In this document: positions 1-64,000 of the stretch, piece by piece
How positions within the stretch are numbered: position 1 is the first letter of the stretch
Layout of the letters: every line of letters begins with the position of its first letter
Assembly (NCBI RefSeq): GCF_900109785.1
Contig: NZ_FOBH01000002.1
Span: forward strand, 1-64,000
DNA from: Nitrosovibrio tenuis
Lineage (GTDB): Bacteria; Pseudomonadota; Gammaproteobacteria; Burkholderiales; Nitrosomonadaceae
Reading direction: 5' to 3'
Length of the DNA stretch: 64,000 bases
Notes under the pieces: model-generated
What the model saw: only the letters and a program-made list of their open reading frames with translations
Databases searched by the model: none
What the model was told of the DNA's origin: nothing
Made by a program: the position numbers and the translations under genes

Positions 1-476
1 GGACAGACGAAGGCTGGTTGTATCTGGCCATCGTGCTCGACCTGTTCAACCGTGAAGTGGTCGGCTGGTCACTTAAAGCACGCATGACAGCAGACATCGT
101 AACCGATGCGCTGACCATGGCGTGGTTTCGCAGGAAACCGGCGGCGGGGCTGATCCACCACTCGGATCGGGGCAGTCAGTATGCCAGTCTTGCCTTCCAG
201 GACAAGCTGAGGGAATACGGTATGGTTTGCTCGATGAGCCGCAAGGGGAATTGTTGGGATAACGCCCCGACTGAAAGCTGGTTCAATAGTCTCAAGAACG
301 AGCGCGTGCATGGACTACGCTATAAAACACGAGCGGAGATGACAGCGGCAAGCTTCGAGTACATCGAGGTATTCTACAATCGGAGACGGCGACATTCGAC
401 CCTGGGCTACAAGTCACCGATGCAGTTCCTTGATGACTGGCTGGCTGCTCAGCGGAAGAAACAACTGTCAGCGTAA
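1..476 (+). CDS. IS3-family transposase OrfB, 3' part (cut by window start)
   Basis: This is the C-terminal part of an IS3-family DDE transposase. The reading frame is open from base 3, before the first possible start, and begins TDEGWLYLAIVLD, a typical stretch at the first catalytic Asp. The second catalytic Asp lies in HHSDRGSQYAS and the Glu in DNAPTESWFNSLKNE, so the rve integrase core is complete from the first Asp onward. The end (RRRHSTLGYKSP) is the usual family C-terminus. OrfA and the left end of the element lie outside the window. The visible part is intact, so the element may still be active if the rest is present. Confidence 0.92.
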   Translation, partial: TDEGWLYLAIVLDLFNREVVGWSLKARMTADIVTDALTMAWFRRKPAAGLIHHSDRGSQYASLAFQDKLREYGMVCSMSRKGNCWDNAPTESWFNSLKNERVHGLRYKTRAEMTAASFEYIEVFYNRRRRHSTLGYKSPMQFLDDWLAAQRKKQLSA

Positions 477-515
477 ATCACACCTGTTGGAAGACGAAAA
501 ACCAAGGGAACCTCA
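1..515 (+). mobile_element. Right part of an IS3-family insertion sequence
   Basis: After the transposase stop the sequence continues about 40 bases and ends in GGGAACCTCA at 506-515. Read from the other strand this begins TGAGGTTCCC, the TGA...TCA terminus common in IS3-family elements. The boundary at 515 is inferred, because the left end and any target duplication are outside the window. Confidence 0.6.
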
Positions 516-695
516 TTCGTTGCTAAGAAACACGATCACTGGATCGCCTTCCTTAAGCAAATTATCAGTCTGTTGATATAAGCACTTTAATTTGTCTTTC
601 GCAATAAGATAAGTTTTCTGGGGATCGTCCGCGCCATATCCAATAATTGGCAAAAAAATCAGACAAAATAATAATGCATAGTTAATACGAAACAT
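513..695 (-). CDS. Small secreted protein, probably truncated by the IS
   Basis: A 60-residue product with a clear signal peptide: a basic start, a hydrophobic core (YALLFCLIFLPIIG) and a likely cut before DDPQ. The remaining 38 residues contain one Cys and match no family I recognise. Its TGA stop (513-515) coincides with the inferred end of the neighbouring IS3 element. The natural C-terminus was therefore probably lost on insertion, with the IS end supplying the stop. Base composition is more AT-rich than in the rest of the window. The start at 695 is the only one that gives a signal peptide. Confidence 0.5.
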   Translation of the reverse strand: MFRINYALLFCLIFLPIIGYGADDPQKTYLIAKDKLKCLYQQTDNLLKEGDPVIVFLSNE

Positions 696-860
696 TTAAA
701 TGCCCTTAACAATAAATACATAAACATCAGCTGGTAAACCGATTCTTAAGCTACAGTTCGAGGAATTAATTTTAGCTGAACTTTGCTGAGACACTTGTTT
801 AAGTAATACCGAAACATGATTATGTTTACACTAGAAAAAAAGAGCCTATTTTTACAGCAA

Positions 861-1818
861 TCAAATCACAACCCGCTCAACCTCATCAAGCGACACCTGA
901 TCATTTCTCCGATCATAGAGTCCAGTCGTGCGCACACTTTCATGAGCTGCCATTTGCTGTGCTATTTCAAGTTTTCCACCATTGCGCAAATATTCTGTAA
1001 TGCCGGTAGCCCGGAAGGAGTGATTGCCAATCTTGGTAAAAATGGCCGCTTCAGCCGACCGACGGCGAATCATGCGAAGGCGTCAGCTTGGCTCATCGGG
1101 CGATCTGAAAGCTGGCCGGAGCGACGTGGCGCAGTACGAAACAGAATGCTCTGGCTTCCGTCAACTTGGCACCGTTGATATAAGCATGCAAGTATTCATC
1201 AAGATTATGGTGACAGGGCATTTCATGCCGCTTTTCGCCTTTCTCGTATAACCGTATCCAGGTGCGACGGCCCTGCACATAAACATCTTCCACTTTTATC
1301 TGAAGTGCAGCCCCAACTCTTGCAAAAGTGTAGACCATCAAACCAATTAAGGCGCGGTCGCGTAGTCCGACAAGAGTGCTAGTATCAATAGAATCGAGCA
1401 GAGCACGTGCTTCGTCTGCGGCTAGAACAGGCGTTTTTCCTTTTCTGACTGAATGCTTGGGACCGCGCACCGAACTCGCTGGATTGGTAGCGAGAACTTG
1501 GCCTACCACGAGCCAATCGAACAGCATACGGATTGCGGCCAAGTGTTGTTTAACGGAAGGGGCGGACAATCGCTGCCACAGAATTTCGATATAAGCTGCT
1601 ACATGCACCGGCTCGATATCGCTGAGTTCAGTTAACCCGTTAGCTTCGCACCAGGTCGCAAATTCTCCTACAGCCCAGGCTTACGCCTTACGCGTGTTGG
1701 GATTGCGGATATTGGCAGTAAAGAACTCGACGAAGCGTTTGCTGGCATCTGCAGTCGGCGAGAACAACGCCGGCAACGATACCGAGCTTTGAAGCGAAGA
1801 GTTCACGATCTGGGACAT
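861..1818 (-). pseudogene. Decayed tyrosine recombinase/integrase
   Basis: A phage-type integrase broken into pieces. The ATG at 1818 opens a 45-codon stretch (MSQIVNSSLQ...NTRKA) that meets an in-frame TAA at 1681-1683, where homologues would carry an aromatic residue. The frame then resumes through the N-terminal SAM-like domain and the catalytic Arg region (TFARVGAALQIKVEDV) until about 1140. A frameshift follows before LFRTAPRRSGQLSDRP, and a second near 1075 returns to IGNHSFRATGI (the H-x-x-R box) and TTGLYDRRND (the catalytic Tyr). All catalytic residues are still recognisable, so decay is recent. Its start overlaps the toxin stop by one base (TAATG). Confidence 0.85.
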
Positions 1819-2093
1819 TAACGATCCTCCCGGACATGCCAAAGCCGAAGGATATAAATCAGGTTTTCAGTAACTTCATAACGCAGTTCGTAATCACCCA
1901 CAATGACACGGCGTACACCGCGCGGGGCAAACTCTTCAAGTAACACCCCAAGCTGAGGATAGGTCAAAAGCTGCTCTGCGCCTACCACTAATTGCTTGAT
2001 CACTTTCGCTGCTGCGGCTCGGTTTACTGTTGCAAGAAAAGCATGAATGCGAACAAGGTCGCGCTCAGCACTAGCTGTCCATTTCAGGGCCAC
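1818..2093 (-). CDS. Type II toxin, RelE/ParE family
   Basis: A 91-residue ParE/RelE-fold protein. The helical N-terminus (WTASAERDLVRIHAFL) matches the family, as does the strand-rich C-terminus (GVRRVIVGDYELRYEV and IYILRLWHVRED). The start is a GTG three bases after the antitoxin stop, so the pair is translated as one unit. ParE members poison gyrase and RelE members cut mRNA on the ribosome; sequence alone does not decide which applies. The TAA stop overlaps the ATG of the decayed integrase, so this module was once co-transcribed with a recombinase. Confidence 0.85.
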   Translation of the reverse strand: MALKWTASAERDLVRIHAFLATVNRAAAAKVIKQLVVGAEQLLTYPQLGVLLEEFAPRGVRRVIVGDYELRYEVTENLIYILRLWHVREDR

Positions 2094-2096
2094 GGA

Positions 2097-2339
2097 TCAG
2101 GCCGACTTGTCGAGGCTTGTAGCCCAAGCATCAATTGAAGTGTGATCAACGATGCGACCAGCATCGACATCGGCCAAACCTTCCAATGTGAGCTGATGGC
2201 GTTTTGCTTCGAGTGCGACCCATGACGTCAAGGCCTGTTTGACGATCCACCCCTTGGGACGATCCAGACGAACAGCAAGTTGATCGATTTGTTCAGCAAG
2301 CTCATTGGGAATGTGAGCAGTGACGACGCGTGTATTCAT
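2097..2339 (-). CDS. CopG/ribbon-helix-helix antitoxin
   Basis: An 80-residue protein with an N-terminal ribbon-helix-helix fold. The strand TRVVTAHIP is followed by two helices (LAEQIDQLAVRLDRPKGWIV and QALTSWVAL). The acidic C-terminal tail would bind the downstream toxin. It is the first gene of the toxin-antitoxin operon and probably represses its own promoter in the AT-rich stretch just upstream (2340-2450). It is full length for this family. Confidence 0.82.
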   Translation of the reverse strand: MNTRVVTAHIPNELAEQIDQLAVRLDRPKGWIVKQALTSWVALEAKRHQLTLEGLADVDAGRIVDHTSIDAWATSLDKSA

Positions 2340-2938
2340 ACTAAACCTCTGTAGTCAACATAAATCATCTTTAATCAATAGTAATCAGAAATACTCGTGT
2401 TGTCTAGTCTCTGATTGGGTAAACCTAATTTAGATTCTACTAATTTATTATGAATGATAACGTCCTTTATCATTCCCAAAAGGAAGGCCTGCACGAAATC
2501 GCCCAGACTCAGACTGCAGCCGAAGCGATCTTCTCACTGCAAATGGTGCGGCCGCGCGGCGGGATGCAGACGTCCACCATGCGGTCGGGCATTAGCTCCA
2601 CTCCCCAATCCTCGTTGCACGAGGGGCGTTCCCTTTACCAGCACGCGCGCTGCGGAAGACCGTTTAGGAATTCCCCGGCAGGAATAAGTCCTGATTCCTG
2701 GTCACCGGTGCGCCGACACCAGGTACTCAGCCCTGCGTTACTGTATTATTTTCCAGCAATTCCGGATGGGGTTGTATACTTGAAAAAAGTGGCGTGATCG
2801 GGGCGGTAATCAGGGCAGGCGATAATGAGGACAGGCGGTCTCGTCATAGTGGACGGATCGTTATCTATGTTGGCTTTCTTCTTCTTATCCCATAGCGCAA
2901 GAAGGATTCCGCTCCGCTGATAACAATCAGGAACAATA
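2340..2938. other. 600-base non-coding stretch with inverted repeats
   Basis: No convincing gene. The first 110 bases are AT-rich and probably carry the antitoxin promoter. From about 2480 the sequence is GC-rich with several hairpins, including AGGAAT/ATTCCT (2680-2685 with 2694-2699) and CCTGGT/ACCAGG (2697-2702 with 2718-2723). A TTGTATAC sequence near 2773 could belong to a promoter for the alanine dehydrogenase gene. I compared it by eye with RNase P, tmRNA, SRP RNA and 5S signatures and found no match. Confidence 0.4.
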
Positions 2939-4057
2939 ATGCTGATCGGATTACCAAAAGAAACCAAGGATCATGAAACCCGGGTCGGGATGACCCCCAG
3001 TACTGTCAAAACCCTGACCCGGCATGGGCATCAGGTACTCGTACAGAGCGGCGCCGGAGAAGGCAGTTTTTTGGCGGATGCTGAATATCAGTCCGCCGGG
3101 GCCACGATCGTACCTCACGCTGAAGATGCCTGGGCGGCGCAAATGGTAGTGAAAGTCAAAGAGCCGACACCCGCTGAATATCATTATCTGCATCAGGACA
3201 TGATCCTGTTCACTTATCTTCATCTGGCTTCGGACAAGGCGCTTACCCATGCCCTGCTGGAAAGCGGCGCTACAGCCATAGCGTACGAAACAGTCCAGAC
3301 GGAAGGAGGTAAATTACCGCTTTTGACGCCCATGAGCGAAGTAGCGGGACGCATGGCCGTACTGGTTGGGGCGACCTACCTGCAAAGAACGCATGGCGGC
3401 CGTGGAGTCCTGATGGGTGGTGTTCCTGGCGTCGAACCGGCGAACGTCGTAATCCTGGGCGGTGGTATCGTTGGCACGAACGCGGCTCGCATCGCGGTTG
3501 GGTTCGGCGCGCAGGTCACTGTTCTCGATGTGAACCATGATCGCCTGAAATATCTGGATGATATTTATCGCGGTCAACTGCAGACGCGCTTCAGTGATGA
3601 ATATAATATTGAAGAGGCGATTTACCATGCGGACCTGATCATCGGCGCCGTACTCATTCCCGGCGGACGGGCGCCATGGCTGGTTACCTCTGCAATGCTG
3701 CCTAATATGCGGAAGGGTTCCGTAATCGTTGATGTGGCGGTTGATCAGGGGGGCTGTATAGAAACAACCCGGCCTACGACCCACAGCAATCCAACCTATG
3801 AGGTTGAGGGCGTGGTGCATTATTGTGTCGCGAACATGCCCAGCGCGGTGCCGCGCACGAGCACTTTTGCACTCAACATCCAGACGGCCATATATACGCT
3901 GCGCCTGGCCGATGAAGGGCTGGAGGCCATACGAAATAATCCAGCATTACAATATGGGCTAAACATACACAGAGGGGCAGTGACTTACCCGGCTATCGCC
4001 AAGGAGTTTGATATGAAATATACTGATCCTTTGCAGGCCCTTAAGCATGTTCAATAA
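2939..4057 (+). CDS. ald: Alanine dehydrogenase
   Basis: Converts L-alanine, NAD+ and water to pyruvate, ammonium and NADH, reversibly, in the cytoplasm. The 372 residues match the usual length. The start [10 protein letters not shown] and Arg15 (ETRVGMTP), Lys74 (VKVKEP) and His95 (TYLHLAS) are the known substrate-site residues. The NAD+ fold follows at about 168-200 ([17 protein letters not shown]). The C-terminal part ([19 protein letters not shown]) is conserved. A weak purine-rich site (AGGAA) precedes the ATG. The gene stands alone between the toxin-antitoxin scar and a PEP-CTERM gene. In an ammonia oxidiser it could serve nitrogen assimilation or alanine breakdown; the sequence does not say which. 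Confidence 0.96.
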
Positions 4058-4084
4058 ATATTTATACATCCGGAGGCAAGTAAA

Positions 4085-5017
4085 ATGAACTTTAAACATC
4101 CTCTAGTTTTCGGTGGGTTGCTTGCCTCATTTCTCACCATCAGTCAGACCGCTTCAGCCAATGTAAACATCGTTTTCGATTATCGGTATGACAGCTCCGG
4201 TTTTTTTACCGGCGCGAACAGCTCACGGCAAAATTTGCTGAATGATGCCGCCTCAGTATTTGAAAACCGTTTTCAGGACAACCTGACCGCGATCACTTCC
4301 GCCGGATCAAACCACTTTAATGCAAGTTTTTTCGAACCGGATAATGGGAACAACATCACTATTCCCAACTTCAGCGTTGCCGCAGATCAGATCGTTGTTT
4401 TTGTTGGAGCACATAATCTCGGCAACACCCTTGCAGAGGGCGGCTCGGGCGGGTTCTCCAGCGGCGGCTCCGGCAGTTTCCTCGACAATGCTGCCAGCAG
4501 GGGACAGGCGGGAGCACTGTTGCCGGTTCAGACGGATTTTGGTCCATGGGGCGGCGCAATATCTTTTAACAGTACTTCAAACTGGTATTTCGACCCCGAT
4601 ACCAGGACCGATGAATCCTTTGCCAACCAATATGATTTTTATTCCGTAGCAACACATGAGCTCGGTCATGTGCTCGGTTTTGGTACTTCTCAATCTTTTA
4701 CCAACCTGAATTCCGGCGGCCTGTTTACAGGTACTGCCGTTCACGACCTGCTTGGGTACAATCCGCCTTTATCCTCCGACGGGGGCCATTGGCAACAGGG
4801 CCTGACCTATCTGGGGCAGGAAGTCGCGATGGACCCGTCGATCTTGGCTGGGCAGCGCAAGCATTTTACTGAGCTTGATTATGCCGCCATGAAAGATATC
4901 GGCTGGCAAGTCGCTCCCATACCCGAGGCTGAAGTATGGGCCATGATGATAGCCGGGTTGGGCTTGCTTGGCTGGCGCCTGCGCTCGCAACGCAGGGATA
5001 GTAGCTGTGAACTGTGA
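4085..5017 (+). CDS. PEP-CTERM metalloprotease-like secreted protein
   Basis: A 310-residue exported protein. A signal peptide (residues 1-25, cut after SANV or ASAN) is followed by a zincin-like domain with HELGHVLGFG at 191-200. This resembles the HExxHxxGxxH motif of matrixins, but position 201 is Thr, so the third zinc ligand must come from elsewhere; the GGHW motif further on is a candidate. The region EVAMDPSILAGQ...LDYAAMKDIGW is typical of PEP-CTERM metalloproteases of the NF038122 type. The tail has PIPEAEVWAMM, a hydrophobic helix and a basic end (RLRSQRR), the exosortase sorting signal. No exosortase gene is in the window. A strong GGAGG site precedes the ATG. Confidence 0.88.
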   Translation: MNFKHPLVFGGLLASFLTISQTASANVNIVFDYRYDSSGFFTGANSSRQNLLNDAASVFENRFQDNLTAITSAGSNHFNASFFEPDNGNNITIPNFSVAADQIVVFVGAHNLGNTLAEGGSGGFSSGGSGSFLDNAASRGQAGALLPVQTDFGPWGGAISFNSTSNWYFDPDTRTDESFANQYDFYSVATHELGHVLGFGTSQSFTNLNSGGLFTGTAVHDLLGYNPPLSSDGGHWQQGLTYLGQEVAMDPSILAGQRKHFTELDYAAMKDIGWQVAPIPEAEVWAMMIAGLGLLGWRLRSQRRDSSCEL

Positions 5018-5327
5018 ATAGATTCTTGACGCTGGGTTGATAATTTTATTGCCAGACGTGCATTTCACGGGGAGCTTGCTCACGGGGTCGACGAATATCC
5101 TGCATAGGCGAAAACTCGCCCTTTTCATTGATTTATTGATTTTCCTGGATTATTGTTAATCCGCGGAAATTCTCTTTCATATCGGCAAGCGCCGAAATCA
5201 GAAGCAATTACATTCACGCATCCGGGGTTCTTACACCGCGCTGCACATTCCGCAGTAGGCTGTCAGTGCGTCGTTGATCCCTTGCCTACTTGGCAAGTTA
5301 CCGGCAGCAACTTACCGGCAAAAACAC
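5018..5327. other. Intergenic stretch without a gene
   Basis: About 310 bases between the metalloprotease and antiporter genes. The first half is AT-rich (around 5127-5160) and could hold a promoter. A short direct repeat of TTACCGGCA occurs just before the antiporter start (about 5299 and 5312). I see no RNA gene or conserved ORF. Confidence 0.4.
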
Positions 5328-7055
5328 ATGCCCCATAGTGTTACCCTGATCACTACCATTGCCGTCAGTTTCGGTCTCGCGCTGCTTATGGGGCTGATCG
5401 CCCACCGGCTGAAGCTACCGGTATTGGTTGGGTATCTGACCGCAGGCGTCATTCTCGGCTCCAATACGCCTGGCTTCGTGGCCGATATCGAACTGTCGGG
5501 GCAATTGGCGGAAATTGGCGTTATCCTGCTGATGTTCGGGGTGGGCCTGCACTTTTCCTTGAACGATCTGTTGGCCGTCCGGCGTATCGCCGTGCCTGGC
5601 GCAATCGTGCAGATTGCGGCGGCAACCGCATTCGGCGCCATAGTCGCTCATGCCTGGGGTTGGAACATGGGCGTCGCGATTGTCTTTGGCGTGGCGCTTT
5701 CCACAGCCAGCACAGTCGTATTGTTGCGGGCACTGGAGCAGCGGGGTTTGCTCAAGTCGGTCAACGGGTCGATTGCACTTGGCTGGCTGGTGGTCGAGGA
5801 TCTTGCGATGGTCCTGGTTCTCGTTCTATTGCCACCGCTCTCGGGGTGGTTGGGTGGAAATGCCGACACTGCCGCAGAGATATCCGGTTCAGGTCTGTTC
5901 ATGACGCTTTTGGTCACATTCGGCAAGGTGGCAATCTTTATTGCGCTCATGCTTATTGTCGGGAAGCGGGTTTTCCCCTGGTTGCTTTGGCATGTCGCCA
6001 GCACTAACTCGACCGAGCTTTTTATTCTAAGCGTCATTGCAGTGGCGATCGGAATCGCGTACGGCTCCGCTATGCTCTTCGGGGTCTCCTTCGCGCTCGG
6101 TGCTTTTTTCGCCGGCATGGTAATGAGAGAGTCCGACTTGAGCCATCGGGCCGCTCAGGAATCCTTGCCGCTTCGTGATGCTTTTTCTGTTTTGTTCTTC
6201 GTGTCGGTAGGGATGCTGTTCGATCCGAAGGTGCTTGTAGAACAACCCTTCCGTGTTGTTGCGACGCTTGCCATCATCATCATCGGAAAATCGCTGGCTG
6301 CCTTTTTTCTGGTGCTTCTTTTCCGTTACCCCTTGAATACGGCACTCACGGTCTCGGCCAGTCTTGCACAGATCGGTGAATTCTCATTTATACTGGCAGC
6401 GCTTGGCGTATCGCTCGGGCTTCTGCCGGTTGAGGCTCAAAGCCTTATCGTGGCAGGGGCTTTCATCTCGATTACGTTAAATCCGCTGGTGTTCCGTGTG
6501 ATTGAACCGGCTCAAGCCTGGATACGCTCCCGTTCCAGCCTGGCCCGCATCCTGGAGCGTTCCGACGATCCGCTGGCGGAATTGCCAACAACGGTTGCGT
6601 CGAGCTATGTTACCAACCATGTGGTGCTTGTGGGATATGGCCGTGTTGGGCGGCGCATTGGTGAAGCTCTGGCCGAACAGGGACTGCCGCTGGTTGTCGC
6701 GGAGCAAAACCGGGATATGGTCGAGGCATTGCGCAAGCGTGGAACTCATGCCGTGGCGGGCGACGCTGCCGAACCGGCTGTGCTGATACAGGCCCATGTC
6801 GCTCGAGCCGCTATGCTGGTGATTGCGGTTCCCGACACGCTACGTGCCCGCCGGATGATAGAAATTGCGCGCATGCTCAACCCCCCGATCGAGATTATGG
6901 TGCGCACGCATAACGAAGAAGAGGCGGCTCTGCTACGCAAGGAAAGCGATGCGACAGTATTTTTGGGTGAGCACGAGCTCGCCCTCAGCATGACACGCCT
7001 GGTGATGGAAAAAATACGCCCCGCCCCCAGCGAAAAAAGACGCGAGGCCGGTTGA
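5328..7055 (+). CDS. CPA2-family cation:proton antiporter, YbaL/KefB type
   Basis: A 575-residue inner-membrane antiporter with a regulatory nucleotide-binding domain. The first about 385 residues form the Na+/H+ exchanger fold with a dozen or so membrane helices (LITTIAVSFGLALLMGLIAH at the start). A TrkA-N (RCK) domain follows, beginning NHVVLVGYGRVGRRIGEALA, a Rossmann glycine motif that binds NAD(H) or a nucleotide. The order matches E. coli YbaL and the Kef potassium-efflux proteins. No KefF/KefG-like partner is adjacent. I chose the ATG at 5328, which puts MPHSVTLI at the N-terminus; an upstream TTG at 5274 would add 18 residues unlike the family. Confidence 0.9.
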   Translation: MPHSVTLITTIAVSFGLALLMGLIAHRLKLPVLVGYLTAGVILGSNTPGFVADIELSGQLAEIGVILLMFGVGLHFSLNDLLAVRRIAVPGAIVQIAAATAFGAIVAHAWGWNMGVAIVFGVALSTASTVVLLRALEQRGLLKSVNGSIALGWLVVEDLAMVLVLVLLPPLSGWLGGNADTAAEISGSGLFMTLLVTFGKVAIFIALMLIVGKRVFPWLLWHVASTNSTELFILSVIAVAIGIAYGSAMLFGVSFALGAFFAGMVMRESDLSHRAAQESLPLRDAFSVLFFVSVGMLFDPKVLVEQPFRVVATLAIIIIGKSLAAFFLVLLFRYPLNTALTVSASLAQIGEFSFILAALGVSLGLLPVEAQSLIVAGAFISITLNPLVFRVIEPAQAWIRSRSSLARILERSDDPLAELPTTVASSYVTNHVVLVGYGRVGRRIGEALAEQGLPLVVAEQNRDMVEALRKRGTHAVAGDAAEPAVLIQAHVARAAMLVIAVPDTLRARRMIEIARMLNPPIEIMVRTHNEEEAALLRKESDATVFLGEHELALSMTRLVMEKIRPAPSEKRREAG

Positions 7056-7157
7056 GATTAAAATAGTGTGAAATGACCGCCAGTTCGAGCCTGCTATAAG
7101 GCTCCCTCGAACTGAACATGGTCTGGTGAGCGATTGAAGGGCATAGGAGATACCAGC

Positions 7158-7511
7158 ATGAGTGACAGGATCACCATTTACCAGAAACCCACTTGCAGTA
7201 AATGCAGGGCAACGCTCACTCTGCTCAAGGAGAGCGGGGAAGAGTTCGATGCCGTCAATTATTATGAAACGCCCCTGAATGCCGGACAACTACGTGAACT
7301 GATCGACAAGCTTGGGATCCCCGCACGGGCCATATTGCGGAGCGATGAACCCCTGTTCCGCAGCCTCAAGCTCGCCGAGCGGCAGCTTTCGGATGATGAA
7401 TTGATCAGGATCATGGTGGAAAATCCGGACCTGATTCAACGTCCAATTGTCGTGCGCGGTGAACAGGCTGTATTATGCCGTCCTCCGGAGAATGTCACGA
7501 AATTGTTGTAA
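7158..7511 (+). CDS. ArsC/Spx-family thioredoxin-fold reductase
   Basis: A 117-residue protein of the glutaredoxin-linked arsenate reductase family. The nucleophile loop is YQKPTCSKCRATL, with a CxxC in place of the simple Cys-X-X-S/R loop of E. coli ArsC. The family's second site, QRPIVVRGEQAVLCRPPE, contains the conserved RPIV segment. The ATG at 7158 is preceded by AGGAGA at good spacing; a longer reading from 7134 lacks such a site. No arsR, arsB or acr3 gene is nearby, so arsenate may not be the real substrate. A general thiol-reductase role is equally possible. Confidence 0.85.
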   Translation: MSDRITIYQKPTCSKCRATLTLLKESGEEFDAVNYYETPLNAGQLRELIDKLGIPARAILRSDEPLFRSLKLAERQLSDDELIRIMVENPDLIQRPIVVRGEQAVLCRPPENVTKLL

Positions 7512-7647
7512 AGGGCAATGATGAGATAGTGGTATAAAGCAGATTTGCACAGTTCAGTTTTTCGCAAGTTATATGCGGTCGATGGTAGTTGCGCCTGGAA
7601 ATGCATGGTCGGGCGTACAGACCTGTCCAGATCTTCCAAGAGACGAG

Positions 7648-8106
7648 ATGATAATGAATAGCAGATCAATCGGTATAACCAGTATAGCCGGCTTCACGGG
7701 AGCCGTGGAACTGTTTGCCTCGCTTGTTCTAGCGGTTCTCCTGGGATTACCAGCCAGCGCAGCGCAAGCCGAATGCGCTGGATGTCTGTGTCCGGGCAAC
7801 CCGTGTAACTTATGTCCTTTACCGCCGGTAAAAAACAATACCCCGGTTTCGGGCGAATCAGACACATGCCTAAAAATTCGGGAAAAAGTGGCCCCGGTTT
7901 CAAAAAATACCGAGCCGAATGAGCATTATGCAAGCCTGCACAATTCGATCAGGGAGTGCGTCAGAAACGGTGGCGATGTCCTTATGAATTCGCGCCGGAG
8001 CCAGGAATTTCCCTCCAAGCATTATTGCAAGCCCTACGTTTCGTCCGCCAAGACAAATCCAAAACAAGCTACTGACCCGTCAGGACAAAATCAGGAAAGA
8101 AAATGA
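7648..8106 (+). CDS. Cysteine-rich secreted protein leading the glrK operon
   Basis: A 152-residue protein I do not recognise. It has an N-terminal signal sequence or anchor (LFASLVLAVLLGLPASAAQA). A dense Cys cluster follows at once (ECAGCLCPGNPCNLCPLPP), with five Cys in about 16 residues, and three more Cys lie further on. The C-terminal end is polar and rich in Lys, Gln and Asn. Its stop overlaps the start of the histidine kinase gene (ATGA), so the two are translationally coupled. It could be a periplasmic accessory to the sensor, for example a metal- or redox-responsive partner; this is inference from position only. An ATG two codons downstream (7654) is an alternative start. Confidence 0.7.
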   Translation: MIMNSRSIGITSIAGFTGAVELFASLVLAVLLGLPASAAQAECAGCLCPGNPCNLCPLPPVKNNTPVSGESDTCLKIREKVAPVSKNTEPNEHYASLHNSIRECVRNGGDVLMNSRRSQEFPSKHYCKPYVSSAKTNPKQATDPSGQNQERK

Positions 8107-9605
8107 TTGTTCGCGCGGAGGCAAGGCACGAGAGTGGGGGGGATGCCACCTCTTCGTCATGGCTGCGGCGCAATCCCAGCTCATTCCTGAAATTGATTCT
8201 GCTCGGTTTCGCTTTGGTCGGCTTGCCTCTCATCATCGCGCTCATCAACAGCGCTTTATCGATAGATCGCCTGGCGGACCATAGTCGTAAGGCCGTGTAT
8301 CAGGCAGCTCAAATTGCGCATAGCAGCCGCGCCCTGGCTGATGAAATTGCCGCCATGGAGCGTGCCATACGGCAAACACATATTCTGGGCGACACCTCTC
8401 TACTCGAGGGTTATTTTAGGGCGCACCATAAATTCGAGACCACTGCAGCGGCCCTTTTTGAACTTTCACTTCATGCGGAACAGAAAGAGCTGTTGACCCA
8501 ACTTCAAGCCCTGGAAGCTTCCATTTTCCAAAAATTATCCATCATAAAGCAATCTCCTGAAGCATTGCGCGATCTGATCGGCAACTTTGCAACACTGCGG
8601 GATTCAGCACGGACCTTTTCTTCGCTCGGTTATACATTGATAGAGCGTGAGGTCGGTGAATTGCAGGATATGGCGGGCTATGCCCGTTTTACCGTCGGCT
8701 GGCAGCTTCTCGCCCTGATCCCGTTTGCCATCCTGTTGGCATTCATGTTCTCCCTGCGTATTGCGCGCCCCATAAAACAAATTGATGAGGCTATTCGCAA
8801 CATGGGGCAGGGTAAACTGTCCAAATCCATACGCGTGGATGGGCCTCAGGATTTGGTATATTTCGGTGAACGCCTCGATTGGATGCGCCGGCGCCTGCTG
8901 AAACTTGAAGAGCAGAAAACGCGGTTCTTACAGCATGTTTCTCATGAGCTCAAGACGCCGCTCACCGCAATGCGTGAGGGTGCGGATTTGCTTGCGGAGG
9001 GAGTGACAGGTGAATTAAACGAAGGACAACAGCGGATCGCAAGCATCCTCCATAGTAACAGTGTGCAACTGCAGAGGCGTATCGAAGATTTGCTGAGCTA
9101 TAGCGCGCTTCAGACTGAGAAAGCCGCACTGGTAAAACATAAGGCAAATGTGAGAACCATAGTGGAGGCCGTGTTACAAGATCAGAACCTGATCATCATG
9201 AGCAAAAGTTTGCAAATCGAGCTATCCTGCCCGGAACTGATGATTGATTGCGATGAACAAAAAATAAAAACTATTGTGGATAATCTGTTATCGAACGCTG
9301 TGAAATTTTCTCCGCCGCGCGGCTGCATCAGCATGTGGGCGAAGAGGGTAGAGGAAATGATTGAACTACATGTTGTGGATACCGGGGCGGGTATTGATGA
9401 GGGAGACCGTGAGAAAGTGTTCGAGCCTTTTTACCAGGGCCGGCGGATGCTCGACAGCCCGATCCGCGGAACGGGCTTGGGCCTGTCCATTGCACGCGAG
9501 TACGCCTTGGCGCATGGCGGCAATATCGAGCTGGTGCCGCAGGTTGGCAGCGGGGCTCATTTCCGCCTCGTCCTGCCGATTCACGACCCGGAAGGATCAT
9601 TATGA
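8103..9605 (+). CDS. glrK: Sensor histidine kinase, GlrK (QseE) type
   Basis: A 500-residue inner-membrane sensor kinase. The first membrane helix is at about 28-52 and the second at about 198-220, enclosing a helical periplasmic sensor of some 145 residues. A HAMP linker follows (about 220-270), then the dimerisation domain with the phospho-acceptor His281 (HVSHELKTPLTAM) and the ATPase domain with N (DNLLSNAVKFS), G1 (DTGAGI) and G2 (GTGLGLSIA) boxes. Gene order kinase-lipoprotein-sigma54 activator matches GlrK-QseG-GlrR of enterobacteria. It overlaps both neighbours by four bases, so the operon is tightly coupled. The signal sensed cannot be read from sequence. Confidence 0.9.
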   Translation: MIVRAEARHESGGDATSSSWLRRNPSSFLKLILLGFALVGLPLIIALINSALSIDRLADHSRKAVYQAAQIAHSSRALADEIAAMERAIRQTHILGDTSLLEGYFRAHHKFETTAAALFELSLHAEQKELLTQLQALEASIFQKLSIIKQSPEALRDLIGNFATLRDSARTFSSLGYTLIEREVGELQDMAGYARFTVGWQLLALIPFAILLAFMFSLRIARPIKQIDEAIRNMGQGKLSKSIRVDGPQDLVYFGERLDWMRRRLLKLEEQKTRFLQHVSHELKTPLTAMREGADLLAEGVTGELNEGQQRIASILHSNSVQLQRRIEDLLSYSALQTEKAALVKHKANVRTIVEAVLQDQNLIIMSKSLQIELSCPELMIDCDEQKIKTIVDNLLSNAVKFSPPRGCISMWAKRVEEMIELHVVDTGAGIDEGDREKVFEPFYQGRRMLDSPIRGTGLGLSIAREYALAHGGNIELVPQVGSGAHFRLVLPIHDPEGSL

Positions 9606-10159
9606 TCCGACTGCGCCAGGCACTGCAAATCCTGCCAATAGTAATTCTTTTGACGGGCTGCTCAACCGTTCCTACCCTTTCAACCCTTCCTGAAAATCAG
9701 CCGTCACCATGCCCACCCTCTGAAGTGGTCGTGAGCGGGCAAATGGATGACATGATGCAATATTATGACTCCTTGCGAAAACAATCCTCACCTGAACTCA
9801 TCAAGGTTTATGACAGGGTAAAACAGAATTTCGGGCAGAATAAAAGCGACGCAAACCGGATCAGGCTGGTATTACTGCTCATCCTGCCAAACACGTCTTT
9901 TCGTGATGTCCCGTCAGCACTTCATCTACTCAACGAATGGCCGCGGGACCCGAAGCCGGCAAACAATAATCATAATAATAATTTGCAGAGTTTCAGGAAT
10001 TTGCTGGCAGCGCTTTTGGCTGAGCAACAACGGCTAAGCAATAGCATGGACGAGTCGTCTCATAAGTTGAAAGAGGAGCAAAAACGCGCGGACACGCTGC
10101 AACATCAGATTGACGCCATAAAAAGCATGGAAAAAAATCTCATTCTCATAGAACCATAA
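9602..10159 (+). CDS. qseG: QseG-like outer-membrane lipoprotein
   Basis: A 185-residue lipoprotein with the lipobox LLTGC near residue 20, so Cys is lipidated and the protein anchored to a membrane. The C-terminal third is a coiled coil (LAALLAEQQRLSNSMDE and the following Lys/Glu-rich stretch). In enterobacteria QseG sits between glrK and glrR and interacts with the kinase. Sequence similarity to QseG is low by eye, so the name rests on position, lipobox and coiled coil. It overlaps the kinase stop (ATGA). Confidence 0.7.
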   Translation: MIRLRQALQILPIVILLTGCSTVPTLSTLPENQPSPCPPSEVVVSGQMDDMMQYYDSLRKQSSPELIKVYDRVKQNFGQNKSDANRIRLVLLLILPNTSFRDVPSALHLLNEWPRDPKPANNNHNNNLQSFRNLLAALLAEQQRLSNSMDESSHKLKEEQKRADTLQHQIDAIKSMEKNLILIEP

Positions 10160-10180
10160 ATCATCCTTCGATACAAAACC

Positions 10181-11542
10181 ATGCCCGACTCCAATCCTAA
10201 AATTCTCATCGTCGATGATGACGCCGATCTGCTCGAATTACTCTCAATCCGACTGACAGCAGCCGGCTACAAGGTCGAGGCCGTGCAAAGCGCCGAGGCG
10301 GCGCTGAACTACCTGGACGTAGCGCGCCCGCAACTGGTCATCAGCGACATGCAGATGAGCGGCATGGATGGGATGGCATTATTCGAACATATCCACCGTA
10401 ATTTACCTACCTTGCCGGTGATCATTCTTACGGCTCACGGCACCATCCCGGATGCAGTGGCAGCGGTTCAGCGAGGCGTATTCGGCTATTTGGCAAAGCC
10501 GTTCGACAGCAAGACTCTGCTGGCCAACATTAGCCAGGCTTTAAGGTTCGTCCCGGGTGGCGTACCTCAGAACGAAGTGTCGCAGGCTTCCTGGCGCAGG
10601 GACATTATTACGCAAAGTGCAATTATGGAGGACCTTCTTACCAGAGCAGGGCTTGTTGCGGAAGGCGATGCGAGCGTACTGATCTATGGCGAGAGCGGGG
10701 TGGGAAAGGAATTATTCGCCCACGCCATACATGAGGCATCCAAACGCCGCCATAATCCCTTCGTGGCGATAAATTGTGCGGCAATTCCGGAACAATTGCT
10801 GGAATCCGAGCTGTTCGGACACGTCAGGGGCGCATTTACCGGCGCTGTGCGGGACCATAAGGGATTGTTTCAACTGGCCGAAGGTGGAACGCTGTTTCTT
10901 GATGAGATCGGCGATATGCCGGTTCTGCTCCAGGTCAAGCTATTGCGTGTTTTACAGGAGAGGAAAGTACGCCCTGTCGGTTCCGCGCAAGCAATCCCCG
11001 TTGATGTGCGTATTATTTCCGCGACCCACCGCGATCTCAAGGCGGAAATTGCCGCGGGCGGCTTCCGTGAGGATCTTTACTACAGGCTGGACGTCGTCGC
11101 ATTGACGATTCCAGTCTTATCGCAGAGGCGCGAGGACATTCCCTTGCTGACAAATTATTTCCTCAGCATGTTTTCGGAAAAATACCAGAAAAACATCAAC
11201 GGATTTTCGCCGGAAGCGATGGAAATGCTATTAAGCGCCTCTTGGCCGGGTAATGTAAGGCAACTGATGAACGTCGTGGAACGTTGCATAGTTTTGAGTA
11301 CAGCTCCGCTGATCTCACCTGTGCTGGTGTATGACGCCATGCACCGGGAAGAGGAGCAGCTCGTCTCCTTCGAAGAAGCGCGCAAGAGCTTTGAAAGGGA
11401 TTATCTGGTACGCGTGCTGAAAATTTCGGGAGGGAATGTGGCGCAGGCTGCGCGCTTGGCCAAACGCAATCGTACCGAATTTTATAAGCTGCTACAGAGA
11501 TATCAGCTCGACCCTTCCGTTTTTAAACAATCGCAGGGCTGA
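10181..11542 (+). CDS. glrR: Sigma54-dependent response regulator, GlrR (QseF) type
   Basis: A 453-residue NtrC-family activator. The receiver domain has the phosphorylated Asp56 (LVISDMQMSGMDG) and the acidic pocket VDDDAD. The AAA+ domain carries Walker A GESGVGKE, the sigma54-contacting loop GAFTGA and LFLDEIGDMP. The C-terminal Fis-type helix-turn-helix is GGNVAQAARLAKRNRTEFYK. It would activate sigma54 promoters after phosphorylation by the upstream kinase. In E. coli the GlrR target is the small RNA GlmY; I found no sigma54 promoter or GlmY-like gene in the window. It ends 16 bases from the convergent oxidase gene. Confidence 0.93.
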   Translation: MPDSNPKILIVDDDADLLELLSIRLTAAGYKVEAVQSAEAALNYLDVARPQLVISDMQMSGMDGMALFEHIHRNLPTLPVIILTAHGTIPDAVAAVQRGVFGYLAKPFDSKTLLANISQALRFVPGGVPQNEVSQASWRRDIITQSAIMEDLLTRAGLVAEGDASVLIYGESGVGKELFAHAIHEASKRRHNPFVAINCAAIPEQLLESELFGHVRGAFTGAVRDHKGLFQLAEGGTLFLDEIGDMPVLLQVKLLRVLQERKVRPVGSAQAIPVDVRIISATHRDLKAEIAAGGFREDLYYRLDVVALTIPVLSQRREDIPLLTNYFLSMFSEKYQKNINGFSPEAMEMLLSASWPGNVRQLMNVVERCIVLSTAPLISPVLVYDAMHREEEQLVSFEEARKSFERDYLVRVLKISGGNVAQAARLAKRNRTEFYKLLQRYQLDPSVFKQSQG

Positions 11543-11558
11543 CTTCTACGCTGTAGCC

Positions 11559-13136
11559 TCAAGACACGCCATCTATGGGATTTCGCTCGTCTTCAACGAA
11601 TTTCGCGCCTTTTCTCATGATAAAACCCAGCTCCGACCACCAGTGGACCATATCAGCATAGTCTTGTATGCCTCGTGAAAAAGGCTGGATCTCTCCCGTG
11701 GCCGTCACAACATCGACCGGGCGCTGAGCCGGCCACCACAGTTCGCCGCAGGCGTAAAAATCAGCCTGCCATGGCACTGCCATATACTCGGTCAGAAAAC
11801 CAGGCGGAAGAGTCTGCTTGATGCGGAATGACGCTTCATACGTGGCGGCTTGGGCAATCACATAGGTCACTTCGATGCCGGGAAAAAATGGCGCGCCGAT
11901 GCACCCTTCCAGCGCCGCCCGCGTCAGTGAATCAGGCCTTTGTCCCAAGGGTAGCTTTTCGAACGGAACAGGTACCGGCTCGCTCGTCCAGTCTGCATGG
12001 AATTCACCGCGTGACCATTTTCCCATCATTGCATACTGATACTCCGTCAGCGCGGTGTATTCGCCTCGCTCGGGGTTGTCGGGGTCCAGTCCACTGTTTA
12101 CTTTTGGCATGGCTGGTGGGAGATCAGGCGGGGGCGTATTAGGGTCTACGCGGGTATTCGGTTTCATCAACCACTTGAACACACCTTCGCGCGACGGTCT
12201 GGCTTCCTCGGATTTGTCCGCCAGTTTGCTCAAGCGCGCCTCGCTCAGGAAATTACCCGCACTACCGTGGTAGCGGTTTTTCTGCTCAACCACCCAATGG
12301 ATCAGTACTGCCCGCTTCAGTATCGGGTAGATATCTTGCGTGAACGAGGGCACTTTCTTTATCAGGCGCGGAGAGAAATTCCTGACAGCGACGTTCAAAG
12401 CCTGGTCATACCATGTGGTGACATTTTCGATCCCGGGCGCATAGGATGGCGGAGCAACGACGACCCATGCACCGCCTTCCGCACTGACCGCCGCTTCGCC
12501 CTCGATTTCTATCACAGCGCTGACGGGACCATCGGAGACGCCATCATACCAGCCATCGTTATTGGCAAAACTGTCGAGGCCCCGGCCAATCGGGGAACCC
12601 GATTTACCGGGGCCTCCAACGACGATCAGGTGCCCTTGTGCATCAGTCAGCATTCGTCCAAGTGCGACCTTCGCACTCCCTTCAATATTGCCGTTCTTGA
12701 TGAAGTTGATTTCTCCACTCAGAGGAACAGCTGTTTTGTTCTTTCCGGATATCGATTGCAATGAGGCATCGATGACCAGTCCAGCGCGGTCATACTCGGC
12801 ATTTCGTGGCGGAGCAGAAAGGCCGCCCGGCGGGAACTGTCCGCCTGCTGATTTTCTATTGGCGAGGTGCGCACTCCATGTAATGTTCGTTTTCTCGTCC
12901 GGAAGCACTTCATTATCGAGCGTTTCTTTGCCAAAGTCATCGCGGTTAAATTTATAAATCCGGAATCGCACACCTTGCGGCTTAATCTTTCCCTTTATTT
13001 GTCCGTTTGACGAGGTGTCACGATATGGCCCTTTAGGAACAAGTCCAGGAGACTCGGGCCCCAGGAAATAAGCCGTCTCGCTGTTACCTATCCGCGCGAT
13101 TCCTATCGCCGGGTAAATCCGGTAGATCGTTTTCAT
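11559..13136 (-). CDS. LodA/GoxA-like CTQ-dependent amino-acid oxidase
   Basis: A 525-residue protein of the LodA/GoxA family, quinoproteins that oxidise lysine or glycine and release ammonia and hydrogen peroxide. The N-terminus IYRIYPAIGIARIGNSE and the segment WVVVAPPSYAPGIENVTTWYD are typical. The cysteine tryptophylquinone cofactor is built from one Cys and one Trp; candidates are Cys412 (EGCIGAPFFPGIE) and Trp456 (PWQADFYAC). It is shorter than the well-known LodA and GoxA. No signal peptide is seen. The LodB/GoxB flavoprotein that normally builds the cofactor is not next to it. The ATG at 13136 has a good GAGGAA site; an earlier start is less likely. Confidence 0.85.
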   Translation of the reverse strand: MKTIYRIYPAIGIARIGNSETAYFLGPESPGLVPKGPYRDTSSNGQIKGKIKPQGVRFRIYKFNRDDFGKETLDNEVLPDEKTNITWSAHLANRKSAGGQFPPGGLSAPPRNAEYDRAGLVIDASLQSISGKNKTAVPLSGEINFIKNGNIEGSAKVALGRMLTDAQGHLIVVGGPGKSGSPIGRGLDSFANNDGWYDGVSDGPVSAVIEIEGEAAVSAEGGAWVVVAPPSYAPGIENVTTWYDQALNVAVRNFSPRLIKKVPSFTQDIYPILKRAVLIHWVVEQKNRYHGSAGNFLSEARLSKLADKSEEARPSREGVFKWLMKPNTRVDPNTPPPDLPPAMPKVNSGLDPDNPERGEYTALTEYQYAMMGKWSRGEFHADWTSEPVPVPFEKLPLGQRPDSLTRAALEGCIGAPFFPGIEVTYVIAQAATYEASFRIKQTLPPGFLTEYMAVPWQADFYACGELWWPAQRPVDVVTATGEIQPFSRGIQDYADMVHWWSELGFIMRKGAKFVEDERNPIDGVS

Positions 13137-13394
13137 CGGTATTCCTCTTTTCCCGGTTGCTTGGTTCACTTAAATATAGCAAAAACACAGCAAAAAACTC
13201 ATGCATATTTAGTCGCGTCGCTCAATTTAGCTTGCTCCCGCAATCAGGGAAAAGAAGTGTCGCGGTCCTCCATCTCGGCTGGAGCTTATCGGCACCACGC
13301 TTGCAGCTATGTTGGAAATCGCACGGAACAAACATTGTTTTTTTATATATTTGTGGTCTTCAGATTCCTGGTGGTGATAGAGGATTACAAAATC

Positions 13395-14060
13395 ATGGCT
13401 GATTCCCCGCTTCTTAAAACGACGGCCGTCCGCATCCCGGCGCACGGCGTGTTTCTGAATGCAGACCTGGCAATACCGGCAGAGGCGAAGGCTATAGTCG
13501 CGTTTGCTCATGGCAGCGGCAGCGGCCGTCATAGCCCCCGGAACCGTTACGTCGCGGAAACGCTGAACGAATACAAGTTTGCGACCCTGCTTGCCGATCT
13601 CCTTACGGAAGAAGAAGAGATCGTTGATATGCGGACGCGCCACCTGCGATTCGATATACCCATGCTGGCGGACAGGCTGATCGATATTGCGGCATGGTTG
13701 CAACGTGAACCGCAAACAAAACATTTAAAAATAGGCTGGTTCGGGGCGAGTACAGGAGCGGGCGCCGCATTGATTGCTGCCGCGCGCCACCCGGAAAACC
13801 TCATAGCTGTGGTTTCGCGAGGCGGAAGGCCGGATCTGGCAGGGGACTATCTGCCAAAGGTTAGCGTACCCGTGCTTCTCATCGTCGGAGAGAACGACCC
13901 TCAGGTTATCGATCTCAATGAAGAGGCTCTCTCGCGCCTCAATGCCCAGTCAAAGCTGGAAATTGTGCCGGGCGCCACACATCTATTCGAAGAGCCCGGT
14001 ACGCTGGAAGCAGCGGCCCTCCTGGCGGCCAAATGGTTTCAGAAACATTCGAGTACGTGA
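13395..14060 (+). CDS. Dienelactone hydrolase-family alpha/beta hydrolase
   Basis: A 221-residue cytoplasmic hydrolase. The fold is visible in VAFAHGSGSGRHS (oxyanion loop), WFGASTGAGAAL (nucleophile Ser in a GxSxG-like elbow), LIVGENDPQVI (acid) and PGATHLFEE (catalytic His). This subfamily is often found fused or next to a phosphoribosyltransferase and near erythromycin-esterase-like genes, as here. I chose the ATG at 13395 with a GAGG site; an open frame upstream to 13161 is not family-like. Substrate unknown. Confidence 0.87.
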   Translation: MADSPLLKTTAVRIPAHGVFLNADLAIPAEAKAIVAFAHGSGSGRHSPRNRYVAETLNEYKFATLLADLLTEEEEIVDMRTRHLRFDIPMLADRLIDIAAWLQREPQTKHLKIGWFGASTGAGAALIAAARHPENLIAVVSRGGRPDLAGDYLPKVSVPVLLIVGENDPQVIDLNEEALSRLNAQSKLEIVPGATHLFEEPGTLEAAALLAAKWFQKHSST

Positions 14061-14234
14061 TCAAGTGGTCCAACAAACCGTCCCAATAAGCCCTCCCGAT
14101 AAGTCTTGCCAAGAAGTCGCTCAAACAGGTCGCCCCAATAAAACCGCCTATTCATGAGCGAATTTTCTCAGCGTCAGCGCCACAACTCAGTGAAAATCTT
14201 TCCAGCATGAAGCAGAGCCCAGGAGATTATTGAT

Positions 14235-15614
14235 ATGCCCAGCCTTTATTCAGATCATAAAATCATTGATGTGTTGGAAGGATATGCACAGCCACTGCGG
14301 GGAATTGTCAACGATTACGATTCTTTAATACAGGCGAGCCGCGGGAAGAAATTCGTTCTGCTTGGCGAAGCCAGCCATGGGACGGCGGAATTCTACCGGA
14401 TTCGCGCGGAGATCACCCGCCGCCTTATTGAAGAAGAAGGTTTCGACGCTGTAGCCGTTGAGGCCGACTGGCCAGACGCGTACAGAGTAAATCGGTTCGT
14501 CTCATGCGTTTCCGACGACGCGGATGCTGACGAAGCGCTATCGAGTTTTGAACGGTTTCCGACATGGATGTGGCGTAATGCAGAGGTCCTGGCCTTTATT
14601 AACTGGCTGGTTGACTATAACGCAAGAACCAGGAGGCATGAGGATGTCGGGGGCCTCGGAACTGCCAGCGAATCCGCCGGGTTCTACGGTCTGGACCTAT
14701 ACAGTATGACGTCATCGATCGAGGCGGTGCTTGCGTATCTCGACAAGATCGATCCGGCAGAAGCTGCGGCTGCGCGCAGGCGCTATGCCTGCTTCGGACA
14801 GTTTATCAACGATCCGCAGGCGTATGGCTACGCTATTGCCTCGGGCAGATGGGATTCTTGCGAACAGGAAGTCATCACCCAGCTCATACAGCTGCAGAGG
14901 AAAGCGCGCCTGTATATCGAAAGGGATGGTGCGTTTGCCGGAAATGAATATTTTTCGGCACAACAGAATGCCGAGCTGGTAAAGAATGCGGAAGAATATT
15001 ACCGTGCCATATTCAGAGGACGGCCTAACACATGGAATCTGCGTGATCGGCATATGTTCGAGACGTTGGAAAAATTGGCTGATCATCTGGAAATATCGCG
15101 GGGGCGGGAGGCTCGAATAGCCGTTTGGGCCCACAATTCTCATCTGGGCAATGCGGCGGCTACCGAGATGGGGCAGCGTGGCGAACTCAATATCGGGCAA
15201 TTGGTCCACGAGCACTACGCGGATAAAGCGCTTCACATCGGGTTTTCAACCAGTCGCGGCAGGGTGACGGCAGCGTCGGATTGGGACGGTCCGGCAGAAA
15301 CTAAGATTGTCCGCGAGCCCTTGTCCGGTAGTTATGAGGAACTTTTTTCCGGGCTGGAAAAGAAACGTTTCTTTCTCGACCTACGGGGAAGAGGGGAAGC
15401 CGCCGATCTGCTGAGCGACAGAAGGCTCCAGCGGGCCATCGGCGTCATTTACCGTCCTGAAACCGAACGCATGAGTCATTACTTCTATGCATCTCTTCCA
15501 CGCCAGTTCGATTTCATGATCCACATTGACGAAACAGAAGCCGTAAGGCCCCTCCCCTCGTTCATGCATAAGAGGCCGGGCGAAATGGACGAAACTTACC
15601 CGTCCGGTTTGTAG
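14235..15614 (+). CDS. Erythromycin esterase family protein
   Basis: A 459-residue protein of the EreA/EreB-like superfamily. Conserved active-site segments are LLGEASHGTAEFY, VAVEADWPDAY and VWAHNSHLGNA, with Glu and His residues placed as in the family. An AGGAG site precedes the ATG. Family members of this environmental type usually do not give macrolide resistance, and the true substrate is unknown. It is co-directional with the dienelactone-type hydrolase 174 bases upstream, a pairing seen in other bacteria, which suggests a shared pathway. Confidence 0.9.
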   Translation: MPSLYSDHKIIDVLEGYAQPLRGIVNDYDSLIQASRGKKFVLLGEASHGTAEFYRIRAEITRRLIEEEGFDAVAVEADWPDAYRVNRFVSCVSDDADADEALSSFERFPTWMWRNAEVLAFINWLVDYNARTRRHEDVGGLGTASESAGFYGLDLYSMTSSIEAVLAYLDKIDPAEAAAARRRYACFGQFINDPQAYGYAIASGRWDSCEQEVITQLIQLQRKARLYIERDGAFAGNEYFSAQQNAELVKNAEEYYRAIFRGRPNTWNLRDRHMFETLEKLADHLEISRGREARIAVWAHNSHLGNAAATEMGQRGELNIGQLVHEHYADKALHIGFSTSRGRVTAASDWDGPAETKIVREPLSGSYEELFSGLEKKRFFLDLRGRGEAADLLSDRRLQRAIGVIYRPETERMSHYFYASLPRQFDFMIHIDETEAVRPLPSFMHKRPGEMDETYPSGL

Positions 15615-15627
15615 GCATCCTGCATCG

Positions 15628-15654
15628 CGGCGGGACATGTCGCCGGGCGGTTTT
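15628..15654 (+). terminator. Possible terminator after the esterase gene
   Basis: CGGCG at 15628-15632 can pair with CGCCG at 15641-15645, giving a GC-rich stem and a loop of about eight bases. A short TTTT follows at 15651. The gap between stem and T run makes this a modest candidate. The rest of 15615-15945 shows short degenerate direct repeats and no gene. Confidence 0.35.
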
Positions 15655-15945
15655 GCGTTCCGCGCAAACCTGTCCAGCTAAGCCTGTCTTAAGTCTGTTC
15701 CGCCTAAGCCGGTTCTAATCAATATCATAATAAGTAGGCTATCCCGCGCGCCTTGCCCGCTTGATCTTGCCTGCCTGCTTTTGTGAAGCGACTTTCTTAC
15801 TCTCGCTCCAAACTTGATGTTTTGACGACTTCCAATTCTTGCTTTTTGAAAAGGGTGATCTATGTTGATTAAGGGTGGTCTCGTCCATTCATGCGGGAAA
15901 TCTTGAATATCAACTTCACATTAGGTGTATATCAGGGAGATATCG

Positions 15946-17838
15946 ATGAAAAATACGAAGAGGAATCGTCAAGACACCGAAATTGAACAGCCGTCAGTCA
16001 AAAATTTTCGAAAAGATTTTCGAGGCTTTCGAGGCTTTCGAGGCTTTCGAGGCTTTCGAGGCTTTCGAGGTTTCCGGGCGCTGCCCATCGTCGCGGCAAT
16101 GGCGGCATCGGGCATCATCCAGCCCGTTTTTGCTGTCGACCATACCTGGTTTGGCGGTACGGGCGATTGGGGAGTCAACACCAACTGGTCGCCCGCCAGC
16201 GTGCCCGGCGCCACCGACAAGGCAATCATCAGCGGTGGTAACTCAACCTTGTCCTTCAATACGGCGATAGCTGCTCTTGATTTGTCCGGTGGTACCCTTG
16301 GCGGTCTTGGCAATCTCATACTCAGCGGTCCGAGTACCTGGACTGGGGGTGCAATTTCCGGCGCGGCGACGACCACGTTCAACAGCACGCTGGCGATGAG
16401 CGGCGATGCCGGCAGGACCATCTCGGGGGGGCGCATCGTGAATGCTGGCGACACCACCTGGAGCGGGAATACTGTTGCCAATGCGAACGATATCTTCTTC
16501 AGCAATGGCACCTTCAACAATACCGGCACCTTCACCGATACCAATGCCTTTGCCGACCAGATGACCGGCAGCGGCACCTTCAACAACAGCGGCACCTATA
16601 ACAAGCTGAACAATACTGTTACCACCATCGGCGGCGGAGTTGGGTTCAACAATACCGGCACAGTCAATGTCAATGCCGGGATCCTGCGCCTGGACGCGAA
16701 CGGCACCCACACCGGTACTTTTGCCATGGCTGCCGGCTCGACTCTGGATTTCAACTTTGGCACTCACAACCTGAACGCGGTCACCACCAGCGGAGCGGGC
16801 ACCTTGCAGATAAGCGGCGGCACGATCAATCTCAATGGCGGTACCCATACCACGCACTTTCTGCTTTCCGGGGGCACCCTGGCCGGCACGAGCACCCCCA
16901 TTGGCGGCGCGGCTGACTGGACTGGGGGTGCAATTTCCGGCGCGGCGACGACCACGTTCAACAGCACGCTGGCGATGAGCGGCGATGCCGGCAGGACCAT
17001 CTCGGGGGGGCGCATCGTGAATGCTGGCGACACCACCTGGAGCGGGAATACTGTTGCCAATGCGAACGATATCTTCTTCAGCAATGGCACCTTCAACAAT
17101 ACCGGCACCTTCACCGATACCAATGCCTTTGCCGACCAGATGACCGGCACTGGCACCTTCAACAACAGCGGCACCTATAACAAGCAGAACAATACTGTTA
17201 CCACCATCGGCGGCGGAGTTGGGTTCAACAATACCGGCACAGTCAATGTCCAGACAGGGGTGCTCAATGTCGCGCATGCATTTACCAACGCTGGTACGGT
17301 GAATGTCGGCGCTATTGGAACATTTCAATCCTCTTGTGTCGGTGCGGGATGTTTCAACAATACAGGGACCATGCAAGGCAGCGGCACGATTCTTACACAG
17401 GCGAACGGCGAATTGATTAATAGCGGAGTAATCAACCCCGGGGGTAAGGACTCCATCGGTCATCTTACCATCGATGGCAGTCTGCATCAGATGGCAAGCG
17501 GCGTGGTTAACTTCGATTTGGCCAGCTTGAACAGTTTTGACCAACTGACGATTACCCATAATGTAACGCTGGGCGGTGAGCTCGATATCTGGAATCTCGG
17601 TTATACCCCAGTCGTAGGAGATACCTTCGTGGTGGCGACTTTCGACCAACGGTTGGCCGATTCAAAGTTCTTACCCGTCCAATCGCATGGGTTCGGCTCG
17701 GGTGTGGAGTTCAATGTGATTTACCATGCGCACGATGCTACGCTGCTGGTAACCGCGGTGCCCGAGCCCGAGCAATACCTGATGCTGCTCGCAGGTCTGG
17801 GCCTTCTGGGCGCCATGGCGCGTCGGCGGCGGGTTTGA
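15946..17838 (+). CDS. Repeat-rich PEP-CTERM surface protein
   Basis: A 630-residue exported protein. The N-terminus is unusual: a long basic region containing RGF repeated six times, then a hydrophobic segment (LPIVAAMAASGIIQPVFA) with a likely cut before VDHTW. The body is Gly/Asn/Thr-rich beta-repeat sequence (TFNNTGTFTDTN, NNSGTYNK), like the beta-helix passenger of autotransporter-type adhesins. It contains two almost identical 111-residue blocks. The tail VPEPEQYLMLLAGLGLLG plus RRRR is a textbook PEP-CTERM signal for exosortase sorting. The ATG at 15946 has a GGGAGA site; an earlier start at 15925 is weaker. Likely role: cell-surface or biofilm matrix protein, inferred. Confidence 0.88.
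   Translation: MKNTKRNRQDTEIEQPSVKNFRKDFRGFRGFRGFRGFRGFRGFRALPIVAAMAASGIIQPVFAVDHTWFGGTGDWGVNTNWSPASVPGATDKAIISGGNSTLSFNTAIAALDLSGGTLGGLGNLILSGPSTWTGGAISGAATTTFNSTLAMSGDAGRTISGGRIVNAGDTTWSGNTVANANDIFFSNGTFNNTGTFTDTNAFADQMTGSGTFNNSGTYNKLNNTVTTIGGGVGFNNTGTVNVNAGILRLDANGTHTGTFAMAAGSTLDFNFGTHNLNAVTTSGAGTLQISGGTINLNGGTHTTHFLLSGGTLAGTSTPIGGAADWTGGAISGAATTTFNSTLAMSGDAGRTISGGRIVNAGDTTWSGNTVANANDIFFSNGTFNNTGTFTDTNAFADQMTGTGTFNNSGTYNKQNNTVTTIGGGVGFNNTGTVNVQTGVLNVAHAFTNAGTVNVGAIGTFQSSCVGAGCFNNTGTMQGSGTILTQANGELINSGVINPGGKDSIGHLTIDGSLHQMASGVVNFDLASLNSFDQLTITHNVTLGGELDIWNLGYTPVVGDTFVVATFDQRLADSKFLPVQSHGFGSGVEFNVIYHAHDATLLVTAVPEPEQYLMLLAGLGLLGAMARRRRV
16021..16074 (+). repeat. 9-bp tandem repeat coding RGF in a signal peptide
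   Basis: Five perfect copies of CGAGGCTTT (16021-16065) and a sixth altered copy CGAGGTTTC (16066-16074). Each unit adds three residues, so changes in copy number would lengthen or shorten the basic region of the signal peptide without shifting the frame. Confidence 0.95.
16339..16671 (+). repeat. 333-bp internal repeat, first copy
   Basis: This segment recurs at 16918-17250, offset 579 bases (193 codons). By eye the copies differ at only three bases, causing one Ser/Thr and one Leu/Gln change. It encodes a 111-residue block of the PEP-CTERM surface protein. Confidence 0.93.
16918..17250 (+). repeat. 333-bp internal repeat, second copy
   Basis: Second copy of the block at 16339-16671. The near identity at silent positions points to recent duplication or gene conversion, with potential for recombination between copies. 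Confidence 0.93.
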
Positions 17839-18003
17839 TATTCGAGGGCGGTCACATCTGTCAATGCCCATTCAGGGGATAGAGCCAGCGTTGCTGTCTG
17901 CCCAAACATTATCGCGGCGCTCGGTACGGATGGGTAAATATGGATGGGTAAAGGTGGCATACGCTACAGCTTTGCATAGGGTTTCAACATCGGGAGAGGA
18001 AAA

Positions 18004-18780
18004 ATGCGGACGTTGGCTCATGCTTTACTGATCGGCACGGCTCTGCTCCACAGCGTGCTGGCTATTGCCCAGGAAAACCCCGAGCACATGGACTCTGCAA
18101 ACCGAGCCGTCAATATTACCCTGAGTAATTCCGGCGGTGGTCTTGATGACGCCGCATTGCGATCCGTCCGCAAATTGGTAGGGAAGGCCATTATCGCCAA
18201 TACCGTCGACACTTTCGTCGTCTACAGCCCGAGAGCAGGAGGTCCAATACCGATTGAAGGCGGGTTGTCCGCATGCGCCGAAGCAGGTTTTAACGCGCCG
18301 GCAAAAAAGTTTAATGCATTCGTCAGCCAATTGCGTTTGATTCACCCGCGCCCCGGAACCTTCCTCAACGTCGAGCTTACCGATCGATGCAAGCCGGCCT
18401 ACTCCACTGGTCCGCTGAGCTGCGGCGGGATCGCCGGAATAACCTGTCCCGGGGCGCAACAGTATTGCGATTTTGGTACCGGACAGTGCAAGGTGGCGGA
18501 TGCGCAGGGCACCTGTAAAACCAAGCCTACTATTTGCACACGGGAATTCCGCCCAGTTTGCGGTTGCGACGGTAAAACGTACGGGAACGCATGCACTGCG
18601 GCAGCAGCGGGCGTATCGATCGAGCACGAGGGAGAGTGCAGGAAGCCTGGTCACCAGGCATGTGGGGGTATCGCCGGGATTCAATGCCCTCAGGGAAAAA
18701 CATGCGTGGATGACCCAGCCGACGATTGCGACCCGAAACGCGGGGGAGCGGATTGTCCAGGAATTTGCGAGGGCAAATAG
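18004..18780 (+). CDS. Secreted Kazal-type protease inhibitor-like protein
   Basis: A 258-residue exported protein with a signal peptide (residues 1-22, cut near AIAQ/EN). Residues 1-130 hold a domain I do not recognise. Two Cys-rich modules starting CGGIAGI (about 140 and 220) flank a Kazal domain at 171-212 with the signature CTREFRPVCGCDGKTYGNAC. By alignment with ovomucoid domains the P1 residue is Arg180, which would favour trypsin-like proteases. The last module (CVDDPADDCDPKRGGADCPG) resembles Cys-rich tails of other bacterial Kazal proteins. It probably blocks proteases outside the cell or in the periplasm. An AGAGGA site precedes the ATG. Confidence 0.88.
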   Translation: MRTLAHALLIGTALLHSVLAIAQENPEHMDSANRAVNITLSNSGGGLDDAALRSVRKLVGKAIIANTVDTFVVYSPRAGGPIPIEGGLSACAEAGFNAPAKKFNAFVSQLRLIHPRPGTFLNVELTDRCKPAYSTGPLSCGGIAGITCPGAQQYCDFGTGQCKVADAQGTCKTKPTICTREFRPVCGCDGKTYGNACTAAAAGVSIEHEGECRKPGHQACGGIAGIQCPQGKTCVDDPADDCDPKRGGADCPGICEGK

Positions 18781-18965
18781 AGGCCGGCCCGGCCCAGTAA
18801 GAACATATTCCGACCTTTTGCTTATGTCGGGCAGCGCACAGAGGCACGCTTGACGAGGTGTTAAAAATCGGCAAATTCAGCCGTTAGATCCGGCTATGCA
18901 GCCGGGTTGAGGTTACGCCCATCTGCATATCCTTAACGATCAATTTCACTGAAAAGGTCTATATT

Positions 18966-19232
18966 TTGGCAAGCACACCATCAAGCAAGCCCATAACCGG
19001 GATTAAAAAAAACATAAGCAGCCGTAACGGCGTCAGTGATTCTGTTGAGGATTCCGAGAAACCAGTGCCCGATCTGCCAATGTCAGCAGAAGCACACCGA
19101 TCAGCCGAGCGAGAACGGCGAAGAGGTCACCAAGCGATTTCCACCGCTGTCTATTATCAGGCTGAGCGACGAGGAGCCGGTGATGAGGAAACGCACCAAT
19201 GGGAGGCTGATGGGGAAACAGGTGATGTATAG
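18966..19232 (+). CDS. Small DUF2934-like protein
   Basis: An 88-residue hydrophilic protein starting at a TTG. The segment ISTAVYYQAERRGAGDEE resembles the DUF2934 core, a short motif (A-Y-x-x-AERRG followed by an acidic W-x-x-A) common in stress-related small proteins. The last residues match the motif less well. A second frame overlaps it (19036-19254), so coding status is not certain. It lies just before hsp20, where such proteins are often seen. Confidence 0.45.
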   Translation: MASTPSSKPITGIKKNISSRNGVSDSVEDSEKPVPDLPMSAEAHRSAERERRRGHQAISTAVYYQAERRGAGDEETHQWEADGETGDV

Positions 19233-19298
19233 CATATCGGAGTCAGAGATCTAATCGCTGAGGTTCTCGTTCACGTATTCACGATCCACGAAGTGCAA

Positions 19299-19392
19299 TA
19301 TGGAAGGGAACGGAGAAAGCAACAAGCAGGGAACGAAGAAAGGAAAGAGGGAAGGGAAGGAAGGAGAAATTTCTACTATTTGAAAGGAGAAA
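19299..19392 (+). promoter_or_regulatory. Polypurine leader before hsp20
   Basis: About 70 bases (to roughly 19368) are almost only A and G on the + strand, followed by a short pyrimidine break and then a clear ribosome site AAAGGAG at 19382-19388. Such a strand-biased leader could keep the mRNA open for translation. No -35/-10 pair is obvious inside it. Confidence 0.4.
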
Positions 19393-19395
19393 ATC

Positions 19396-19842
19396 ATGGC
19401 AAATATTGCTCGTCGTTCACCTCTCGGTGAAATCGCCCGCTTTGACCCGTTTTACAATATTGATGACTGGTTCAAGGGTTTCGGAATGCGTCCATTTTCC
19501 ATGGATGTGGAAACTCCCCACCAGATCAAGATTGATGTGTCCGAAACCGACACCGCCTACAAAGTGCGGGCGGAACTCCCCGGTGTGAAAAAAGAAGATG
19601 TCAAGGTGCAGGTAGAAGGTAATCGTGTCACGATCGGTTATGAAACCAAACAGGAAAAAGAGGAAAAGGAGGGAGAAAGAGTCATTTATCGCGAAAGCGG
19701 CCAAGGCGCGAGCTATAGGACTTTTACCCTGGGAAGCGAGGTGGATGAAACCAAAGCCGAGGCCAAGTATGAAAATGGCACACTGGAACTGACATTGCCC
19801 AAGAAAGAAGGTAAAACGGCCAAACGGATCGAGGTCAAATAG
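19396..19842 (+). CDS. Hsp20/alpha-crystallin small heat-shock protein
   Basis: A 148-residue small heat-shock protein that holds unfolding proteins without ATP. The alpha-crystallin domain spans about 45-140, with AELPGVKKEDVKVQVEGNRV in the first strands and ENGTLELTLPKKE at the end, the latter including the G-x-L motif. The last residues lack a clear IxI motif. It starts a run of same-strand stress genes. A strong AAAGGAG site precedes the ATG. Confidence 0.95.
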   Translation: MANIARRSPLGEIARFDPFYNIDDWFKGFGMRPFSMDVETPHQIKIDVSETDTAYKVRAELPGVKKEDVKVQVEGNRVTIGYETKQEKEEKEGERVIYRESGQGASYRTFTLGSEVDETKAEAKYENGTLELTLPKKEGKTAKRIEVK

Positions 19843-19972
19843 CGCGCGACCGTTTCTTTCGGGCCTGGGCGGCTGGTACGCGCTATTGCTTCAAAAGAAA
19901 GGCCAGCGTCCGGTTGCTTGGCAGCATGTTGCGCTCAGGCCTTACTCCTCCGTGCCTTGCGCCTATTCATTC

Positions 19973-20000
19973 TTGACTCAACGCCACCACGACACATAAC
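19973..20000 (+). promoter_or_regulatory. Candidate promoter for the accessory groEL
   Basis: TTGACT at 19973-19978 and CATAAC at 19995-20000, 16 bases apart, fit a vegetative sigma promoter at moderate quality. I saw no CIRCE inverted repeat and no convincing sigma32 site. Confidence 0.35.
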
Positions 20001-20095
20001 AACAGAATGCCCGGAGGGCAATTCATTGTGCTTTTTGGGCGAGCCGGAAAGTTCACTCCAGGGCGGGTTGCGGGATTGCCTTGGGGGTGCGGTAA

Positions 20096-21766
<1,671 letters not shown>

Positions 21767-21915
21767 GGTCGAAGAGGTAATCGTGCCCAGGCAGATGGTT
21801 TTCCGGTTGAAGGGGAGAAACCAAAGAGATGAAGTTGTGCAAAACGCAAGTCGCCCAAAGAGTCCAGAACTGTTCATCGCAACAATAAACGGTGTAATTC
21901 AAAAGGAGTTTCACA

Positions 21916-22422
21916 ATGGGAACGCGAACCACACCACCTCCCGCTTTTCGCCAGATTTTACGCCGCGACAGCATATTTGAAGAGCGTGTAGATGATGCAT
22001 ACAAATCAAGACATAAACTGCCGGAGCCGACTGTCTGCCCCCAATGCAAGGCGGTTTTTCACGATGGCCGCTGGGAGTGGCGGCAAGTTCCAACTGGCGC
22101 ACACCAGGAAAAATGCCCCGCGTGTCATCGCATACACGACCAGTATCCCGCCGGTTTTGTAACTTTGCAGGGAGAATTTTTTGCTGCTCATCGTGAGGAA
22201 ATACTGCACGTCGTGCAAAACGTAGAGAAGCGCGAACGCGCCGAGCATCCGCTTCAGCGCATCATGGCGATCGAAGAAAAAGACGGCGAGACGTTGATTA
22301 CAACGACCGACATCCATCTTGCCCGTGGGCTCGGTGACGCGATTCACGACGCGTACCAGGGCGATCTGGAGTTTCATTACAACCAGGGGGAGAATCTGCT
22401 GCGCGTGCACTGGATGCGCTAA
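21916..22422 (+). CDS. BCAM0308-like zinc-ribbon protein
   Basis: A 168-residue protein with two CxxC pairs (VCPQCKAVF at about 40 and KCPACHRIHD at about 68), forming a zinc ribbon. The remainder includes RAEHPLQRIMAIEEKDGETLITTTDIHLARGLGDAIHDA, split here over several conserved blocks, which resembles the family annotated as BCAM0308 in Burkholderia. A distant likeness to the ribosome-export factor NMD3 has been noted for such proteins. Function is unknown. It sits 150 bases after groEL on the same strand with an AAGGAG site and likely belongs to the stress response. Confidence 0.82.
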   Translation: MGTRTTPPPAFRQILRRDSIFEERVDDAYKSRHKLPEPTVCPQCKAVFHDGRWEWRQVPTGAHQEKCPACHRIHDQYPAGFVTLQGEFFAAHREEILHVVQNVEKRERAEHPLQRIMAIEEKDGETLITTTDIHLARGLGDAIHDAYQGDLEFHYNQGENLLRVHWMR

Positions 22423-22540
22423 GCATAAACGGTTGACGAAGCTGAGCCGGTCTTCCGCCGATGCCGGCCATCTAACCGGAATGCTGCATTGCAGATCCGT
22501 AAAGCAGTATCCGATCGATCGACAAAATAGTGGAGCACAT

Positions 22541-22990
22541 ATGCCTATCGGAGAAATTTGCAGCCGTGATGTAGTGATCGTGAAGCGCAACGATACCATT
22601 CTGGAAGCAGCCAGACTCATGCGCCAACACCATGTAGGCGACGTAGTGATTGTTGAAGAGCGTGGTGGCTTACGGATTCCGGTCGGCATTGTCACCGATC
22701 GCGATATTGTTTTGGAAATCATGGCAACCGAACTCGACCCGACGGTCATCACGGTGGGCGATATTATGGAGCAGGATCTGGTTACGGTGAAAGAAAGCAT
22801 GGGCATATTCGAAGCAATTCAGTATATGCGCAGCAAGACCGTCAGGCGGCTTCCGGTCGTGGATGAAAATGGCGCGTTGCTTGGCATTCTTGCGCTTGAT
22901 GATTTGCTGGAACTCTTGTCGGAAGAGCTGCTTGCCATAGCCAGGCTGGTAAGGTATCAGCAACGGAAAGAAACGAGGCAGCGTCAATAG
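22541..22990 (+). CDS. CBS-domain protein
   Basis: A 149-residue protein made of two CBS motifs: ICSRDVVIVKRNDTILEAA with VGIVTDRDIVLEI, and IMEQDLVTVKESMGIFEAI with LGILALDDLLELL. A pair folds as one Bateman module that binds adenosine nucleotides. There is no attached enzyme domain, so it acts as a free sensor or partner. The ATG at 22541 with TGGAG upstream gives an N-terminus directly at the first CBS motif; a longer open frame to 22319 overlaps the previous gene and is rejected. Confidence 0.9.
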   Translation: MPIGEICSRDVVIVKRNDTILEAARLMRQHHVGDVVIVEERGGLRIPVGIVTDRDIVLEIMATELDPTVITVGDIMEQDLVTVKESMGIFEAIQYMRSKTVRRLPVVDENGALLGILALDDLLELLSEELLAIARLVRYQQRKETRQRQ

Positions 22991-23039
22991 TCAAATTGAA
23001 CGTTATGGCCGGCGACGGCTTCACTGGGTAGGAGGAATC

Positions 23040-23552
23040 ATGCTGGATTCTTTGAAACAGGTAGGAAAACATATTGGGCGCGGCCTGAGCCGCACATGGG
23101 AGAATATTTCCGAAGGCTGGCGTGAACTGGTTCATCATAGCAGCGATGCGCTTACCCACTTTAACCGCAACAAGGATGAGGAGAGGGACGAAGGCGGGGC
23201 AGGCAGCATGTTGCCCGCTTTTCGAAACTGGGGGCTGCTATCGGGCGAAGTGGAAGAAACGGACAAGGAGATTGTGGTGCGTATAGAGGTACCGGGGATT
23301 GAAAAAAAAGACTGCCAAATTACGATAGATGGAAATATGCTCTATATAAAGGGCGAAAAGCGCTTCGAGCGCACTACGCACGACAGCACCTATCATGTAA
23401 TGGAACGTGCTTACGGGACCTTCGAACGCGCAATACCGCTGCCCCATAATGTCGATCCAGACAGGGCCGAGGCCTCCTATACGAACGGCGTGCTGACCAT
23501 ACGTTTGCCGAAATCGAAAGGCGAGAAAGGCCGTACCGTGCCCGTGTCGTGA
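23040..23552 (+). CDS. Hsp20/alpha-crystallin protein with helical N-terminal extension
   Basis: A 170-residue small heat-shock protein distinct from the one at 19396. The first 55 residues form an amphipathic region (LKQVGKHIGRGLSRTWENI) rather than the usual short arm. The alpha-crystallin domain runs from about 72 to 165, with VRIEVPGIEKKDCQITIDGN and NGVLTIRLPKS. It has a GGAGGA site. Its stop overlaps the GTG of the next gene (GTGA), so the two are probably translated together. Confidence 0.92.
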   Translation: MLDSLKQVGKHIGRGLSRTWENISEGWRELVHHSSDALTHFNRNKDEERDEGGAGSMLPAFRNWGLLSGEVEETDKEIVVRIEVPGIEKKDCQITIDGNMLYIKGEKRFERTTHDSTYHVMERAYGTFERAIPLPHNVDPDRAEASYTNGVLTIRLPKSKGEKGRTVPVS

Positions 23553-24190
23553 CCACCGAACACCATATCACTTTTGGGGTTTACCTGAATGGCGTCCGTT
23601 GGCTGCGAATCGCGGTTCTGCTTGGCGTTGTCCTCAATAGCCAGGCGTTGCAACGGGTTGAGGCGGCTGAGACCGGTTCATCTGTCAGCCGGAACGAAAA
23701 AAAGGAGAAAGCCGTTATGTCCATGAGTATTACTTCGTCATCGTTTCCCAATCACGGAGCGATACCCGCTCGCCATACCTGTGATGGACACGACATTTCG
23801 CCAGAGCTTTTCTGGACAGAAGTACCTGAAGGCGCCAAGAGCCTGGTCTTGATTGTGGACGACCCGGATGCGCCCGATCCCGCCGCACCTAAAAGAACCT
23901 GGGTTCACTGGGTGTTATACAATATTCCACCCACCGCCGCCGGGTTGCCCGAGGGCATTGCCGCGGCGGAGCTTCCTCCAGGCACCCGGGAGGGCCTCAA
24001 CGATTGGCACCATACGGACTATGGCGGACCATGCCCCCCAGTGGGAAATCATCGATATTTTTTTAAGCTCTATGCATTGGATACCGTTTTACCAGATTTG
24101 AAACAGCCTGACAAAGCAACCCTGGAAAAGGCGATGCAAGGCCATATCATCGCTTACGCCGAGCTGATCGGCCGATATCAGAAGCATTGA
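23549..24190 (+). CDS. YbhB/YbcL-family PEBP (Raf kinase inhibitor-like) protein
   Basis: A phosphatidylethanolamine-binding-fold protein. The ligand pocket is marked by TCDGHDISPELFW, VDDPDAPDP and GGPCPPVGNHRYFF. Two starts are possible. The GTG at 23549 overlaps the hsp20 stop and adds a hydrophobic, signal-like N-terminus (RIAVLLGVVLNSQALQ) ending VEAAE, giving an exported 213-residue protein. The ATG at 23717 has a very strong AAAGGAG site and gives a cytoplasmic 157-residue protein beginning MSMSITSS. E. coli has both kinds (YbcL exported, YbhB cytoplasmic). I report the longer form; both may be made. Confidence 0.85.
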   Translation: MTTEHHITFGVYLNGVRWLRIAVLLGVVLNSQALQRVEAAETGSSVSRNEKKEKAVMSMSITSSSFPNHGAIPARHTCDGHDISPELFWTEVPEGAKSLVLIVDDPDAPDPAAPKRTWVHWVLYNIPPTAAGLPEGIAAAELPPGTREGLNDWHHTDYGGPCPPVGNHRYFFKLYALDTVLPDLKQPDKATLEKAMQGHIIAYAELIGRYQKH

Positions 24191-24191
24191 T

Positions 24192-24207
24192 CCCATGGCT
24201 ACATGGG
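24192..24207 (+). terminator. Hairpin at the end of the stress-gene run
   Basis: A perfect six-base stem CCCATG/CATGGG with a GCTA loop lies two bases after the PEBP stop. It is followed by A-rich sequence, not a T run, so it may stabilise the mRNA end rather than terminate on its own. Confidence 0.35.
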
Positions 24208-24304
24208 AAAGAACAGGGAACTTCGTCGTCTGCGAGGACTTGCCCAGAGGCTCCCTTCGGTTGAATGAACCTGGTTCAATATTATGTCAAATACTTTGAC
24301 CACC

Positions 24305-24337
24305 CACAATCCCTTCACAATCCCTTCACAATCCCTT
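24305..24337. repeat. Three tandem copies of an 11-bp unit
   Basis: CACAATCCCTT occurs three times without interruption, ending directly at the ATG of the cardiolipin-synthase remnant. Confidence 0.9.
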
Positions 24338-24338
24338 C

Positions 24339-24971
24339 ATGCAGCGAAAGGGTTTGGCGGTGGGCCGGGATCATTGCAAATTGCTTGTGGTTGATGGTCA
24401 GATCGTCTTCGTTATTTCGGCGATCAATAGCGCCGATACGTACGTATATATCACAAACGCATATTTTGTGCCCGACCCGCAATTGCTTTCTGCACTGTGA
24501 AATGCTGCCCGGCGCAAGGTTGACGTAAGATTGCTGTTGCCCGGCAAGACCGATTCAAATCTGGTTTTTTATGCTTCGCGCTCCTACTATGATGAGCTGC
24601 TGAGCGCCGGGGTGAAGATTTATGAGCGCCAGGACGCGCTGCTGCATGCCAAGACCGCGATAATCGATGGCGTCTGGTCCACAATAGGCTCAACCAACCT
24701 CGACTGGCTCAGTATTGAGCACAATCAGGAAATCAACGCTGTAATTCTCGGCCAGGACTTTGGTTCGCAGATGAAAAGCATGTTCGAGAAGGATATAGGC
24801 GACTCCAGGCTTGTCACGCTCGATGCGTGGCGCAAGCGGTCGATTGGCCCGCGAATAAAAGAATTTGCCGCCGATTATTTTCCCGGTGGTTTAACGGGAG
24901 AAAACACGCTTTCTGACGGGCCCAACGGTGCAAGTCTTTGCCTTCCTTTTTCACAGCCGGTTGATACGTAA
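24339..24971 (+). pseudogene. Cardiolipin synthase (phospholipase D family) remnant
   Basis: The reading frame from the ATG at 24339 gives GRDHCKLLVVDGQIVF, the first H-x-K-x4-D catalytic motif. It jumps directly to SADTYVYITNAYFVPDPQLL, a stretch that in intact enzymes lies well over 100 residues further on, so the middle has been deleted. An in-frame TGA stands at 24498-24500. After it the same frame continues with NAARRKVDVRLLLPGKTDSN and the second motif HAKTAIIDGVWSTIGSTNLD. The N-terminus with the membrane anchor is also missing. The N-ATPase operon begins 70 bases after its end. Confidence 0.85.
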
Positions 24972-25035
24972 TAGCGGAGATGAGGCGTAGGTAGCTCATC
25001 CGTAATTTAATCGCCTCGTCTTCCCTGGAACCTGA

Positions 25036-26499
<1,464 letters not shown>

Positions 26500-26502
26500 T
26501 GT

Positions 26503-26892
26503 ATGAATCTGAAGATTCTTCTGCCTTTTGCAGTCTTTACCGAGAAAACCGGGATAGTGCGCATCATAGCCGAAACGGACGCCGGTTCATTTGGATTCTT
26601 GCCCAACCGGCTCGATTGCGTGGCTGTGCTTGTACCGGGAATTTTTGTTTTCGAGACTGAGGGCAAGGGGGAAACCTACCTGGCTGTCGATGAGGGCATT
26701 CTGATAAAAACGGGTACGGATGTGCTGGTCGCGGTACGCAAAGCCATAGAAGGTGTCGATCTCGCTACACTGCGCGAGGTCGTGTCGAAAGAATTTTCCA
26801 ATATGGACGCACAGGAGCAGAGCGTGCGCCAGGCGGTGGCAAAAATGGAAAGCGGTTTTATACGCCGTTTCGCAGAATTCTTTCGTGAATGA
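26503..26892 (+). CDS. atpC: N-type ATPase F1 subunit epsilon
   Basis: A 129-residue epsilon subunit, starting three bases after atpD. The N-terminal beta sandwich is visible in FAVFTEKTGIVRIIAETDAG and YLAVDEGILI, and the C-terminal helices in LATLREVVSKEFSNMDAQEQ. It forms the central stalk with gamma and would dock on it, which matters because gamma is missing from this operon. Its end overlaps a possible GTG start of the next gene. Confidence 0.9.
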   Translation: MNLKILLPFAVFTEKTGIVRIIAETDAGSFGFLPNRLDCVAVLVPGIFVFETEGKGETYLAVDEGILIKTGTDVLVAVRKAIEGVDLATLREVVSKEFSNMDAQEQSVRQAVAKMESGFIRRFAEFFRE

Positions 26893-26914
26893 CGAACGGG
26901 AGAAGAAGCAGTCA

Positions 26915-27232
26915 ATGAATGAGCCTGCATTAATCCGGCGGGTTGGCGTCAAGGCCGAGCGCAAGTTGAAGGGCCGGCGGACGCAGCGCGATGCCGCGCG
27001 GCTGGTGTGGTCCGGCTTATCCATGATCGGGCTTGTTGGCTGGTCGGTAGTATTGCCAACCGTGCTTGGCGCCGCGCTCGGCGCATGGCTGGATCAGCGC
27101 TACCCCATGAGCCATTCCTGGACGCTAACGCTCCTGTTTGCCGGTCTGTTCGTCGGTTGTTTGAATGCCTGGCATTGGGTAGCCAGGGAAGACAGGGAAA
27201 CCGACGAGCGGGAGAAGGATCACCATGAATGA
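26915..27232 (+). CDS. atpQ: N-ATPase accessory subunit AtpQ (AtpI/AtpZ-like)
   Basis: A 105-residue membrane protein with a basic N-terminus and two helices (MIGLVGWSVVLPTVLGAALGAW and LTLLFAGLFVGCLNAWHWV). Two-helix AtpQ/AtpI-like proteins at this position are a hallmark of N-ATPase operons and may help assemble the c-ring or bind Mg2+. The ATG at 26915 has a GGGAG site upstream; a GTG at 26885, overlapping atpC, would add ten charged residues. Confidence 0.82.
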   Translation: MNEPALIRRVGVKAERKLKGRRTQRDAARLVWSGLSMIGLVGWSVVLPTVLGAALGAWLDQRYPMSHSWTLTLLFAGLFVGCLNAWHWVAREDRETDEREKDHHE

Positions 27233-27551
27233 AATCCTGGATGAGATGCTGGCCTCGATGTTCCTGTTAACGCCGCCGCTAGCAACCGGCGTCCTGCTGG
27301 GAGCGATGTTTTTCATAGGCCTGTGGTGGACGGTTCGCCGCGGCCTTTCCTCCCGCCGGCCGGGGTCCTGGTTCATTTGCAGCATGGTGCTGCGGATGAG
27401 CCTTGCCGTGAGCGGGTTCCATTTTTTGTTGACCCTGCCGGGCAGTGGATGGAAAACGCTGGCCGCAGGCCTGCTTGGATTTATCATCGCCAGGCTGGCG
27501 GCAACGCGGCTTTTGCCAATTGCAGAGTCATTAGTAAAAAAACAGTTTTAG
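27225..27551 (+). CDS. atpR: N-ATPase accessory subunit AtpR
   Basis: A 108-residue protein with three predicted membrane helices (PPLATGVLLGAMFFIGLWW, a middle one at SMVLRMSLAVSGFHFLL, and TLAAGLLGFIIARLAA). Conserved Arg residues in the helices are typical of AtpR, which has been proposed to interact with the acidic c-subunit sites. It overlaps atpQ by eight bases. AtpR is found only in N-ATPase operons, which supports the classification. Confidence 0.85.
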   Translation: MNEILDEMLASMFLLTPPLATGVLLGAMFFIGLWWTVRRGLSSRRPGSWFICSMVLRMSLAVSGFHFLLTLPGSGWKTLAAGLLGFIIARLAATRLLPIAESLVKKQF

Positions 27552-27569
27552 CCAGCAGCCCCGCAAGCC

Positions 27570-28319
27570 ATGCACCTTAGTCCTGATGACCTTATATTTT
27601 GGCAGTATGGGTTTCTGAAACTGAACGCTACGATTTTATATACCTGGGGCCTCATGCTTATCCTGGCTGCCGGCTCAAAAATCGTGACCCGCAGACTCTC
27701 CATCGGGCTGGAACGCGCGCACGGGCAAAATTTGCTGGAAATTGTAATTATCGCAACTTACAAGCATATTGAAGACGTGGGTTTGCGCCAGCCACGGAGA
27801 TATCTCAGCTTCGTCGGCACGCTGTTTCTGTTTATCGCGATAGCCAGCCTCTTTACGATCATTCCGGGTTATGCACCGCCGACCGGCTCGCTCTCTACGA
27901 CGGCGGCACTCGCGCTTTGCGTATTTTTTGCCGTGCCGTTATACGGTATAAAAGAACAGGGGCTGGCCCGCTATCTTCGCTCTTACCTCGAGCCGATGCC
28001 TATCATGCTGCCGTTCAACATAATTGGTGAGTTCTCGCGCACCCTCGCTCTGGCTGTTCGCCTGTTCGGCAATATGATGAGCGGAACGATGATTCTTGCG
28101 ATTCTGCTGGCGATCACTCCGTTCATCTTTCCTGTGATCCTGAGTGCGCTCGGCCTGCTGACAGGTATGGTTCAAGCCTATATTTTCAGCATTCTTGCCA
28201 CGGTTTATATTGCCGCAGCTACGAATAGCGCTCGCCCGGATTCCATGAGGCCCAATCGTTCTTCTCTTCAGGAGAACGTGGCTAAAGCGGATAAGCCTGC
28301 TCTGGAAAGGGAAAAATAA
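27570..28319 (+). CDS. atpB: N-type ATPase Fo subunit a
   Basis: A 249-residue membrane subunit forming the ion half-channels. The essential stator Arg lies in SRTLALAVRLFGNMMSG. Five or six helices are visible, and the last one (GMVQAYIFSILATVYIAAA) has the conserved Gln. The charged C-terminal tail of about 30 residues is longer than usual. Confidence 0.93.
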   Translation: MHLSPDDLIFWQYGFLKLNATILYTWGLMLILAAGSKIVTRRLSIGLERAHGQNLLEIVIIATYKHIEDVGLRQPRRYLSFVGTLFLFIAIASLFTIIPGYAPPTGSLSTTAALALCVFFAVPLYGIKEQGLARYLRSYLEPMPIMLPFNIIGEFSRTLALAVRLFGNMMSGTMILAILLAITPFIFPVILSALGLLTGMVQAYIFSILATVYIAAATNSARPDSMRPNRSSLQENVAKADKPALEREK

Positions 28320-28397
28320 AAGTGCCATCAGATGACTTCCAAAACATTGCTCCCGGAATGTTTCACCCATGCAAGAATACGAATCGAAGGAGAGATC

Positions 28398-28679
28398 ATG
28401 GATAGCATCACGCTTATCGCAATCGTATCAATTATTACGGCAGGCCTGACAATCAGCATTGGCGTGATCGCCCCAGCGCTGGGGGAAGGGAGAGCGGTCT
28501 CCACGGCACTGAGTTCGCTGGCGCAGCAGCCCGACGCGGCCACGACCATTACCCGAACATTGTTTGTCGGGCTTGCGATAATAGAATCGACGGCAATCTA
28601 TTGTTTTGTGGTCTCCATGATCCTGATCTTCGCCAATCCATTCTGGAATTACGCAATCACCGGGGCTGCGGGAAAATAA
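28398..28679 (+). CDS. atpE: N-type ATPase Fo subunit c, double-carboxylate
   Basis: A 93-residue c subunit with two helices. The second carries IIESTAIY: Glu63, Ser64, Thr65 and Tyr68 match the Na+-binding ESTxxY signature of sodium ATP synthases. The first has APALGEGRA, placing Glu30 where sodium enzymes have Gln. Two carboxylates per subunit are typical of N-ATPases. Whether the ring moves Na+ or H+ cannot be read from this. The ATG at 28398 follows AAGGAGAG; an upstream start at 28332 is not family-like. Confidence 0.93.
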   Translation: MDSITLIAIVSIITAGLTISIGVIAPALGEGRAVSTALSSLAQQPDAATTITRTLFVGLAIIESTAIYCFVVSMILIFANPFWNYAITGAAGK

Positions 28680-28682
28680 TCT

Positions 28683-29543
28683 GTGCTGATCGACTGGTTC
28701 ACCGTTATTGCACAGGCCGTCAACTTTCTCATTCTGGTATGGCTGCTGAAACGCCTTCTCTACCAACCCATACTCGAAGCCCTTGATGCGAGGGAAAGGC
28801 GCATTGCCGCCGAACTCGCCGATGCCAATGCAAAAAAAATGGAAGCGGAGAAGGAGCGCCATGTGTTCCAGCAGAAAAATGATGAGTTCGACTTGCAGCG
28901 GGCCGAGCTTTTGCGCAAGGCCGTGGATGAGGCGCGAGCCGAACGCGGGCGGCTGATCGCTGCGGCACGGCAGGATGCGCAAGAACTCCGAGCCAAGTGG
29001 GAGAGGGCGTTAAAACTTGAATACCATAACCTGAGCCAGGCCATTGCCCGCCAAACATGCGCGGAAGTATTTGCCATTGCTCGAAGGGTCCTGGCTGATC
29101 TGGCCAATACCACGCTTGAAGCGCATATGGTGGAAGCATTTATTAAACGGCTGCGCAAGCTTGGTCATGAGGAAAAGGTACAGCTGACTTCGGCCGTCAG
29201 GATGCCTGCGCTCGTGACCTCCGTTGCAGCCGGCGATGAAAAGCTTGTGCCGGGGATTATGGTTCGTAGCGTATTTGAGTTGTCTGCAGCGCAGCAAAGT
29301 ATGATTGAGTCTGTGCTCAAGGAAATTCTTGGCGGGGAAGTTCCATTTGAGGTTCCCGTCCGGTTTGCGGCCAAGCCGGATCTGATCAGCGGCATTGAAG
29401 TCGTCATGAATGGGTATAAGTTGGCGTGGCACGTCGCGGACTATCTCGCTTCGATGGAAAAGGAGATAGAGGAAGTTCTTAAAACACATTTTCAACCCGA
29501 ATCCGAATCGGAACTGAAATCCCAGGCCGAAGACAAAGCATAG
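28683..29543 (+). CDS. atpF: N-type ATPase subunit b with delta-like C-terminal domain
   Basis: A 286-residue peripheral-stalk subunit starting at GTG. One membrane helix (VIAQAVNFLILVWLLKRLL) is followed by a long charged coiled coil (to about 150). The C-terminal about 100 residues (SVFELSAAQQSMIESVLKEI and ISGIEVVMNGYKLAWHV) resemble the OSCP/delta subunit. N-ATPase operons lack a separate delta gene and use such a b-delta fusion, so the absence of atpH here is normal. Confidence 0.9.
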   Translation: MLIDWFTVIAQAVNFLILVWLLKRLLYQPILEALDARERRIAAELADANAKKMEAEKERHVFQQKNDEFDLQRAELLRKAVDEARAERGRLIAAARQDAQELRAKWERALKLEYHNLSQAIARQTCAEVFAIARRVLADLANTTLEAHMVEAFIKRLRKLGHEEKVQLTSAVRMPALVTSVAAGDEKLVPGIMVRSVFELSAAQQSMIESVLKEILGGEVPFEVPVRFAAKPDLISGIEVVMNGYKLAWHVADYLASMEKEIEEVLKTHFQPESESELKSQAEDKA

Positions 29544-29641
29544 TAATTTTCAAAAGGTTTCTCTGTCGCGTTGGGAAACACCTTTGTCGCTTCCAGACCC
29601 TTAAACCGAGCTGAAACCTTCTTGAAGGCTATAAACTGGTA

Positions 29642-31201
29642 ATGCAAGAGATTTTCAATCAGGTGTTTGTACATATGGGGCGGGTACGGGAAGCGTGGGA
29701 GCCCCAACTCAAATTGCATGAGACAGGCACGATCACCAGCATTGCATCGGGGATTGCAAAGGTATCCGGTCTTCCCGGCGTTGGATTCGAGGAGGCGCTC
29801 AGGTTCCCCGGGAATTCGTATGGCATAGCATTCAATATCGAAGAGGATGAAATCGGGGTGGTGTTGCTTGACGATTATTTCCATCTTCATACCGGTGATG
29901 AAGTAGAGCGCCTGGGACACGTCATGGATGTGGCGGTGGATGACGAATTGATCGGGCGAGTCATCGATCCATTGGGGCGGCCCCTGGACGGCAAACCACG
30001 GATTACGTCCGCAAAACGGCTGCCGATAGAACGTCCGGCTCCGGGTATCATCGACCGGGCACCTGTCACAGTGCCCCTGCAAACTGGGATCAAGGCCATC
30101 GATGCGCTGATACCGATCGGTCGTGGCCAGCGGGAACTGATTCTGGGTGACCGGCAAACAGGCAAAACCGCAATTGCGCTCGACACCATTTTGAATCAAC
30201 GCGACGAGAATATCGTCTGCATATACTGTGCAATCGGCGTACATGCATCCGGCATAGCCAGGGCAATCGCGACTTTGCGGGAAAAAGGCGCGATGGGTTA
30301 CACCATTGTGGTTGTGGCGGAAGGCAACGCGCCCCCGGGACTCATTTATACCGCCCCTTACGCTGCCACGAGCATTGGTGAGCACTTTATGGAGAAGGGC
30401 CGCGATGTGCTGATCATATATGATGACCTTACGCACCACGCGCGTGCTTATCGAGAGCTGTCTTTGCTGCTGCGTCGGCCTCCGGGGCGGGAAGCCTATC
30501 CCGGCGACATCTTTTATATCCACTCGCGGCTACTGGAGCGAGCCACTCATCTGCGCACCGAGCTCGGCGGCGGTTCATTGACTGCGCTTCCAATTATCGA
30601 GACAGAGGCGCAGGATATTTCTGCCTATATTCCCACCAATCTCATCTCTATCACGGACGGTCAGATTTACCTTTCGCCTACATTGTTCGAATTGGGCATT
30701 TTGCCTGCTATTGATGTGGCCAAATCCGTGTCGCGTGTGGGCGGCAAAGCGCAGCGCGCCGTTTATCTCGCAGTGGCTGGGGACCTGAAGCTCGACTATG
30801 CGCAGTTTGAAGAGCTGGAAACTTTTGCGCGGTTTGGCGCCAGGATGGATGAAAATACTCGGAAGATTATCGAGCATGGACGGCGCATTCGTGCATGCCT
30901 CAAGCAACCCGAATCTTCGCCGGTTACTGTAATCGAACAAATCGCGGTACTTTTGGCGCTGACCGCCAGACTTTTCGACGATGTACCGCTCGATCGGATG
31001 GCTGATGCCGAGCTGGCGGTAAGGCAGGCAGCAGCAGGCCTGACTGCCGGGGGGCGAGAGGAGAGCAAGACAGTCGAGAATTTAAATGATGCAGAGCGTG
31101 AATCCATAATCCAGATCGCCAGTAAGGCGCTCATCGCTTTGGGATTCATCCCTGAACCTCGCAAGTCCGGCCCTCAGGAAAGCGAAAGCAGACCAGGCTG
31201 A
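29642..31201 (+). CDS. atpA: N-type ATPase F1 subunit alpha
   Basis: A 519-residue non-catalytic alpha subunit with GDRQTGKTAIAL (Walker A) and the conserved SRVGGKAQ region containing the Arg finger. It lies 98 bases after atpF. In other N-ATPase operons the gamma gene follows immediately; here the next gene is an unrelated polysaccharide protein 42 bases on. The C-terminal end appears complete (SIIQIASKALIALGF). Confidence 0.95.
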   Translation: MQEIFNQVFVHMGRVREAWEPQLKLHETGTITSIASGIAKVSGLPGVGFEEALRFPGNSYGIAFNIEEDEIGVVLLDDYFHLHTGDEVERLGHVMDVAVDDELIGRVIDPLGRPLDGKPRITSAKRLPIERPAPGIIDRAPVTVPLQTGIKAIDALIPIGRGQRELILGDRQTGKTAIALDTILNQRDENIVCIYCAIGVHASGIARAIATLREKGAMGYTIVVVAEGNAPPGLIYTAPYAATSIGEHFMEKGRDVLIIYDDLTHHARAYRELSLLLRRPPGREAYPGDIFYIHSRLLERATHLRTELGGGSLTALPIIETEAQDISAYIPTNLISITDGQIYLSPTLFELGILPAIDVAKSVSRVGGKAQRAVYLAVAGDLKLDYAQFEELETFARFGARMDENTRKIIEHGRRIRACLKQPESSPVTVIEQIAVLLALTARLFDDVPLDRMADAELAVRQAAAGLTAGGREESKTVENLNDAERESIIQIASKALIALGFIPEPRKSGPQESESRPG

Positions 31202-31243
31202 AAGCGAACGGAAGCCGGCATTTTTAAAAAAATCGAGGATACT

Positions 31244-32161
31244 GTGCGTTGGTATGTTAAAGCGGTACGCGGGGAGTTGAGATACTTCTGGAATTTGACC
31301 AGTTCACGTTTAAGAAAGAAGAAGTCGTATGGCAAGCCTTTGGTGAGATATCGCCATAAAGGACTTGTAACGCCGAATTACGACCAGCCCGTTTGTTTCT
31401 TCTGTAGCTATGACAAACAGAATCTTGTCAGGAAGAATGTGTACTACTACCTTGATGCGCTTGCAGTGGCGGGATTCAACACCATATTCATCAGCTCGAG
31501 CGACGGCATTTCGGACATAGATTTGAAAAAACTGTCGGAATACTGTATCTGCATAATCAATCGGGAGAATAAAGGCTATGATTTTTATGGATGGAAAACA
31601 GGGCTCGAAGAATATCCCCAATACAAATCTCACGCCGCTCTTTTGTTAGCTAATGACAGTGTTCTCGGCCCCCTTTTCAGCATCGACGATTTGGTTCCAA
31701 ATATGGAACGTTGCGATGCGGATATTATTGGAATGACAGATTCTCTGCGTTTTTATCCCCATCTACAATCGTATTTCCTCTATTGTAAAAAGTCTGTCAT
31801 TGTCTCTGACGATTTCATCAATTTTTTTAACCAGGTGGATGTTCTGGAACTCAAGGAGGCAATAATCAGACGATACGAAGTAGGTTTTTCCCGGTTGCTG
31901 GGTCTTCGATTCAGTGCCGCAGCACTGTATGGCCTGAAACACGTCCTGGAGCGTGTCAGCTATGAGGAGAGGCCAAAAATGTGGATAGAGCCCACCTTCC
32001 ATTTATGGAAAACGCTTATTACCGAGTTCAAATTTCCGTTTATAAAAAAAAGCCTGTTGGCGCGGAAGGGCGTAAGCATCAAGGAGATTTCCGAAGTGCT
32101 TGCAACAGCAAATTCGGATTATAACGTAGAGATTTTAAATGACTGGCTGCGTGGTGGATGA
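31244..32161 (+). CDS. RgpF-family (rhamnan synthesis F-like) protein
   Basis: A 305-residue protein with features of the RgpF family involved in rhamnose-polysaccharide assembly: VCFFCSYDKQN, LDALAVAGFNTIFISSS, ENKGYDFYGWKTGL and LLLANDSVLGPL. These proteins are usually glycosyltransferase-like and act at the cytoplasmic face of the membrane. It starts at a GTG in the place normally taken by atpG and is more AT-rich than the ATPase genes, which suggests separate acquisition. The ABC exporter converging on it and the methyltransferase beyond could be part of the same surface-polysaccharide set. Confidence 0.8.
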   Translation: MRWYVKAVRGELRYFWNLTSSRLRKKKSYGKPLVRYRHKGLVTPNYDQPVCFFCSYDKQNLVRKNVYYYLDALAVAGFNTIFISSSDGISDIDLKKLSEYCICIINRENKGYDFYGWKTGLEEYPQYKSHAALLLANDSVLGPLFSIDDLVPNMERCDADIIGMTDSLRFYPHLQSYFLYCKKSVIVSDDFINFFNQVDVLELKEAIIRRYEVGFSRLLGLRFSAAALYGLKHVLERVSYEERPKMWIEPTFHLWKTLITEFKFPFIKKSLLARKGVSIKEISEVLATANSDYNVEILNDWLRGG

Positions 32162-32249
32162 TCGGCACTTGATGGAAATCGCCGTATATGCTCCCCTATG
32201 AGATACGTCTCGTCCCCGGTGGCGCTATGCGCCCGCCAATCCGTTAATC

Positions 32250-34004
32250 CTACAGGGAGCCCGATGCGCTCATCCGCGACCCGGACGATACAACTCCCGC
32301 ATCGCTTTCCAACTTGGATAAGCGTTGCAGCCGCTCCGCTTTGCCTTTGGAAAGAGTAAATATATGGTCTGCGACATTGATAAGGGCGGGCTGATGGGAT
32401 ATTGCAACAACGGTAAGGCTTCGTGCCAGATCCCGCAAGGTTTCACAAACCAGTCGTTCGCTATCGGGATCGAGCGCGCTGGTGGGTTCGTCAAGCAGCA
32501 GAAAACGCGGTTGATGAGCCAATGCCCGGGCAATCGCAATGCGCTGGCGCTGCCCGCCAGATAGCAGGCCGCCGCGTTCCCCAACTACCGTATGCAGCCC
32601 TTCCGGAAGGGCGCTGACGAAATCCCAGGCGCCGGCTTGGCGCAGCGCCCTTTCTGCGTCGGCTTCAACCAGATCCGGTGCGCCGACAATGATGTTGCTG
32701 AGGATGGTATCGTGCAGCAAGACATTTTCCTGGGCAACATAGCCGATCATGTGCCGCCATTCACGTGGATTGATTTCACGCAGAGATACGCCATCTATAA
32801 GAATCTCTCCCGACTTGGGTTCGGCCAGCGCACAAAGCAGGTCCAGCAGGGTGCTTTTGCCCACTCCCGAAGGCCCTGCAATTGTGGTAAACGAGTTCAC
32901 CGGAATTTCAAGGTTGAGATCCCGAAATATCGGCTTGGCGCCGTAATCGAAATGGATATGGCGCAAGCTGATCCCTTTTTGCAGCATGGGTGGCAGGGTC
33001 CCGCCGGTTCTTTCCGCCGCCGCGCGCGCTTCTTCAATCGCTGTTCGCAACGCCCAGTACGCGCTTTCCTGCGCAGTGAGGTTTTGATACTTCCGTTGTG
33101 TTTTGTTAAGCAAACCCAGGAGACGCGTGAGCAGGAAGGCAATTACCATTACCGATGGCAGTGAAAGCTCCCACATAACGAGGGCCAGATATAAACCCAT
33201 CGCCATAATGGCCGCCAGTATCGGTTCCTGGAGGGCTGTTAACGCTTCCCGCGCCATGACCTCTCGTCTCGTGGCCTTCTCCAGCTGCCTGGTTTGATCG
33301 CGTAGAATGGCTTCAGCGACATTATCCCGCGCCATGGCCTTGAGCGATTTTACCGAGCCGAGCACATCGGAAAGGTACGTCAACAGGTGGCGCAACAGTT
33401 GAGTCTGCTTCGCTCCGGCACGGCCGGTGGCACGGATTAACCGATGCAGCAGGTGCAGTATCACCATGCCGATCAGGAAAGAGGTAAGCGTTGCCTGCCA
33501 TGAAATAAACATGGCAACCGTTCCATAAACGATGACCTGCATTGCGAGCGCCAGAACTGTGGCGGCGTGCTCAAACCCATTGGCTGCGCGGTACGCCTCG
33601 GTAGCGACAGAGTTCGCCAGCGAACCCATGGGCTGCCGCAAATAGTATTGCCAGCGGCTGCCGAGCAATGCGTCAATAAGTTCCAGGCGCAGCGAAGTCG
33701 CGACATGGGCGACCGTATAACCAACCTGCCTGTTGGCTACCAGCAATATAAGGCTTTTCGTGATCATGCCGGCAACAATGATCAATAGCATCACGCCGAT
33801 GGTTGGTTCGATACCAACCCTTTGCAGCAATTGCACGATTTGCCGTCCGATATCGGAATTGGTGGGATCGCCTACGGCAATCGAAAGCAAAGGGAGAAGG
33901 GCGGTCAGGCTTAGTCCTTCGGCGATACCTGCTGCAAGCAGCGCGACCAGGACGTAGGTGGTGCGGCGGGGAAACAGCATGCAGTAGGTGAAGAGAGTAC
34001 GCAT
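32250..34004 (-). CDS. ABC exporter, fused permease and ATPase
   Basis: A 584-residue half-transporter. Residues 1-320 form the six-helix membrane domain (TTYVLVALLAAGIAEGLSL at the start). The ATPase domain has Walker A GPSGVGKST, Q-loop GYVAQENVLL, signature LSGGQRQRIA, Walker B RFLLLDEPTSALD and the H-loop VAISHQ. The protein would work as a homodimer exporting lipids, glycans or peptides. The neighbouring RgpF-like gene hints at a glycan substrate, but the genes converge and so are not co-transcribed. Confidence 0.9.
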   Translation of the reverse strand: MRTLFTYCMLFPRRTTYVLVALLAAGIAEGLSLTALLPLLSIAVGDPTNSDIGRQIVQLLQRVGIEPTIGVMLLIIVAGMITKSLILLVANRQVGYTVAHVATSLRLELIDALLGSRWQYYLRQPMGSLANSVATEAYRAANGFEHAATVLALAMQVIVYGTVAMFISWQATLTSFLIGMVILHLLHRLIRATGRAGAKQTQLLRHLLTYLSDVLGSVKSLKAMARDNVAEAILRDQTRQLEKATRREVMAREALTALQEPILAAIMAMGLYLALVMWELSLPSVMVIAFLLTRLLGLLNKTQRKYQNLTAQESAYWALRTAIEEARAAAERTGGTLPPMLQKGISLRHIHFDYGAKPIFRDLNLEIPVNSFTTIAGPSGVGKSTLLDLLCALAEPKSGEILIDGVSLREINPREWRHMIGYVAQENVLLHDTILSNIIVGAPDLVEADAERALRQAGAWDFVSALPEGLHTVVGERGGLLSGGQRQRIAIARALAHQPRFLLLDEPTSALDPDSERLVCETLRDLARSLTVVAISHQPALINVADHIFTLSKGKAERLQRLSKLESDAGVVSSGSRMSASGSL

Positions 34005-34443
34005 AACCTGGATTTACGGAGTATGGACTATCATATCGGATAGTCCTTTGTAAAACCCGAACAATAAACCTCGGACAAGAGCTGTGTAATAGCCAATTTG
34101 GCGGACGGTGGCGCGAATATCGCCAATTTTAATGCCGTAAAACTTTTTGAGAAGATGTGGGTTCGCTGATAAGTTTACCAAGCCTGGATGAGTTCAGCAG
34201 ATGCTCGAGAATGCTCAATAGGCAGCTGAGCTGGAAACTGGGAACTTTGGGAACCAACACAACTTTAGGAACGAACAGTAACTTTAGGAGCTAACACAAA
34301 CCGGAGCCTATTCAGAAACCCCCGCGGGCGAATTCTATCATTTTATAGAATATAAATCAGCATATGGAGATTTTAGAGGCAGCGTTTATTCTTCCTTCAC
34401 TAGCGAAATACCACGCTATTTTTGGCGGTCCAGTTGAGGTTAA
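34005..34443. other. Intergenic stretch with a degenerate repeat
   Basis: About 440 bases with no gene that I can support. At 34243-34297 a unit of about 18 bases, AACTTTAGGAACGAACA and variants, occurs three times. AT-rich segments near 34330-34400 could be promoter DNA. No RNA gene recognised. Confidence 0.5.
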
Positions 34444-34668
34444 CTAATCGGTTTTTCGTACCCCGCGAAAATTAAGGGTAGCCAGCGCAACCTGGAGGCC
34501 GAGCACTGCAAAGGCCTCAGCGTACCATCCCCACACCACCCATAAAGCATTGCTGAGGAGAGAAAGCAAAAATCCGGCATGGCGTTTATGCTTGGATTGG
34601 GAAGTCAGCAACCAGACTGCAAGTATGTTCACTACCATTGCAGGCCACTGAAGTAGCGACAGATCCAT
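34444..34668 (-). CDS. Small membrane protein
   Basis: A 74-residue protein with two or three membrane helices (WPAMVVNILAVWLLTSQ, GFLLSLLSNALWVVWGWYA, and AVLGLQVALATLNFRGV). The pattern, including a WxxWG-like motif and the ending LNFRG, resembles small SemiSWEET/PnuC-like proteins, but I cannot assign a family. An AGGGAG site lies upstream of the ATG. Function unknown. Confidence 0.65.
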   Translation of the reverse strand: MDLSLLQWPAMVVNILAVWLLTSQSKHKRHAGFLLSLLSNALWVVWGWYAEAFAVLGLQVALATLNFRGVRKTD

Positions 34669-34866
34669 GTTTTACTCCCTAACGTCGCATATACGAAGCG
34701 CCAATTCATAAAGAGCCGCCTCACATCCTTTGGTTGCACCGTCAATCGAAGCCTTGCGGTTTCCCAACGCTGCTGCTCGAAGACTGGCGGTGGAAGGCGA
34801 GCTTTCAAGATCATTCCCGCTGCAGCTCAACACAAGAGACCGGCTTTCATGACAGCTGACGGGACA

Positions 34867-35580
34867 TCAATCGCTGACATTAGCTGAAGCGGCTCTGGCT
34901 GAGGATCGGGCTATAAAATACCCTTCCGTTTTCCGTGGTCCGTTGCTGAATACAGGCTCGACAACTATTTCCAGCCCTGCCTTACGGCACATTGCGGAAA
35001 ACGAGTGGAAAAACAAGCCCTCATTTTTGCCTGAGGGCAGGTTGAAGCAACTTAGCTCATCGAGTATAACCACGTAATCGGCTATTTGCGCGGCGTTAAT
35101 TAAAATCTCCTGAACTTTGGGTGAATTTATATAATAAAAAACTCCCAGAGCTAAAAATACATCCTGACGGCCCAGTTGCGGTATCAGTTTGGGTAGCCCG
35201 ATGTCATCGCATACGTAAAACGTATCGTTGGGAAATTGTTTGCGTGCAAAATCGATAGCGTTTTCATTAAGATCGACTCCACAATAAGTATGATGGGGAA
35301 TATGCTTCTTGATGAGGCGTAAAACATTTGCGCCGCTACAGCCAAATTCAAGTATTTTCGGACTGTCGCAGTGTATGTCGTTCATCAGTTTTTTTAGTTC
35401 AAGTATGACCGGTTCCCGTCCAAGGTACTGTTCCTGATATTCCAAATGACTATGGTTATCTTTTCGCCATGTAGTGCGATGCTTCATGGAAAAAATGAAA
35501 TCGGACATGTCCTTAGGCAAGGTCCGCACAATAGCTCTTCTTGTGATTTGTTTTATGGTTTTGAGTGGATTGTTCTGCAT
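34867..35580 (-). CDS. Class I SAM-dependent methyltransferase
   Basis: A 237-residue methyltransferase. The SAM-binding motif I is ILEFGCSGANVLRLI, followed by YCGVDLNENAIDFA (motif II) and FLALGVFYYIN. The type resembles small-molecule or glycan methyltransferases in surface-polysaccharide loci. A GGATAAAT sequence precedes the ATG. Co-directional with the small membrane protein downstream; substrate unknown. Confidence 0.85.
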   Translation of the reverse strand: MQNNPLKTIKQITRRAIVRTLPKDMSDFIFSMKHRTTWRKDNHSHLEYQEQYLGREPVILELKKLMNDIHCDSPKILEFGCSGANVLRLIKKHIPHHTYCGVDLNENAIDFARKQFPNDTFYVCDDIGLPKLIPQLGRQDVFLALGVFYYINSPKVQEILINAAQIADYVVILDELSCFNLPSGKNEGLFFHSFSAMCRKAGLEIVVEPVFSNGPRKTEGYFIARSSARAASANVSD

Positions 35581-36041
35581 TGAAATTTATCCTTTCAGCA
35601 AGCAATTGAATTACCGCATTGCGCACATCCACATATACGGATTGTGGATATAGGTTGGGGCATCATTTCAATCTTTTGTTGAGTGTTTGACTGAGCTGAT
35701 GGCTGTAAAACGAATTCATTATAGTATGGTATAAAGTAGTTAACGTTACAGCCTTCTTTGCAACAGAGTCGCCCACACCTAACGTGGCGACCAGAGCCCC
35801 GACCTGGCTCCCTTATGGGTTCCCTCACCCAGTTTCTCTCACCCGCGCTCTTCCGTTATTTTTCTAACCTGTGAATTCTGCCAGCTCAGCTTGTTGAGTT
35901 CTGTGTGCAATCGTACATACATGGAAGGTAACGTGAGGAATAATCTCCGGAGCTTGCTGCGCCTTCGGGTTCCAGGCTTCCCGTGACAGTCTGCCTATGA
36001 CAGTTTGCAAGCAATTATTCCGTTTGTATTAGAGGATGATC
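35581..36041. other. Intergenic stretch before ku
   Basis: About 460 bases between divergent genes. An open frame on the minus strand (35595-35828) has Cys-rich, low-complexity sequence and no ribosome site, and I do not accept it. The region should hold the promoters of the methyltransferase and of ku-ligD. Confidence 0.4.
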
Positions 36042-36932
36042 ATGGCTACGTCTGCCAGCCGGTCTTTATGGAAGGGCGCTATCAGCTTCGGTTTAGTCCA
36101 TATACCTGTAGCGCTTCATTCAGCCACTTCGGAACAGGGGATTAATTTCGAGTGGCTCGATAAACGTACGATGGATCCGGTCGGTTATAAGCGGATCAAT
36201 AAAAAATCCGGAAAAGAAGTGGATAAGGAAAATATCGTCAAAGGTGTCGAGTACGAGGATGGCCAGTATGTGGTTCTAAGCCAGGAGGAAATCTCTGCCG
36301 CTTATCCGAAAACCACGCAAACCATCGGAATTGAAATGTTTGTACCGGCTAACGATATTCCGATTATTTATTTCGAACGTCCCTATTACGTCGTACCGAT
36401 CAATAAAGGCGAGAAGGTCTATGCGCTGCTGCGCGAGGCTCTTGTCAAGACACAACGCGTGGGTGTCGCCAGGGTAGTCATTCAGACCAAGCAGCACCTC
36501 GCCGCACTTGTGCCCTGGGGTCCTGCGCTTATACTGAATTTGTTGCGCTGGAGTGATGAAATTCGTAGCTGGAAAAATTTAAACTTTCCGGCTGAAGGAA
36601 CCGAGGCCCTGGGTATTACCGAGAAAGAGCTAAAAATGGCTGAGCAGCTGATTATGGAGATGAGTTCAAAATGGGATCCTGAAGAATTTCGTGATTCATT
36701 CAGGGATGAGATCATGAGACTCGTGGAACAAAAAGCAGAAAAGGGCGAAATACAAGCTGTGGCCCAGCCGGAGGAAGCCGAATCAGTGCGTTCGGGCGCG
36801 CAAATTCTTGATCTCACGGAGTTGCTTCAGCGCAGCCTGAAGAGTGGCCACAAGAAAGATGGCGAAAAGACGGCCGGTCCACATACCGCGAAGGCACCTG
36901 CAAGGGGAACGCATAAGCGCCGGGCGGGGTAA
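36042..36932 (+). CDS. ku: DNA end-binding protein Ku
   Basis: A 296-residue bacterial Ku that binds double-strand DNA ends as a ring-shaped homodimer and recruits LigD. The N-terminus SRSLWKGAISFGLVHIPVAL is a strong family signature, and the core contains YFERPYYVVPINKGEKVYALL and ELKMAEQLI. The C-terminal about 50 residues are basic (HKKDGEK...THKRRAG), as in Ku proteins that contact DNA and LigD. I chose the ATG at 36042 with AGAGG six bases upstream; an ATG two codons earlier is possible. ligD follows 11 bases on. Confidence 0.95.
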   Translation: MATSASRSLWKGAISFGLVHIPVALHSATSEQGINFEWLDKRTMDPVGYKRINKKSGKEVDKENIVKGVEYEDGQYVVLSQEEISAAYPKTTQTIGIEMFVPANDIPIIYFERPYYVVPINKGEKVYALLREALVKTQRVGVARVVIQTKQHLAALVPWGPALILNLLRWSDEIRSWKNLNFPAEGTEALGITEKELKMAEQLIMEMSSKWDPEEFRDSFRDEIMRLVEQKAEKGEIQAVAQPEEAESVRSGAQILDLTELLQRSLKSGHKKDGEKTAGPHTAKAPARGTHKRRAG

Positions 36933-36943
36933 CATAAACAAAC

Positions 36944-39502
36944 ATGCCAAAATTGGACTCGCTTAAAACTTACCGCGAAAAGCGCGATTTTTCCATAACG
37001 TCAGAACCTGCTGGGCTGGAAAAAAAAGCCGGCGCAAAGAAAACAGCCCTGTCATTCGTCGTCCAGAAACACTGGGCGACCCGTTTACATTATGACCTCA
37101 GGCTGGAGCTTGAGGGCACAATGAAAAGTTGGGCTGTTCCCAAGGGGCCGAGTTTCGATCCCAATGACAAACGCATGGCGGTCCACGTCGAAGACCATCC
37201 CATATCCTACAATACTTTTGAAGGTGAAATTCCGCACGGACAGTATGGTGCGGGCAAAGTCATTGTCTGGGACAAGGGAATCTGGATCCCTCTTGAGGAT
37301 CCGCACAAGGGTTATCGCGACGGCAAACTGAAATTCGAACTGCATGGCCATAAGCTAAAAGGCCACTGGACGTTGGTGCGCATGAAAAATACACAAGGGC
37401 AGAAGCAGGAGGCCTGGCTGCTTATCAAAGAAAAGGACGGGTATGCTCGTCCGGCAAGTGAGTACAGCGTGGTGGATGAAATGCCTGATAGCGTTTCACA
37501 TCTTAACATACCGCAAATCCTGGCATCCGCTGAGTCGCCAACCTTCTCGGCAAGCCGCAAGGCATCGGGAACGGGAAAAAATATGGTTTTGCCCGTGAGC
37601 GCGGTTAAGGCCGATCCTCCGCGTATGCTTGAGCCTCAGCTCGCCACACTGGTGGATGGGCCGCCGGCCGATCCTGCGGAATGGATTTATGAGATCAAGC
37701 TCGATGGTTATAGGTTGTTGACCAGAATAGATGGCAAGGAGATTCGGCTTTTTACGCGAAACGGTAACGACTGGTCCCATAAATTGCCCGATCTGCTCAA
37801 GGCGATAAGCAAAATGAGGTTGAAACCGGGATGGCTGGATGGTGAAATCGTGGTGCTGAACGAGAAAGGCATACCGGATTTTCAAGCTTTACAGAATGCA
37901 TTCGATACCGAGCGGACCCAAAGCATCTCCTACTTTCTTTTTGATCTCCCTTTTTATGATGGATATGACTTGAGACCTTGTTCAGTGATTGAACGCAGAG
38001 AACTGCTGAAAACCTTATTTGAAAAACCCGCACCGGAACAAATACGCTTCAGCGAAGTTTTTGACGCGCCGCCCGACGCCGTGCTCGGTTCGGCGTGCCG
38101 GCTGGGACTGGAAGGTATTATAGGTAAACGCAAGACCTCGACTTATGTTTCACGCCGCTCTCCCGATTGGATAAAGCTGAAGTGCGCCCGCCGCCAGGAA
38201 TTCGTCATTGGTGGCTATACTGATCCCAAGGGGTCCCGCGAAGGAATAGGTTCGTTGCTGCTTGGTTATTACGATGAAGATCACCAGCTCCAATACGCCG
38301 GTAACGTGGGGACGGGCTTTAATGATAAAGCGCTTCGCGATCTGAAAGCGAAGTTGGAGAGAATTTCTTCCGAGAGCAGCCCCTTCGTCAGAGGGAGCGC
38401 AATTGATAAAAAAGCCCATTGGGTAAAACCGGTGCTCGTGGCTGAGGTTTCCTTCGGTGAATGGACCCGGGGCGGCCATATTCGGCATGCTGTGTTTCGC
38501 GGTTTGAGAACGGACAAGAAAGCGGAAGCCATTGTTCGCGAAAAACCGGTGCACGCCGACTCTGCAAGGGCTGACAGCTCAGCTTCGATTCCGCCATCAT
38601 TGAGGATAACGAATCCTGACCGGGTGATTGACCCATCCAGCGGGTTCAAGAAGATCGACCTCATTCGCTACTATGCCCTGGTTGCCCCTTTGATGATGGA
38701 ACATCTCAAAGGAAGACCCGTTTCCCTGGTACGCGCACCCGACGGGATATCGGGCCAGTTGTTTTTTCAAAAGCACTGGGACAAGGAAAACATGCGGGGT
38801 GTCAGCCAGCTTGATCCCGATCTCGATCCGGAGCATGAGCCCTTGCTTGAAGTTTCAACCGCTGAAGGTCTCCTGTCCGCCGTGCAGATGAATGTGATCG
38901 AGTTTCACACCTGGAACGCTACGAAAGACAAAATCGATAAACCGGACAGAATGGTATTTGATCTGGATCCCGGTGAAGGGGTGCAATGGCCGCACATTCG
39001 GGAATCGGCACAGCTTGTTTTCATATTCCTGAAGGAATTGGGATTGAAGTCTTTTCTGAAAACGAGTGGGGGCAAGGGGTTACACGTTATCGTGCCCATT
39101 AAAAGGTTCTACAATTGGGATACGGTAAAAGAATTCTCTCAAGCCATTGTTCAACATCTGGCGGCCACGATCCCCCGGCGTTTCGTCGCGAAAAGCGGGC
39201 CGCGAAACCGTGTTGGGAAGATTTTCATTGATTACCTTCGAAATGGCTTTGGGGCAACGACTGTGTCCGCCTGGTCAGTGCGGGCTCAGCCGGGCCTGAG
39301 CGTGTCCGTACCGTTGGCATGGGAAGAACTGGAATCACTTACAAGCGGTATGCGCTGGTCCGCCTCGAATATTCATGAACGCCTCGATAGAGGCAATGAG
39401 CCTTGGGCGGATTACCAAACTGTAAAGCAATCCATCACACCGGCCATGAAAAGGTTGGGATTCAAACCCAACCGAGAGAATACCAAGCAAAAAACCGCTT
39501 AA
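36944..39502 (+). CDS. ligD: Multifunctional DNA ligase D
   Basis: An 852-residue NHEJ enzyme with all three domains in the order phosphoesterase, ligase, polymerase. The phosphoesterase (about 30-185) has QKHWATRLHYDLRLEL and IPHGQYGAG. The ATP-dependent ligase starts near 228, with the nucleotidyl-lysine Lys252 in YEIKLDGYR. The primase-like polymerase (about 555-840) includes MVFDLDPGEGVQW, with the metal-binding Asp residues, and LKTSGGKGLHV. With Ku it forms a complete minimal repair system for double-strand breaks. It lies 11 bases after ku, so the two are an operon. Confidence 0.96.
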   Translation: MPKLDSLKTYREKRDFSITSEPAGLEKKAGAKKTALSFVVQKHWATRLHYDLRLELEGTMKSWAVPKGPSFDPNDKRMAVHVEDHPISYNTFEGEIPHGQYGAGKVIVWDKGIWIPLEDPHKGYRDGKLKFELHGHKLKGHWTLVRMKNTQGQKQEAWLLIKEKDGYARPASEYSVVDEMPDSVSHLNIPQILASAESPTFSASRKASGTGKNMVLPVSAVKADPPRMLEPQLATLVDGPPADPAEWIYEIKLDGYRLLTRIDGKEIRLFTRNGNDWSHKLPDLLKAISKMRLKPGWLDGEIVVLNEKGIPDFQALQNAFDTERTQSISYFLFDLPFYDGYDLRPCSVIERRELLKTLFEKPAPEQIRFSEVFDAPPDAVLGSACRLGLEGIIGKRKTSTYVSRRSPDWIKLKCARRQEFVIGGYTDPKGSREGIGSLLLGYYDEDHQLQYAGNVGTGFNDKALRDLKAKLERISSESSPFVRGSAIDKKAHWVKPVLVAEVSFGEWTRGGHIRHAVFRGLRTDKKAEAIVREKPVHADSARADSSASIPPSLRITNPDRVIDPSSGFKKIDLIRYYALVAPLMMEHLKGRPVSLVRAPDGISGQLFFQKHWDKENMRGVSQLDPDLDPEHEPLLEVSTAEGLLSAVQMNVIEFHTWNATKDKIDKPDRMVFDLDPGEGVQWPHIRESAQLVFIFLKELGLKSFLKTSGGKGLHVIVPIKRFYNWDTVKEFSQAIVQHLAATIPRRFVAKSGPRNRVGKIFIDYLRNGFGATTVSAWSVRAQPGLSVSVPLAWEELESLTSGMRWSASNIHERLDRGNEPWADYQTVKQSITPAMKRLGFKPNRENTKQKTA

Positions 39503-39698
39503 TGACTCGTCCACCCGGGGGAGTGGCCGGCAAGACAACAGCATACGAACAGTCCGGATGGGCATGATATTTCATTTGTTCACTCCACCAGGCGGACTGA
39601 ATAACGAGCATTCCCATCTTGGGGACTATGTCAGCTCACGTTGATGCTGGCGTAGAGGCAATGTCAATGCAAATGTCATGTCAGCGTGGAGCCCGGTG

Positions 39699-40733
39699 TC
39701 AGGGTTTGAGGGCGGTAACGATACTGTAGTATCCAAAAGTAGGATGCACTTCAATGTCATGAAATCCCGCTCCCTTCAGCATGCCTGATAACTCAAGTCC
39801 GGAGTACGATTTACCCTCCGTCCACCCCATCATGAGCATGCTATATGCTGCAGGGGCAAAAGGCCCGGTTTTGTCATCGTTATAGAGCACGTCATGGATA
39901 ATGATGCGTCCGCCCGGCTCAAGGCACCTGAAACTCTTCTCAGTCAAAAAATGGCACTTTTCAGGCGGCCAATCATGGTATATGTTGGAATAAAAATGTA
40001 GATCAGCTTCGGGAAACGGATCGTTCCACATGTCCGCCACCTGCGTTCCAATACGGTCCTGCAAGCCGTAGCGGATAACGAACTCTTGAGCCACTTCGCA
40101 TATGGGCTCCAAATCCAGAATTAATGCTTTTAAATCGTTCCATCTCAACGCAGCCCCGATTGAGTGGGCTCCCGAGCCCCCGCCGATGTCGAGCATCAGC
40201 TTGATCCCGCTTAAATCGACGGCGTTCGGCCATGCTGTGGCCAACGTCATGCTGATGCTGTGCATTCCGCGCGTGAACCGGCGTGCCAGCTCCGCTTGCT
40301 CTTCATGAGATTTATAGATATCGCCGCCCCCATAAGCCTGGGGGCAGTCGGTAAGCACTGCCTTTTCGAGGCTCGCATAGGAAAAAACCTCGGAATTATC
40401 AATCATCATATCCCAGAAGAAACCAAAGTAGCTGGGGCTTTTTTCGAGGAGATAATCTTCAGAAAGCGGGGTGAGAGCATAATGCCCATCATGCAGTGAC
40501 AGAAAACCCAAAGCCGTGGCGGTCGTCAACATCGCTTCGGCTGGTCTTGTTTTGATATTAAGGGTATTGCATATGTCGGGCAGTGTACGTGCTCCTTGTC
40601 CCAGCAGCGTAAAAACCTTGAGGCGATGGGCTATAAGCAGCGCAGGATTCCCGAAAACTCCAAACATGACATCCCATAAGGGACGGTCGTCTATACGGGG
40701 CCGGGGTATATCTACAAACTTTTCCTGGTCCAT
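39699..40733 (-). CDS. CrtF/acetylserotonin-type O-methyltransferase
   Basis: A 344-residue SAM-dependent O-methyltransferase. The N-terminal dimerisation helices contain a winged-helix fold (LPDICNTLNIKTRPAEAMLTT style). The catalytic domain has LMLDIGGGSGAHSIGAAL (SAM motif I), LDLEPICEVA and FYSNIYHDWPPEKCHFL, and RCLEPGGRIIIHDVLYNDD. The family includes bacterial CrtF (hydroxyneurosporene methylation), but no carotenoid genes are near. It lies last in a minus-strand trio after a LOV protein and an SRPBCC protein. Confidence 0.88.
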   Translation of the reverse strand: MDQEKFVDIPRPRIDDRPLWDVMFGVFGNPALLIAHRLKVFTLLGQGARTLPDICNTLNIKTRPAEAMLTTATALGFLSLHDGHYALTPLSEDYLLEKSPSYFGFFWDMMIDNSEVFSYASLEKAVLTDCPQAYGGGDIYKSHEEQAELARRFTRGMHSISMTLATAWPNAVDLSGIKLMLDIGGGSGAHSIGAALRWNDLKALILDLEPICEVAQEFVIRYGLQDRIGTQVADMWNDPFPEADLHFYSNIYHDWPPEKCHFLTEKSFRCLEPGGRIIIHDVLYNDDKTGPFAPAAYSMLMMGWTEGKSYSGLELSGMLKGAGFHDIEVHPTFGYYSIVTALKP

Positions 40734-40842
40734 GAAAACCTCTTCCTAGTATGTAAAGAATTCGATACGGCCTAATCGTCATTCCACGGCCTGTATATAT
40801 GTATACGTATCTGACAACAACATATGTCCACCTGAACTTATA

Positions 40843-41316
40843 TCATGGTCGTGGCAATAACGAAGACAGTAATCGCCGGGTATCCGCCTCCTGCTGCAGG
40901 CTGAACTTTGAGATCATCTCGCGGTTACGGTTTATATCGTATTGAATACCGAGATAGTAGATGAGTTTTCCCGCACCATTGAAAAGCGGGGTGAGCGTCA
41001 AATGGTTGAAGAAGAGTTCGCCATCCTTACGATAGTTGCGAATAGTGACTTCGATGGGTTGCTGGCTTTGGATGGCCCGCTTCATCGCGAAACGTGCATC
41101 CTGTTCCCGATCGCTCCCTTGCAAAAACCGGCAGTTGCGCCCCAGGATCTCCTGCTGGGAATATCCAGTCATCGCCTCGAATTGCATATTGGCGTAGACG
41201 ATGGGCATATCTTCCAGATCCGGATCCACCAATACGATGCCATTAATAGAGCTGTCCAAAATTTGGGACAAGATATTCGGGATCAATCCGGGGTCTTTTT
41301 CAACTACAAAAGTCAT
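40843..41316 (-). CDS. Short LOV (blue-light photoreceptor-like) protein
   Basis: A 157-residue protein that is nearly all one LOV-type PAS domain. The flavin-adduct motif GRNCRFLQG is exact, with the photoactive Cys62. The flavin-binding segment NYRKDGELFFNHLTLTP and the end YYLGIQYDI are also canonical. A helical tail of about 30 residues follows (SKFSLQQEADTRRLLSSLL), a likely J-alpha-like dimerisation helix. There is no kinase, HTH or GGDEF output domain, so it must signal by contact with a partner, perhaps the adjacent SRPBCC or methyltransferase proteins. It starts 34 bases after the SRPBCC gene. Confidence 0.92.
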   Translation of the reverse strand: MTFVVEKDPGLIPNILSQILDSSINGIVLVDPDLEDMPIVYANMQFEAMTGYSQQEILGRNCRFLQGSDREQDARFAMKRAIQSQQPIEVTIRNYRKDGELFFNHLTLTPLFNGAGKLIYYLGIQYDINRNREMISKFSLQQEADTRRLLSSLLPRP

Positions 41317-41350
41317 TCTTTTCTCCTGGATATTAATGAGCCATGATCGA

Positions 41351-41833
41351 TCAGCGCATCGTCTGTCTGGCAGCTTCAGTCAAACGTTTCAGATTTCTTA
41401 CCGTGCGTTCGGCACCTTCCTGGATGACCACACGAATCAATTTCTCAAAAGGACGCATCATCATCTGAATCTCGGTCAGTTCGAATGTAAAAACCAGCTC
41501 AGCCGACTTGCCTGAATTCATATCCGCCAGCTCATAAATGCATCGAAAAGGATCGGAGATCCCGGCAAACCCCAAGCGTTTGTTCGGCTCATATATATCA
41601 ATTTTAAAGCGGGTTTCCGTTTTGCGCCCTTGATCGATACGCACCTGACGGGCCATCGTCCCCAACTTAACGGGCCCATCGGTGATGCATTCAAGCTCAA
41701 CAACTTCCGGCGACCATTTAGGATAATTCTCGAAGAACCCGTCTCCCAGATATCTGAATATATCTGCGGAGGAGCGCTCGATCAGAATGCGCGCCTTGCC
41801 TGTCACAGGTTCTTTTGAGCCAAGGGTGAACAT
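41351..41833 (-). CDS. SRPBCC (START-like) family protein
   Basis: A 160-residue helix-grip protein, of the type annotated polyketide cyclase/dehydrase and lipid transport. The pattern ARILIERSSADIFRYLGD, then NYPKWSPEVVELE, and the long C-terminal helix (RPFEKLIRVVIQEGAERTVR) fit the fold, which binds hydrophobic small molecules. It heads the LOV operon: LOV and O-methyltransferase genes follow on the same strand. A role in binding the compound that the methyltransferase modifies is a reasonable inference, no more. Confidence 0.82.
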   Translation of the reverse strand: MFTLGSKEPVTGKARILIERSSADIFRYLGDGFFENYPKWSPEVVELECITDGPVKLGTMARQVRIDQGRKTETRFKIDIYEPNKRLGFAGISDPFRCIYELADMNSGKSAELVFTFELTEIQMMMRPFEKLIRVVIQEGAERTVRNLKRLTEAARQTMR

Positions 41834-42099
41834 ATTTTGCGGCGCCTCTGTTGTTCGGGCTGAAGGCTAAGGATTTACTTCGAGCTGAACAAAAGTGAAC
41901 TGCTGTCGGTTACTGGCTGATGCTGTATCGCTGGGGCCACGATACCCTGCTGGAAAAGGTAGATGCAAATAACTCCATTGCGACCAAGCTCCGGCTTATC
42001 CCCAAAGCGCAAACCCATAGCACCTCTACTTTTTGTCGTTCCCTGGCTTATGCCGGCGTACTCTTGCGGACTCCGCCCCCGAGATCCGGGAAGCTATTG

Positions 42100-42954
42100 C
42101 TAGCCGTTAACAATAGTGCCGCCATTTGGATGGAGCACCTGCCCGGCCATATATGAGCAATCCTGGGAAGCCAGAAAAACATAACAAGGGGCAACCTCAC
42201 TAGGTTGCCCGGGTCTTTTCATGGGGACATTTTGGCCAAAATCGGCGACTTTATCGGGGGGAAAAGTGGAGGGGATCAATGGCGTCCATATGGGGCCGGG
42301 CGCCACGGCATTTACATATATTTCGCGTTCGATCAGTTGTAACGATAATGATCGCGTAAATGCAACGATTGCACCCTTGGTGGCCGAGTAGTCAAGCAGA
42401 TGGGGGTTTCCCTTATATGCTGTCACCGAGGTTGTGTTAATGATGCGCGCTCCTTTTTTAAGATGCGGGAGCACGGCCTTTACCATATAAAACATGGAAA
42501 ATATGTTTGTGCGAAATGTCTTTTCGAGCTGTGCTTTATCGATATCGAGAATGCTTTCCCGAAGGTGCTGCTCCGCCGCATTATTCACCAGGATCTCGAC
42601 ATGGCCGAACCTGGAAATGGTCTGTGCCGCCACCTCGGCACAAAATGTTTCGTCGCCCACGTCGCCGTCAATTAAAACGCATGTTTTCCCGCACTGTTCG
42701 ATTTCCTTTTTTGTGTTATTTGCATCTTCATGTTCGTTGAGGTAGGTAATGACGATATCCGCTCCTTCTTTTGCAAAAGCGATCGCCACAGCGCGCCCGA
42801 TGCCGCTATCTCCACCTGTGATAATTGCAACCTTGGAATTCAGCTTGCCGCTGGCTCTGTAATTTTCAGAAGACGATTCGGGTTGCGGTTTCATTTCGGA
42901 TTGCAGCCCTGGTTGGCGGCTTTGTTGCTGCTTCGGAACTTTCCCTTCTTCCAT
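42100..42954 (-). CDS. SDR-family oxidoreductase, YghA/YhdF type
   Basis: A 284-residue short-chain dehydrogenase. The N-terminal about 40 residues are a Gln/Pro-rich extension typical of the general-stress subgroup. The cofactor motif TGGDSGIGRA, the NNAAEQ segment and the active site Ser-Tyr-Lys (NTTSVTAYKG, DYSATKGAI) are complete. The YVFLASQDCSYMAGQVLHPNGG ending is family-like. The ATG at 42954 has a GAGGGAG site; a longer frame to 43041 lacks one. Substrate unknown; related proteins reduce aldehydes. Confidence 0.9.
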   Translation of the reverse strand: MEEGKVPKQQQSRQPGLQSEMKPQPESSSENYRASGKLNSKVAIITGGDSGIGRAVAIAFAKEGADIVITYLNEHEDANNTKKEIEQCGKTCVLIDGDVGDETFCAEVAAQTISRFGHVEILVNNAAEQHLRESILDIDKAQLEKTFRTNIFSMFYMVKAVLPHLKKGARIINTTSVTAYKGNPHLLDYSATKGAIVAFTRSLSLQLIEREIYVNAVAPGPIWTPLIPSTFPPDKVADFGQNVPMKRPGQPSEVAPCYVFLASQDCSYMAGQVLHPNGGTIVNG

Positions 42955-43261
42955 AATGCTCCCTCGCTGGTTACAGTTTACGCATTGACAACCAATATCA
43001 CGGCTGCGTTGCTTATGCCAATTTGTGCCATATGGTGGCACGGTTATAGCGCTTGAAATTCGCTTTCTGCTTTTTTTTATTTTCAGGCCTCCGAAGACGC
43101 GCCGTTAGCCGTCCTAGCTTTTTACGTTTTAGGGCCACATAAACACGTCGGTGCCAACGGCGGAGTTAACGAACCTGGATCTTCGCTCCCGTTTCCAAGG
43201 CCGACGGTTGATGCAAGAGTTTTGGAAAAGAAACGGAAGAGCCAGAGCGTCAACAGAAGAG
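42955..43261. other. Intergenic stretch without a gene
   Basis: About 300 bases separating the SDR gene from the small basic protein gene. An open frame to 43041 is the rejected upstream extension of the SDR. The rest shows nothing I can assign. Confidence 0.4.
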
Positions 43262-43447
43262 TCAGGACTTTTTCGAACTTTTGCCTGAGCCTGGCTTCTT
43301 TCCTCCCCCTGATATCTTATTTTCGGTCGCCCAGGCGCGACGCTCGGCTTCTTGTTTCGAAACACCGTGTTTTTCATATCCCGCCTCGATATGATGCGCT
43401 TGTCGTTTCTGCTTGTCCGTGTATGAGGATTTGTCGCCGCGCGGCAT
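43262..43447 (-). CDS. Small basic stress-type protein
   Basis: A 61-residue, highly charged protein. It contains SSYTDKQKRQAHHIEAGYE and GVSKQEAERRAWATENKISGGG, followed by a Gly/Lys/Ser tail. This pattern is conserved in many proteobacteria and is often labelled a plasmid stabilisation protein, without clear evidence for that role. A GGAGGCA site precedes the ATG. Probably DNA- or RNA-associated by charge; function unknown. Confidence 0.78.
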   Translation of the reverse strand: MPRGDKSSYTDKQKRQAHHIEAGYEKHGVSKQEAERRAWATENKISGGGKKPGSGKSSKKS

Positions 43448-43684
43448 GATTGCCTCCTATATCAAGATTTCGCTGGTCTACGCATGACTCGCATGACTCT
43501 AGGAGCCATATAATGTCTCAAGAAGCCATATATCCAATAAAAAAGAAATTTCCCTTAGCCAGTTTCTTTGTTCCGTTCGCTGGCGCACATAGGAGAGAGT
43601 GAATATAGAGAGTGAAGGGGGGAGCAAAAAGAGGAGTAAAAAGCATGCGGAATATTGCTCACCAAGAAAATATCAGGAGAACTG

Positions 43685-45751
43685 TTAGTTATTTGATTTC
43701 TTTTTGGTTTGAGTACGTGAAGGTTGTGCTGGCTGCGGCTGCTTGACCGAGGCGATCAACGCGCGGCAATTGGCATCTTCACCGGTACCCAACTCGATCA
43801 AGGGTATCAATGCCGCAGCAGGCGTCGCGAGAACGCCCAATGCTACCGCCGCGCCAATGCGTATGGCCAGCATTTTATCTGGATAAACCGTCGGCTTCTT
43901 GAGCGTGCCGGCAATATGTACGGGCGTGCGTAGGCTCGGAAAACCCCATTCTTTAGGTTGTGGAGACAGCTTCATCTTGATTGTCTCTTCAGCGAGGTTT
44001 ATGTGTCCCTCTCCTAGAACAATTGTTTTTTCGGTATCGATAACGAACGCCTTGCTGTCCATGATGCCCTCTTTGACGTCATAATCTATGACAGCGCATC
44101 GCACCGGTACATTTTTATCTCCGGTGAACAGAAGCTTGATGAGCTTCGCGGCGTCGAGATCGAGGGCTGCCAGCAGCATCTCGCTAATTTCCCCACCCGA
44201 CATCACCAAGCCGAATTTGCCATCGGCCGAGGCCAACAGTGCGCCAACGGATTCTCCGTGCCCCTTTAAGCGGGTGCTACCGCCGATCACGCCCGCCGCA
44301 CCGTGGGTGAGTTCGACTTTCGGAAACAGTTTGGGTAACTGCAACCTTTTTACGTCAATCCTGGCTTCGGCAGCAGGGACATCCTTTCGTGCATTGATCG
44401 TCAGATTAGACACGATATTGCCTCCCGCAACCGCGAAGTTGGCGGGGTCAAGTGTCATAAGACCGTCATCGATTTTGAGATGGCTTACCAGATGCTCGAC
44501 CGGCAGATCCTTGTTACGGATCGATGCACCGGTGAATTTGACGTCTGCATCCATGGCTCGTAGCCGCTCAACGCTAAACTTCTGGTCGGGTAGCAGGCGG
44601 TCCCGTTGGGCCTCTATGGACGCTTTTTTCTCCTGTTTTTCGGCCGGAGTGTCTTGCGGTTGGGGTGCGCGGCGGGCGCCGATAAAACCTTTTAAATCGT
44701 TCAGGTCCAGGACCTTCGAAACGACGTCGCCCCGCAACATGGGACGCTTCCCGCCTGTATCGAAAAGAATGCTGCCGCCCAGATCGCTCTCTCCTACGTG
44801 CCCTGAAAATCCCTCCATGGACCATTCGGATTTTTGATGCAGAACTCTTCCGGATATTTGATAAGGCGGGGATGGAAAAATAACAATCCCCACTATCGGG
44901 TAGAGCGCGGATAAATCCTCTCCGCTCATATCCAATTGCAAGTCCATTTCCGCCAACTTGGCCAGTCCGGTAATAGTGCCGTCAAGCGCCGCGCGGGTGG
45001 TGCCGATCTCAACCTTTGCCTTGATGGGATAGGGAAGCGTTTCGTCGGTCAAGGTAAGCACACCGCCGCCCTGGCCTTGAGCCGCAAAACTTAATCCGGC
45101 ATATTTTCCTTCCGCCGATACGTTGATCGATGCCTCCCGCGCATCCGCCGCGCCATCAGTGGAAATTTTCGCTGTGATGTCAGTCTTGGTCTTCGGATCG
45201 CGAAAAAACACTATTCCCCGGTCCAGGGTGAGCTTGCCTATTTTTGGCAGCTCTGCTTCCTTTTCCTCCTTTTTAAGGTCCCAATTCCGCTTTCCATCAG
45301 CGCTTTTTTCCAGGAGGATTTTTGGCTGTGATACGGATACTTCGGGTAGAACGACATGCCCGGCAAGCAGATCCAAAAGACTGATCCGGAACTGGAGCCT
45401 GTCGACACCGAGCATTGGTTGCTGCGTGCCCCAATCAGCATTGGCGAGCGAAAGCCCTTCCGCGCTGACGAGGGGATTGAGCGATAACTTCACATCGAGG
45501 TCCCCACCGATTACGAATTCGCGGCCCGTCTTTTCGGTGACCTGCCGCTCGACATAGGGCTTTATCATATTCCAGTCAAACCAGATGGCGAATGCCACGA
45601 CAAGTATCAGCAGGACACTGAGGACCGACAATACCGCCCTGGAACGGGCTGATCTGGTTCGAAGAATTCGCAATTTTCGTGAAATGAAACGCATGAGCGT
45701 CACCCAATTCATGCGAGAGTTGTGGACGGTTCCGCTTAATCGTGAACTCAC
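43685..45751 (-). CDS. AsmA-family protein
   Basis: A 688-residue inner-membrane-anchored protein. A single N-terminal helix (AVLSVLSVLLILVVAFAIWF) leads to a long periplasmic beta-rich part with the AsmA core (GREFVIGGDLDVKLSLNPLV and VSAEGLSLANADWG). AsmA-like proteins are related to lipid-bridge proteins thought to move phospholipids between membranes. The C-terminal segment ends in a basic, Gln/Pro-rich tail. The true start may be the GTG at 45751 or ATGs at 45712 or 45694; the last two place the membrane helix closer to the N-terminus. Confidence 0.85.
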   Translation of the reverse strand: MSSRLSGTVHNSRMNWVTLMRFISRKLRILRTRSARSRAVLSVLSVLLILVVAFAIWFDWNMIKPYVERQVTEKTGREFVIGGDLDVKLSLNPLVSAEGLSLANADWGTQQPMLGVDRLQFRISLLDLLAGHVVLPEVSVSQPKILLEKSADGKRNWDLKKEEKEAELPKIGKLTLDRGIVFFRDPKTKTDITAKISTDGAADAREASINVSAEGKYAGLSFAAQGQGGGVLTLTDETLPYPIKAKVEIGTTRAALDGTITGLAKLAEMDLQLDMSGEDLSALYPIVGIVIFPSPPYQISGRVLHQKSEWSMEGFSGHVGESDLGGSILFDTGGKRPMLRGDVVSKVLDLNDLKGFIGARRAPQPQDTPAEKQEKKASIEAQRDRLLPDQKFSVERLRAMDADVKFTGASIRNKDLPVEHLVSHLKIDDGLMTLDPANFAVAGGNIVSNLTINARKDVPAAEARIDVKRLQLPKLFPKVELTHGAAGVIGGSTRLKGHGESVGALLASADGKFGLVMSGGEISEMLLAALDLDAAKLIKLLFTGDKNVPVRCAVIDYDVKEGIMDSKAFVIDTEKTIVLGEGHINLAEETIKMKLSPQPKEWGFPSLRTPVHIAGTLKKPTVYPDKMLAIRIGAAVALGVLATPAAALIPLIELGTGEDANCRALIASVKQPQPAQPSRTQTKKKSNN

Positions 45752-45940
45752 TCAGCCCTGAATCAGCCCTGAAAATCCGGTACCCGATGAGCCGGGTATA
45801 AGAAAGAAAGAGAAAGAAAGAACCGGGAGCTTAAAGCGGAAGCTTATGCAATGGTTTGATGCTACTTCTATGGAGATGAATCTTCGGTACGTCACCACAC
45901 ATTTCATTCGCGCGGGCAAATAGGCTTTTGCAACAGGTTG

Positions 45941-45984
45941 AAGGGGTTTGAAAGGTTGAAAGGGGTTGGAAAGGTTGTACAGCA
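45941..45984. repeat. Imperfect TTGAAAGG-type direct repeats
   Basis: Between the AsmA gene and the Crp/Fnr gene, four imperfect copies of a GGTTGAAAGGGG-like unit follow one another. A purine-rich AGAAAGAAAG stretch lies upstream (about 45801-45824). Confidence 0.55.
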
Positions 45985-46047
45985 GATTTCCGAGATCATG
46001 GGAGGTGTCAGGGGGTATCAGGGTTGCCCGATATTGATATTCCGCTT

Positions 46048-46773
46048 TTAATATTTCTGCACATCGCGAAAAAGACGCTCGAATTCTTTTTTGACAACGT
46101 CATAACACTCGCAAACGTGCGCTGTAAGTCCCGCGCGGTCGAGTACGGTAATGTGGCCGCGGCGGTAGCGGATGATGCCTGCTTGTTGCAGCTTGCCGGC
46201 GGCTTCGGTAATACCCTCGCGCCGAACACCGAGCATGCTGGCAATCAATTCCTGGGTCATGATCAGTTCCTCGGAATTCAACCGGTCCAGCGTTAACAGC
46301 AGCCACCGGCACAACTGCTGTTCGATGGTATGGTGCCGGTTGCATACCGCCGTTTGCGAGATCTGTGTAATCAATGCCTGGGCGTATCGCAGCAATAAGC
46401 GTTGGACCGGTCCTCCGCTGTTGAACTCCTGCATCATGATCGCGGCCTTCATCCGATAGCTGTCGCCGCCGGTTTGTACCGTGGCCCAGCTAGGGGTGGT
46501 GTCTCCCCCCATGAAAAGGGATATTCCGAGCATACCCTCATTACCGACGCCCGCAATCTCGGACGATGCGCCATTTTCAAGGATATAGTGGAGGGAAATA
46601 ATCGCCGAGGTAGGGAAATAGACATGAGAAAGACGACCCCCGGATTCACAAAGCACATCGCCGAGCGGCAAATGGACCAGTTCAAGGTGGGGTTTCAAGC
46701 GTTCGAATTCAGCCACCGGCAGAGCGGCGAGGAGGTGATTCTGATTGGGCTGATGGGAGAGGGGACTAAGCAT
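46048..46773 (-). CDS. Crp/Fnr-family transcriptional regulator
   Basis: A 241-residue regulator. The cyclic-nucleotide-binding-like domain (about 20-140) contains PLGDVLCESGGRLSHVYFPT and GVGNEGMLGISLFMGG. The C-terminal helix-turn-helix lies in LIMTQELIASMLGVRREGIT. The Cys residues needed for an Fnr-type iron-sulfur cluster are not arranged in the usual N-terminal pattern, and the Arg/Ser phosphate cassette of true cAMP binders is not obvious, so the ligand is unclear. It is transcribed away from the giant glucan synthase gene and is a paralogue of the shortened protein at 56308. Confidence 0.88.
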   Translation of the reverse strand: MLSPLSHQPNQNHLLAALPVAEFERLKPHLELVHLPLGDVLCESGGRLSHVYFPTSAIISLHYILENGASSEIAGVGNEGMLGISLFMGGDTTPSWATVQTGGDSYRMKAAIMMQEFNSGGPVQRLLLRYAQALITQISQTAVCNRHHTIEQQLCRWLLLTLDRLNSEELIMTQELIASMLGVRREGITEAAGKLQQAGIIRYRRGHITVLDRAGLTAHVCECYDVVKKEFERLFRDVQKY

Positions 46774-47545
46774 CCGCTAGCGCTGTCTTCAGAGGTCTCG
46801 ATAGAGTAAGCGCAGCCTGGAGACAATGGAAAGAACCGAAGATCGATTGAAATTCGCTGTGGAGTCCAACATCTATGGATTCCAACATCCTTCTGCCAGA
46901 CTGCTTCCCATTCACCAACTTATAATAGCATTTAACTGAAAAAGCAATCCCGTCAGTGTGGCTTTCAGAGAAGAGTATTGTTCTTCTATTGCTCATGGTG
47001 AAGTATTCCATTTTATGGCGGGTATTTTCGTGCGCTACCGTACATACTATGGATGAGTAAAATCCCTATCATAACGTCGTCGGGTCAATTAAAAAGCTCT
47101 CTTCTCTAAAAGAGCATTCGATTGTTCAAGCAGGGACGCTACATGGGTTTCATCCAGTTTACCGTAATGATCGCTTACTTGATCGCTTGCTGCGTTAAGC
47201 TCCGTGGTACATAAACCAGTATTACAAATCCTCATCTGTGGCCTCATGGCGGTCGTGGTTATTGTCAGCTCAGTTGCTAACTCGCGCGGTCGCTAGCCAG
47301 GACTGCTAGCCAGGACTGCTAGCCAGGGGTTGCTAGCTAAGGCTTGCTAACTAGGTACAGGTGTTCCCGGTAGCAACAAGCTTCATGGATGACTTGCTCA
47401 CAGTAGTCCTTAACAGCAGTTCCGGATTTTAATTCCGCATTTGAAAGAGCTGCCGCTCCGGGAAGTGTCTATTACATCAGTCTTGAATTCGGTCAGGACT
47501 TGGTGTAACCCATAATAAGCGGCCGCGACCTGGAGAATACTCGAA
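46774..47545. other. Long intergenic region before the glucan synthase gene
   Basis: About 770 bases separating the divergent Crp/Fnr and glucan-synthase genes. I accept no ORF in it. A tandem repeat lies at 47292-47343. The length suggests promoters for both directions and possibly a long leader. Confidence 0.5.
47292..47343. repeat. Tandem 13-bp repeat upstream of the glucan synthase
   Basis: Two perfect copies of GCTAGCCAGGACT (47292-47317), then a changed copy GCTAGCCAGGGGT and a further decayed copy starting TGCTAGCTAAGG. The unit contains the palindrome GCTAGC. Confidence 0.85.
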
Positions 47546-50500
47546 TTGAAAGCTATCACGGTGGTTTCCGACCTTTTCCTTGCCGTCAAAGCCCGACTGC
47601 ACGCAATCGGAAGACCACATGTCCCCATCAGTGAAGAATTGCCTCTACGTTCCGAGCTGTTCAGCGCCGATCAGATGGAGCTCTATGGGGGAATCCTTGC
47701 AGCGTCTCATGAGTTGTCATCAAGTCGGGGAACGGATCAGCTTCTCGCCCGGCTGGATGAAAATGAGCGAAAGCTTTACGACATCTGTAGCGTATTAACC
47801 GAAGCCGTTGCGGCGGATCAGTCCTTAACACCAGCCGGTGAATGGCTTTTCGACAATTTCTATTTGATCGAAGAGCAGATCCGCACGACCAGGCGCCATC
47901 TTCCCAAGAGTTATAGCCGTGAATTGCCTCTTCTTGCGCATGGACCATCGGCCGGTCTTCCGCGAGTCTATGATATCGCTCTGCAGGCGATTTCGCATGG
48001 CGATGGCAGAGTCGATACGGAAAGCCTCAGGCGCTTTGTCATGGCCTACCAGGCTGTTGTCAACCTGCAGCTCGGGGAGTTGTGGGCAATACCGATCATG
48101 CTCCGCCTGGCACTGATCGAAAATCTGCGCCGTGTCGGTGTACATGTGGCAGCTGGAAGAAAGGATCGGAACCTTGCCGATTCTTGGGCCGCCAAAATTA
48201 CCACGATTGCTCAAGAGGATCCCAAGAGCCTCGTTCTTGTCATTGCTGATATGGCGCGATCGGATCCACCCATGACCACGCCTTTCATTTCCGAATTGGC
48301 AAGGCGATTGCAGGGGCAAGGACCGACACTGGCGCTTCCGTTAACCTGGATTGAACAGCGGCTGGCCGAATCAGGCCAGACAATCGATCAAATGGTTCAA
48401 CTGGGGAATCAGCAACAGGCGGCCGACCAGGTTTCAATCTCCAATAGCATCAATAGCCTGCGCACGCTCGGCGCTATTGACTGGCGGGAATTTGTGGAAA
48501 CTACCAGTACTGTCGAGCACACATTGAGGGAAGACCCGGCAGGTATCTACACTCGGATGGATTTTGCTACCAGGGATCGCTACCGGCATGTGGTGGAGCG
48601 AGTCGCAAGGATATGCCCGATGTCGGAAGTACAGGTGGCCCGGAAGGCGCTTCAGTTGGCTGGCAATGCCGGATCAAGTGACCAGGGAAATGGCAAGATC
48701 AGGGCGCACGTGGGATTTTATCTCATCGATAAAGGACTGCCTGAACTCGAGGAAGCGGTTCAGGTCCGCTTTTCACCCGGGGAGAAAATCCGGCAAGCCG
48801 GCCGCCGGCATCCGCTTTTATTTTATGTCGGTGCGATCGCACTGATTACGCTGAGCCTGGTCAGCGGTCTCTTGGCCAACGCGTACGCTGACGGCGCGGG
48901 CGTATGGTTGCTGGCCGCAGTGGGATTGCTGTCACTCTTTGTGATGAGCCAGTTGGCTGTGGCGCTGGTAAATTGGATCGCTCTTTTTCTGGTGCCGCCT
49001 CATTCACTGCCACGTGTGGACTTCTCCAACGGAATACCACCGGCTTTTCATACACTGGTAGTGATCCCGACCATGCTGACCAATAAGGCGGAAATCATGA
49101 GCCTTGTTGAAGCGCTGGAGGTCCGGTTTCTCGCAAACCGGGACAATCATCTCGACTTCGCATTGTTAACCGATTTTCCGGATGCGAATCAGGAAACACT
49201 TCCGGAAGATGAATCCCTGCTGCAGCTTGCGCGTGCGGGAATCGAAGAGCTCAACACCAAATATGCCAATGCAGCCGGCAGCATGGTTGAAGCGGGCAAC
49301 TCGCCGTCGCCGGGCAAAGAAGGTCCTTTTTTTCTTTTCCATCGCCCGCGGCGGTGGAATCCGAATGAACGGATCTGGATGGGCTACGAGCGCAAGCGGG
49401 GAAAACTTGCGGCTCTCAATGCCCTGTTGCGCGGCGCCGGTGGTGATGCGTTCTCCTTGATTATGGGCAATACGCCTGTTCTGTCCCGAATCAAGTACGT
49501 CATCACGCTCGATACCGACACGCAATTACCACGAGATTCCGCCCATCAATTCGTTGGAACCATGGCTCATCCGTTGAATCAGCCGCGACTCTCGTCAGAG
49601 GCGGACGGTGACGGCGATATCGTGACAGAGGGATATGGAATTCTGCAACCGCGGGTCACGGTAAGCCTGTCGAGCACAAACCGGTCGGCTTATGCATGGC
49701 TTTTTGGCGGAGAGGCCGGGATCGATCCTTATACGCGAATCAGTTCCGACGTTTACCAGGATTTGTTCTATGAAGGCTCGTTCGTCGGAAAGGGTATTTA
49801 CGATGTTGATGCCTTCGAGAAGGCGCTCTGCGCCCGTTTTCCTGAAAATCGGATTTTAAGCCATGATCTGCTTGAAGGGTGCTATGCCCGAGCCGGGCTG
49901 TTAAGCGATGTGGAACTATACGAGGAATTTCCGTCGGGATATCTCGCCGACGTAAGCCGTCGCCATCGGTGGATCCGGGGAGACTGGCAGCTTGCGAGCT
50001 GGTTATTGTGGCGCGTGCCTGCTGCTGGCGCCAACTATCAGCCAAACCCGCTGTCAGCGCTTTCGAAATGGAAATTGATGGACAATCTCCGGCGCAGCCT
50101 TGTGCCGACAATGTCGACGCTGCTTTTACTGTTGGGGTGGATTGCACTGCCCGATGCGTGGTTCTGGACGATGACTGTCATCGGTATGCTTGCGATTCCT
50201 GCGGCGATACCGGTATTTTCCGATTTATTGAGGAAGCCTCCCGAGGTGGCGTGGCGGGAACAACTCATGAGTTCGGCACGCTCGGCCAAACGTCACTTCG
50301 GACAAATGCTGTTCACGTTGGCTTGTCTCCCGTATGAGTCTTACTTCAGCCTGGATGCGATCATTCGGATCCACGTGCGGCTTTTGATCACGCGCCGCAA
50401 GCTTCTGGAATGGAACCCGTCCCGCGAGGTCGAGCGTACGTCCGGTTTTGCGGATGTTAAGAAAAGCCATATCGGGGCAGTCACTTTTTTCCCGTCAATG

Positions 50501-53500
50501 TGGAGCGCACCCGCGATCGCCATTGTCGCGCTCGTTGGAATAATTGTCGTGGCACCCTTTGCGTTGATTGTCGCCCTGCCGATCTTATTACTATGGGTCG
50601 CTTCCCCCGCCATCGCCTGGTGGATAAGTCGGCCGCGTCCTCCCCGAATCGCGGAGTTGACGAATGGGCAAATACAATTTTTGCGCCAGGCTGCGCGCAG
50701 GACCTGGCTCTTTTTCGAAACATTCATTGGATCGGAGGATCACTGGCTCCCACCTGATAATTTCCAGGAAACACCTATCCCGACGATCGCTCACCGGACT
50801 TCTCCGACCAATATGGGTTTGGCACTATTGGCCAATATTGCCGCCCACGACTTCGGTTACATTGGCATCCGACAACTCATCGATCGCACCTCCAATACGC
50901 TTCGGACCATGGAGACGCTGGAACGGCATGAGGGTCATTTTTACAATTGGTATGACACACAAACGATGGCGCCGCTCACGCGCTATATTTCCACGGTGGA
51001 TAGCGGCAATCTCGCTGGCCACCTGCTGACATTGCGCGCTGGCCTATTGGAAGCAGCCAATGCCCCGGTTATCGGGAAACAAATATTTCTGGCATTGGCC
51101 GATACGCTACAGATTCTTGAAAAGAACGCCGGAAGCGTGGGGATACATTCACTGGCGCAATTTGAAAGGGCTCTCCTGGCCGCCACCGGGAATCACCCAT
51201 TGACTATTGTGAGCGCAAGGGCCGATCTTGACTGGCTGGTTACTTGCTCGCGCGAAGTGGTTCGCGAAATTACGGAGGGACGAGCTGCTCTGCCTTCCAG
51301 CGAAGCTCATGAGTGGGCAAAGGCTTTGAACGTGCAATGCGAGCGCATGTTTAAGGAATTGGTTAGTCTGGTGCCGCCGCATCTATTAGCCGCTGCGGCG
51401 CAAGACGAGGATACCTCGAGCACGATCGCTATCCCTTCCTTGAGAGAACTTGCCAACCGAGGCGCGGACAATGCGCGCGAACAGTTGGGGATCCTTGAGC
51501 ATCTGGCGCTTCAGGCAGCAGAAATGTCGCAAATGGAGTATGGCTTCCTGTTTAGCCCGGCGCAGCGTCAGCTTGCGATAGGCTATAACGCCGGTGAGCG
51601 CCGCCTCGACGCCAGCTATTATGATTTGCTTGCGTCAGAAGCAAGACTCTGCAATTTCATTGCGATCGCGCAGGAGCAATTGCCACAGGAAAGCTGGTTC
51701 GCTTTGGGACGGCTGCTTACAACCCATAATGGGGAATCGGCTTTGCTCTCCTGGAGCGGTTCAATGTTCGAATACCTCATGCCGCTCCTCGTAATGCCAA
51801 CGTTCGACAATACGTTGCTCGATCAGACGTACAAGGCGGCGGTTGACCGGCAAATCGCGTATGGTAAGGAACGCAACGTCCCGTGGGGCATCTCGGAGTC
51901 CGGCTATAACGCCGTAGACGCTCAATTCAATTACCAGTATCGAGCATTCGGCGTTCCCGGACTAGGACTGAAGCGTGGTCTTGGCGAAGACCTCGTTATC
52001 GCACCGTATGCTTCCGTGCTGGCGTTGATGGTCGCCCCCGAGGCTGCCTGCCGCAACCTGCAAGAGCTGGCGGCTGAAGGTTTGGCGGGGAAATTCGGTT
52101 TTTATGAAGCGGTGGATTATACCCCCTCGCGGCTCCGGCGCGGCGAAAAGCGTGCCGTGGTACGCTCTTTTATGGCTCATCATCAAGGCATGAGCCTGCT
52201 TGCTCTGGCGTATGTGATGCTGGATCGGCCCATGCAAAGACGATTCCAGTCCGAGCCTTTGTTTCAGGCAACGATGCTGCTGCTTCAGGAGCGAATTCCC
52301 CCGCCGACAGTTTTGCGCTTGCAAGCCACCGAGCTTCCCGATGTGCGGATCACGAAAGAGCTCCCCGATATGCCAACTCGGGTTCTCTCAAGTGCGAACA
52401 CGCCAATTCCAGAAGTACAGCTCCTTTCGAATGGACGCTACCACGTTATGATGACCAACAGCGGGGGCGGAAGCAGTCGCTGGAAGGATCTCGCCATTAC
52501 GCGGTGGCGGGAGGATAGCACATGCGATAACTGGGGGAGTTTCTGTTATTTGCGCGACGGGGCGAGCGGCGAGTTCTGGTCGAATACCTATCAGCCTACA
52601 CTGAAAGAAGCAAAGCGTTATGGCGTTGTCTTTTCCGAGGGCCGAGTGGAATTCCGGCGACGCGACCTGGATTTTGATACGCATACAGAGATTACGGTAT
52701 CGCCCGAAGATGACATCGAGTTGCGTCGCGTTCGCATTACCAATCGCGCCTGGACTCGCCGGATGATCGAGATTACTTCTTATGCCGAGGTTGTCCTTGC
52801 AACGCCCATGGCGGACGCGCAGGCTCCGGCCTTCGGAAATCTTTTCGTGCAGACGGAAATATTACCGGAGCGGCATGCAATTCTATGCAGCAGGCGCCCG
52901 CGCTCGCAGAGCGACCCGGTGCCATGGATGCTGCATCTGATGACGGTGCACGGTATCGCTACCGAGGCAACCTCCTATGAAACGGATCGCATGGCATTTA
53001 TCGGACGCGGAAACGACGTGTCCGCACCGAGAGCGATGACCGAACCGGGGCCGCTTTCCGGTAGCGCAGGTTCCGTTCTGGACCCGATCGTGGCGATTCG
53101 ACACCGGATGACCATCGAGCCAGGAGAGTCCGCGATTATCGATATCGTTACCGGAGCTGCGGACTCGCGTCACGCCGCGATGAATCTGGTCGAGAAGTAC
53201 CAGGATCAGCAATTGACGAACCGTGTTTTCGATCTGGCATGGACTCATAGTCTGGTTGTACTTCGACAGCTCAACGCGACCGAAACGGATGCACAATTGT
53301 TCGCCCGTCTGGCCGGTTCGGTGCTGTATCCCAGTGCTTATCTGCGCGCCGATGACGCCATATTAAGCAAGAATAAACGCAGCCAGTCGGGACTGTGGGG
53401 ATATGCCATTTCCGGCGACCTGCCGATTGTGCTGCTGCAGATCACCGATGCGGCTAACCTCAATCTGGTGCGACAACTCGTGCAGGCGCATTCCTATTGG

Positions 53501-56254
53501 CGTGTCAAAGGACTGGCTGTCGATCTGATAATCTGGAATGAGGACCACTCGAGCTATCGTCAACTTCTTCATGACCATATCATGGGGCTGGTGGCGGGCA
53601 GCGCTGAAGTCCATCTGCTTGACCGGCCTGGCGGAATTTTCATCCGACGCGCGGAGCAGATTGCAGCCGAGGATCGTATTCTTCTACAGAGCGTTGCTCG
53701 GGTGATCATTCTCGACAGCAAAGGAACGCTAATGGAGCAGTTGGCGCGCCGTGTTCCTGAAGAGTTCCCTGTTCTGCCGGCCAGGCTGAAGCCGGTCCGG
53801 CCCTTTGCCCCAGGACAGGTCGTTGAACTTCCCCACCTCCAGCTTCTTTTCAACAATGGATTGGGAGGGTTCAGCCCTGACGCGCGCGAATACGTCATAA
53901 CGACCGGGCAGGGCCAGGCGACTCCGGCGCCATGGTCAAATGTTCTGGCAAACCCCCAATTCGGAACCATTCTCTCCGAGAGCGGCCAGGCCTATACCTG
54001 GAGTGAAAATGCGCACGAGTTCCGCTTGACTCCGTGGAACAACGACCCGGTTTGTGACTCAGGTGGCGAGGCGTATTATTTACGCGATGAGGAAAGCGGC
54101 TATTTCTGGTCGCCGACCCCCCTGCCGAAGCGAGGTGCGACTCCCTATGTAACCCGGCACGGATTCGGTTATAGCGTGTTTGAGCATGTCGAAACCGGTA
54201 TCCATTCCGAGCTCTGGGTTTTTGTCGCCCTGGATGCACCCGTGAAATTCGCAGTACTGAAAGTTCGTAACGGGTCTGGCCGGCTGCGTAGGCTTTCGGC
54301 AACGGGATGCGTCGAATGGGTGCTGGGAGATTTGCCTGAAAAAAGCAGAATGCATATTGTGACCGAGATTGATTCCACCCATGGTGTCCTGCTGGCGCGC
54401 AATCCTTATAACAATGAGTTCTCGGGCCGTGCCGCGTTCTATGATGTGGACGATACCGCGCGTGAAATAACGGGCGATCGAATGGAGTTTATCGGCCGCA
54501 ACGGTAGATTGCAGAATCCGGCTGCAATGAGCTCTAAAGAGCTTTCGGGGCGGGTGGGGGCGGGGCTCGATCCCTGTGGCGCCATCCGGGCTTCATTTGA
54601 ATTGCTGGACGGCCAGACACGTGAAATCGTTTTTCGCCTGGGAGCCGGAGTTCACTCGGACGATGCCCTCGAGCTCGCCCTGCGCGTTCGTGGAATCCCC
54701 ACTGCACATGAGGCGTTGGAAAAGGTGCAAAATTATTGGCGGCATACGCTCGGCACTGTCCAGGTGGAAACGCCCGATCCTTCCATAAATGTGCTGGTTA
54801 ATGGTTGGCTCGTTTATCAGGTTATGGCTTGCCGGCTGTGGGGGCGCAGCGGATATTATCAGTCGGGCGGGGCGTTCGGCTTTCGCGATCAGTTGCAGGA
54901 TGTGATGGCGATCGTTCACGCTGAGCCCGCTCTCGTTCGTGAGCATCTGCTCCGGTCTGCGGCCCGCCAGTTTATTGAAGGGGATGTCCAGCATTGGTGG
55001 CATCCGCCCGGGGGACGAGGGGTCCGGACACGCTGCTCGGATGATTACCTCTGGCTGCCCGTGACGGTCTGCCGCTATGTTACGGCTACGGGCGATACGG
55101 GCGTATTGGATGAATCTGTTTCGTTCCTGGAGGGAAGGCTCGTCAGTCCGGACGAGGATTCCTATTACGATCTGCCCGCACGTTCTGAACAGGCTGCGAG
55201 CTTGTATGAGCATTGCGTGCGCGCGATCGTGCATGGCTTGAGATTTGGCGAACATGGCCTCCCGCTGATGGGTACCGGGGACTGGAACGATGGAATGAAT
55301 CTGGTCGGATTTCATGGGCGCGGCGAAAGTGTCTGGCTTGCGTTCTTCCTCTATGACGTTCTCATACAATTTTCCAGCCTTGCCCGGGAATATGGCGATA
55401 TTGCCTTTGCGGGACGCTGCCAGGACGAGGCCGATCTCCTGCGCAAGAATATCGAGCGTCATGGCTGGGACGGAAAATGGTATCTCCGCGCCTTCTTTGA
55501 CGACGGTTCGCCGCTGGGCTCGTCCAGCAATCCGGAATGCCGGATCGACTCGATTTCGCAGAGTTGGTCAGTTCTCTCCGGAGCCGGTTCGATCGAGCGC
55601 CAGAAGCAGGGTATGGAAGCAGTGAATCAGTATCTCGTCCGGCGCGATGCCGGGATTATTCAACTTCTCGCTCCACCGTTCGATCAGTCGTCTTTGAATC
55701 CGGGGTACATCAAAGGCTACGTTCCCGGCGTGCGCGAAAATGGGGGCCAGTATACCCATGCCGCGATCTGGACAACCATGGCATTCGCGGTCATGGGCAA
55801 CCATGAACGCGCCTGGGAATTGCTGGGGATGATAAATCCGGTGAATCATGGGCAAACGCCCGAGACAGTAGCGATCTACAAAAATGAGCCCTATGTGGTA
55901 TCAGCCGACGTTTATGCGCTTTCTCCCCACGTCGGCCGTGGCGGATGGTCCTGGTACACGGGTTCCGCCGGCTGGTTGTATCGCCTGATATTGGAAACGC
56001 TGCTCGGCCTGAGATTGCGAAAGCACAAACTGTATTTCAAGCCTTGTTTACCTGAAAATTGGGAGTCGTTCACGGTGAACTACCGCTACGGAGAAACGAC
56101 CTATCACATCAAAGTCTCGCAGACCGCCGGAGTGGAGAACGAAAACCTGATTATCGATGGTATTGAGCAGCGCGATCTGATCATTGCGCTCGTCGACGAT
56201 CGCGTCCCTCATATCGCTGAAGTCCGGCTGGCTGCCCGTCCACCCTCTGGGTGA
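47546..56254 (+). CDS. ndvB: Cyclic beta-1,2-glucan synthase (NdvB/Cgs type)
   Basis: A 2902-residue membrane enzyme that would build cyclic beta-1,2-glucan from UDP-glucose and release it into the periplasm. The GT84 glycosyltransferase core has LDTDTQLPRDS near residue 655 and HRWIRGDWQL further on. Membrane helices lie near 421-486, 856-892 and 986-1025. A glycoamylase-like domain starts near 1330 (YGFLFSPAQRQLAIGYN). Two carbohydrate-binding regions lead to the GH94 phosphorylase domain, with the catalytic GTGDWNDGMN near 2577. The length fits Rhizobium and Brucella enzymes. It starts at a TTG preceded by TGGAGA. No NdvA-type exporter is adjacent. Confidence 0.95.
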   Translation: MKAITVVSDLFLAVKARLHAIGRPHVPISEELPLRSELFSADQMELYGGILAASHELSSSRGTDQLLARLDENERKLYDICSVLTEAVAADQSLTPAGEWLFDNFYLIEEQIRTTRRHLPKSYSRELPLLAHGPSAGLPRVYDIALQAISHGDGRVDTESLRRFVMAYQAVVNLQLGELWAIPIMLRLALIENLRRVGVHVAAGRKDRNLADSWAAKITTIAQEDPKSLVLVIADMARSDPPMTTPFISELARRLQGQGPTLALPLTWIEQRLAESGQTIDQMVQLGNQQQAADQVSISNSINSLRTLGAIDWREFVETTSTVEHTLREDPAGIYTRMDFATRDRYRHVVERVARICPMSEVQVARKALQLAGNAGSSDQGNGKIRAHVGFYLIDKGLPELEEAVQVRFSPGEKIRQAGRRHPLLFYVGAIALITLSLVSGLLANAYADGAGVWLLAAVGLLSLFVMSQLAVALVNWIALFLVPPHSLPRVDFSNGIPPAFHTLVVIPTMLTNKAEIMSLVEALEVRFLANRDNHLDFALLTDFPDANQETLPEDESLLQLARAGIEELNTKYANAAGSMVEAGNSPSPGKEGPFFLFHRPRRWNPNERIWMGYERKRGKLAALNALLRGAGGDAFSLIMGNTPVLSRIKYVITLDTDTQLPRDSAHQFVGTMAHPLNQPRLSSEADGDGDIVTEGYGILQPRVTVSLSSTNRSAYAWLFGGEAGIDPYTRISSDVYQDLFYEGSFVGKGIYDVDAFEKALCARFPENRILSHDLLEGCYARAGLLSDVELYEEFPSGYLADVSRRHRWIRGDWQLASWLLWRVPAAGANYQPNPLSALSKWKLMDNLRRSLVPTMSTLLLLLGWIALPDAWFWTMTVIGMLAIPAAIPVFSDLLRKPPEVAWREQLMSSARSAKRHFGQMLFTLACLPYESYFSLDAIIRIHVRLLITRRKLLEWNPSREVERTSGFADVKKSHIGAVTFFPSMWSAPAIAIVALVGIIVVAPFALIVALPILLLWVASPAIAWWISRPRPPRIAELTNGQIQFLRQAARRTWLFFETFIGSEDHWLPPDNFQETPIPTIAHRTSPTNMGLALLANIAAHDFGYIGIRQLIDRTSNTLRTMETLERHEGHFYNWYDTQTMAPLTRYISTVDSGNLAGHLLTLRAGLLEAANAPVIGKQIFLALADTLQILEKNAGSVGIHSLAQFERALLAATGNHPLTIVSARADLDWLVTCSREVVREITEGRAALPSSEAHEWAKALNVQCERMFKELVSLVPPHLLAAAAQDEDTSSTIAIPSLRELANRGADNAREQLGILEHLALQAAEMSQMEYGFLFSPAQRQLAIGYNAGERRLDASYYDLLASEARLCNFIAIAQEQLPQESWFALGRLLTTHNGESALLSWSGSMFEYLMPLLVMPTFDNTLLDQTYKAAVDRQIAYGKERNVPWGISESGYNAVDAQFNYQYRAFGVPGLGLKRGLGEDLVIAPYASVLALMVAPEAACRNLQELAAEGLAGKFGFYEAVDYTPSRLRRGEKRAVVRSFMAHHQGMSLLALAYVMLDRPMQRRFQSEPLFQATMLLLQERIPPPTVLRLQATELPDVRITKELPDMPTRVLSSANTPIPEVQLLSNGRYHVMMTNSGGGSSRWKDLAITRWREDSTCDNWGSFCYLRDGASGEFWSNTYQPTLKEAKRYGVVFSEGRVEFRRRDLDFDTHTEITVSPEDDIELRRVRITNRAWTRRMIEITSYAEVVLATPMADAQAPAFGNLFVQTEILPERHAILCSRRPRSQSDPVPWMLHLMTVHGIATEATSYETDRMAFIGRGNDVSAPRAMTEPGPLSGSAGSVLDPIVAIRHRMTIEPGESAIIDIVTGAADSRHAAMNLVEKYQDQQLTNRVFDLAWTHSLVVLRQLNATETDAQLFARLAGSVLYPSAYLRADDAILSKNKRSQSGLWGYAISGDLPIVLLQITDAANLNLVRQLVQAHSYWRVKGLAVDLIIWNEDHSSYRQLLHDHIMGLVAGSAEVHLLDRPGGIFIRRAEQIAAEDRILLQSVARVIILDSKGTLMEQLARRVPEEFPVLPARLKPVRPFAPGQVVELPHLQLLFNNGLGGFSPDAREYVITTGQGQATPAPWSNVLANPQFGTILSESGQAYTWSENAHEFRLTPWNNDPVCDSGGEAYYLRDEESGYFWSPTPLPKRGATPYVTRHGFGYSVFEHVETGIHSELWVFVALDAPVKFAVLKVRNGSGRLRRLSATGCVEWVLGDLPEKSRMHIVTEIDSTHGVLLARNPYNNEFSGRAAFYDVDDTAREITGDRMEFIGRNGRLQNPAAMSSKELSGRVGAGLDPCGAIRASFELLDGQTREIVFRLGAGVHSDDALELALRVRGIPTAHEALEKVQNYWRHTLGTVQVETPDPSINVLVNGWLVYQVMACRLWGRSGYYQSGGAFGFRDQLQDVMAIVHAEPALVREHLLRSAARQFIEGDVQHWWHPPGGRGVRTRCSDDYLWLPVTVCRYVTATGDTGVLDESVSFLEGRLVSPDEDSYYDLPARSEQAASLYEHCVRAIVHGLRFGEHGLPLMGTGDWNDGMNLVGFHGRGESVWLAFFLYDVLIQFSSLAREYGDIAFAGRCQDEADLLRKNIERHGWDGKWYLRAFFDDGSPLGSSSNPECRIDSISQSWSVLSGAGSIERQKQGMEAVNQYLVRRDAGIIQLLAPPFDQSSLNPGYIKGYVPGVRENGGQYTHAAIWTTMAFAVMGNHERAWELLGMINPVNHGQTPETVAIYKNEPYVVSADVYALSPHVGRGGWSWYTGSAGWLYRLILETLLGLRLRKHKLYFKPCLPENWESFTVNYRYGETTYHIKVSQTAGVENENLIIDGIEQRDLIIALVDDRVPHIAEVRLAARPPSG

Positions 56255-56307
56255 GTTTAGTCAGTTCAGCCTGTCAGCCTGGCGGCCAGTTCAACCGCCA
56301 AGCTGCG

Positions 56308-56922
56308 TCACAAATTGCCGCGCTCGCACAGGACCTGTTCATTTTCCCTTAAAAGCTGGGGTATGCCGTTGTCAGGTTGAGAAGGATGAAAACTACCTGC
56401 CCCTGACGAGTAAGGAGTATGCGGGGGAATATATGGGGCCGACGGGCGGGGCGACCCATTAACCGGAACATTGCTTCTCAAAGCTGGATGAATGTTGCGC
56501 AGCGTCGCCTGGGCGATTTTGCCAAGCAGGCTTTGAGTATAACGCTGGAGCGAATAACGCAGCGGACTGGCGAGCTCGAACTCTCTTCTCAGATTGGCTG
56601 CCTTAAGCCGGTAGCTATAACCTGCGCACTGCACCACTGCCCGGGTTGGGGTGGTTTTCCGTCCCATGAGCATGGAAATTCCAAATAGACCTTCATTCCC
56701 GATAACGGCGATTTTCGTTGCTTCTCCGCCATCCGTGAGAGTGAGCAGGGAAATAATACTGGTGGTGGGAAAATACACAAGGTCTAATTCGCCTCCGTTT
56801 TCATAGACAGCCCATCCTTCGGGCATAGCCACAAGTTCAAGGCAGGGTTTCAGGCGCTCATAATCCTCTTCGGGGAGTTCCGCCAAAAAAAGGTTTTGCT
56901 TGGGAGTGGGAAGGTGTGGCAT
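56308..56922 (-). CDS. Crp/Fnr-like regulator lacking its DNA-binding domain
   Basis: A 204-residue paralogue of the regulator at 46048. The ligand-binding domain is intact (YENGGELDLVYFPTTSIISL, VIGNEGLFGISMLMG) through IAQATLRNIHPA. There the paralogue continues into CRWLLLTLDRL and the helix-turn-helix, but this protein turns into an unrelated Pro/Ser-rich tail of about 60 residues. No helix-turn-helix was found in the other frames of the tail. It is probably a truncated gene, or else a ligand-binding protein without DNA contact. The ATG at 56922 has a GAGGAA site. It converges on the glucan synthase, with 53 bases between the stops. Confidence 0.7.
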   Translation of the reverse strand: MPHLPTPKQNLFLAELPEEDYERLKPCLELVAMPEGWAVYENGGELDLVYFPTTSIISLLTLTDGGEATKIAVIGNEGLFGISMLMGRKTTPTRAVVQCAGYSYRLKAANLRREFELASPLRYSLQRYTQSLLGKIAQATLRNIHPALRSNVPVNGSPRPSAPYIPPHTPYSSGAGSFHPSQPDNGIPQLLRENEQVLCERGNL

Positions 56923-57312
56923 GCGTTCCTCGCGATATGGTCTCAATATGGTCTCAATATGGTCTCGATAAAAAGCACTCTTGATCTGCTATAACGTTAC
57001 TTAGTGGGTGGGCGAACAGCGCCGCAAAATATATAAATAGACAGACAAAACGGCAGAGCAGATATTGTGATCAGACAGTACATGGAAAGTTATGCCCGCG
57101 TATGTGCGTTGCCAGACAGACTGGATTTGCGCGCGGATGAACAATATCCAACAAGAAAGAAGAACCCAAACCGCTGAGCTCTCCACGATGCGCAGAGCGC
57201 TCCACGACGCATGGTAAATACACACACCTCGGCAGGAGCAAAAAAATTGTAAGTGAAGGCATGTGATCTGCTCAAGCCGGTCGAACACGATATCAACTTT
57301 ATGGAGGATGGA
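56923..57312. other. Intergenic stretch with an 11-bp repeat
   Basis: About 390 bases between divergent genes. Apart from the tandem repeat at 56935-56967, the sequence shows no gene; short open frames on the minus strand at 57001-57354 cover the DUF883 start and have no ribosome site. Confidence 0.4.
56935..56967. repeat. Three tandem copies of an 11-bp unit
   Basis: ATATGGTCTCA occurs three times in a row (the last copy ends in G) about 13 bases upstream of the truncated Crp/Fnr start. It overlaps that gene's expected promoter and leader. Confidence 0.9.
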
Positions 57313-57618
57313 ATGGCTAAGACTGCCAAAGAAAAGCTTCTTGATGATTTTCACGCCGTTATTACGGACACCGAAGAATTAATGAAATCCGTCAGTAACG
57401 AGGGCGGGGGGAAAACCCAGGCCTTGCGAGCCAAGATCGAGGAAAACTTGAAGCAGGCCAGGGAATATCTTGAGGATTTCGAGGGCACCGTGGTCGACAA
57501 ATCCAAAATTGCGGCGCGCATAACCGATGAATACGTACATGAAAATGCCTGGCGTACCATTGGTGCTGCAGTAGGCATTGGCATTTTGATCGGACTATTG
57601 ATGAAGAATCGCGATTGA
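57313..57618 (+). CDS. DUF883 (ElaB/YqjD-like) membrane-anchored protein
   Basis: A 101-residue protein with a long helical charged body and a C-terminal membrane helix (TIGAAVGIGILIGLLMKNR). This is the ElaB/YqjD/DUF883 arrangement. In E. coli such proteins bind ribosomes and tether them to the inner membrane in stationary phase. The ATG at 57313 has GGAGG upstream; an earlier start at 57253 is less likely. A run of eight T follows the stop and a ten-base palindrome (AATCGCGATT, 57606-57615), which may help termination. Confidence 0.9.
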   Translation: MAKTAKEKLLDDFHAVITDTEELMKSVSNEGGGKTQALRAKIEENLKQAREYLEDFEGTVVDKSKIAARITDEYVHENAWRTIGAAVGIGILIGLLMKNRD

Positions 57619-57846
57619 GCCGTTTTTTTTTGCGTCGGGTCACTCCTCAGGTAGATTCCGGCGCTGCGCGGGATTCTGCAATATTGGCCGATATCAAGAA
57701 TGAGGGTGAGGGAGGAGTGGAGATAAGGGAATAAGACGGAATAATCGGGGTCGGCAAGAACATGTTGCAATCGTTTCAGCTATACGAATACTAATAATGC
57801 CTGCTGGCAATTTGTTTTGTCGTCAAATTGAATCGGGAGATGGATC

Positions 57847-58863
57847 ATGAAAATACGGAATAGTTTTGCCGCTTTTTCTGCTTTGCTGCTGCTTTCCGGC
57901 AACGTCTGGGCTGCGTCTACTTTCAGCACGCTCTATGCATTCGGCGACAGCCTTTCGGATGCAGGCAGCAGTGATTCGGCTGTCATGAGTCTTTATAAAA
58001 TCCTGGGCAATAATTGCGACCCTACCCATTTCTGCCCACCCTATTTTGATGGGCGCATCTCTAATGGCCCGGTTGCATCGGAACAACTGGCGGCTGCGCT
58101 TTTCCCCACCGGTGTCACCCCCACGAACTTTCACAGCTACGCCGTGGCGGGCGCCAACACCGGGGATTCGAACAGTGGTTTTAACATTGGTGGCTTGATC
58201 AAGTTGCCGGGCATGAAGCAGGAGGTGGATAATTACCTGTCCGATGCAAAAGGAGCAGCTGATCCCAACGGCCTGTATTTTTTATGGGGCGGCGCAAACG
58301 ATTTCTTCACGGGCGACCCTGCCGCCACAGCCGCGCACAACATCGCCGGATATGTCAGCGCCCTGGCCAATGCGGGCGCAAAACATTTCCTGGTGCCTAA
58401 CCTTTCGGACTTGAGTCAGACACCTGACCAGAATGGTGCGCCGGAAGCCCACGCTTATTCGCTTGCCTTCAACTCCGAACTGGCGACCCAACTGGGAAAT
58501 TTGCACGCGCAATTTCCGGGAACGGATATTTCCAGTTTCGATACCTATTCTTTTTTCAATGGAGTTATCCAGGATCCGGCCAAATTCGGTTTTACGAATG
58601 TGCAGAGCCCATGTGTATCATTTCCGGATCTCTTTCCTTGCGGCAATCCCGATGGCCACGTGTTCTGGGATAGCATTCATCCTACGACCCGGGCGCATGG
58701 CGTTATCGCATCGGCTTTCGCGAGCGTTGTACCGGAGCCTGAAATGATTTCCATGTTCATCGCAGGCCTGATTGTTCTCGGTTTTGCCGGGCGTACCGGC
58801 AGGAAATTGCGCAGGCCCGAGTATGCACGCATGGGCAGTGGTCCATGCCCCGGCATACGCTGA
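57847..58863 (+). CDS. PEP-CTERM SGNH/GDSL-family hydrolase
   Basis: A 338-residue exported esterase or lipase-like enzyme. The signal peptide (1-22, ending VWAA) is followed by block I FGDSLSDAGSS with the nucleophile Ser, block III GGANDFF and block V DSIHPTTRAH with the catalytic Asp and His. The tail VPEPEMISMFIAGLIVLGF plus RTGRKLRR is the exosortase sorting signal. About 15 residues follow the basic part, slightly longer than usual. GGGAGA precedes the ATG. It is likely anchored or secreted at the cell surface. Confidence 0.92.
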   Translation: MKIRNSFAAFSALLLLSGNVWAASTFSTLYAFGDSLSDAGSSDSAVMSLYKILGNNCDPTHFCPPYFDGRISNGPVASEQLAAALFPTGVTPTNFHSYAVAGANTGDSNSGFNIGGLIKLPGMKQEVDNYLSDAKGAADPNGLYFLWGGANDFFTGDPAATAAHNIAGYVSALANAGAKHFLVPNLSDLSQTPDQNGAPEAHAYSLAFNSELATQLGNLHAQFPGTDISSFDTYSFFNGVIQDPAKFGFTNVQSPCVSFPDLFPCGNPDGHVFWDSIHPTTRAHGVIASAFASVVPEPEMISMFIAGLIVLGFAGRTGRKLRRPEYARMGSGPCPGIR

Positions 58864-58918
58864 CTTAATAGCAGAGCGTGGTCCGCCTGCCGCTTTCTGC
58901 TACCCGTCTTTCCTTTTC

Positions 58919-59239
58919 GTGCTGATAAGATTCAAGACCGATGCATATGCCGACATCATCATGTTTGGAGATGTTGCGCAGCGATTGCTTAAAATGATGG
59001 GGCACAGTGGTACGGTACCGAGTGCCATACTAGCCGAGGACGTGCCCGCTGCGCTCGATCGGTTGAAGCGGGCTATCGGGCCGGCAAAAACCGCAGCAAA
59101 GGGGCGAATTTCCGAGGAAAAATCGGACAATGGCGAGGATGAGCAATCGGTGAGCCTGGCTTACCGGGCGCTGCCATTGATCGAATTGCTCACCGCGGCA
59201 GCGAAAAAGAAGCGTGATGTGATGTGGGAAAAAGGGTAA
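58919..59239 (+). CDS. DUF1840 protein
   Basis: A 106-residue protein beginning at a GTG, with RFKTDAYADIIMFGDVAQRL and KMMGHSGTVPSAILAEDVP, the conserved DUF1840 core. The C-terminal half (VSLAYRALPLIELLTAAAKK) is also typical. No clear ribosome site is visible, so the start is chosen by homology: family members begin directly at this point. An open frame upstream to 58772 overlaps the hydrolase gene and is not used. Function unknown. Confidence 0.85.
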   Translation: MLIRFKTDAYADIIMFGDVAQRLLKMMGHSGTVPSAILAEDVPAALDRLKRAIGPAKTAAKGRISEEKSDNGEDEQSVSLAYRALPLIELLTAAAKKKRDVMWEKG

Positions 59240-59961
59240 TTTTTCCAGTAAACGTTGCGATTAGCGGAGGGGTTATGACGCGATAAGCTGCATGATTCCG
59301 GCGCAGTCATTCGGCATTTTCTTTACATTCGCTGTGCTATAGTTCCGCTTGAGTATTTAATGCTGGGGCCGCCTGATGCGAGCAATGATCATCTCCAGGG
59401 CGCCAGGCTGGCCGTTATGGGTGTGTGTAAACGAGCCGGGTATCATGCCCGCGATCGGGATGAATTTGGTTCTATCCTCGCTTGCATCGCTATAACCGTA
59501 CAGCTTGAAATTGCGCCCGATGGGGACCTACGATGGCGCGTCATATACTCTCCCAATCCTGTTAACGGCAGTTTATCAGGCAAGCCAAATAGTTAGGCGT
59601 TTACGGTCGAGGTGAGTTATATCCGTTTGGCAAGAGTACATCTGCCCTCTCCACGTTTGCGAACCTCAAACTTACGGTACAGTACATTCATTACTTCCAG
59701 TTCAACGGTGGCTTCCGCAATTACGACGGTTTCTCCCGCAATGCGCCCCGTAACGATACGGTCTATTTGAACGGCTGGCTGGCATTCCGAGAGAATTTCC
59801 TCAAGCATCCCGCACGGTATAGGTAGGGGCGCTATGCGACGGTTCCGCTGCGCCCCTTCTTACTATGGGTTCATCCCCGATCAACATGGATATGTGTTTA
59901 TCATCAATATCGCTGTGTTCATGCCGATAAAGGAATCCAGCTGGAACTGGCGAACGAAGAG
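59240..59961. other. Long stretch with only doubtful small ORFs
   Basis: About 720 bases. A plus-strand frame at 59360-59596 (78 codons) and a minus-strand frame at 59617-59808 (63 codons) are open, but neither has a good ribosome site or a family I know. The second has protein-like composition (ETVVIAEATVELEVMNVLY). The remainder may hold regulatory DNA. Confidence 0.4.
59617..59808 (-). CDS. Hypothetical small protein (doubtful)
   Basis: A 63-residue frame whose sequence alternates hydrophobic and charged residues like a beta-rich domain (QIDRIVTGRIAGETVVIAEA). No family recognised, no strong ribosome site; it may be a fragment. Confidence 0.3.
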   Translation of the reverse strand: MLEEILSECQPAVQIDRIVTGRIAGETVVIAEATVELEVMNVLYRKFEVRKRGEGRCTLAKRI

Positions 59962-60756
59962 CTAGCCCGATATGCGCCGGCGCACCATTACTCCCATCAA
60001 GCTCAAGCCGGCCAGCAGCATGGCATAAGTTTCAGGTTCGGGCACCACACCCGCCGCCAAGGTGCCGGTTATGCCGTACTGCACATTAAGATCAGGGTTT
60101 TGCAGGCTCTGTGCGAGGTAATCCGCTCCGCCGACAAATACCGAATAGTCGCCCGCGGCCAGGTTTGAAAAGGTTTTCGAAACCATGTGATCGAGCGTTC
60201 CGTCGGAACCATAACCCGTACCATCATAGGCATTGCCGATGAATTTGAAAAAGCTCAGGCTGGCTGGAATGGTTACCCCGTTGAGATTACCTGGGTCGTT
60301 GCCAATTGACCAATCAGTCAATGCCCTGAAGGAACCCTCGGTATAGGCAGGGCGATTAGCCAGTGATAGCGCGCCAAAATCATGATCCGATGGCTCCGGG
60401 GCAAGGTGTGCAAGACCTTGGTAGAGCGAGAACCCCGGTATCAGGCCGAGCTGGGAAGTGAAAACATTGCCACGAAAGTCAGTGACTTGAGAGGTTGCTT
60501 CCTTGAACGAAAGCGTGACGGTCGTGGGCTCGGTCAATGTGAAACGATAAGCCCGCAACTTATGACTGTCACCATAATCGGAATCGGTTCCGTCGATCCA
60601 GCCGTAGTTGCCCGGTACGGCCTGGTCCGTCAACGTGGACGTGGCGTACGTGCTGTCGAAGGTGCCGAAATTACGGCCGGTGTACGTAACATGGGCCAGC
60701 GCTGGCAATGATGTGATGCTCGCTAGCAAGAGTGCATACCTGAGCGTTCTTTTCAT
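59962..60756 (-). CDS. PEP-CTERM sorting-domain protein
   Basis: A 264-residue exported protein with signal peptide (1-21, ending ALAH). The body is beta-rich (FRGNVFTSQLGLIPGFSLYQG) and resembles other PEP-CTERM proteins of unknown role. The C-terminal VPEPETYAMLLAGLSLMGV and RRR form the sorting signal. It is the fourth PEP-CTERM protein in this window; no exosortase is present. Confidence 0.88.
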   Translation of the reverse strand: MKRTLRYALLLASITSLPALAHVTYTGRNFGTFDSTYATSTLTDQAVPGNYGWIDGTDSDYGDSHKLRAYRFTLTEPTTVTLSFKEATSQVTDFRGNVFTSQLGLIPGFSLYQGLAHLAPEPSDHDFGALSLANRPAYTEGSFRALTDWSIGNDPGNLNGVTIPASLSFFKFIGNAYDGTGYGSDGTLDHMVSKTFSNLAAGDYSVFVGGADYLAQSLQNPDLNVQYGITGTLAAGVVPEPETYAMLLAGLSLMGVMVRRRISG

Positions 60757-61137
60757 ACAGTCTCTCGATTAATGAAGTTAAAAATAAACTGCCTTTCATC
60801 GGATGCTCATCAGCAAAACCGATGTGGCCGAGTATTTATTATTCATATCGGGAAATCAATGCGGCATATTGCCGCATGCGACAATATGCCGCACTCATCG
60901 ATTGTGACGGGAAAGGCTCGGATTTAACTCGCCGGACGGCGAGTAGGGAGGGCAGGGTTATGGTATTGGCATTTCTGCAGGAACGCGCGCTAAAAGTAGC
61001 CGTCTTGCCCGTGGCGGCCCGCTAAATCTTGCGCGCTAAATCAAGGCGCTAAATCAAGGCGCTAAATCGAGGCGCTAAATCGAGGCCAGGCGTTGAATTC
61101 GGGACTTGGGATGTCTGTCCTTGGTCTTGCCCGTCAA
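60757..61137. other. Intergenic region between PEP-CTERM and hybrid kinase genes
   Basis: About 380 bases. The part up to 60900 is AT-rich and contains repeated ATGCCGCA-type sequence (about 60862-60894), probably promoter DNA of the PEP-CTERM gene. A tandem repeat lies at 61033-61084. No gene is supported. Confidence 0.4.
61033..61084. repeat. Four tandem copies of a 13-bp unit
   Basis: GCGCTAAATCAAG occurs four times, with the last two copies having G at position 11. A looser copy lies just upstream. The array sits at the 3' end of the hybrid kinase gene, about 50 bases beyond its stop. Confidence 0.93.
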
Positions 61138-63222
61138 TTAGCTGTCAGTTTTATACTGCCGTCCGGCCAGATCAGCGATTATCCTGATCAATTCAAACGA
61201 GTCGACAGGTTTGGAGAGATGTATCTGATAACCCGCCTCCAATGCCCTGGCCGTATCGTCCGCGCGCGCAAACGCCGTGAGCGCGATGGCGGGGGTATGG
61301 CCACCGTCTTTCGCCGGCAGGTTCCTGACGTCATGAATGAACTGATAGCCATTTTTTCCGGGCATTCCAATATCGCTTATAATCACGTCTGGCCTTTCGG
61401 TTTTTAGAAGCTCCAATCCTTCCGTGGCGCTCGTGGCAGTGCTTACGCTTGCTTCGCAGCGAATCAGTATCCGCTTGATAAGCTCACGCGCATCCGATTC
61501 ATCATCAAGCACGAGTGCCTTCAAACCCGCGAAGGACGGGGCCCTTCCATTGAAAGGGTCCCGCTCAAGGGTGGCTGGGCTATTTCTCAGGTTGTCCTCT
61601 ACAGTGGCGAGCGGCAGGCAAACGATAAACGAAGACCCCTTGCCAGTGCCGGCGCTTTCTGCTCGAACTATTCCACCATGAAGCTCCACAAGCTGCTTGA
61701 CAATGGCCAGTCCTAGGCCCAGGCCGCCATATTGCCGGGTAAGCGAAGCATCGCCCTGCCTGAACCGATCGAATACGAAGGGCATGAATTCCGGTGTAAT
61801 CCCCAAGCCCGAGTCATTGATCCGGATTTCGAGGAAAGAGCCCGATTGCTCAACGAGAACGTCAACGTTGCCGCCCCGGGGGGTGAATTTTATCGAGTTG
61901 GACAGCAGGTTCCAAAAGATCTGCTGGAGCCGGTTGGAATCGCCTGAAATCCGAGCGGCATGTGGATCAATGGTTTTTGTCAGAATAATTCCTTTGGCTT
62001 GCGCCGTGGGCTTGACCGACTCAACCGCTGTTTCAATCAGACTGACGGCATCCAATTGCTGCATGTCCAGCCTCACTTTACCTGAAATGATACTGCTCAT
62101 TTCAAGAAGATCCTCAATCAGTTTATTTTGGGCACGGGCATTTCTTTCGATGGTTTCCAGACCTTTTTGGATGTCCTCCTTTTTCATGTTCCCGCTCAGG
62201 ATGAGCTGCGACCAGCCCAGGATTGCATTCAGCGGAGTCCGAAGTTCATGGGATAGCGTAGCCAGAAACTCGTCCTTGAGCTGGCTGGCACGCTCGGCTT
62301 CTGTTCTCGCAATACGCTCATTTTCAAGAAGTTGCCTTTTGTCGGCGTCAGCCACCGCTAATGCTTCGCTCAGTTTGGCTACCTCATTGCGGGGGCCTGT
62401 ACCGTAGCGGCTGGGATAGGTGCCGCGCGTAACTCCCGCCACCTGGCGGCCAAGCTCGGCCAGAGGCTGCAATATACCCATGCGGGTGTAAAAAAGAATG
62501 CCCATCGTAATGAGCAGCGCAGCAAAAATCAGCCCCATCGCGATAAGACTTTGACGTTCAAGCTGGGCCAGCCTTCTATTCAACTCATTTTGCATGCGTA
62601 CATTATATAAATCCATGAATTTCTGGATCGGTTCCATGATGTCAGCTTTACGGGTAATGTAGCGCTCACCGTACAGCAAGCTAATGGCGCGTTCCCGGTC
62701 GGGCTTTACCTTTACTGTAAAACTACCCCTTCCGTCGTCTTTAAAACCTTCCGCGGCCGCGAATGCCTGTTTTTCAAGTTCGACTAACGCCTCGGAATTC
62801 TCCAGGGCTTTTCGCAGCAGCGCATATTCCTCGTCGCTAAATCCTGCGCGCTGGAGCATCTCCAGCATCGAAACGCGTTCACCTGGTTCGAAGGTGGGTG
62901 CTCTCCCCGCTGCCATGAGATGCCAGTAGGCAAGCGTATAGTTCAACGGGCGTGGCCGTTCGCCCCTGCGAATATCACATACCTCCATGAAATAGCGCTT
63001 GTAGTTGCGGTCCCCGGTGATCACATAAGTCCGAGCCATGCGCGTCAGGTCATCTGAGCTTTGCAGCAACTCATCCGCTAGCATAAGGGCGTGATAACGA
63101 CGACGTTCGCCGCTGTTTATTTCCTCTCGAATGGACAGTTCATGGAAGAAGAGCGAGCCAATGATAACCAGCAGCAGGGCAAGGGCAACATTGGAAAATT
63201 TGGTAACGCTTTTAATGTTCAC
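61138..63222 (-). CDS. Hybrid sensor histidine kinase/response regulator
   Basis: A 694-residue inner-membrane signalling protein. Two membrane helices (about 11-27 and 226-246) enclose a helical sensor region of about 195 residues. A HAMP-like linker follows, then the phospho-acceptor His325 (LSHELRTPLNAILGW). The ATPase domain has NLLSNSIKFT, DSGLGI and GLGLGLAIV. A C-terminal receiver domain carries Asp617 (VIISDIGMPG) and the Lys of HLSKPVD. No separate regulator gene is next to it, so the output partner is unknown. Confidence 0.92.
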   Translation of the reverse strand: MNIKSVTKFSNVALALLLVIIGSLFFHELSIREEINSGERRRYHALMLADELLQSSDDLTRMARTYVITGDRNYKRYFMEVCDIRRGERPRPLNYTLAYWHLMAAGRAPTFEPGERVSMLEMLQRAGFSDEEYALLRKALENSEALVELEKQAFAAAEGFKDDGRGSFTVKVKPDRERAISLLYGERYITRKADIMEPIQKFMDLYNVRMQNELNRRLAQLERQSLIAMGLIFAALLITMGILFYTRMGILQPLAELGRQVAGVTRGTYPSRYGTGPRNEVAKLSEALAVADADKRQLLENERIARTEAERASQLKDEFLATLSHELRTPLNAILGWSQLILSGNMKKEDIQKGLETIERNARAQNKLIEDLLEMSSIISGKVRLDMQQLDAVSLIETAVESVKPTAQAKGIILTKTIDPHAARISGDSNRLQQIFWNLLSNSIKFTPRGGNVDVLVEQSGSFLEIRINDSGLGITPEFMPFVFDRFRQGDASLTRQYGGLGLGLAIVKQLVELHGGIVRAESAGTGKGSSFIVCLPLATVEDNLRNSPATLERDPFNGRAPSFAGLKALVLDDESDARELIKRILIRCEASVSTATSATEGLELLKTERPDVIISDIGMPGKNGYQFIHDVRNLPAKDGGHTPAIALTAFARADDTARALEAGYQIHLSKPVDSFELIRIIADLAGRQYKTDS

Positions 63223-63391
63223 GAGAGTCCCCGTCCACTCTTAATATCAAGGTTCAGCATGAAATTGTATACATGCCGACCCTGAATGGCGACTTATTCC
63301 TAAGCTACTCAATCTCTTAATATTTACGCAACGTGGCTGAAATATACCAATGTTAAATTTTCGCGTGATTCATATCACAGGAGAAAATGAA

Positions 63392-64000
63392 ATGCGCACA
63401 TACCCTATTCGTTCCGTATTTGCCGGTCTTGCTATCCTGCTGAGTTTAAGCGCGGCATTTGCTGCCCTGCATGGCATCTCAACGAGCATCAGCGCTGATC
63501 CCTCCCTCGCTATGTACGACGATTTCAACAAGGCGTTTGTCAGGCACTGGAAGGCGCGATCAGGCGTGGATGTTGTGGTTAAGCCTGCCCGGAGTAAATC
63601 GGGTGAACCCATACGTGCCAAGGTGGACGGACTGGATGTCGTCACGCTTGCTTTGTCCTACGACGCGGACGCACTGAAAAAAAACAGGACATTCATGTTA
63701 CCTGATCGACAGAAACCCTTACCGCAAAAGTCGCCTTATACTTCGACCATTGTATTTCTGGTGCGCGCAGGCAACCCGAAGAATTTGCGGGATTGGGGGG
63801 ATCTCACCCGGCCCGATGTCCAGGTGATCACATCCAATCCGAAGACCACCCAAACCGGTCGCTGGAGTTATCTCGCAGCTTGGGGTTATGCGTTCAAGCA
63901 ATCGGGCGGCAATGAAGCGCTCGCTTTCGAATTCGTCAGGAATCTTTTCACCAATGCCGAGCGGGCGGATTCGGAGCCAGGGGGGGCCATCACGGCTTTT
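63392..64000 (+). CDS. Sulfate ABC transporter substrate-binding protein (cut by window end)
   Basis: The first 203 residues of a periplasmic binding protein of the Sbp/CysP family. A signal peptide (AILLSLSAAFAAL) is followed by DDFNKAFVRHWKARSGVDVV, LDVVTLALSYD, SPYTSTIVFLVRAGNPKN and SYLAAWGYAF, all typical blocks. The family's sulfate-binding residues lie partly beyond the window. The ATG at 63392 has CAGGAGAA upstream; a second ATG five bases earlier is in another frame and hits a stop quickly. It presumably begins a cysTWA-type operon. Confidence 0.88.
   Translation, partial: MRTYPIRSVFAGLAILLSLSAAFAALHGISTSISADPSLAMYDDFNKAFVRHWKARSGVDVVVKPARSKSGEPIRAKVDGLDVVTLALSYDADALKKNRTFMLPDRQKPLPQKSPYTSTIVFLVRAGNPKNLRDWGDLTRPDVQVITSNPKTTQTGRWSYLAAWGYAFKQSGGNEALAFEFVRNLFTNAERADSEPGGAITAF

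Follow-up and report, generated by a model that had tools for sequence, protein, structure and literature searches.

The 64,000-nucleotide stretch of Nitrosovibrio tenuis DNA analysed here (the window; contig NZ_FOBH01000002.1 of assembly GCF_900109785.1) encodes a short LOV protein without an output domain between an SRPBCC protein and an O-methyltransferase (OMT). The original prediction described a LOV domain with the exact photoactive motif, flanked by proteins that could bind and methylate a small hydrophobic compound, and proposed a light-controlled metabolic or signalling unit not known from the literature. The observation itself is correct, as all three genes are present on the minus strand. 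The interpretation is supported only in part, because a conserved light-linked unit is supported for the SRPBCC–LOV pair, whereas the methyltransferase is not a core part of it. In searches of the open-licence literature, no paper joining LOV with SRPBCC or polyketide cyclase was found.

The SRPBCC gene (41833-41351, minus strand) encodes a 160-aa protein with a single Pfam match, Polyketide_cyc2 (PF10604, E 3.3e-10; 40.8 bits against a cut-off of 27.4). An AlphaFold2 model (pLDDT 92.1, pTM 0.85) predicts a helix-grip fold whose listed structural matches are PYL abscisic acid receptors, ARO/CYC polyketide cyclases and a few others (Z 16.1-17.7). Sequence identity to these structures is about 10%, so only the fold is shared, and the fold does not name a ligand. 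No credible solved relative was found by sequence with either the protein or its profile. The LOV gene (41316-40843, minus strand) encodes a 157-aa protein with only PAS-type Pfam matches (residues 16–131; PAS_9, E 8.3e-21) and no fused output domain. The protein contains the G-R-N-C62-R-F-L-Q motif (Cys62 codon, 41131-41133), and NCRF is present in 81 of 81 LOV rows checked, including the window. The flavin-pocket residues, two Asn and the C-terminal Gln (N94, N104 and Q125), are in place and are invariant in an alignment of 23 rows. The protein is not a YtvA family photoreceptor by the curated model NF052652, scoring 146.3 bits against a cut-off of 250 and covering positions 1–125 of the 243 in the model. 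Its best sequence matches among solved structures include short LOVs of Pseudomonas. The OMT gene (40733-39699, minus strand) encodes an ordinary 344-aa Methyltransf_2 protein (PF00891, E 2e-32, 112.7 bits) with a Dimerisation domain (PF08100, 34.3 bits). Its best solved relatives are 5i2h and MTHB/DSYB methyltransferases, and it falls well below the cut-off of the BchU-type model (TIGR02716; 74.5 bits against 276.1).

The SRPBCC and LOV genes are separated by 34 bp (41317-41350) and the LOV and OMT genes by 109 bp. The 34-bp gap contains no terminator-like site on the minus strand and is compatible with one transcript. A sigma-70 promoter scan of 39500-42300 found none, against 3.2 expected, and the upstream DNA of seven Nitrosospira loci showed no clear conserved motif beyond the start region. 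No RNA families were found in 36000-48000 and no tRNAs in the window. The genome is Nitrosospira-like. The seven closest named loci (L002-L008; L and G numbers denote loci and genomes in our collection) are all Nitrosospira with SRPBCC-LOV-OMT. Six share the whole order Crp-AsmA-SDR-SRPBCC-LOV-OMT-LigD-Ku, and the short contig L008 has Crp next to SRPBCC. Membership of the SDR gene (43041-42100) in the unit is not supported, because it stays at the locus with LOV (L002-L007) and without LOV (L134) and lies several genes away in L143.

To determine which genes form the conserved unit, the neighbourhood of this LOV type was examined in four genome sets, with genes called as longest ORFs, which are crude in GC-rich loci. 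A search of one genome for each of 84,980 species with six peptide patterns of the query, which recovers close relatives and is not a census, gave 38 loci. In 35 of them an SRPBCC homologue lies directly upstream of LOV on the same strand, and the exceptions are L030 (contig edge), L034 and L037. These loci belong to Nitrosomonadaceae, Methylococcaceae, Chromatiaceae, Ectothiorhodospiraceae, Rhodocyclaceae/Azonexaceae and Sterolibacteriaceae, and the pair occurs in nitrifying, methane-oxidising and some purple bacteria. In 369 genomes drawn from the class, the seven LOV hits above 230 bits all have SRPBCC within about 430 bp, whereas the next LOV scores 165.8 bits and its genome has no SRPBCC hit. 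Twelve SRPBCC hits were found there in nine genomes, seven of them LOV-paired. In 125 genomes of the window's family, 100 carry the LOV (106 hits at E 1e-30), and 104 of the 106 have SRPBCC within 400 bp upstream. The two exceptions are a contig edge (G434) and a divergent LOV of 129.6 bits (G377). In 398 genomes of the phylum, three have this LOV type at E 1e-50, two of them from the window's family. The third, G661, has two SRPBCC–LOV pairs, each beside a fatty-acid-hydroxylase gene on the other strand, and one DJ-1/PfpI-AraC-LOV fusion of 490 aa with no SRPBCC beside it. The linkage is far beyond chance, although three unpaired LOVs (L034, L037 and the AraC fusion) show that this LOV type exists without SRPBCC beside it, and SRPBCC exists without LOV in many genomes.

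The flanking genes differ between lineages while the pair stays. OMT was seen only in the window's family, and no homologue was seen near the pair in the loci examined outside it. An FA_hydroxylase-like gene, for which no solved relative was found, accompanies the pair in methanotrophs, G249 and G661, and a pyridine-nucleotide oxidoreductase in other genera of the window's family and in L009, L013 and L038. ABC exporter subunits or a ChaN-like protein, and a photolyase-related DPRP protein, are found in Rhodocyclaceae/Azonexaceae. An NmrA/DUF2867 protein is found in L028, with its cluster also in L029 and L032, a RatA-like second SRPBCC in L009-L013 and L038, and MsrP and/or MsrQ in several methanotrophs. 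One locus, L009, carries MerR, FA hydroxylase, oxidoreductase, SRPBCC, LOV and RatA-like genes together. Not every pair has such a gene, as none of these families was seen among the neighbours scanned near L023-L027.

The OMT is a lineage-specific third gene. In the window's family, 86 OMT hits (E 1e-60) lie in 80 genomes, and 84 of them are linked to the same SRPBCC type. In 72 the gene directly upstream is an SRPBCC without LOV, and in 12, all in the window's genus, the order is SRPBCC-LOV-OMT, including G476 with a wider gap. In the remaining two neither could be seen (G419, whose OMT match lacks its N-terminal part, and G452, at a contig edge). Four genomes have both arrangements (G461, G475, G477 and G481). 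Two genomes of the same genus, G464 and G482, have SRPBCC-OMT without LOV beside LigD, as at the window's locus, and G464 has a separate SRPBCC–LOV pair elsewhere. Ten OMT-bearing genomes have no LOV hit at E 1e-30, and two of these, G445 and G471, hold broken LOV remnants. In G471 the trio locus holds an intact SRPBCC followed by broken remnants of both LOV and OMT. The SRPBCC tree, which kept 83 of 94 rows after identical, short or stop-containing rows were left out, joins OMT-paired and trio copies with the LOV-paired copies of methanotrophs L009-L011 (100/97), and the LOV tree joins the trio LOVs with L009-L012 (100/99). The distant SRPBCC of G301 (40.6 bits) was not in the trees, and an SRPBCC of G468 with neither partner was not among the rows. 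The simplest history is that a LOV-bearing arrangement came first and LOV was then lost in the SRPBCC-OMT branch, but other orders are not excluded.

The strongest evidence for a functional pair comes from a patch of SRPBCC, R127-P-F-E-K-L-I-R134, that contains Lys131 (codon 41441-41443). Residue 131 is Lys in 75 of 75 LOV-paired rows and in 0 of 40 OMT-paired, LOV-less rows (G21, P7, A6, Q5, R1). These counts include as LOV-paired one row, L083_0, whose LOV lies about 430 bp on. Of the 11 rows left out of the SRPBCC tree, nine are LOV-paired and all have Lys, and two are OMT-paired (L130, G; L134, P). Two further OMT-paired rows left out for the same reason (L183 and L184) both have G, making 0 of 44. 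Among nine copies with neither partner, two have Lys: L169, which lies beside the broken LOV of G471, and L090, a distant homologue. The G445 copy, beside a frame-broken LOV, also has Lys. On a tree built without that column, column 131 changes 0 times over 22.8 branch units among the 75 LOV-paired rows and 10 times over 7.8 units in the LOV-less clade of 44 rows (40 OMT-paired, 4 with neither), where the averages are 13.2 and 4.9 changes per column, respectively. Of 15 columns with at most one change among LOV-paired rows, twelve stay unchanged in the LOV-less clade, and only F129, K131 and L132 vary. These three residues are close neighbours at the start of the C-terminal helix in the predicted structure. 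The 44 LOV-less rows form one clade, so the loss of K131 there is one event followed by drift, and over the whole tree Fitch parsimony counts only 4 pairing changes and 3 K131 changes. The pattern is therefore a strong hint and not statistical proof. On the LOV side, an N-cap KDxG is found in 81 of 82 paired rows, near-copies included (72 by the pattern; nine that missed it were read by eye). The SRPBCC-less LOVs L034, L037 and the AraC fusion each depart at the first or last position or both, but three cases are too few for a claim.

In the explanation that fits best, which is held with no more than even confidence, the SRPBCC protein is the effector of this LOV type and the two proteins form a blue-light switch. 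Light-driven rearrangement of the LOV dimer, perhaps at its N-cap, would be relayed to the F129-K131-L132 patch at the start of the long C-terminal helix of SRPBCC and would change how SRPBCC binds or releases a hydrophobic ligand. A lineage-specific enzyme or transporter would then use that ligand; in the window this would be the OMT, which in sister genomes goes with SRPBCC copies that have no LOV. The analysis itself establishes the gene linkage, the conserved LOV cysteine and flavin-pocket residues, the matching positions of the window clade in the two trees, the LOV-linked constraint on the patch, the joint decay of LOV and OMT in one relative and the failure to find the two published short-LOV outputs in this genome. 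Flavin binding and photochemistry of the window LOV, which rest on Methylocystis relatives, as well as physical contact, light dependence, the direction of signalling, the ligand and the substrate, are inferred. A tandem SRPBCC–LOV chain modelled by reading through the stop codons in 22 loci gave a pTM of 0.50 with low LOV confidence and showed no confident interface, and it neither supports nor excludes contact. More broadly, and somewhat more tentatively, SRPBCC-type ligand-binding proteins may be the direct effectors of a whole clade of short LOV photoreceptors. Blue light would then gate the binding or delivery of a hydrophobic small molecule, and lineages, including ammonia and methane oxidisers, would have plugged different enzymes or transporters (methyltransferase, fatty-acid-hydroxylase-like protein, pyridine-nucleotide oxidoreductase, ABC exporter) into the same light-gated carrier. 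Short LOV proteins are used as optogenetic tools, yet LitR was described in 2022 as the first protein partner identified for a bacterial one (PMC9758184). A second, structurally unrelated partner of a ligand-binding fold would show a way for light to act on metabolite binding without transcription or phosphorylation, and the K131 patch makes the idea testable with single changes. It would also give ammonia oxidisers, whose ammonia oxidation is inhibited by light (PMC9239080), a concrete blue-light receptor to test.

The alternative that survives best, although it is unlikely on present evidence, is that LOV controls transcription and that SRPBCC, OMT and the other neighbours are merely light-induced genes of one operon. 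A precedent is PmSB-LOV of Pseudomonas mendocina, a short LOV without an output domain that binds the class II LitR repressor PmlR2, a MerR-type protein encoded by a nearby gene (PMC9758184). Four methanotroph loci (L009-L012) carry a divergent MerR gene next to the FA-hydroxylase/SRPBCC/LOV operon, so LOV could act on transcription there, and the one scanned, L012, has a CarH-like N-terminus. The Methylocystis-like genome G661 fuses this LOV type to an AraC regulator. Of 24 loci with weaker LOV hits, 13 with short open frames were examined, and a MerR homologue lies nearby in 6. SRPBCC, however, lies near none of the 13, and none of those genomes has an SRPBCC hit. Five sister short LOVs placed in the tree, three of them beside MerR genes, fall in a clade separate from the LOVs studied here (100/100). 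Only 4 of the 38 loci show the MerR gene. LitR was rejected as the partner in the window genome in a search confined to MerR-type regulators, because its single MerR_1 protein lies in an open frame of 131 aa, whereas PmlR2 has 321 aa. The methanotroph MerR finds only 63 HTH residues at 17 bits at the same place. No TGTACA-N12-TGTACA site with fewer than 3 mismatches was found upstream of SRPBCC in 34 loci, and the best site in the window has 4. Transcriptional control also does not explain the LOV-linked constraint on the SRPBCC patch. Neither BLUF nor a PF00875 photolyase was found in the window genome.

A less likely alternative is that SRPBCC works mainly with the methyltransferase, as a substrate carrier or cyclase for a small aromatic or lipid product, and that LOV is a light-dependent accessory dropped in most lineages of the family. 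The 72 OMT genes directly behind a LOV-less SRPBCC, the OMT and LOV remnants lying together behind the intact SRPBCC of G471, and the predicted fold, which matches ARO/CYC cyclases as well as PYL receptors, are consistent with this view. However, no OMT lies near the pair in the loci examined outside the family, so OMT is not the general partner, and 30 of 100 LOV-bearing family genomes have no OMT hit at E 1e-60. Mere co-inheritance of SRPBCC and LOV as a convenient operon without functional contact, with which the tandem model and the absence of any measured contact are compatible, is the least likely reading, given that the pair is kept through changes of flanking genes in several families and that the patch is constrained in the LOV-paired set and loose in the LOV-less clade.

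A short LOV acting through a separately encoded partner is already known from PmSB-LOV, and the proposed partner type is what differs here. DsLOV, RsLOV, PpSB1-LOV and PpSB2-LOV share the short LOV architecture; no SRPBCC link was seen in the report on DsLOV (PMC4335406), and none is known for the others. PYLs, like the role proposed for SRPBCC, are hydrophobic-ligand receptors that signal through a separate partner protein, although neither a ligand, cyclase activity nor a phosphatase partner is shown for the SRPBCC protein. The Methylocystis short LOV proteins McLOVn and McLOVr appear to be of the same LOV type, and for them flavin binding, adduct formation in blue light and dimers were measured, with recovery in 38-180 s (PMC4416707). 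In that study, whose main text does not contain the words neighbor, operon or upstream, competition between a short LOV and the AraC-HTH-LOV factor McLOVn-TF is proposed. Such competitive dimerisation was rejected for the window genome, which has one LOV (at both E 1e-3 and E 1e-15), not fused to a regulator. G661, inferred to be Methylocystis-like, carries two SRPBCC-paired LOVs and the 490-aa AraC-HTH-LOV protein, like the published factor (337-TF = residues 337–490). By our own comparison of numbering, the N-cap landmarks Pro12, Asp20 and Thr27 of McLOVr match Pro13, Asp21 and position 28 of the window LOV. The T27I change in Methylocystis slows dark recovery about 100-fold, to 12,300 s. 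Of 81 LOV rows, 79 could be read at this position, and 78 of them have Thr or Ser. The remaining one, the window protein, has Val (Val28; codon 41233-41235, minus strand), so a slow photocycle is predicted.

The window LOV (40843-41316) contains valine at position 28, where 78 of 79 readable rows have threonine or serine, predicting slow dark recovery. A 490-residue DJ-1/PfpI–AraC HTH–LOV fusion from the same LOV type is observed at loci L147 (1492-2964) and L150 of genome G661, which contains two SRPBCC-LOV pairs, and resembles the published Methylocystis LOV-TF.

At locus L083 of genome G249 (6613-9200), two SRPBCC-LOV pairs are arranged in tandem and followed by a fatty-acid-hydroxylase gene. 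In the methanotroph loci L009-L012, a divergent MerR-type gene, with a CarH-like N-terminus in L012, is located next to the operon, and a TGTTCA-N12-TATGAA-like dyad lies between the two genes in L011 and L012; this arrangement is a possible light-regulated promoter.

The SRPBCC-LOV-OMT trio locus L191 of genome G471 (about 6013-7018) is in decay, with an intact SRPBCC followed by broken LOV and OMT remnants. The oxidoreductase-SRPBCC-LOV locus L192 of genome G445 (855-2853) contains a LOV with a broken reading frame. In loci L044-L046 (genomes G266, G155 and G362), LOV-less SRPBCC copies of the same family are found beside a gene that, by eye, reads like an HtrA/DegP protease.
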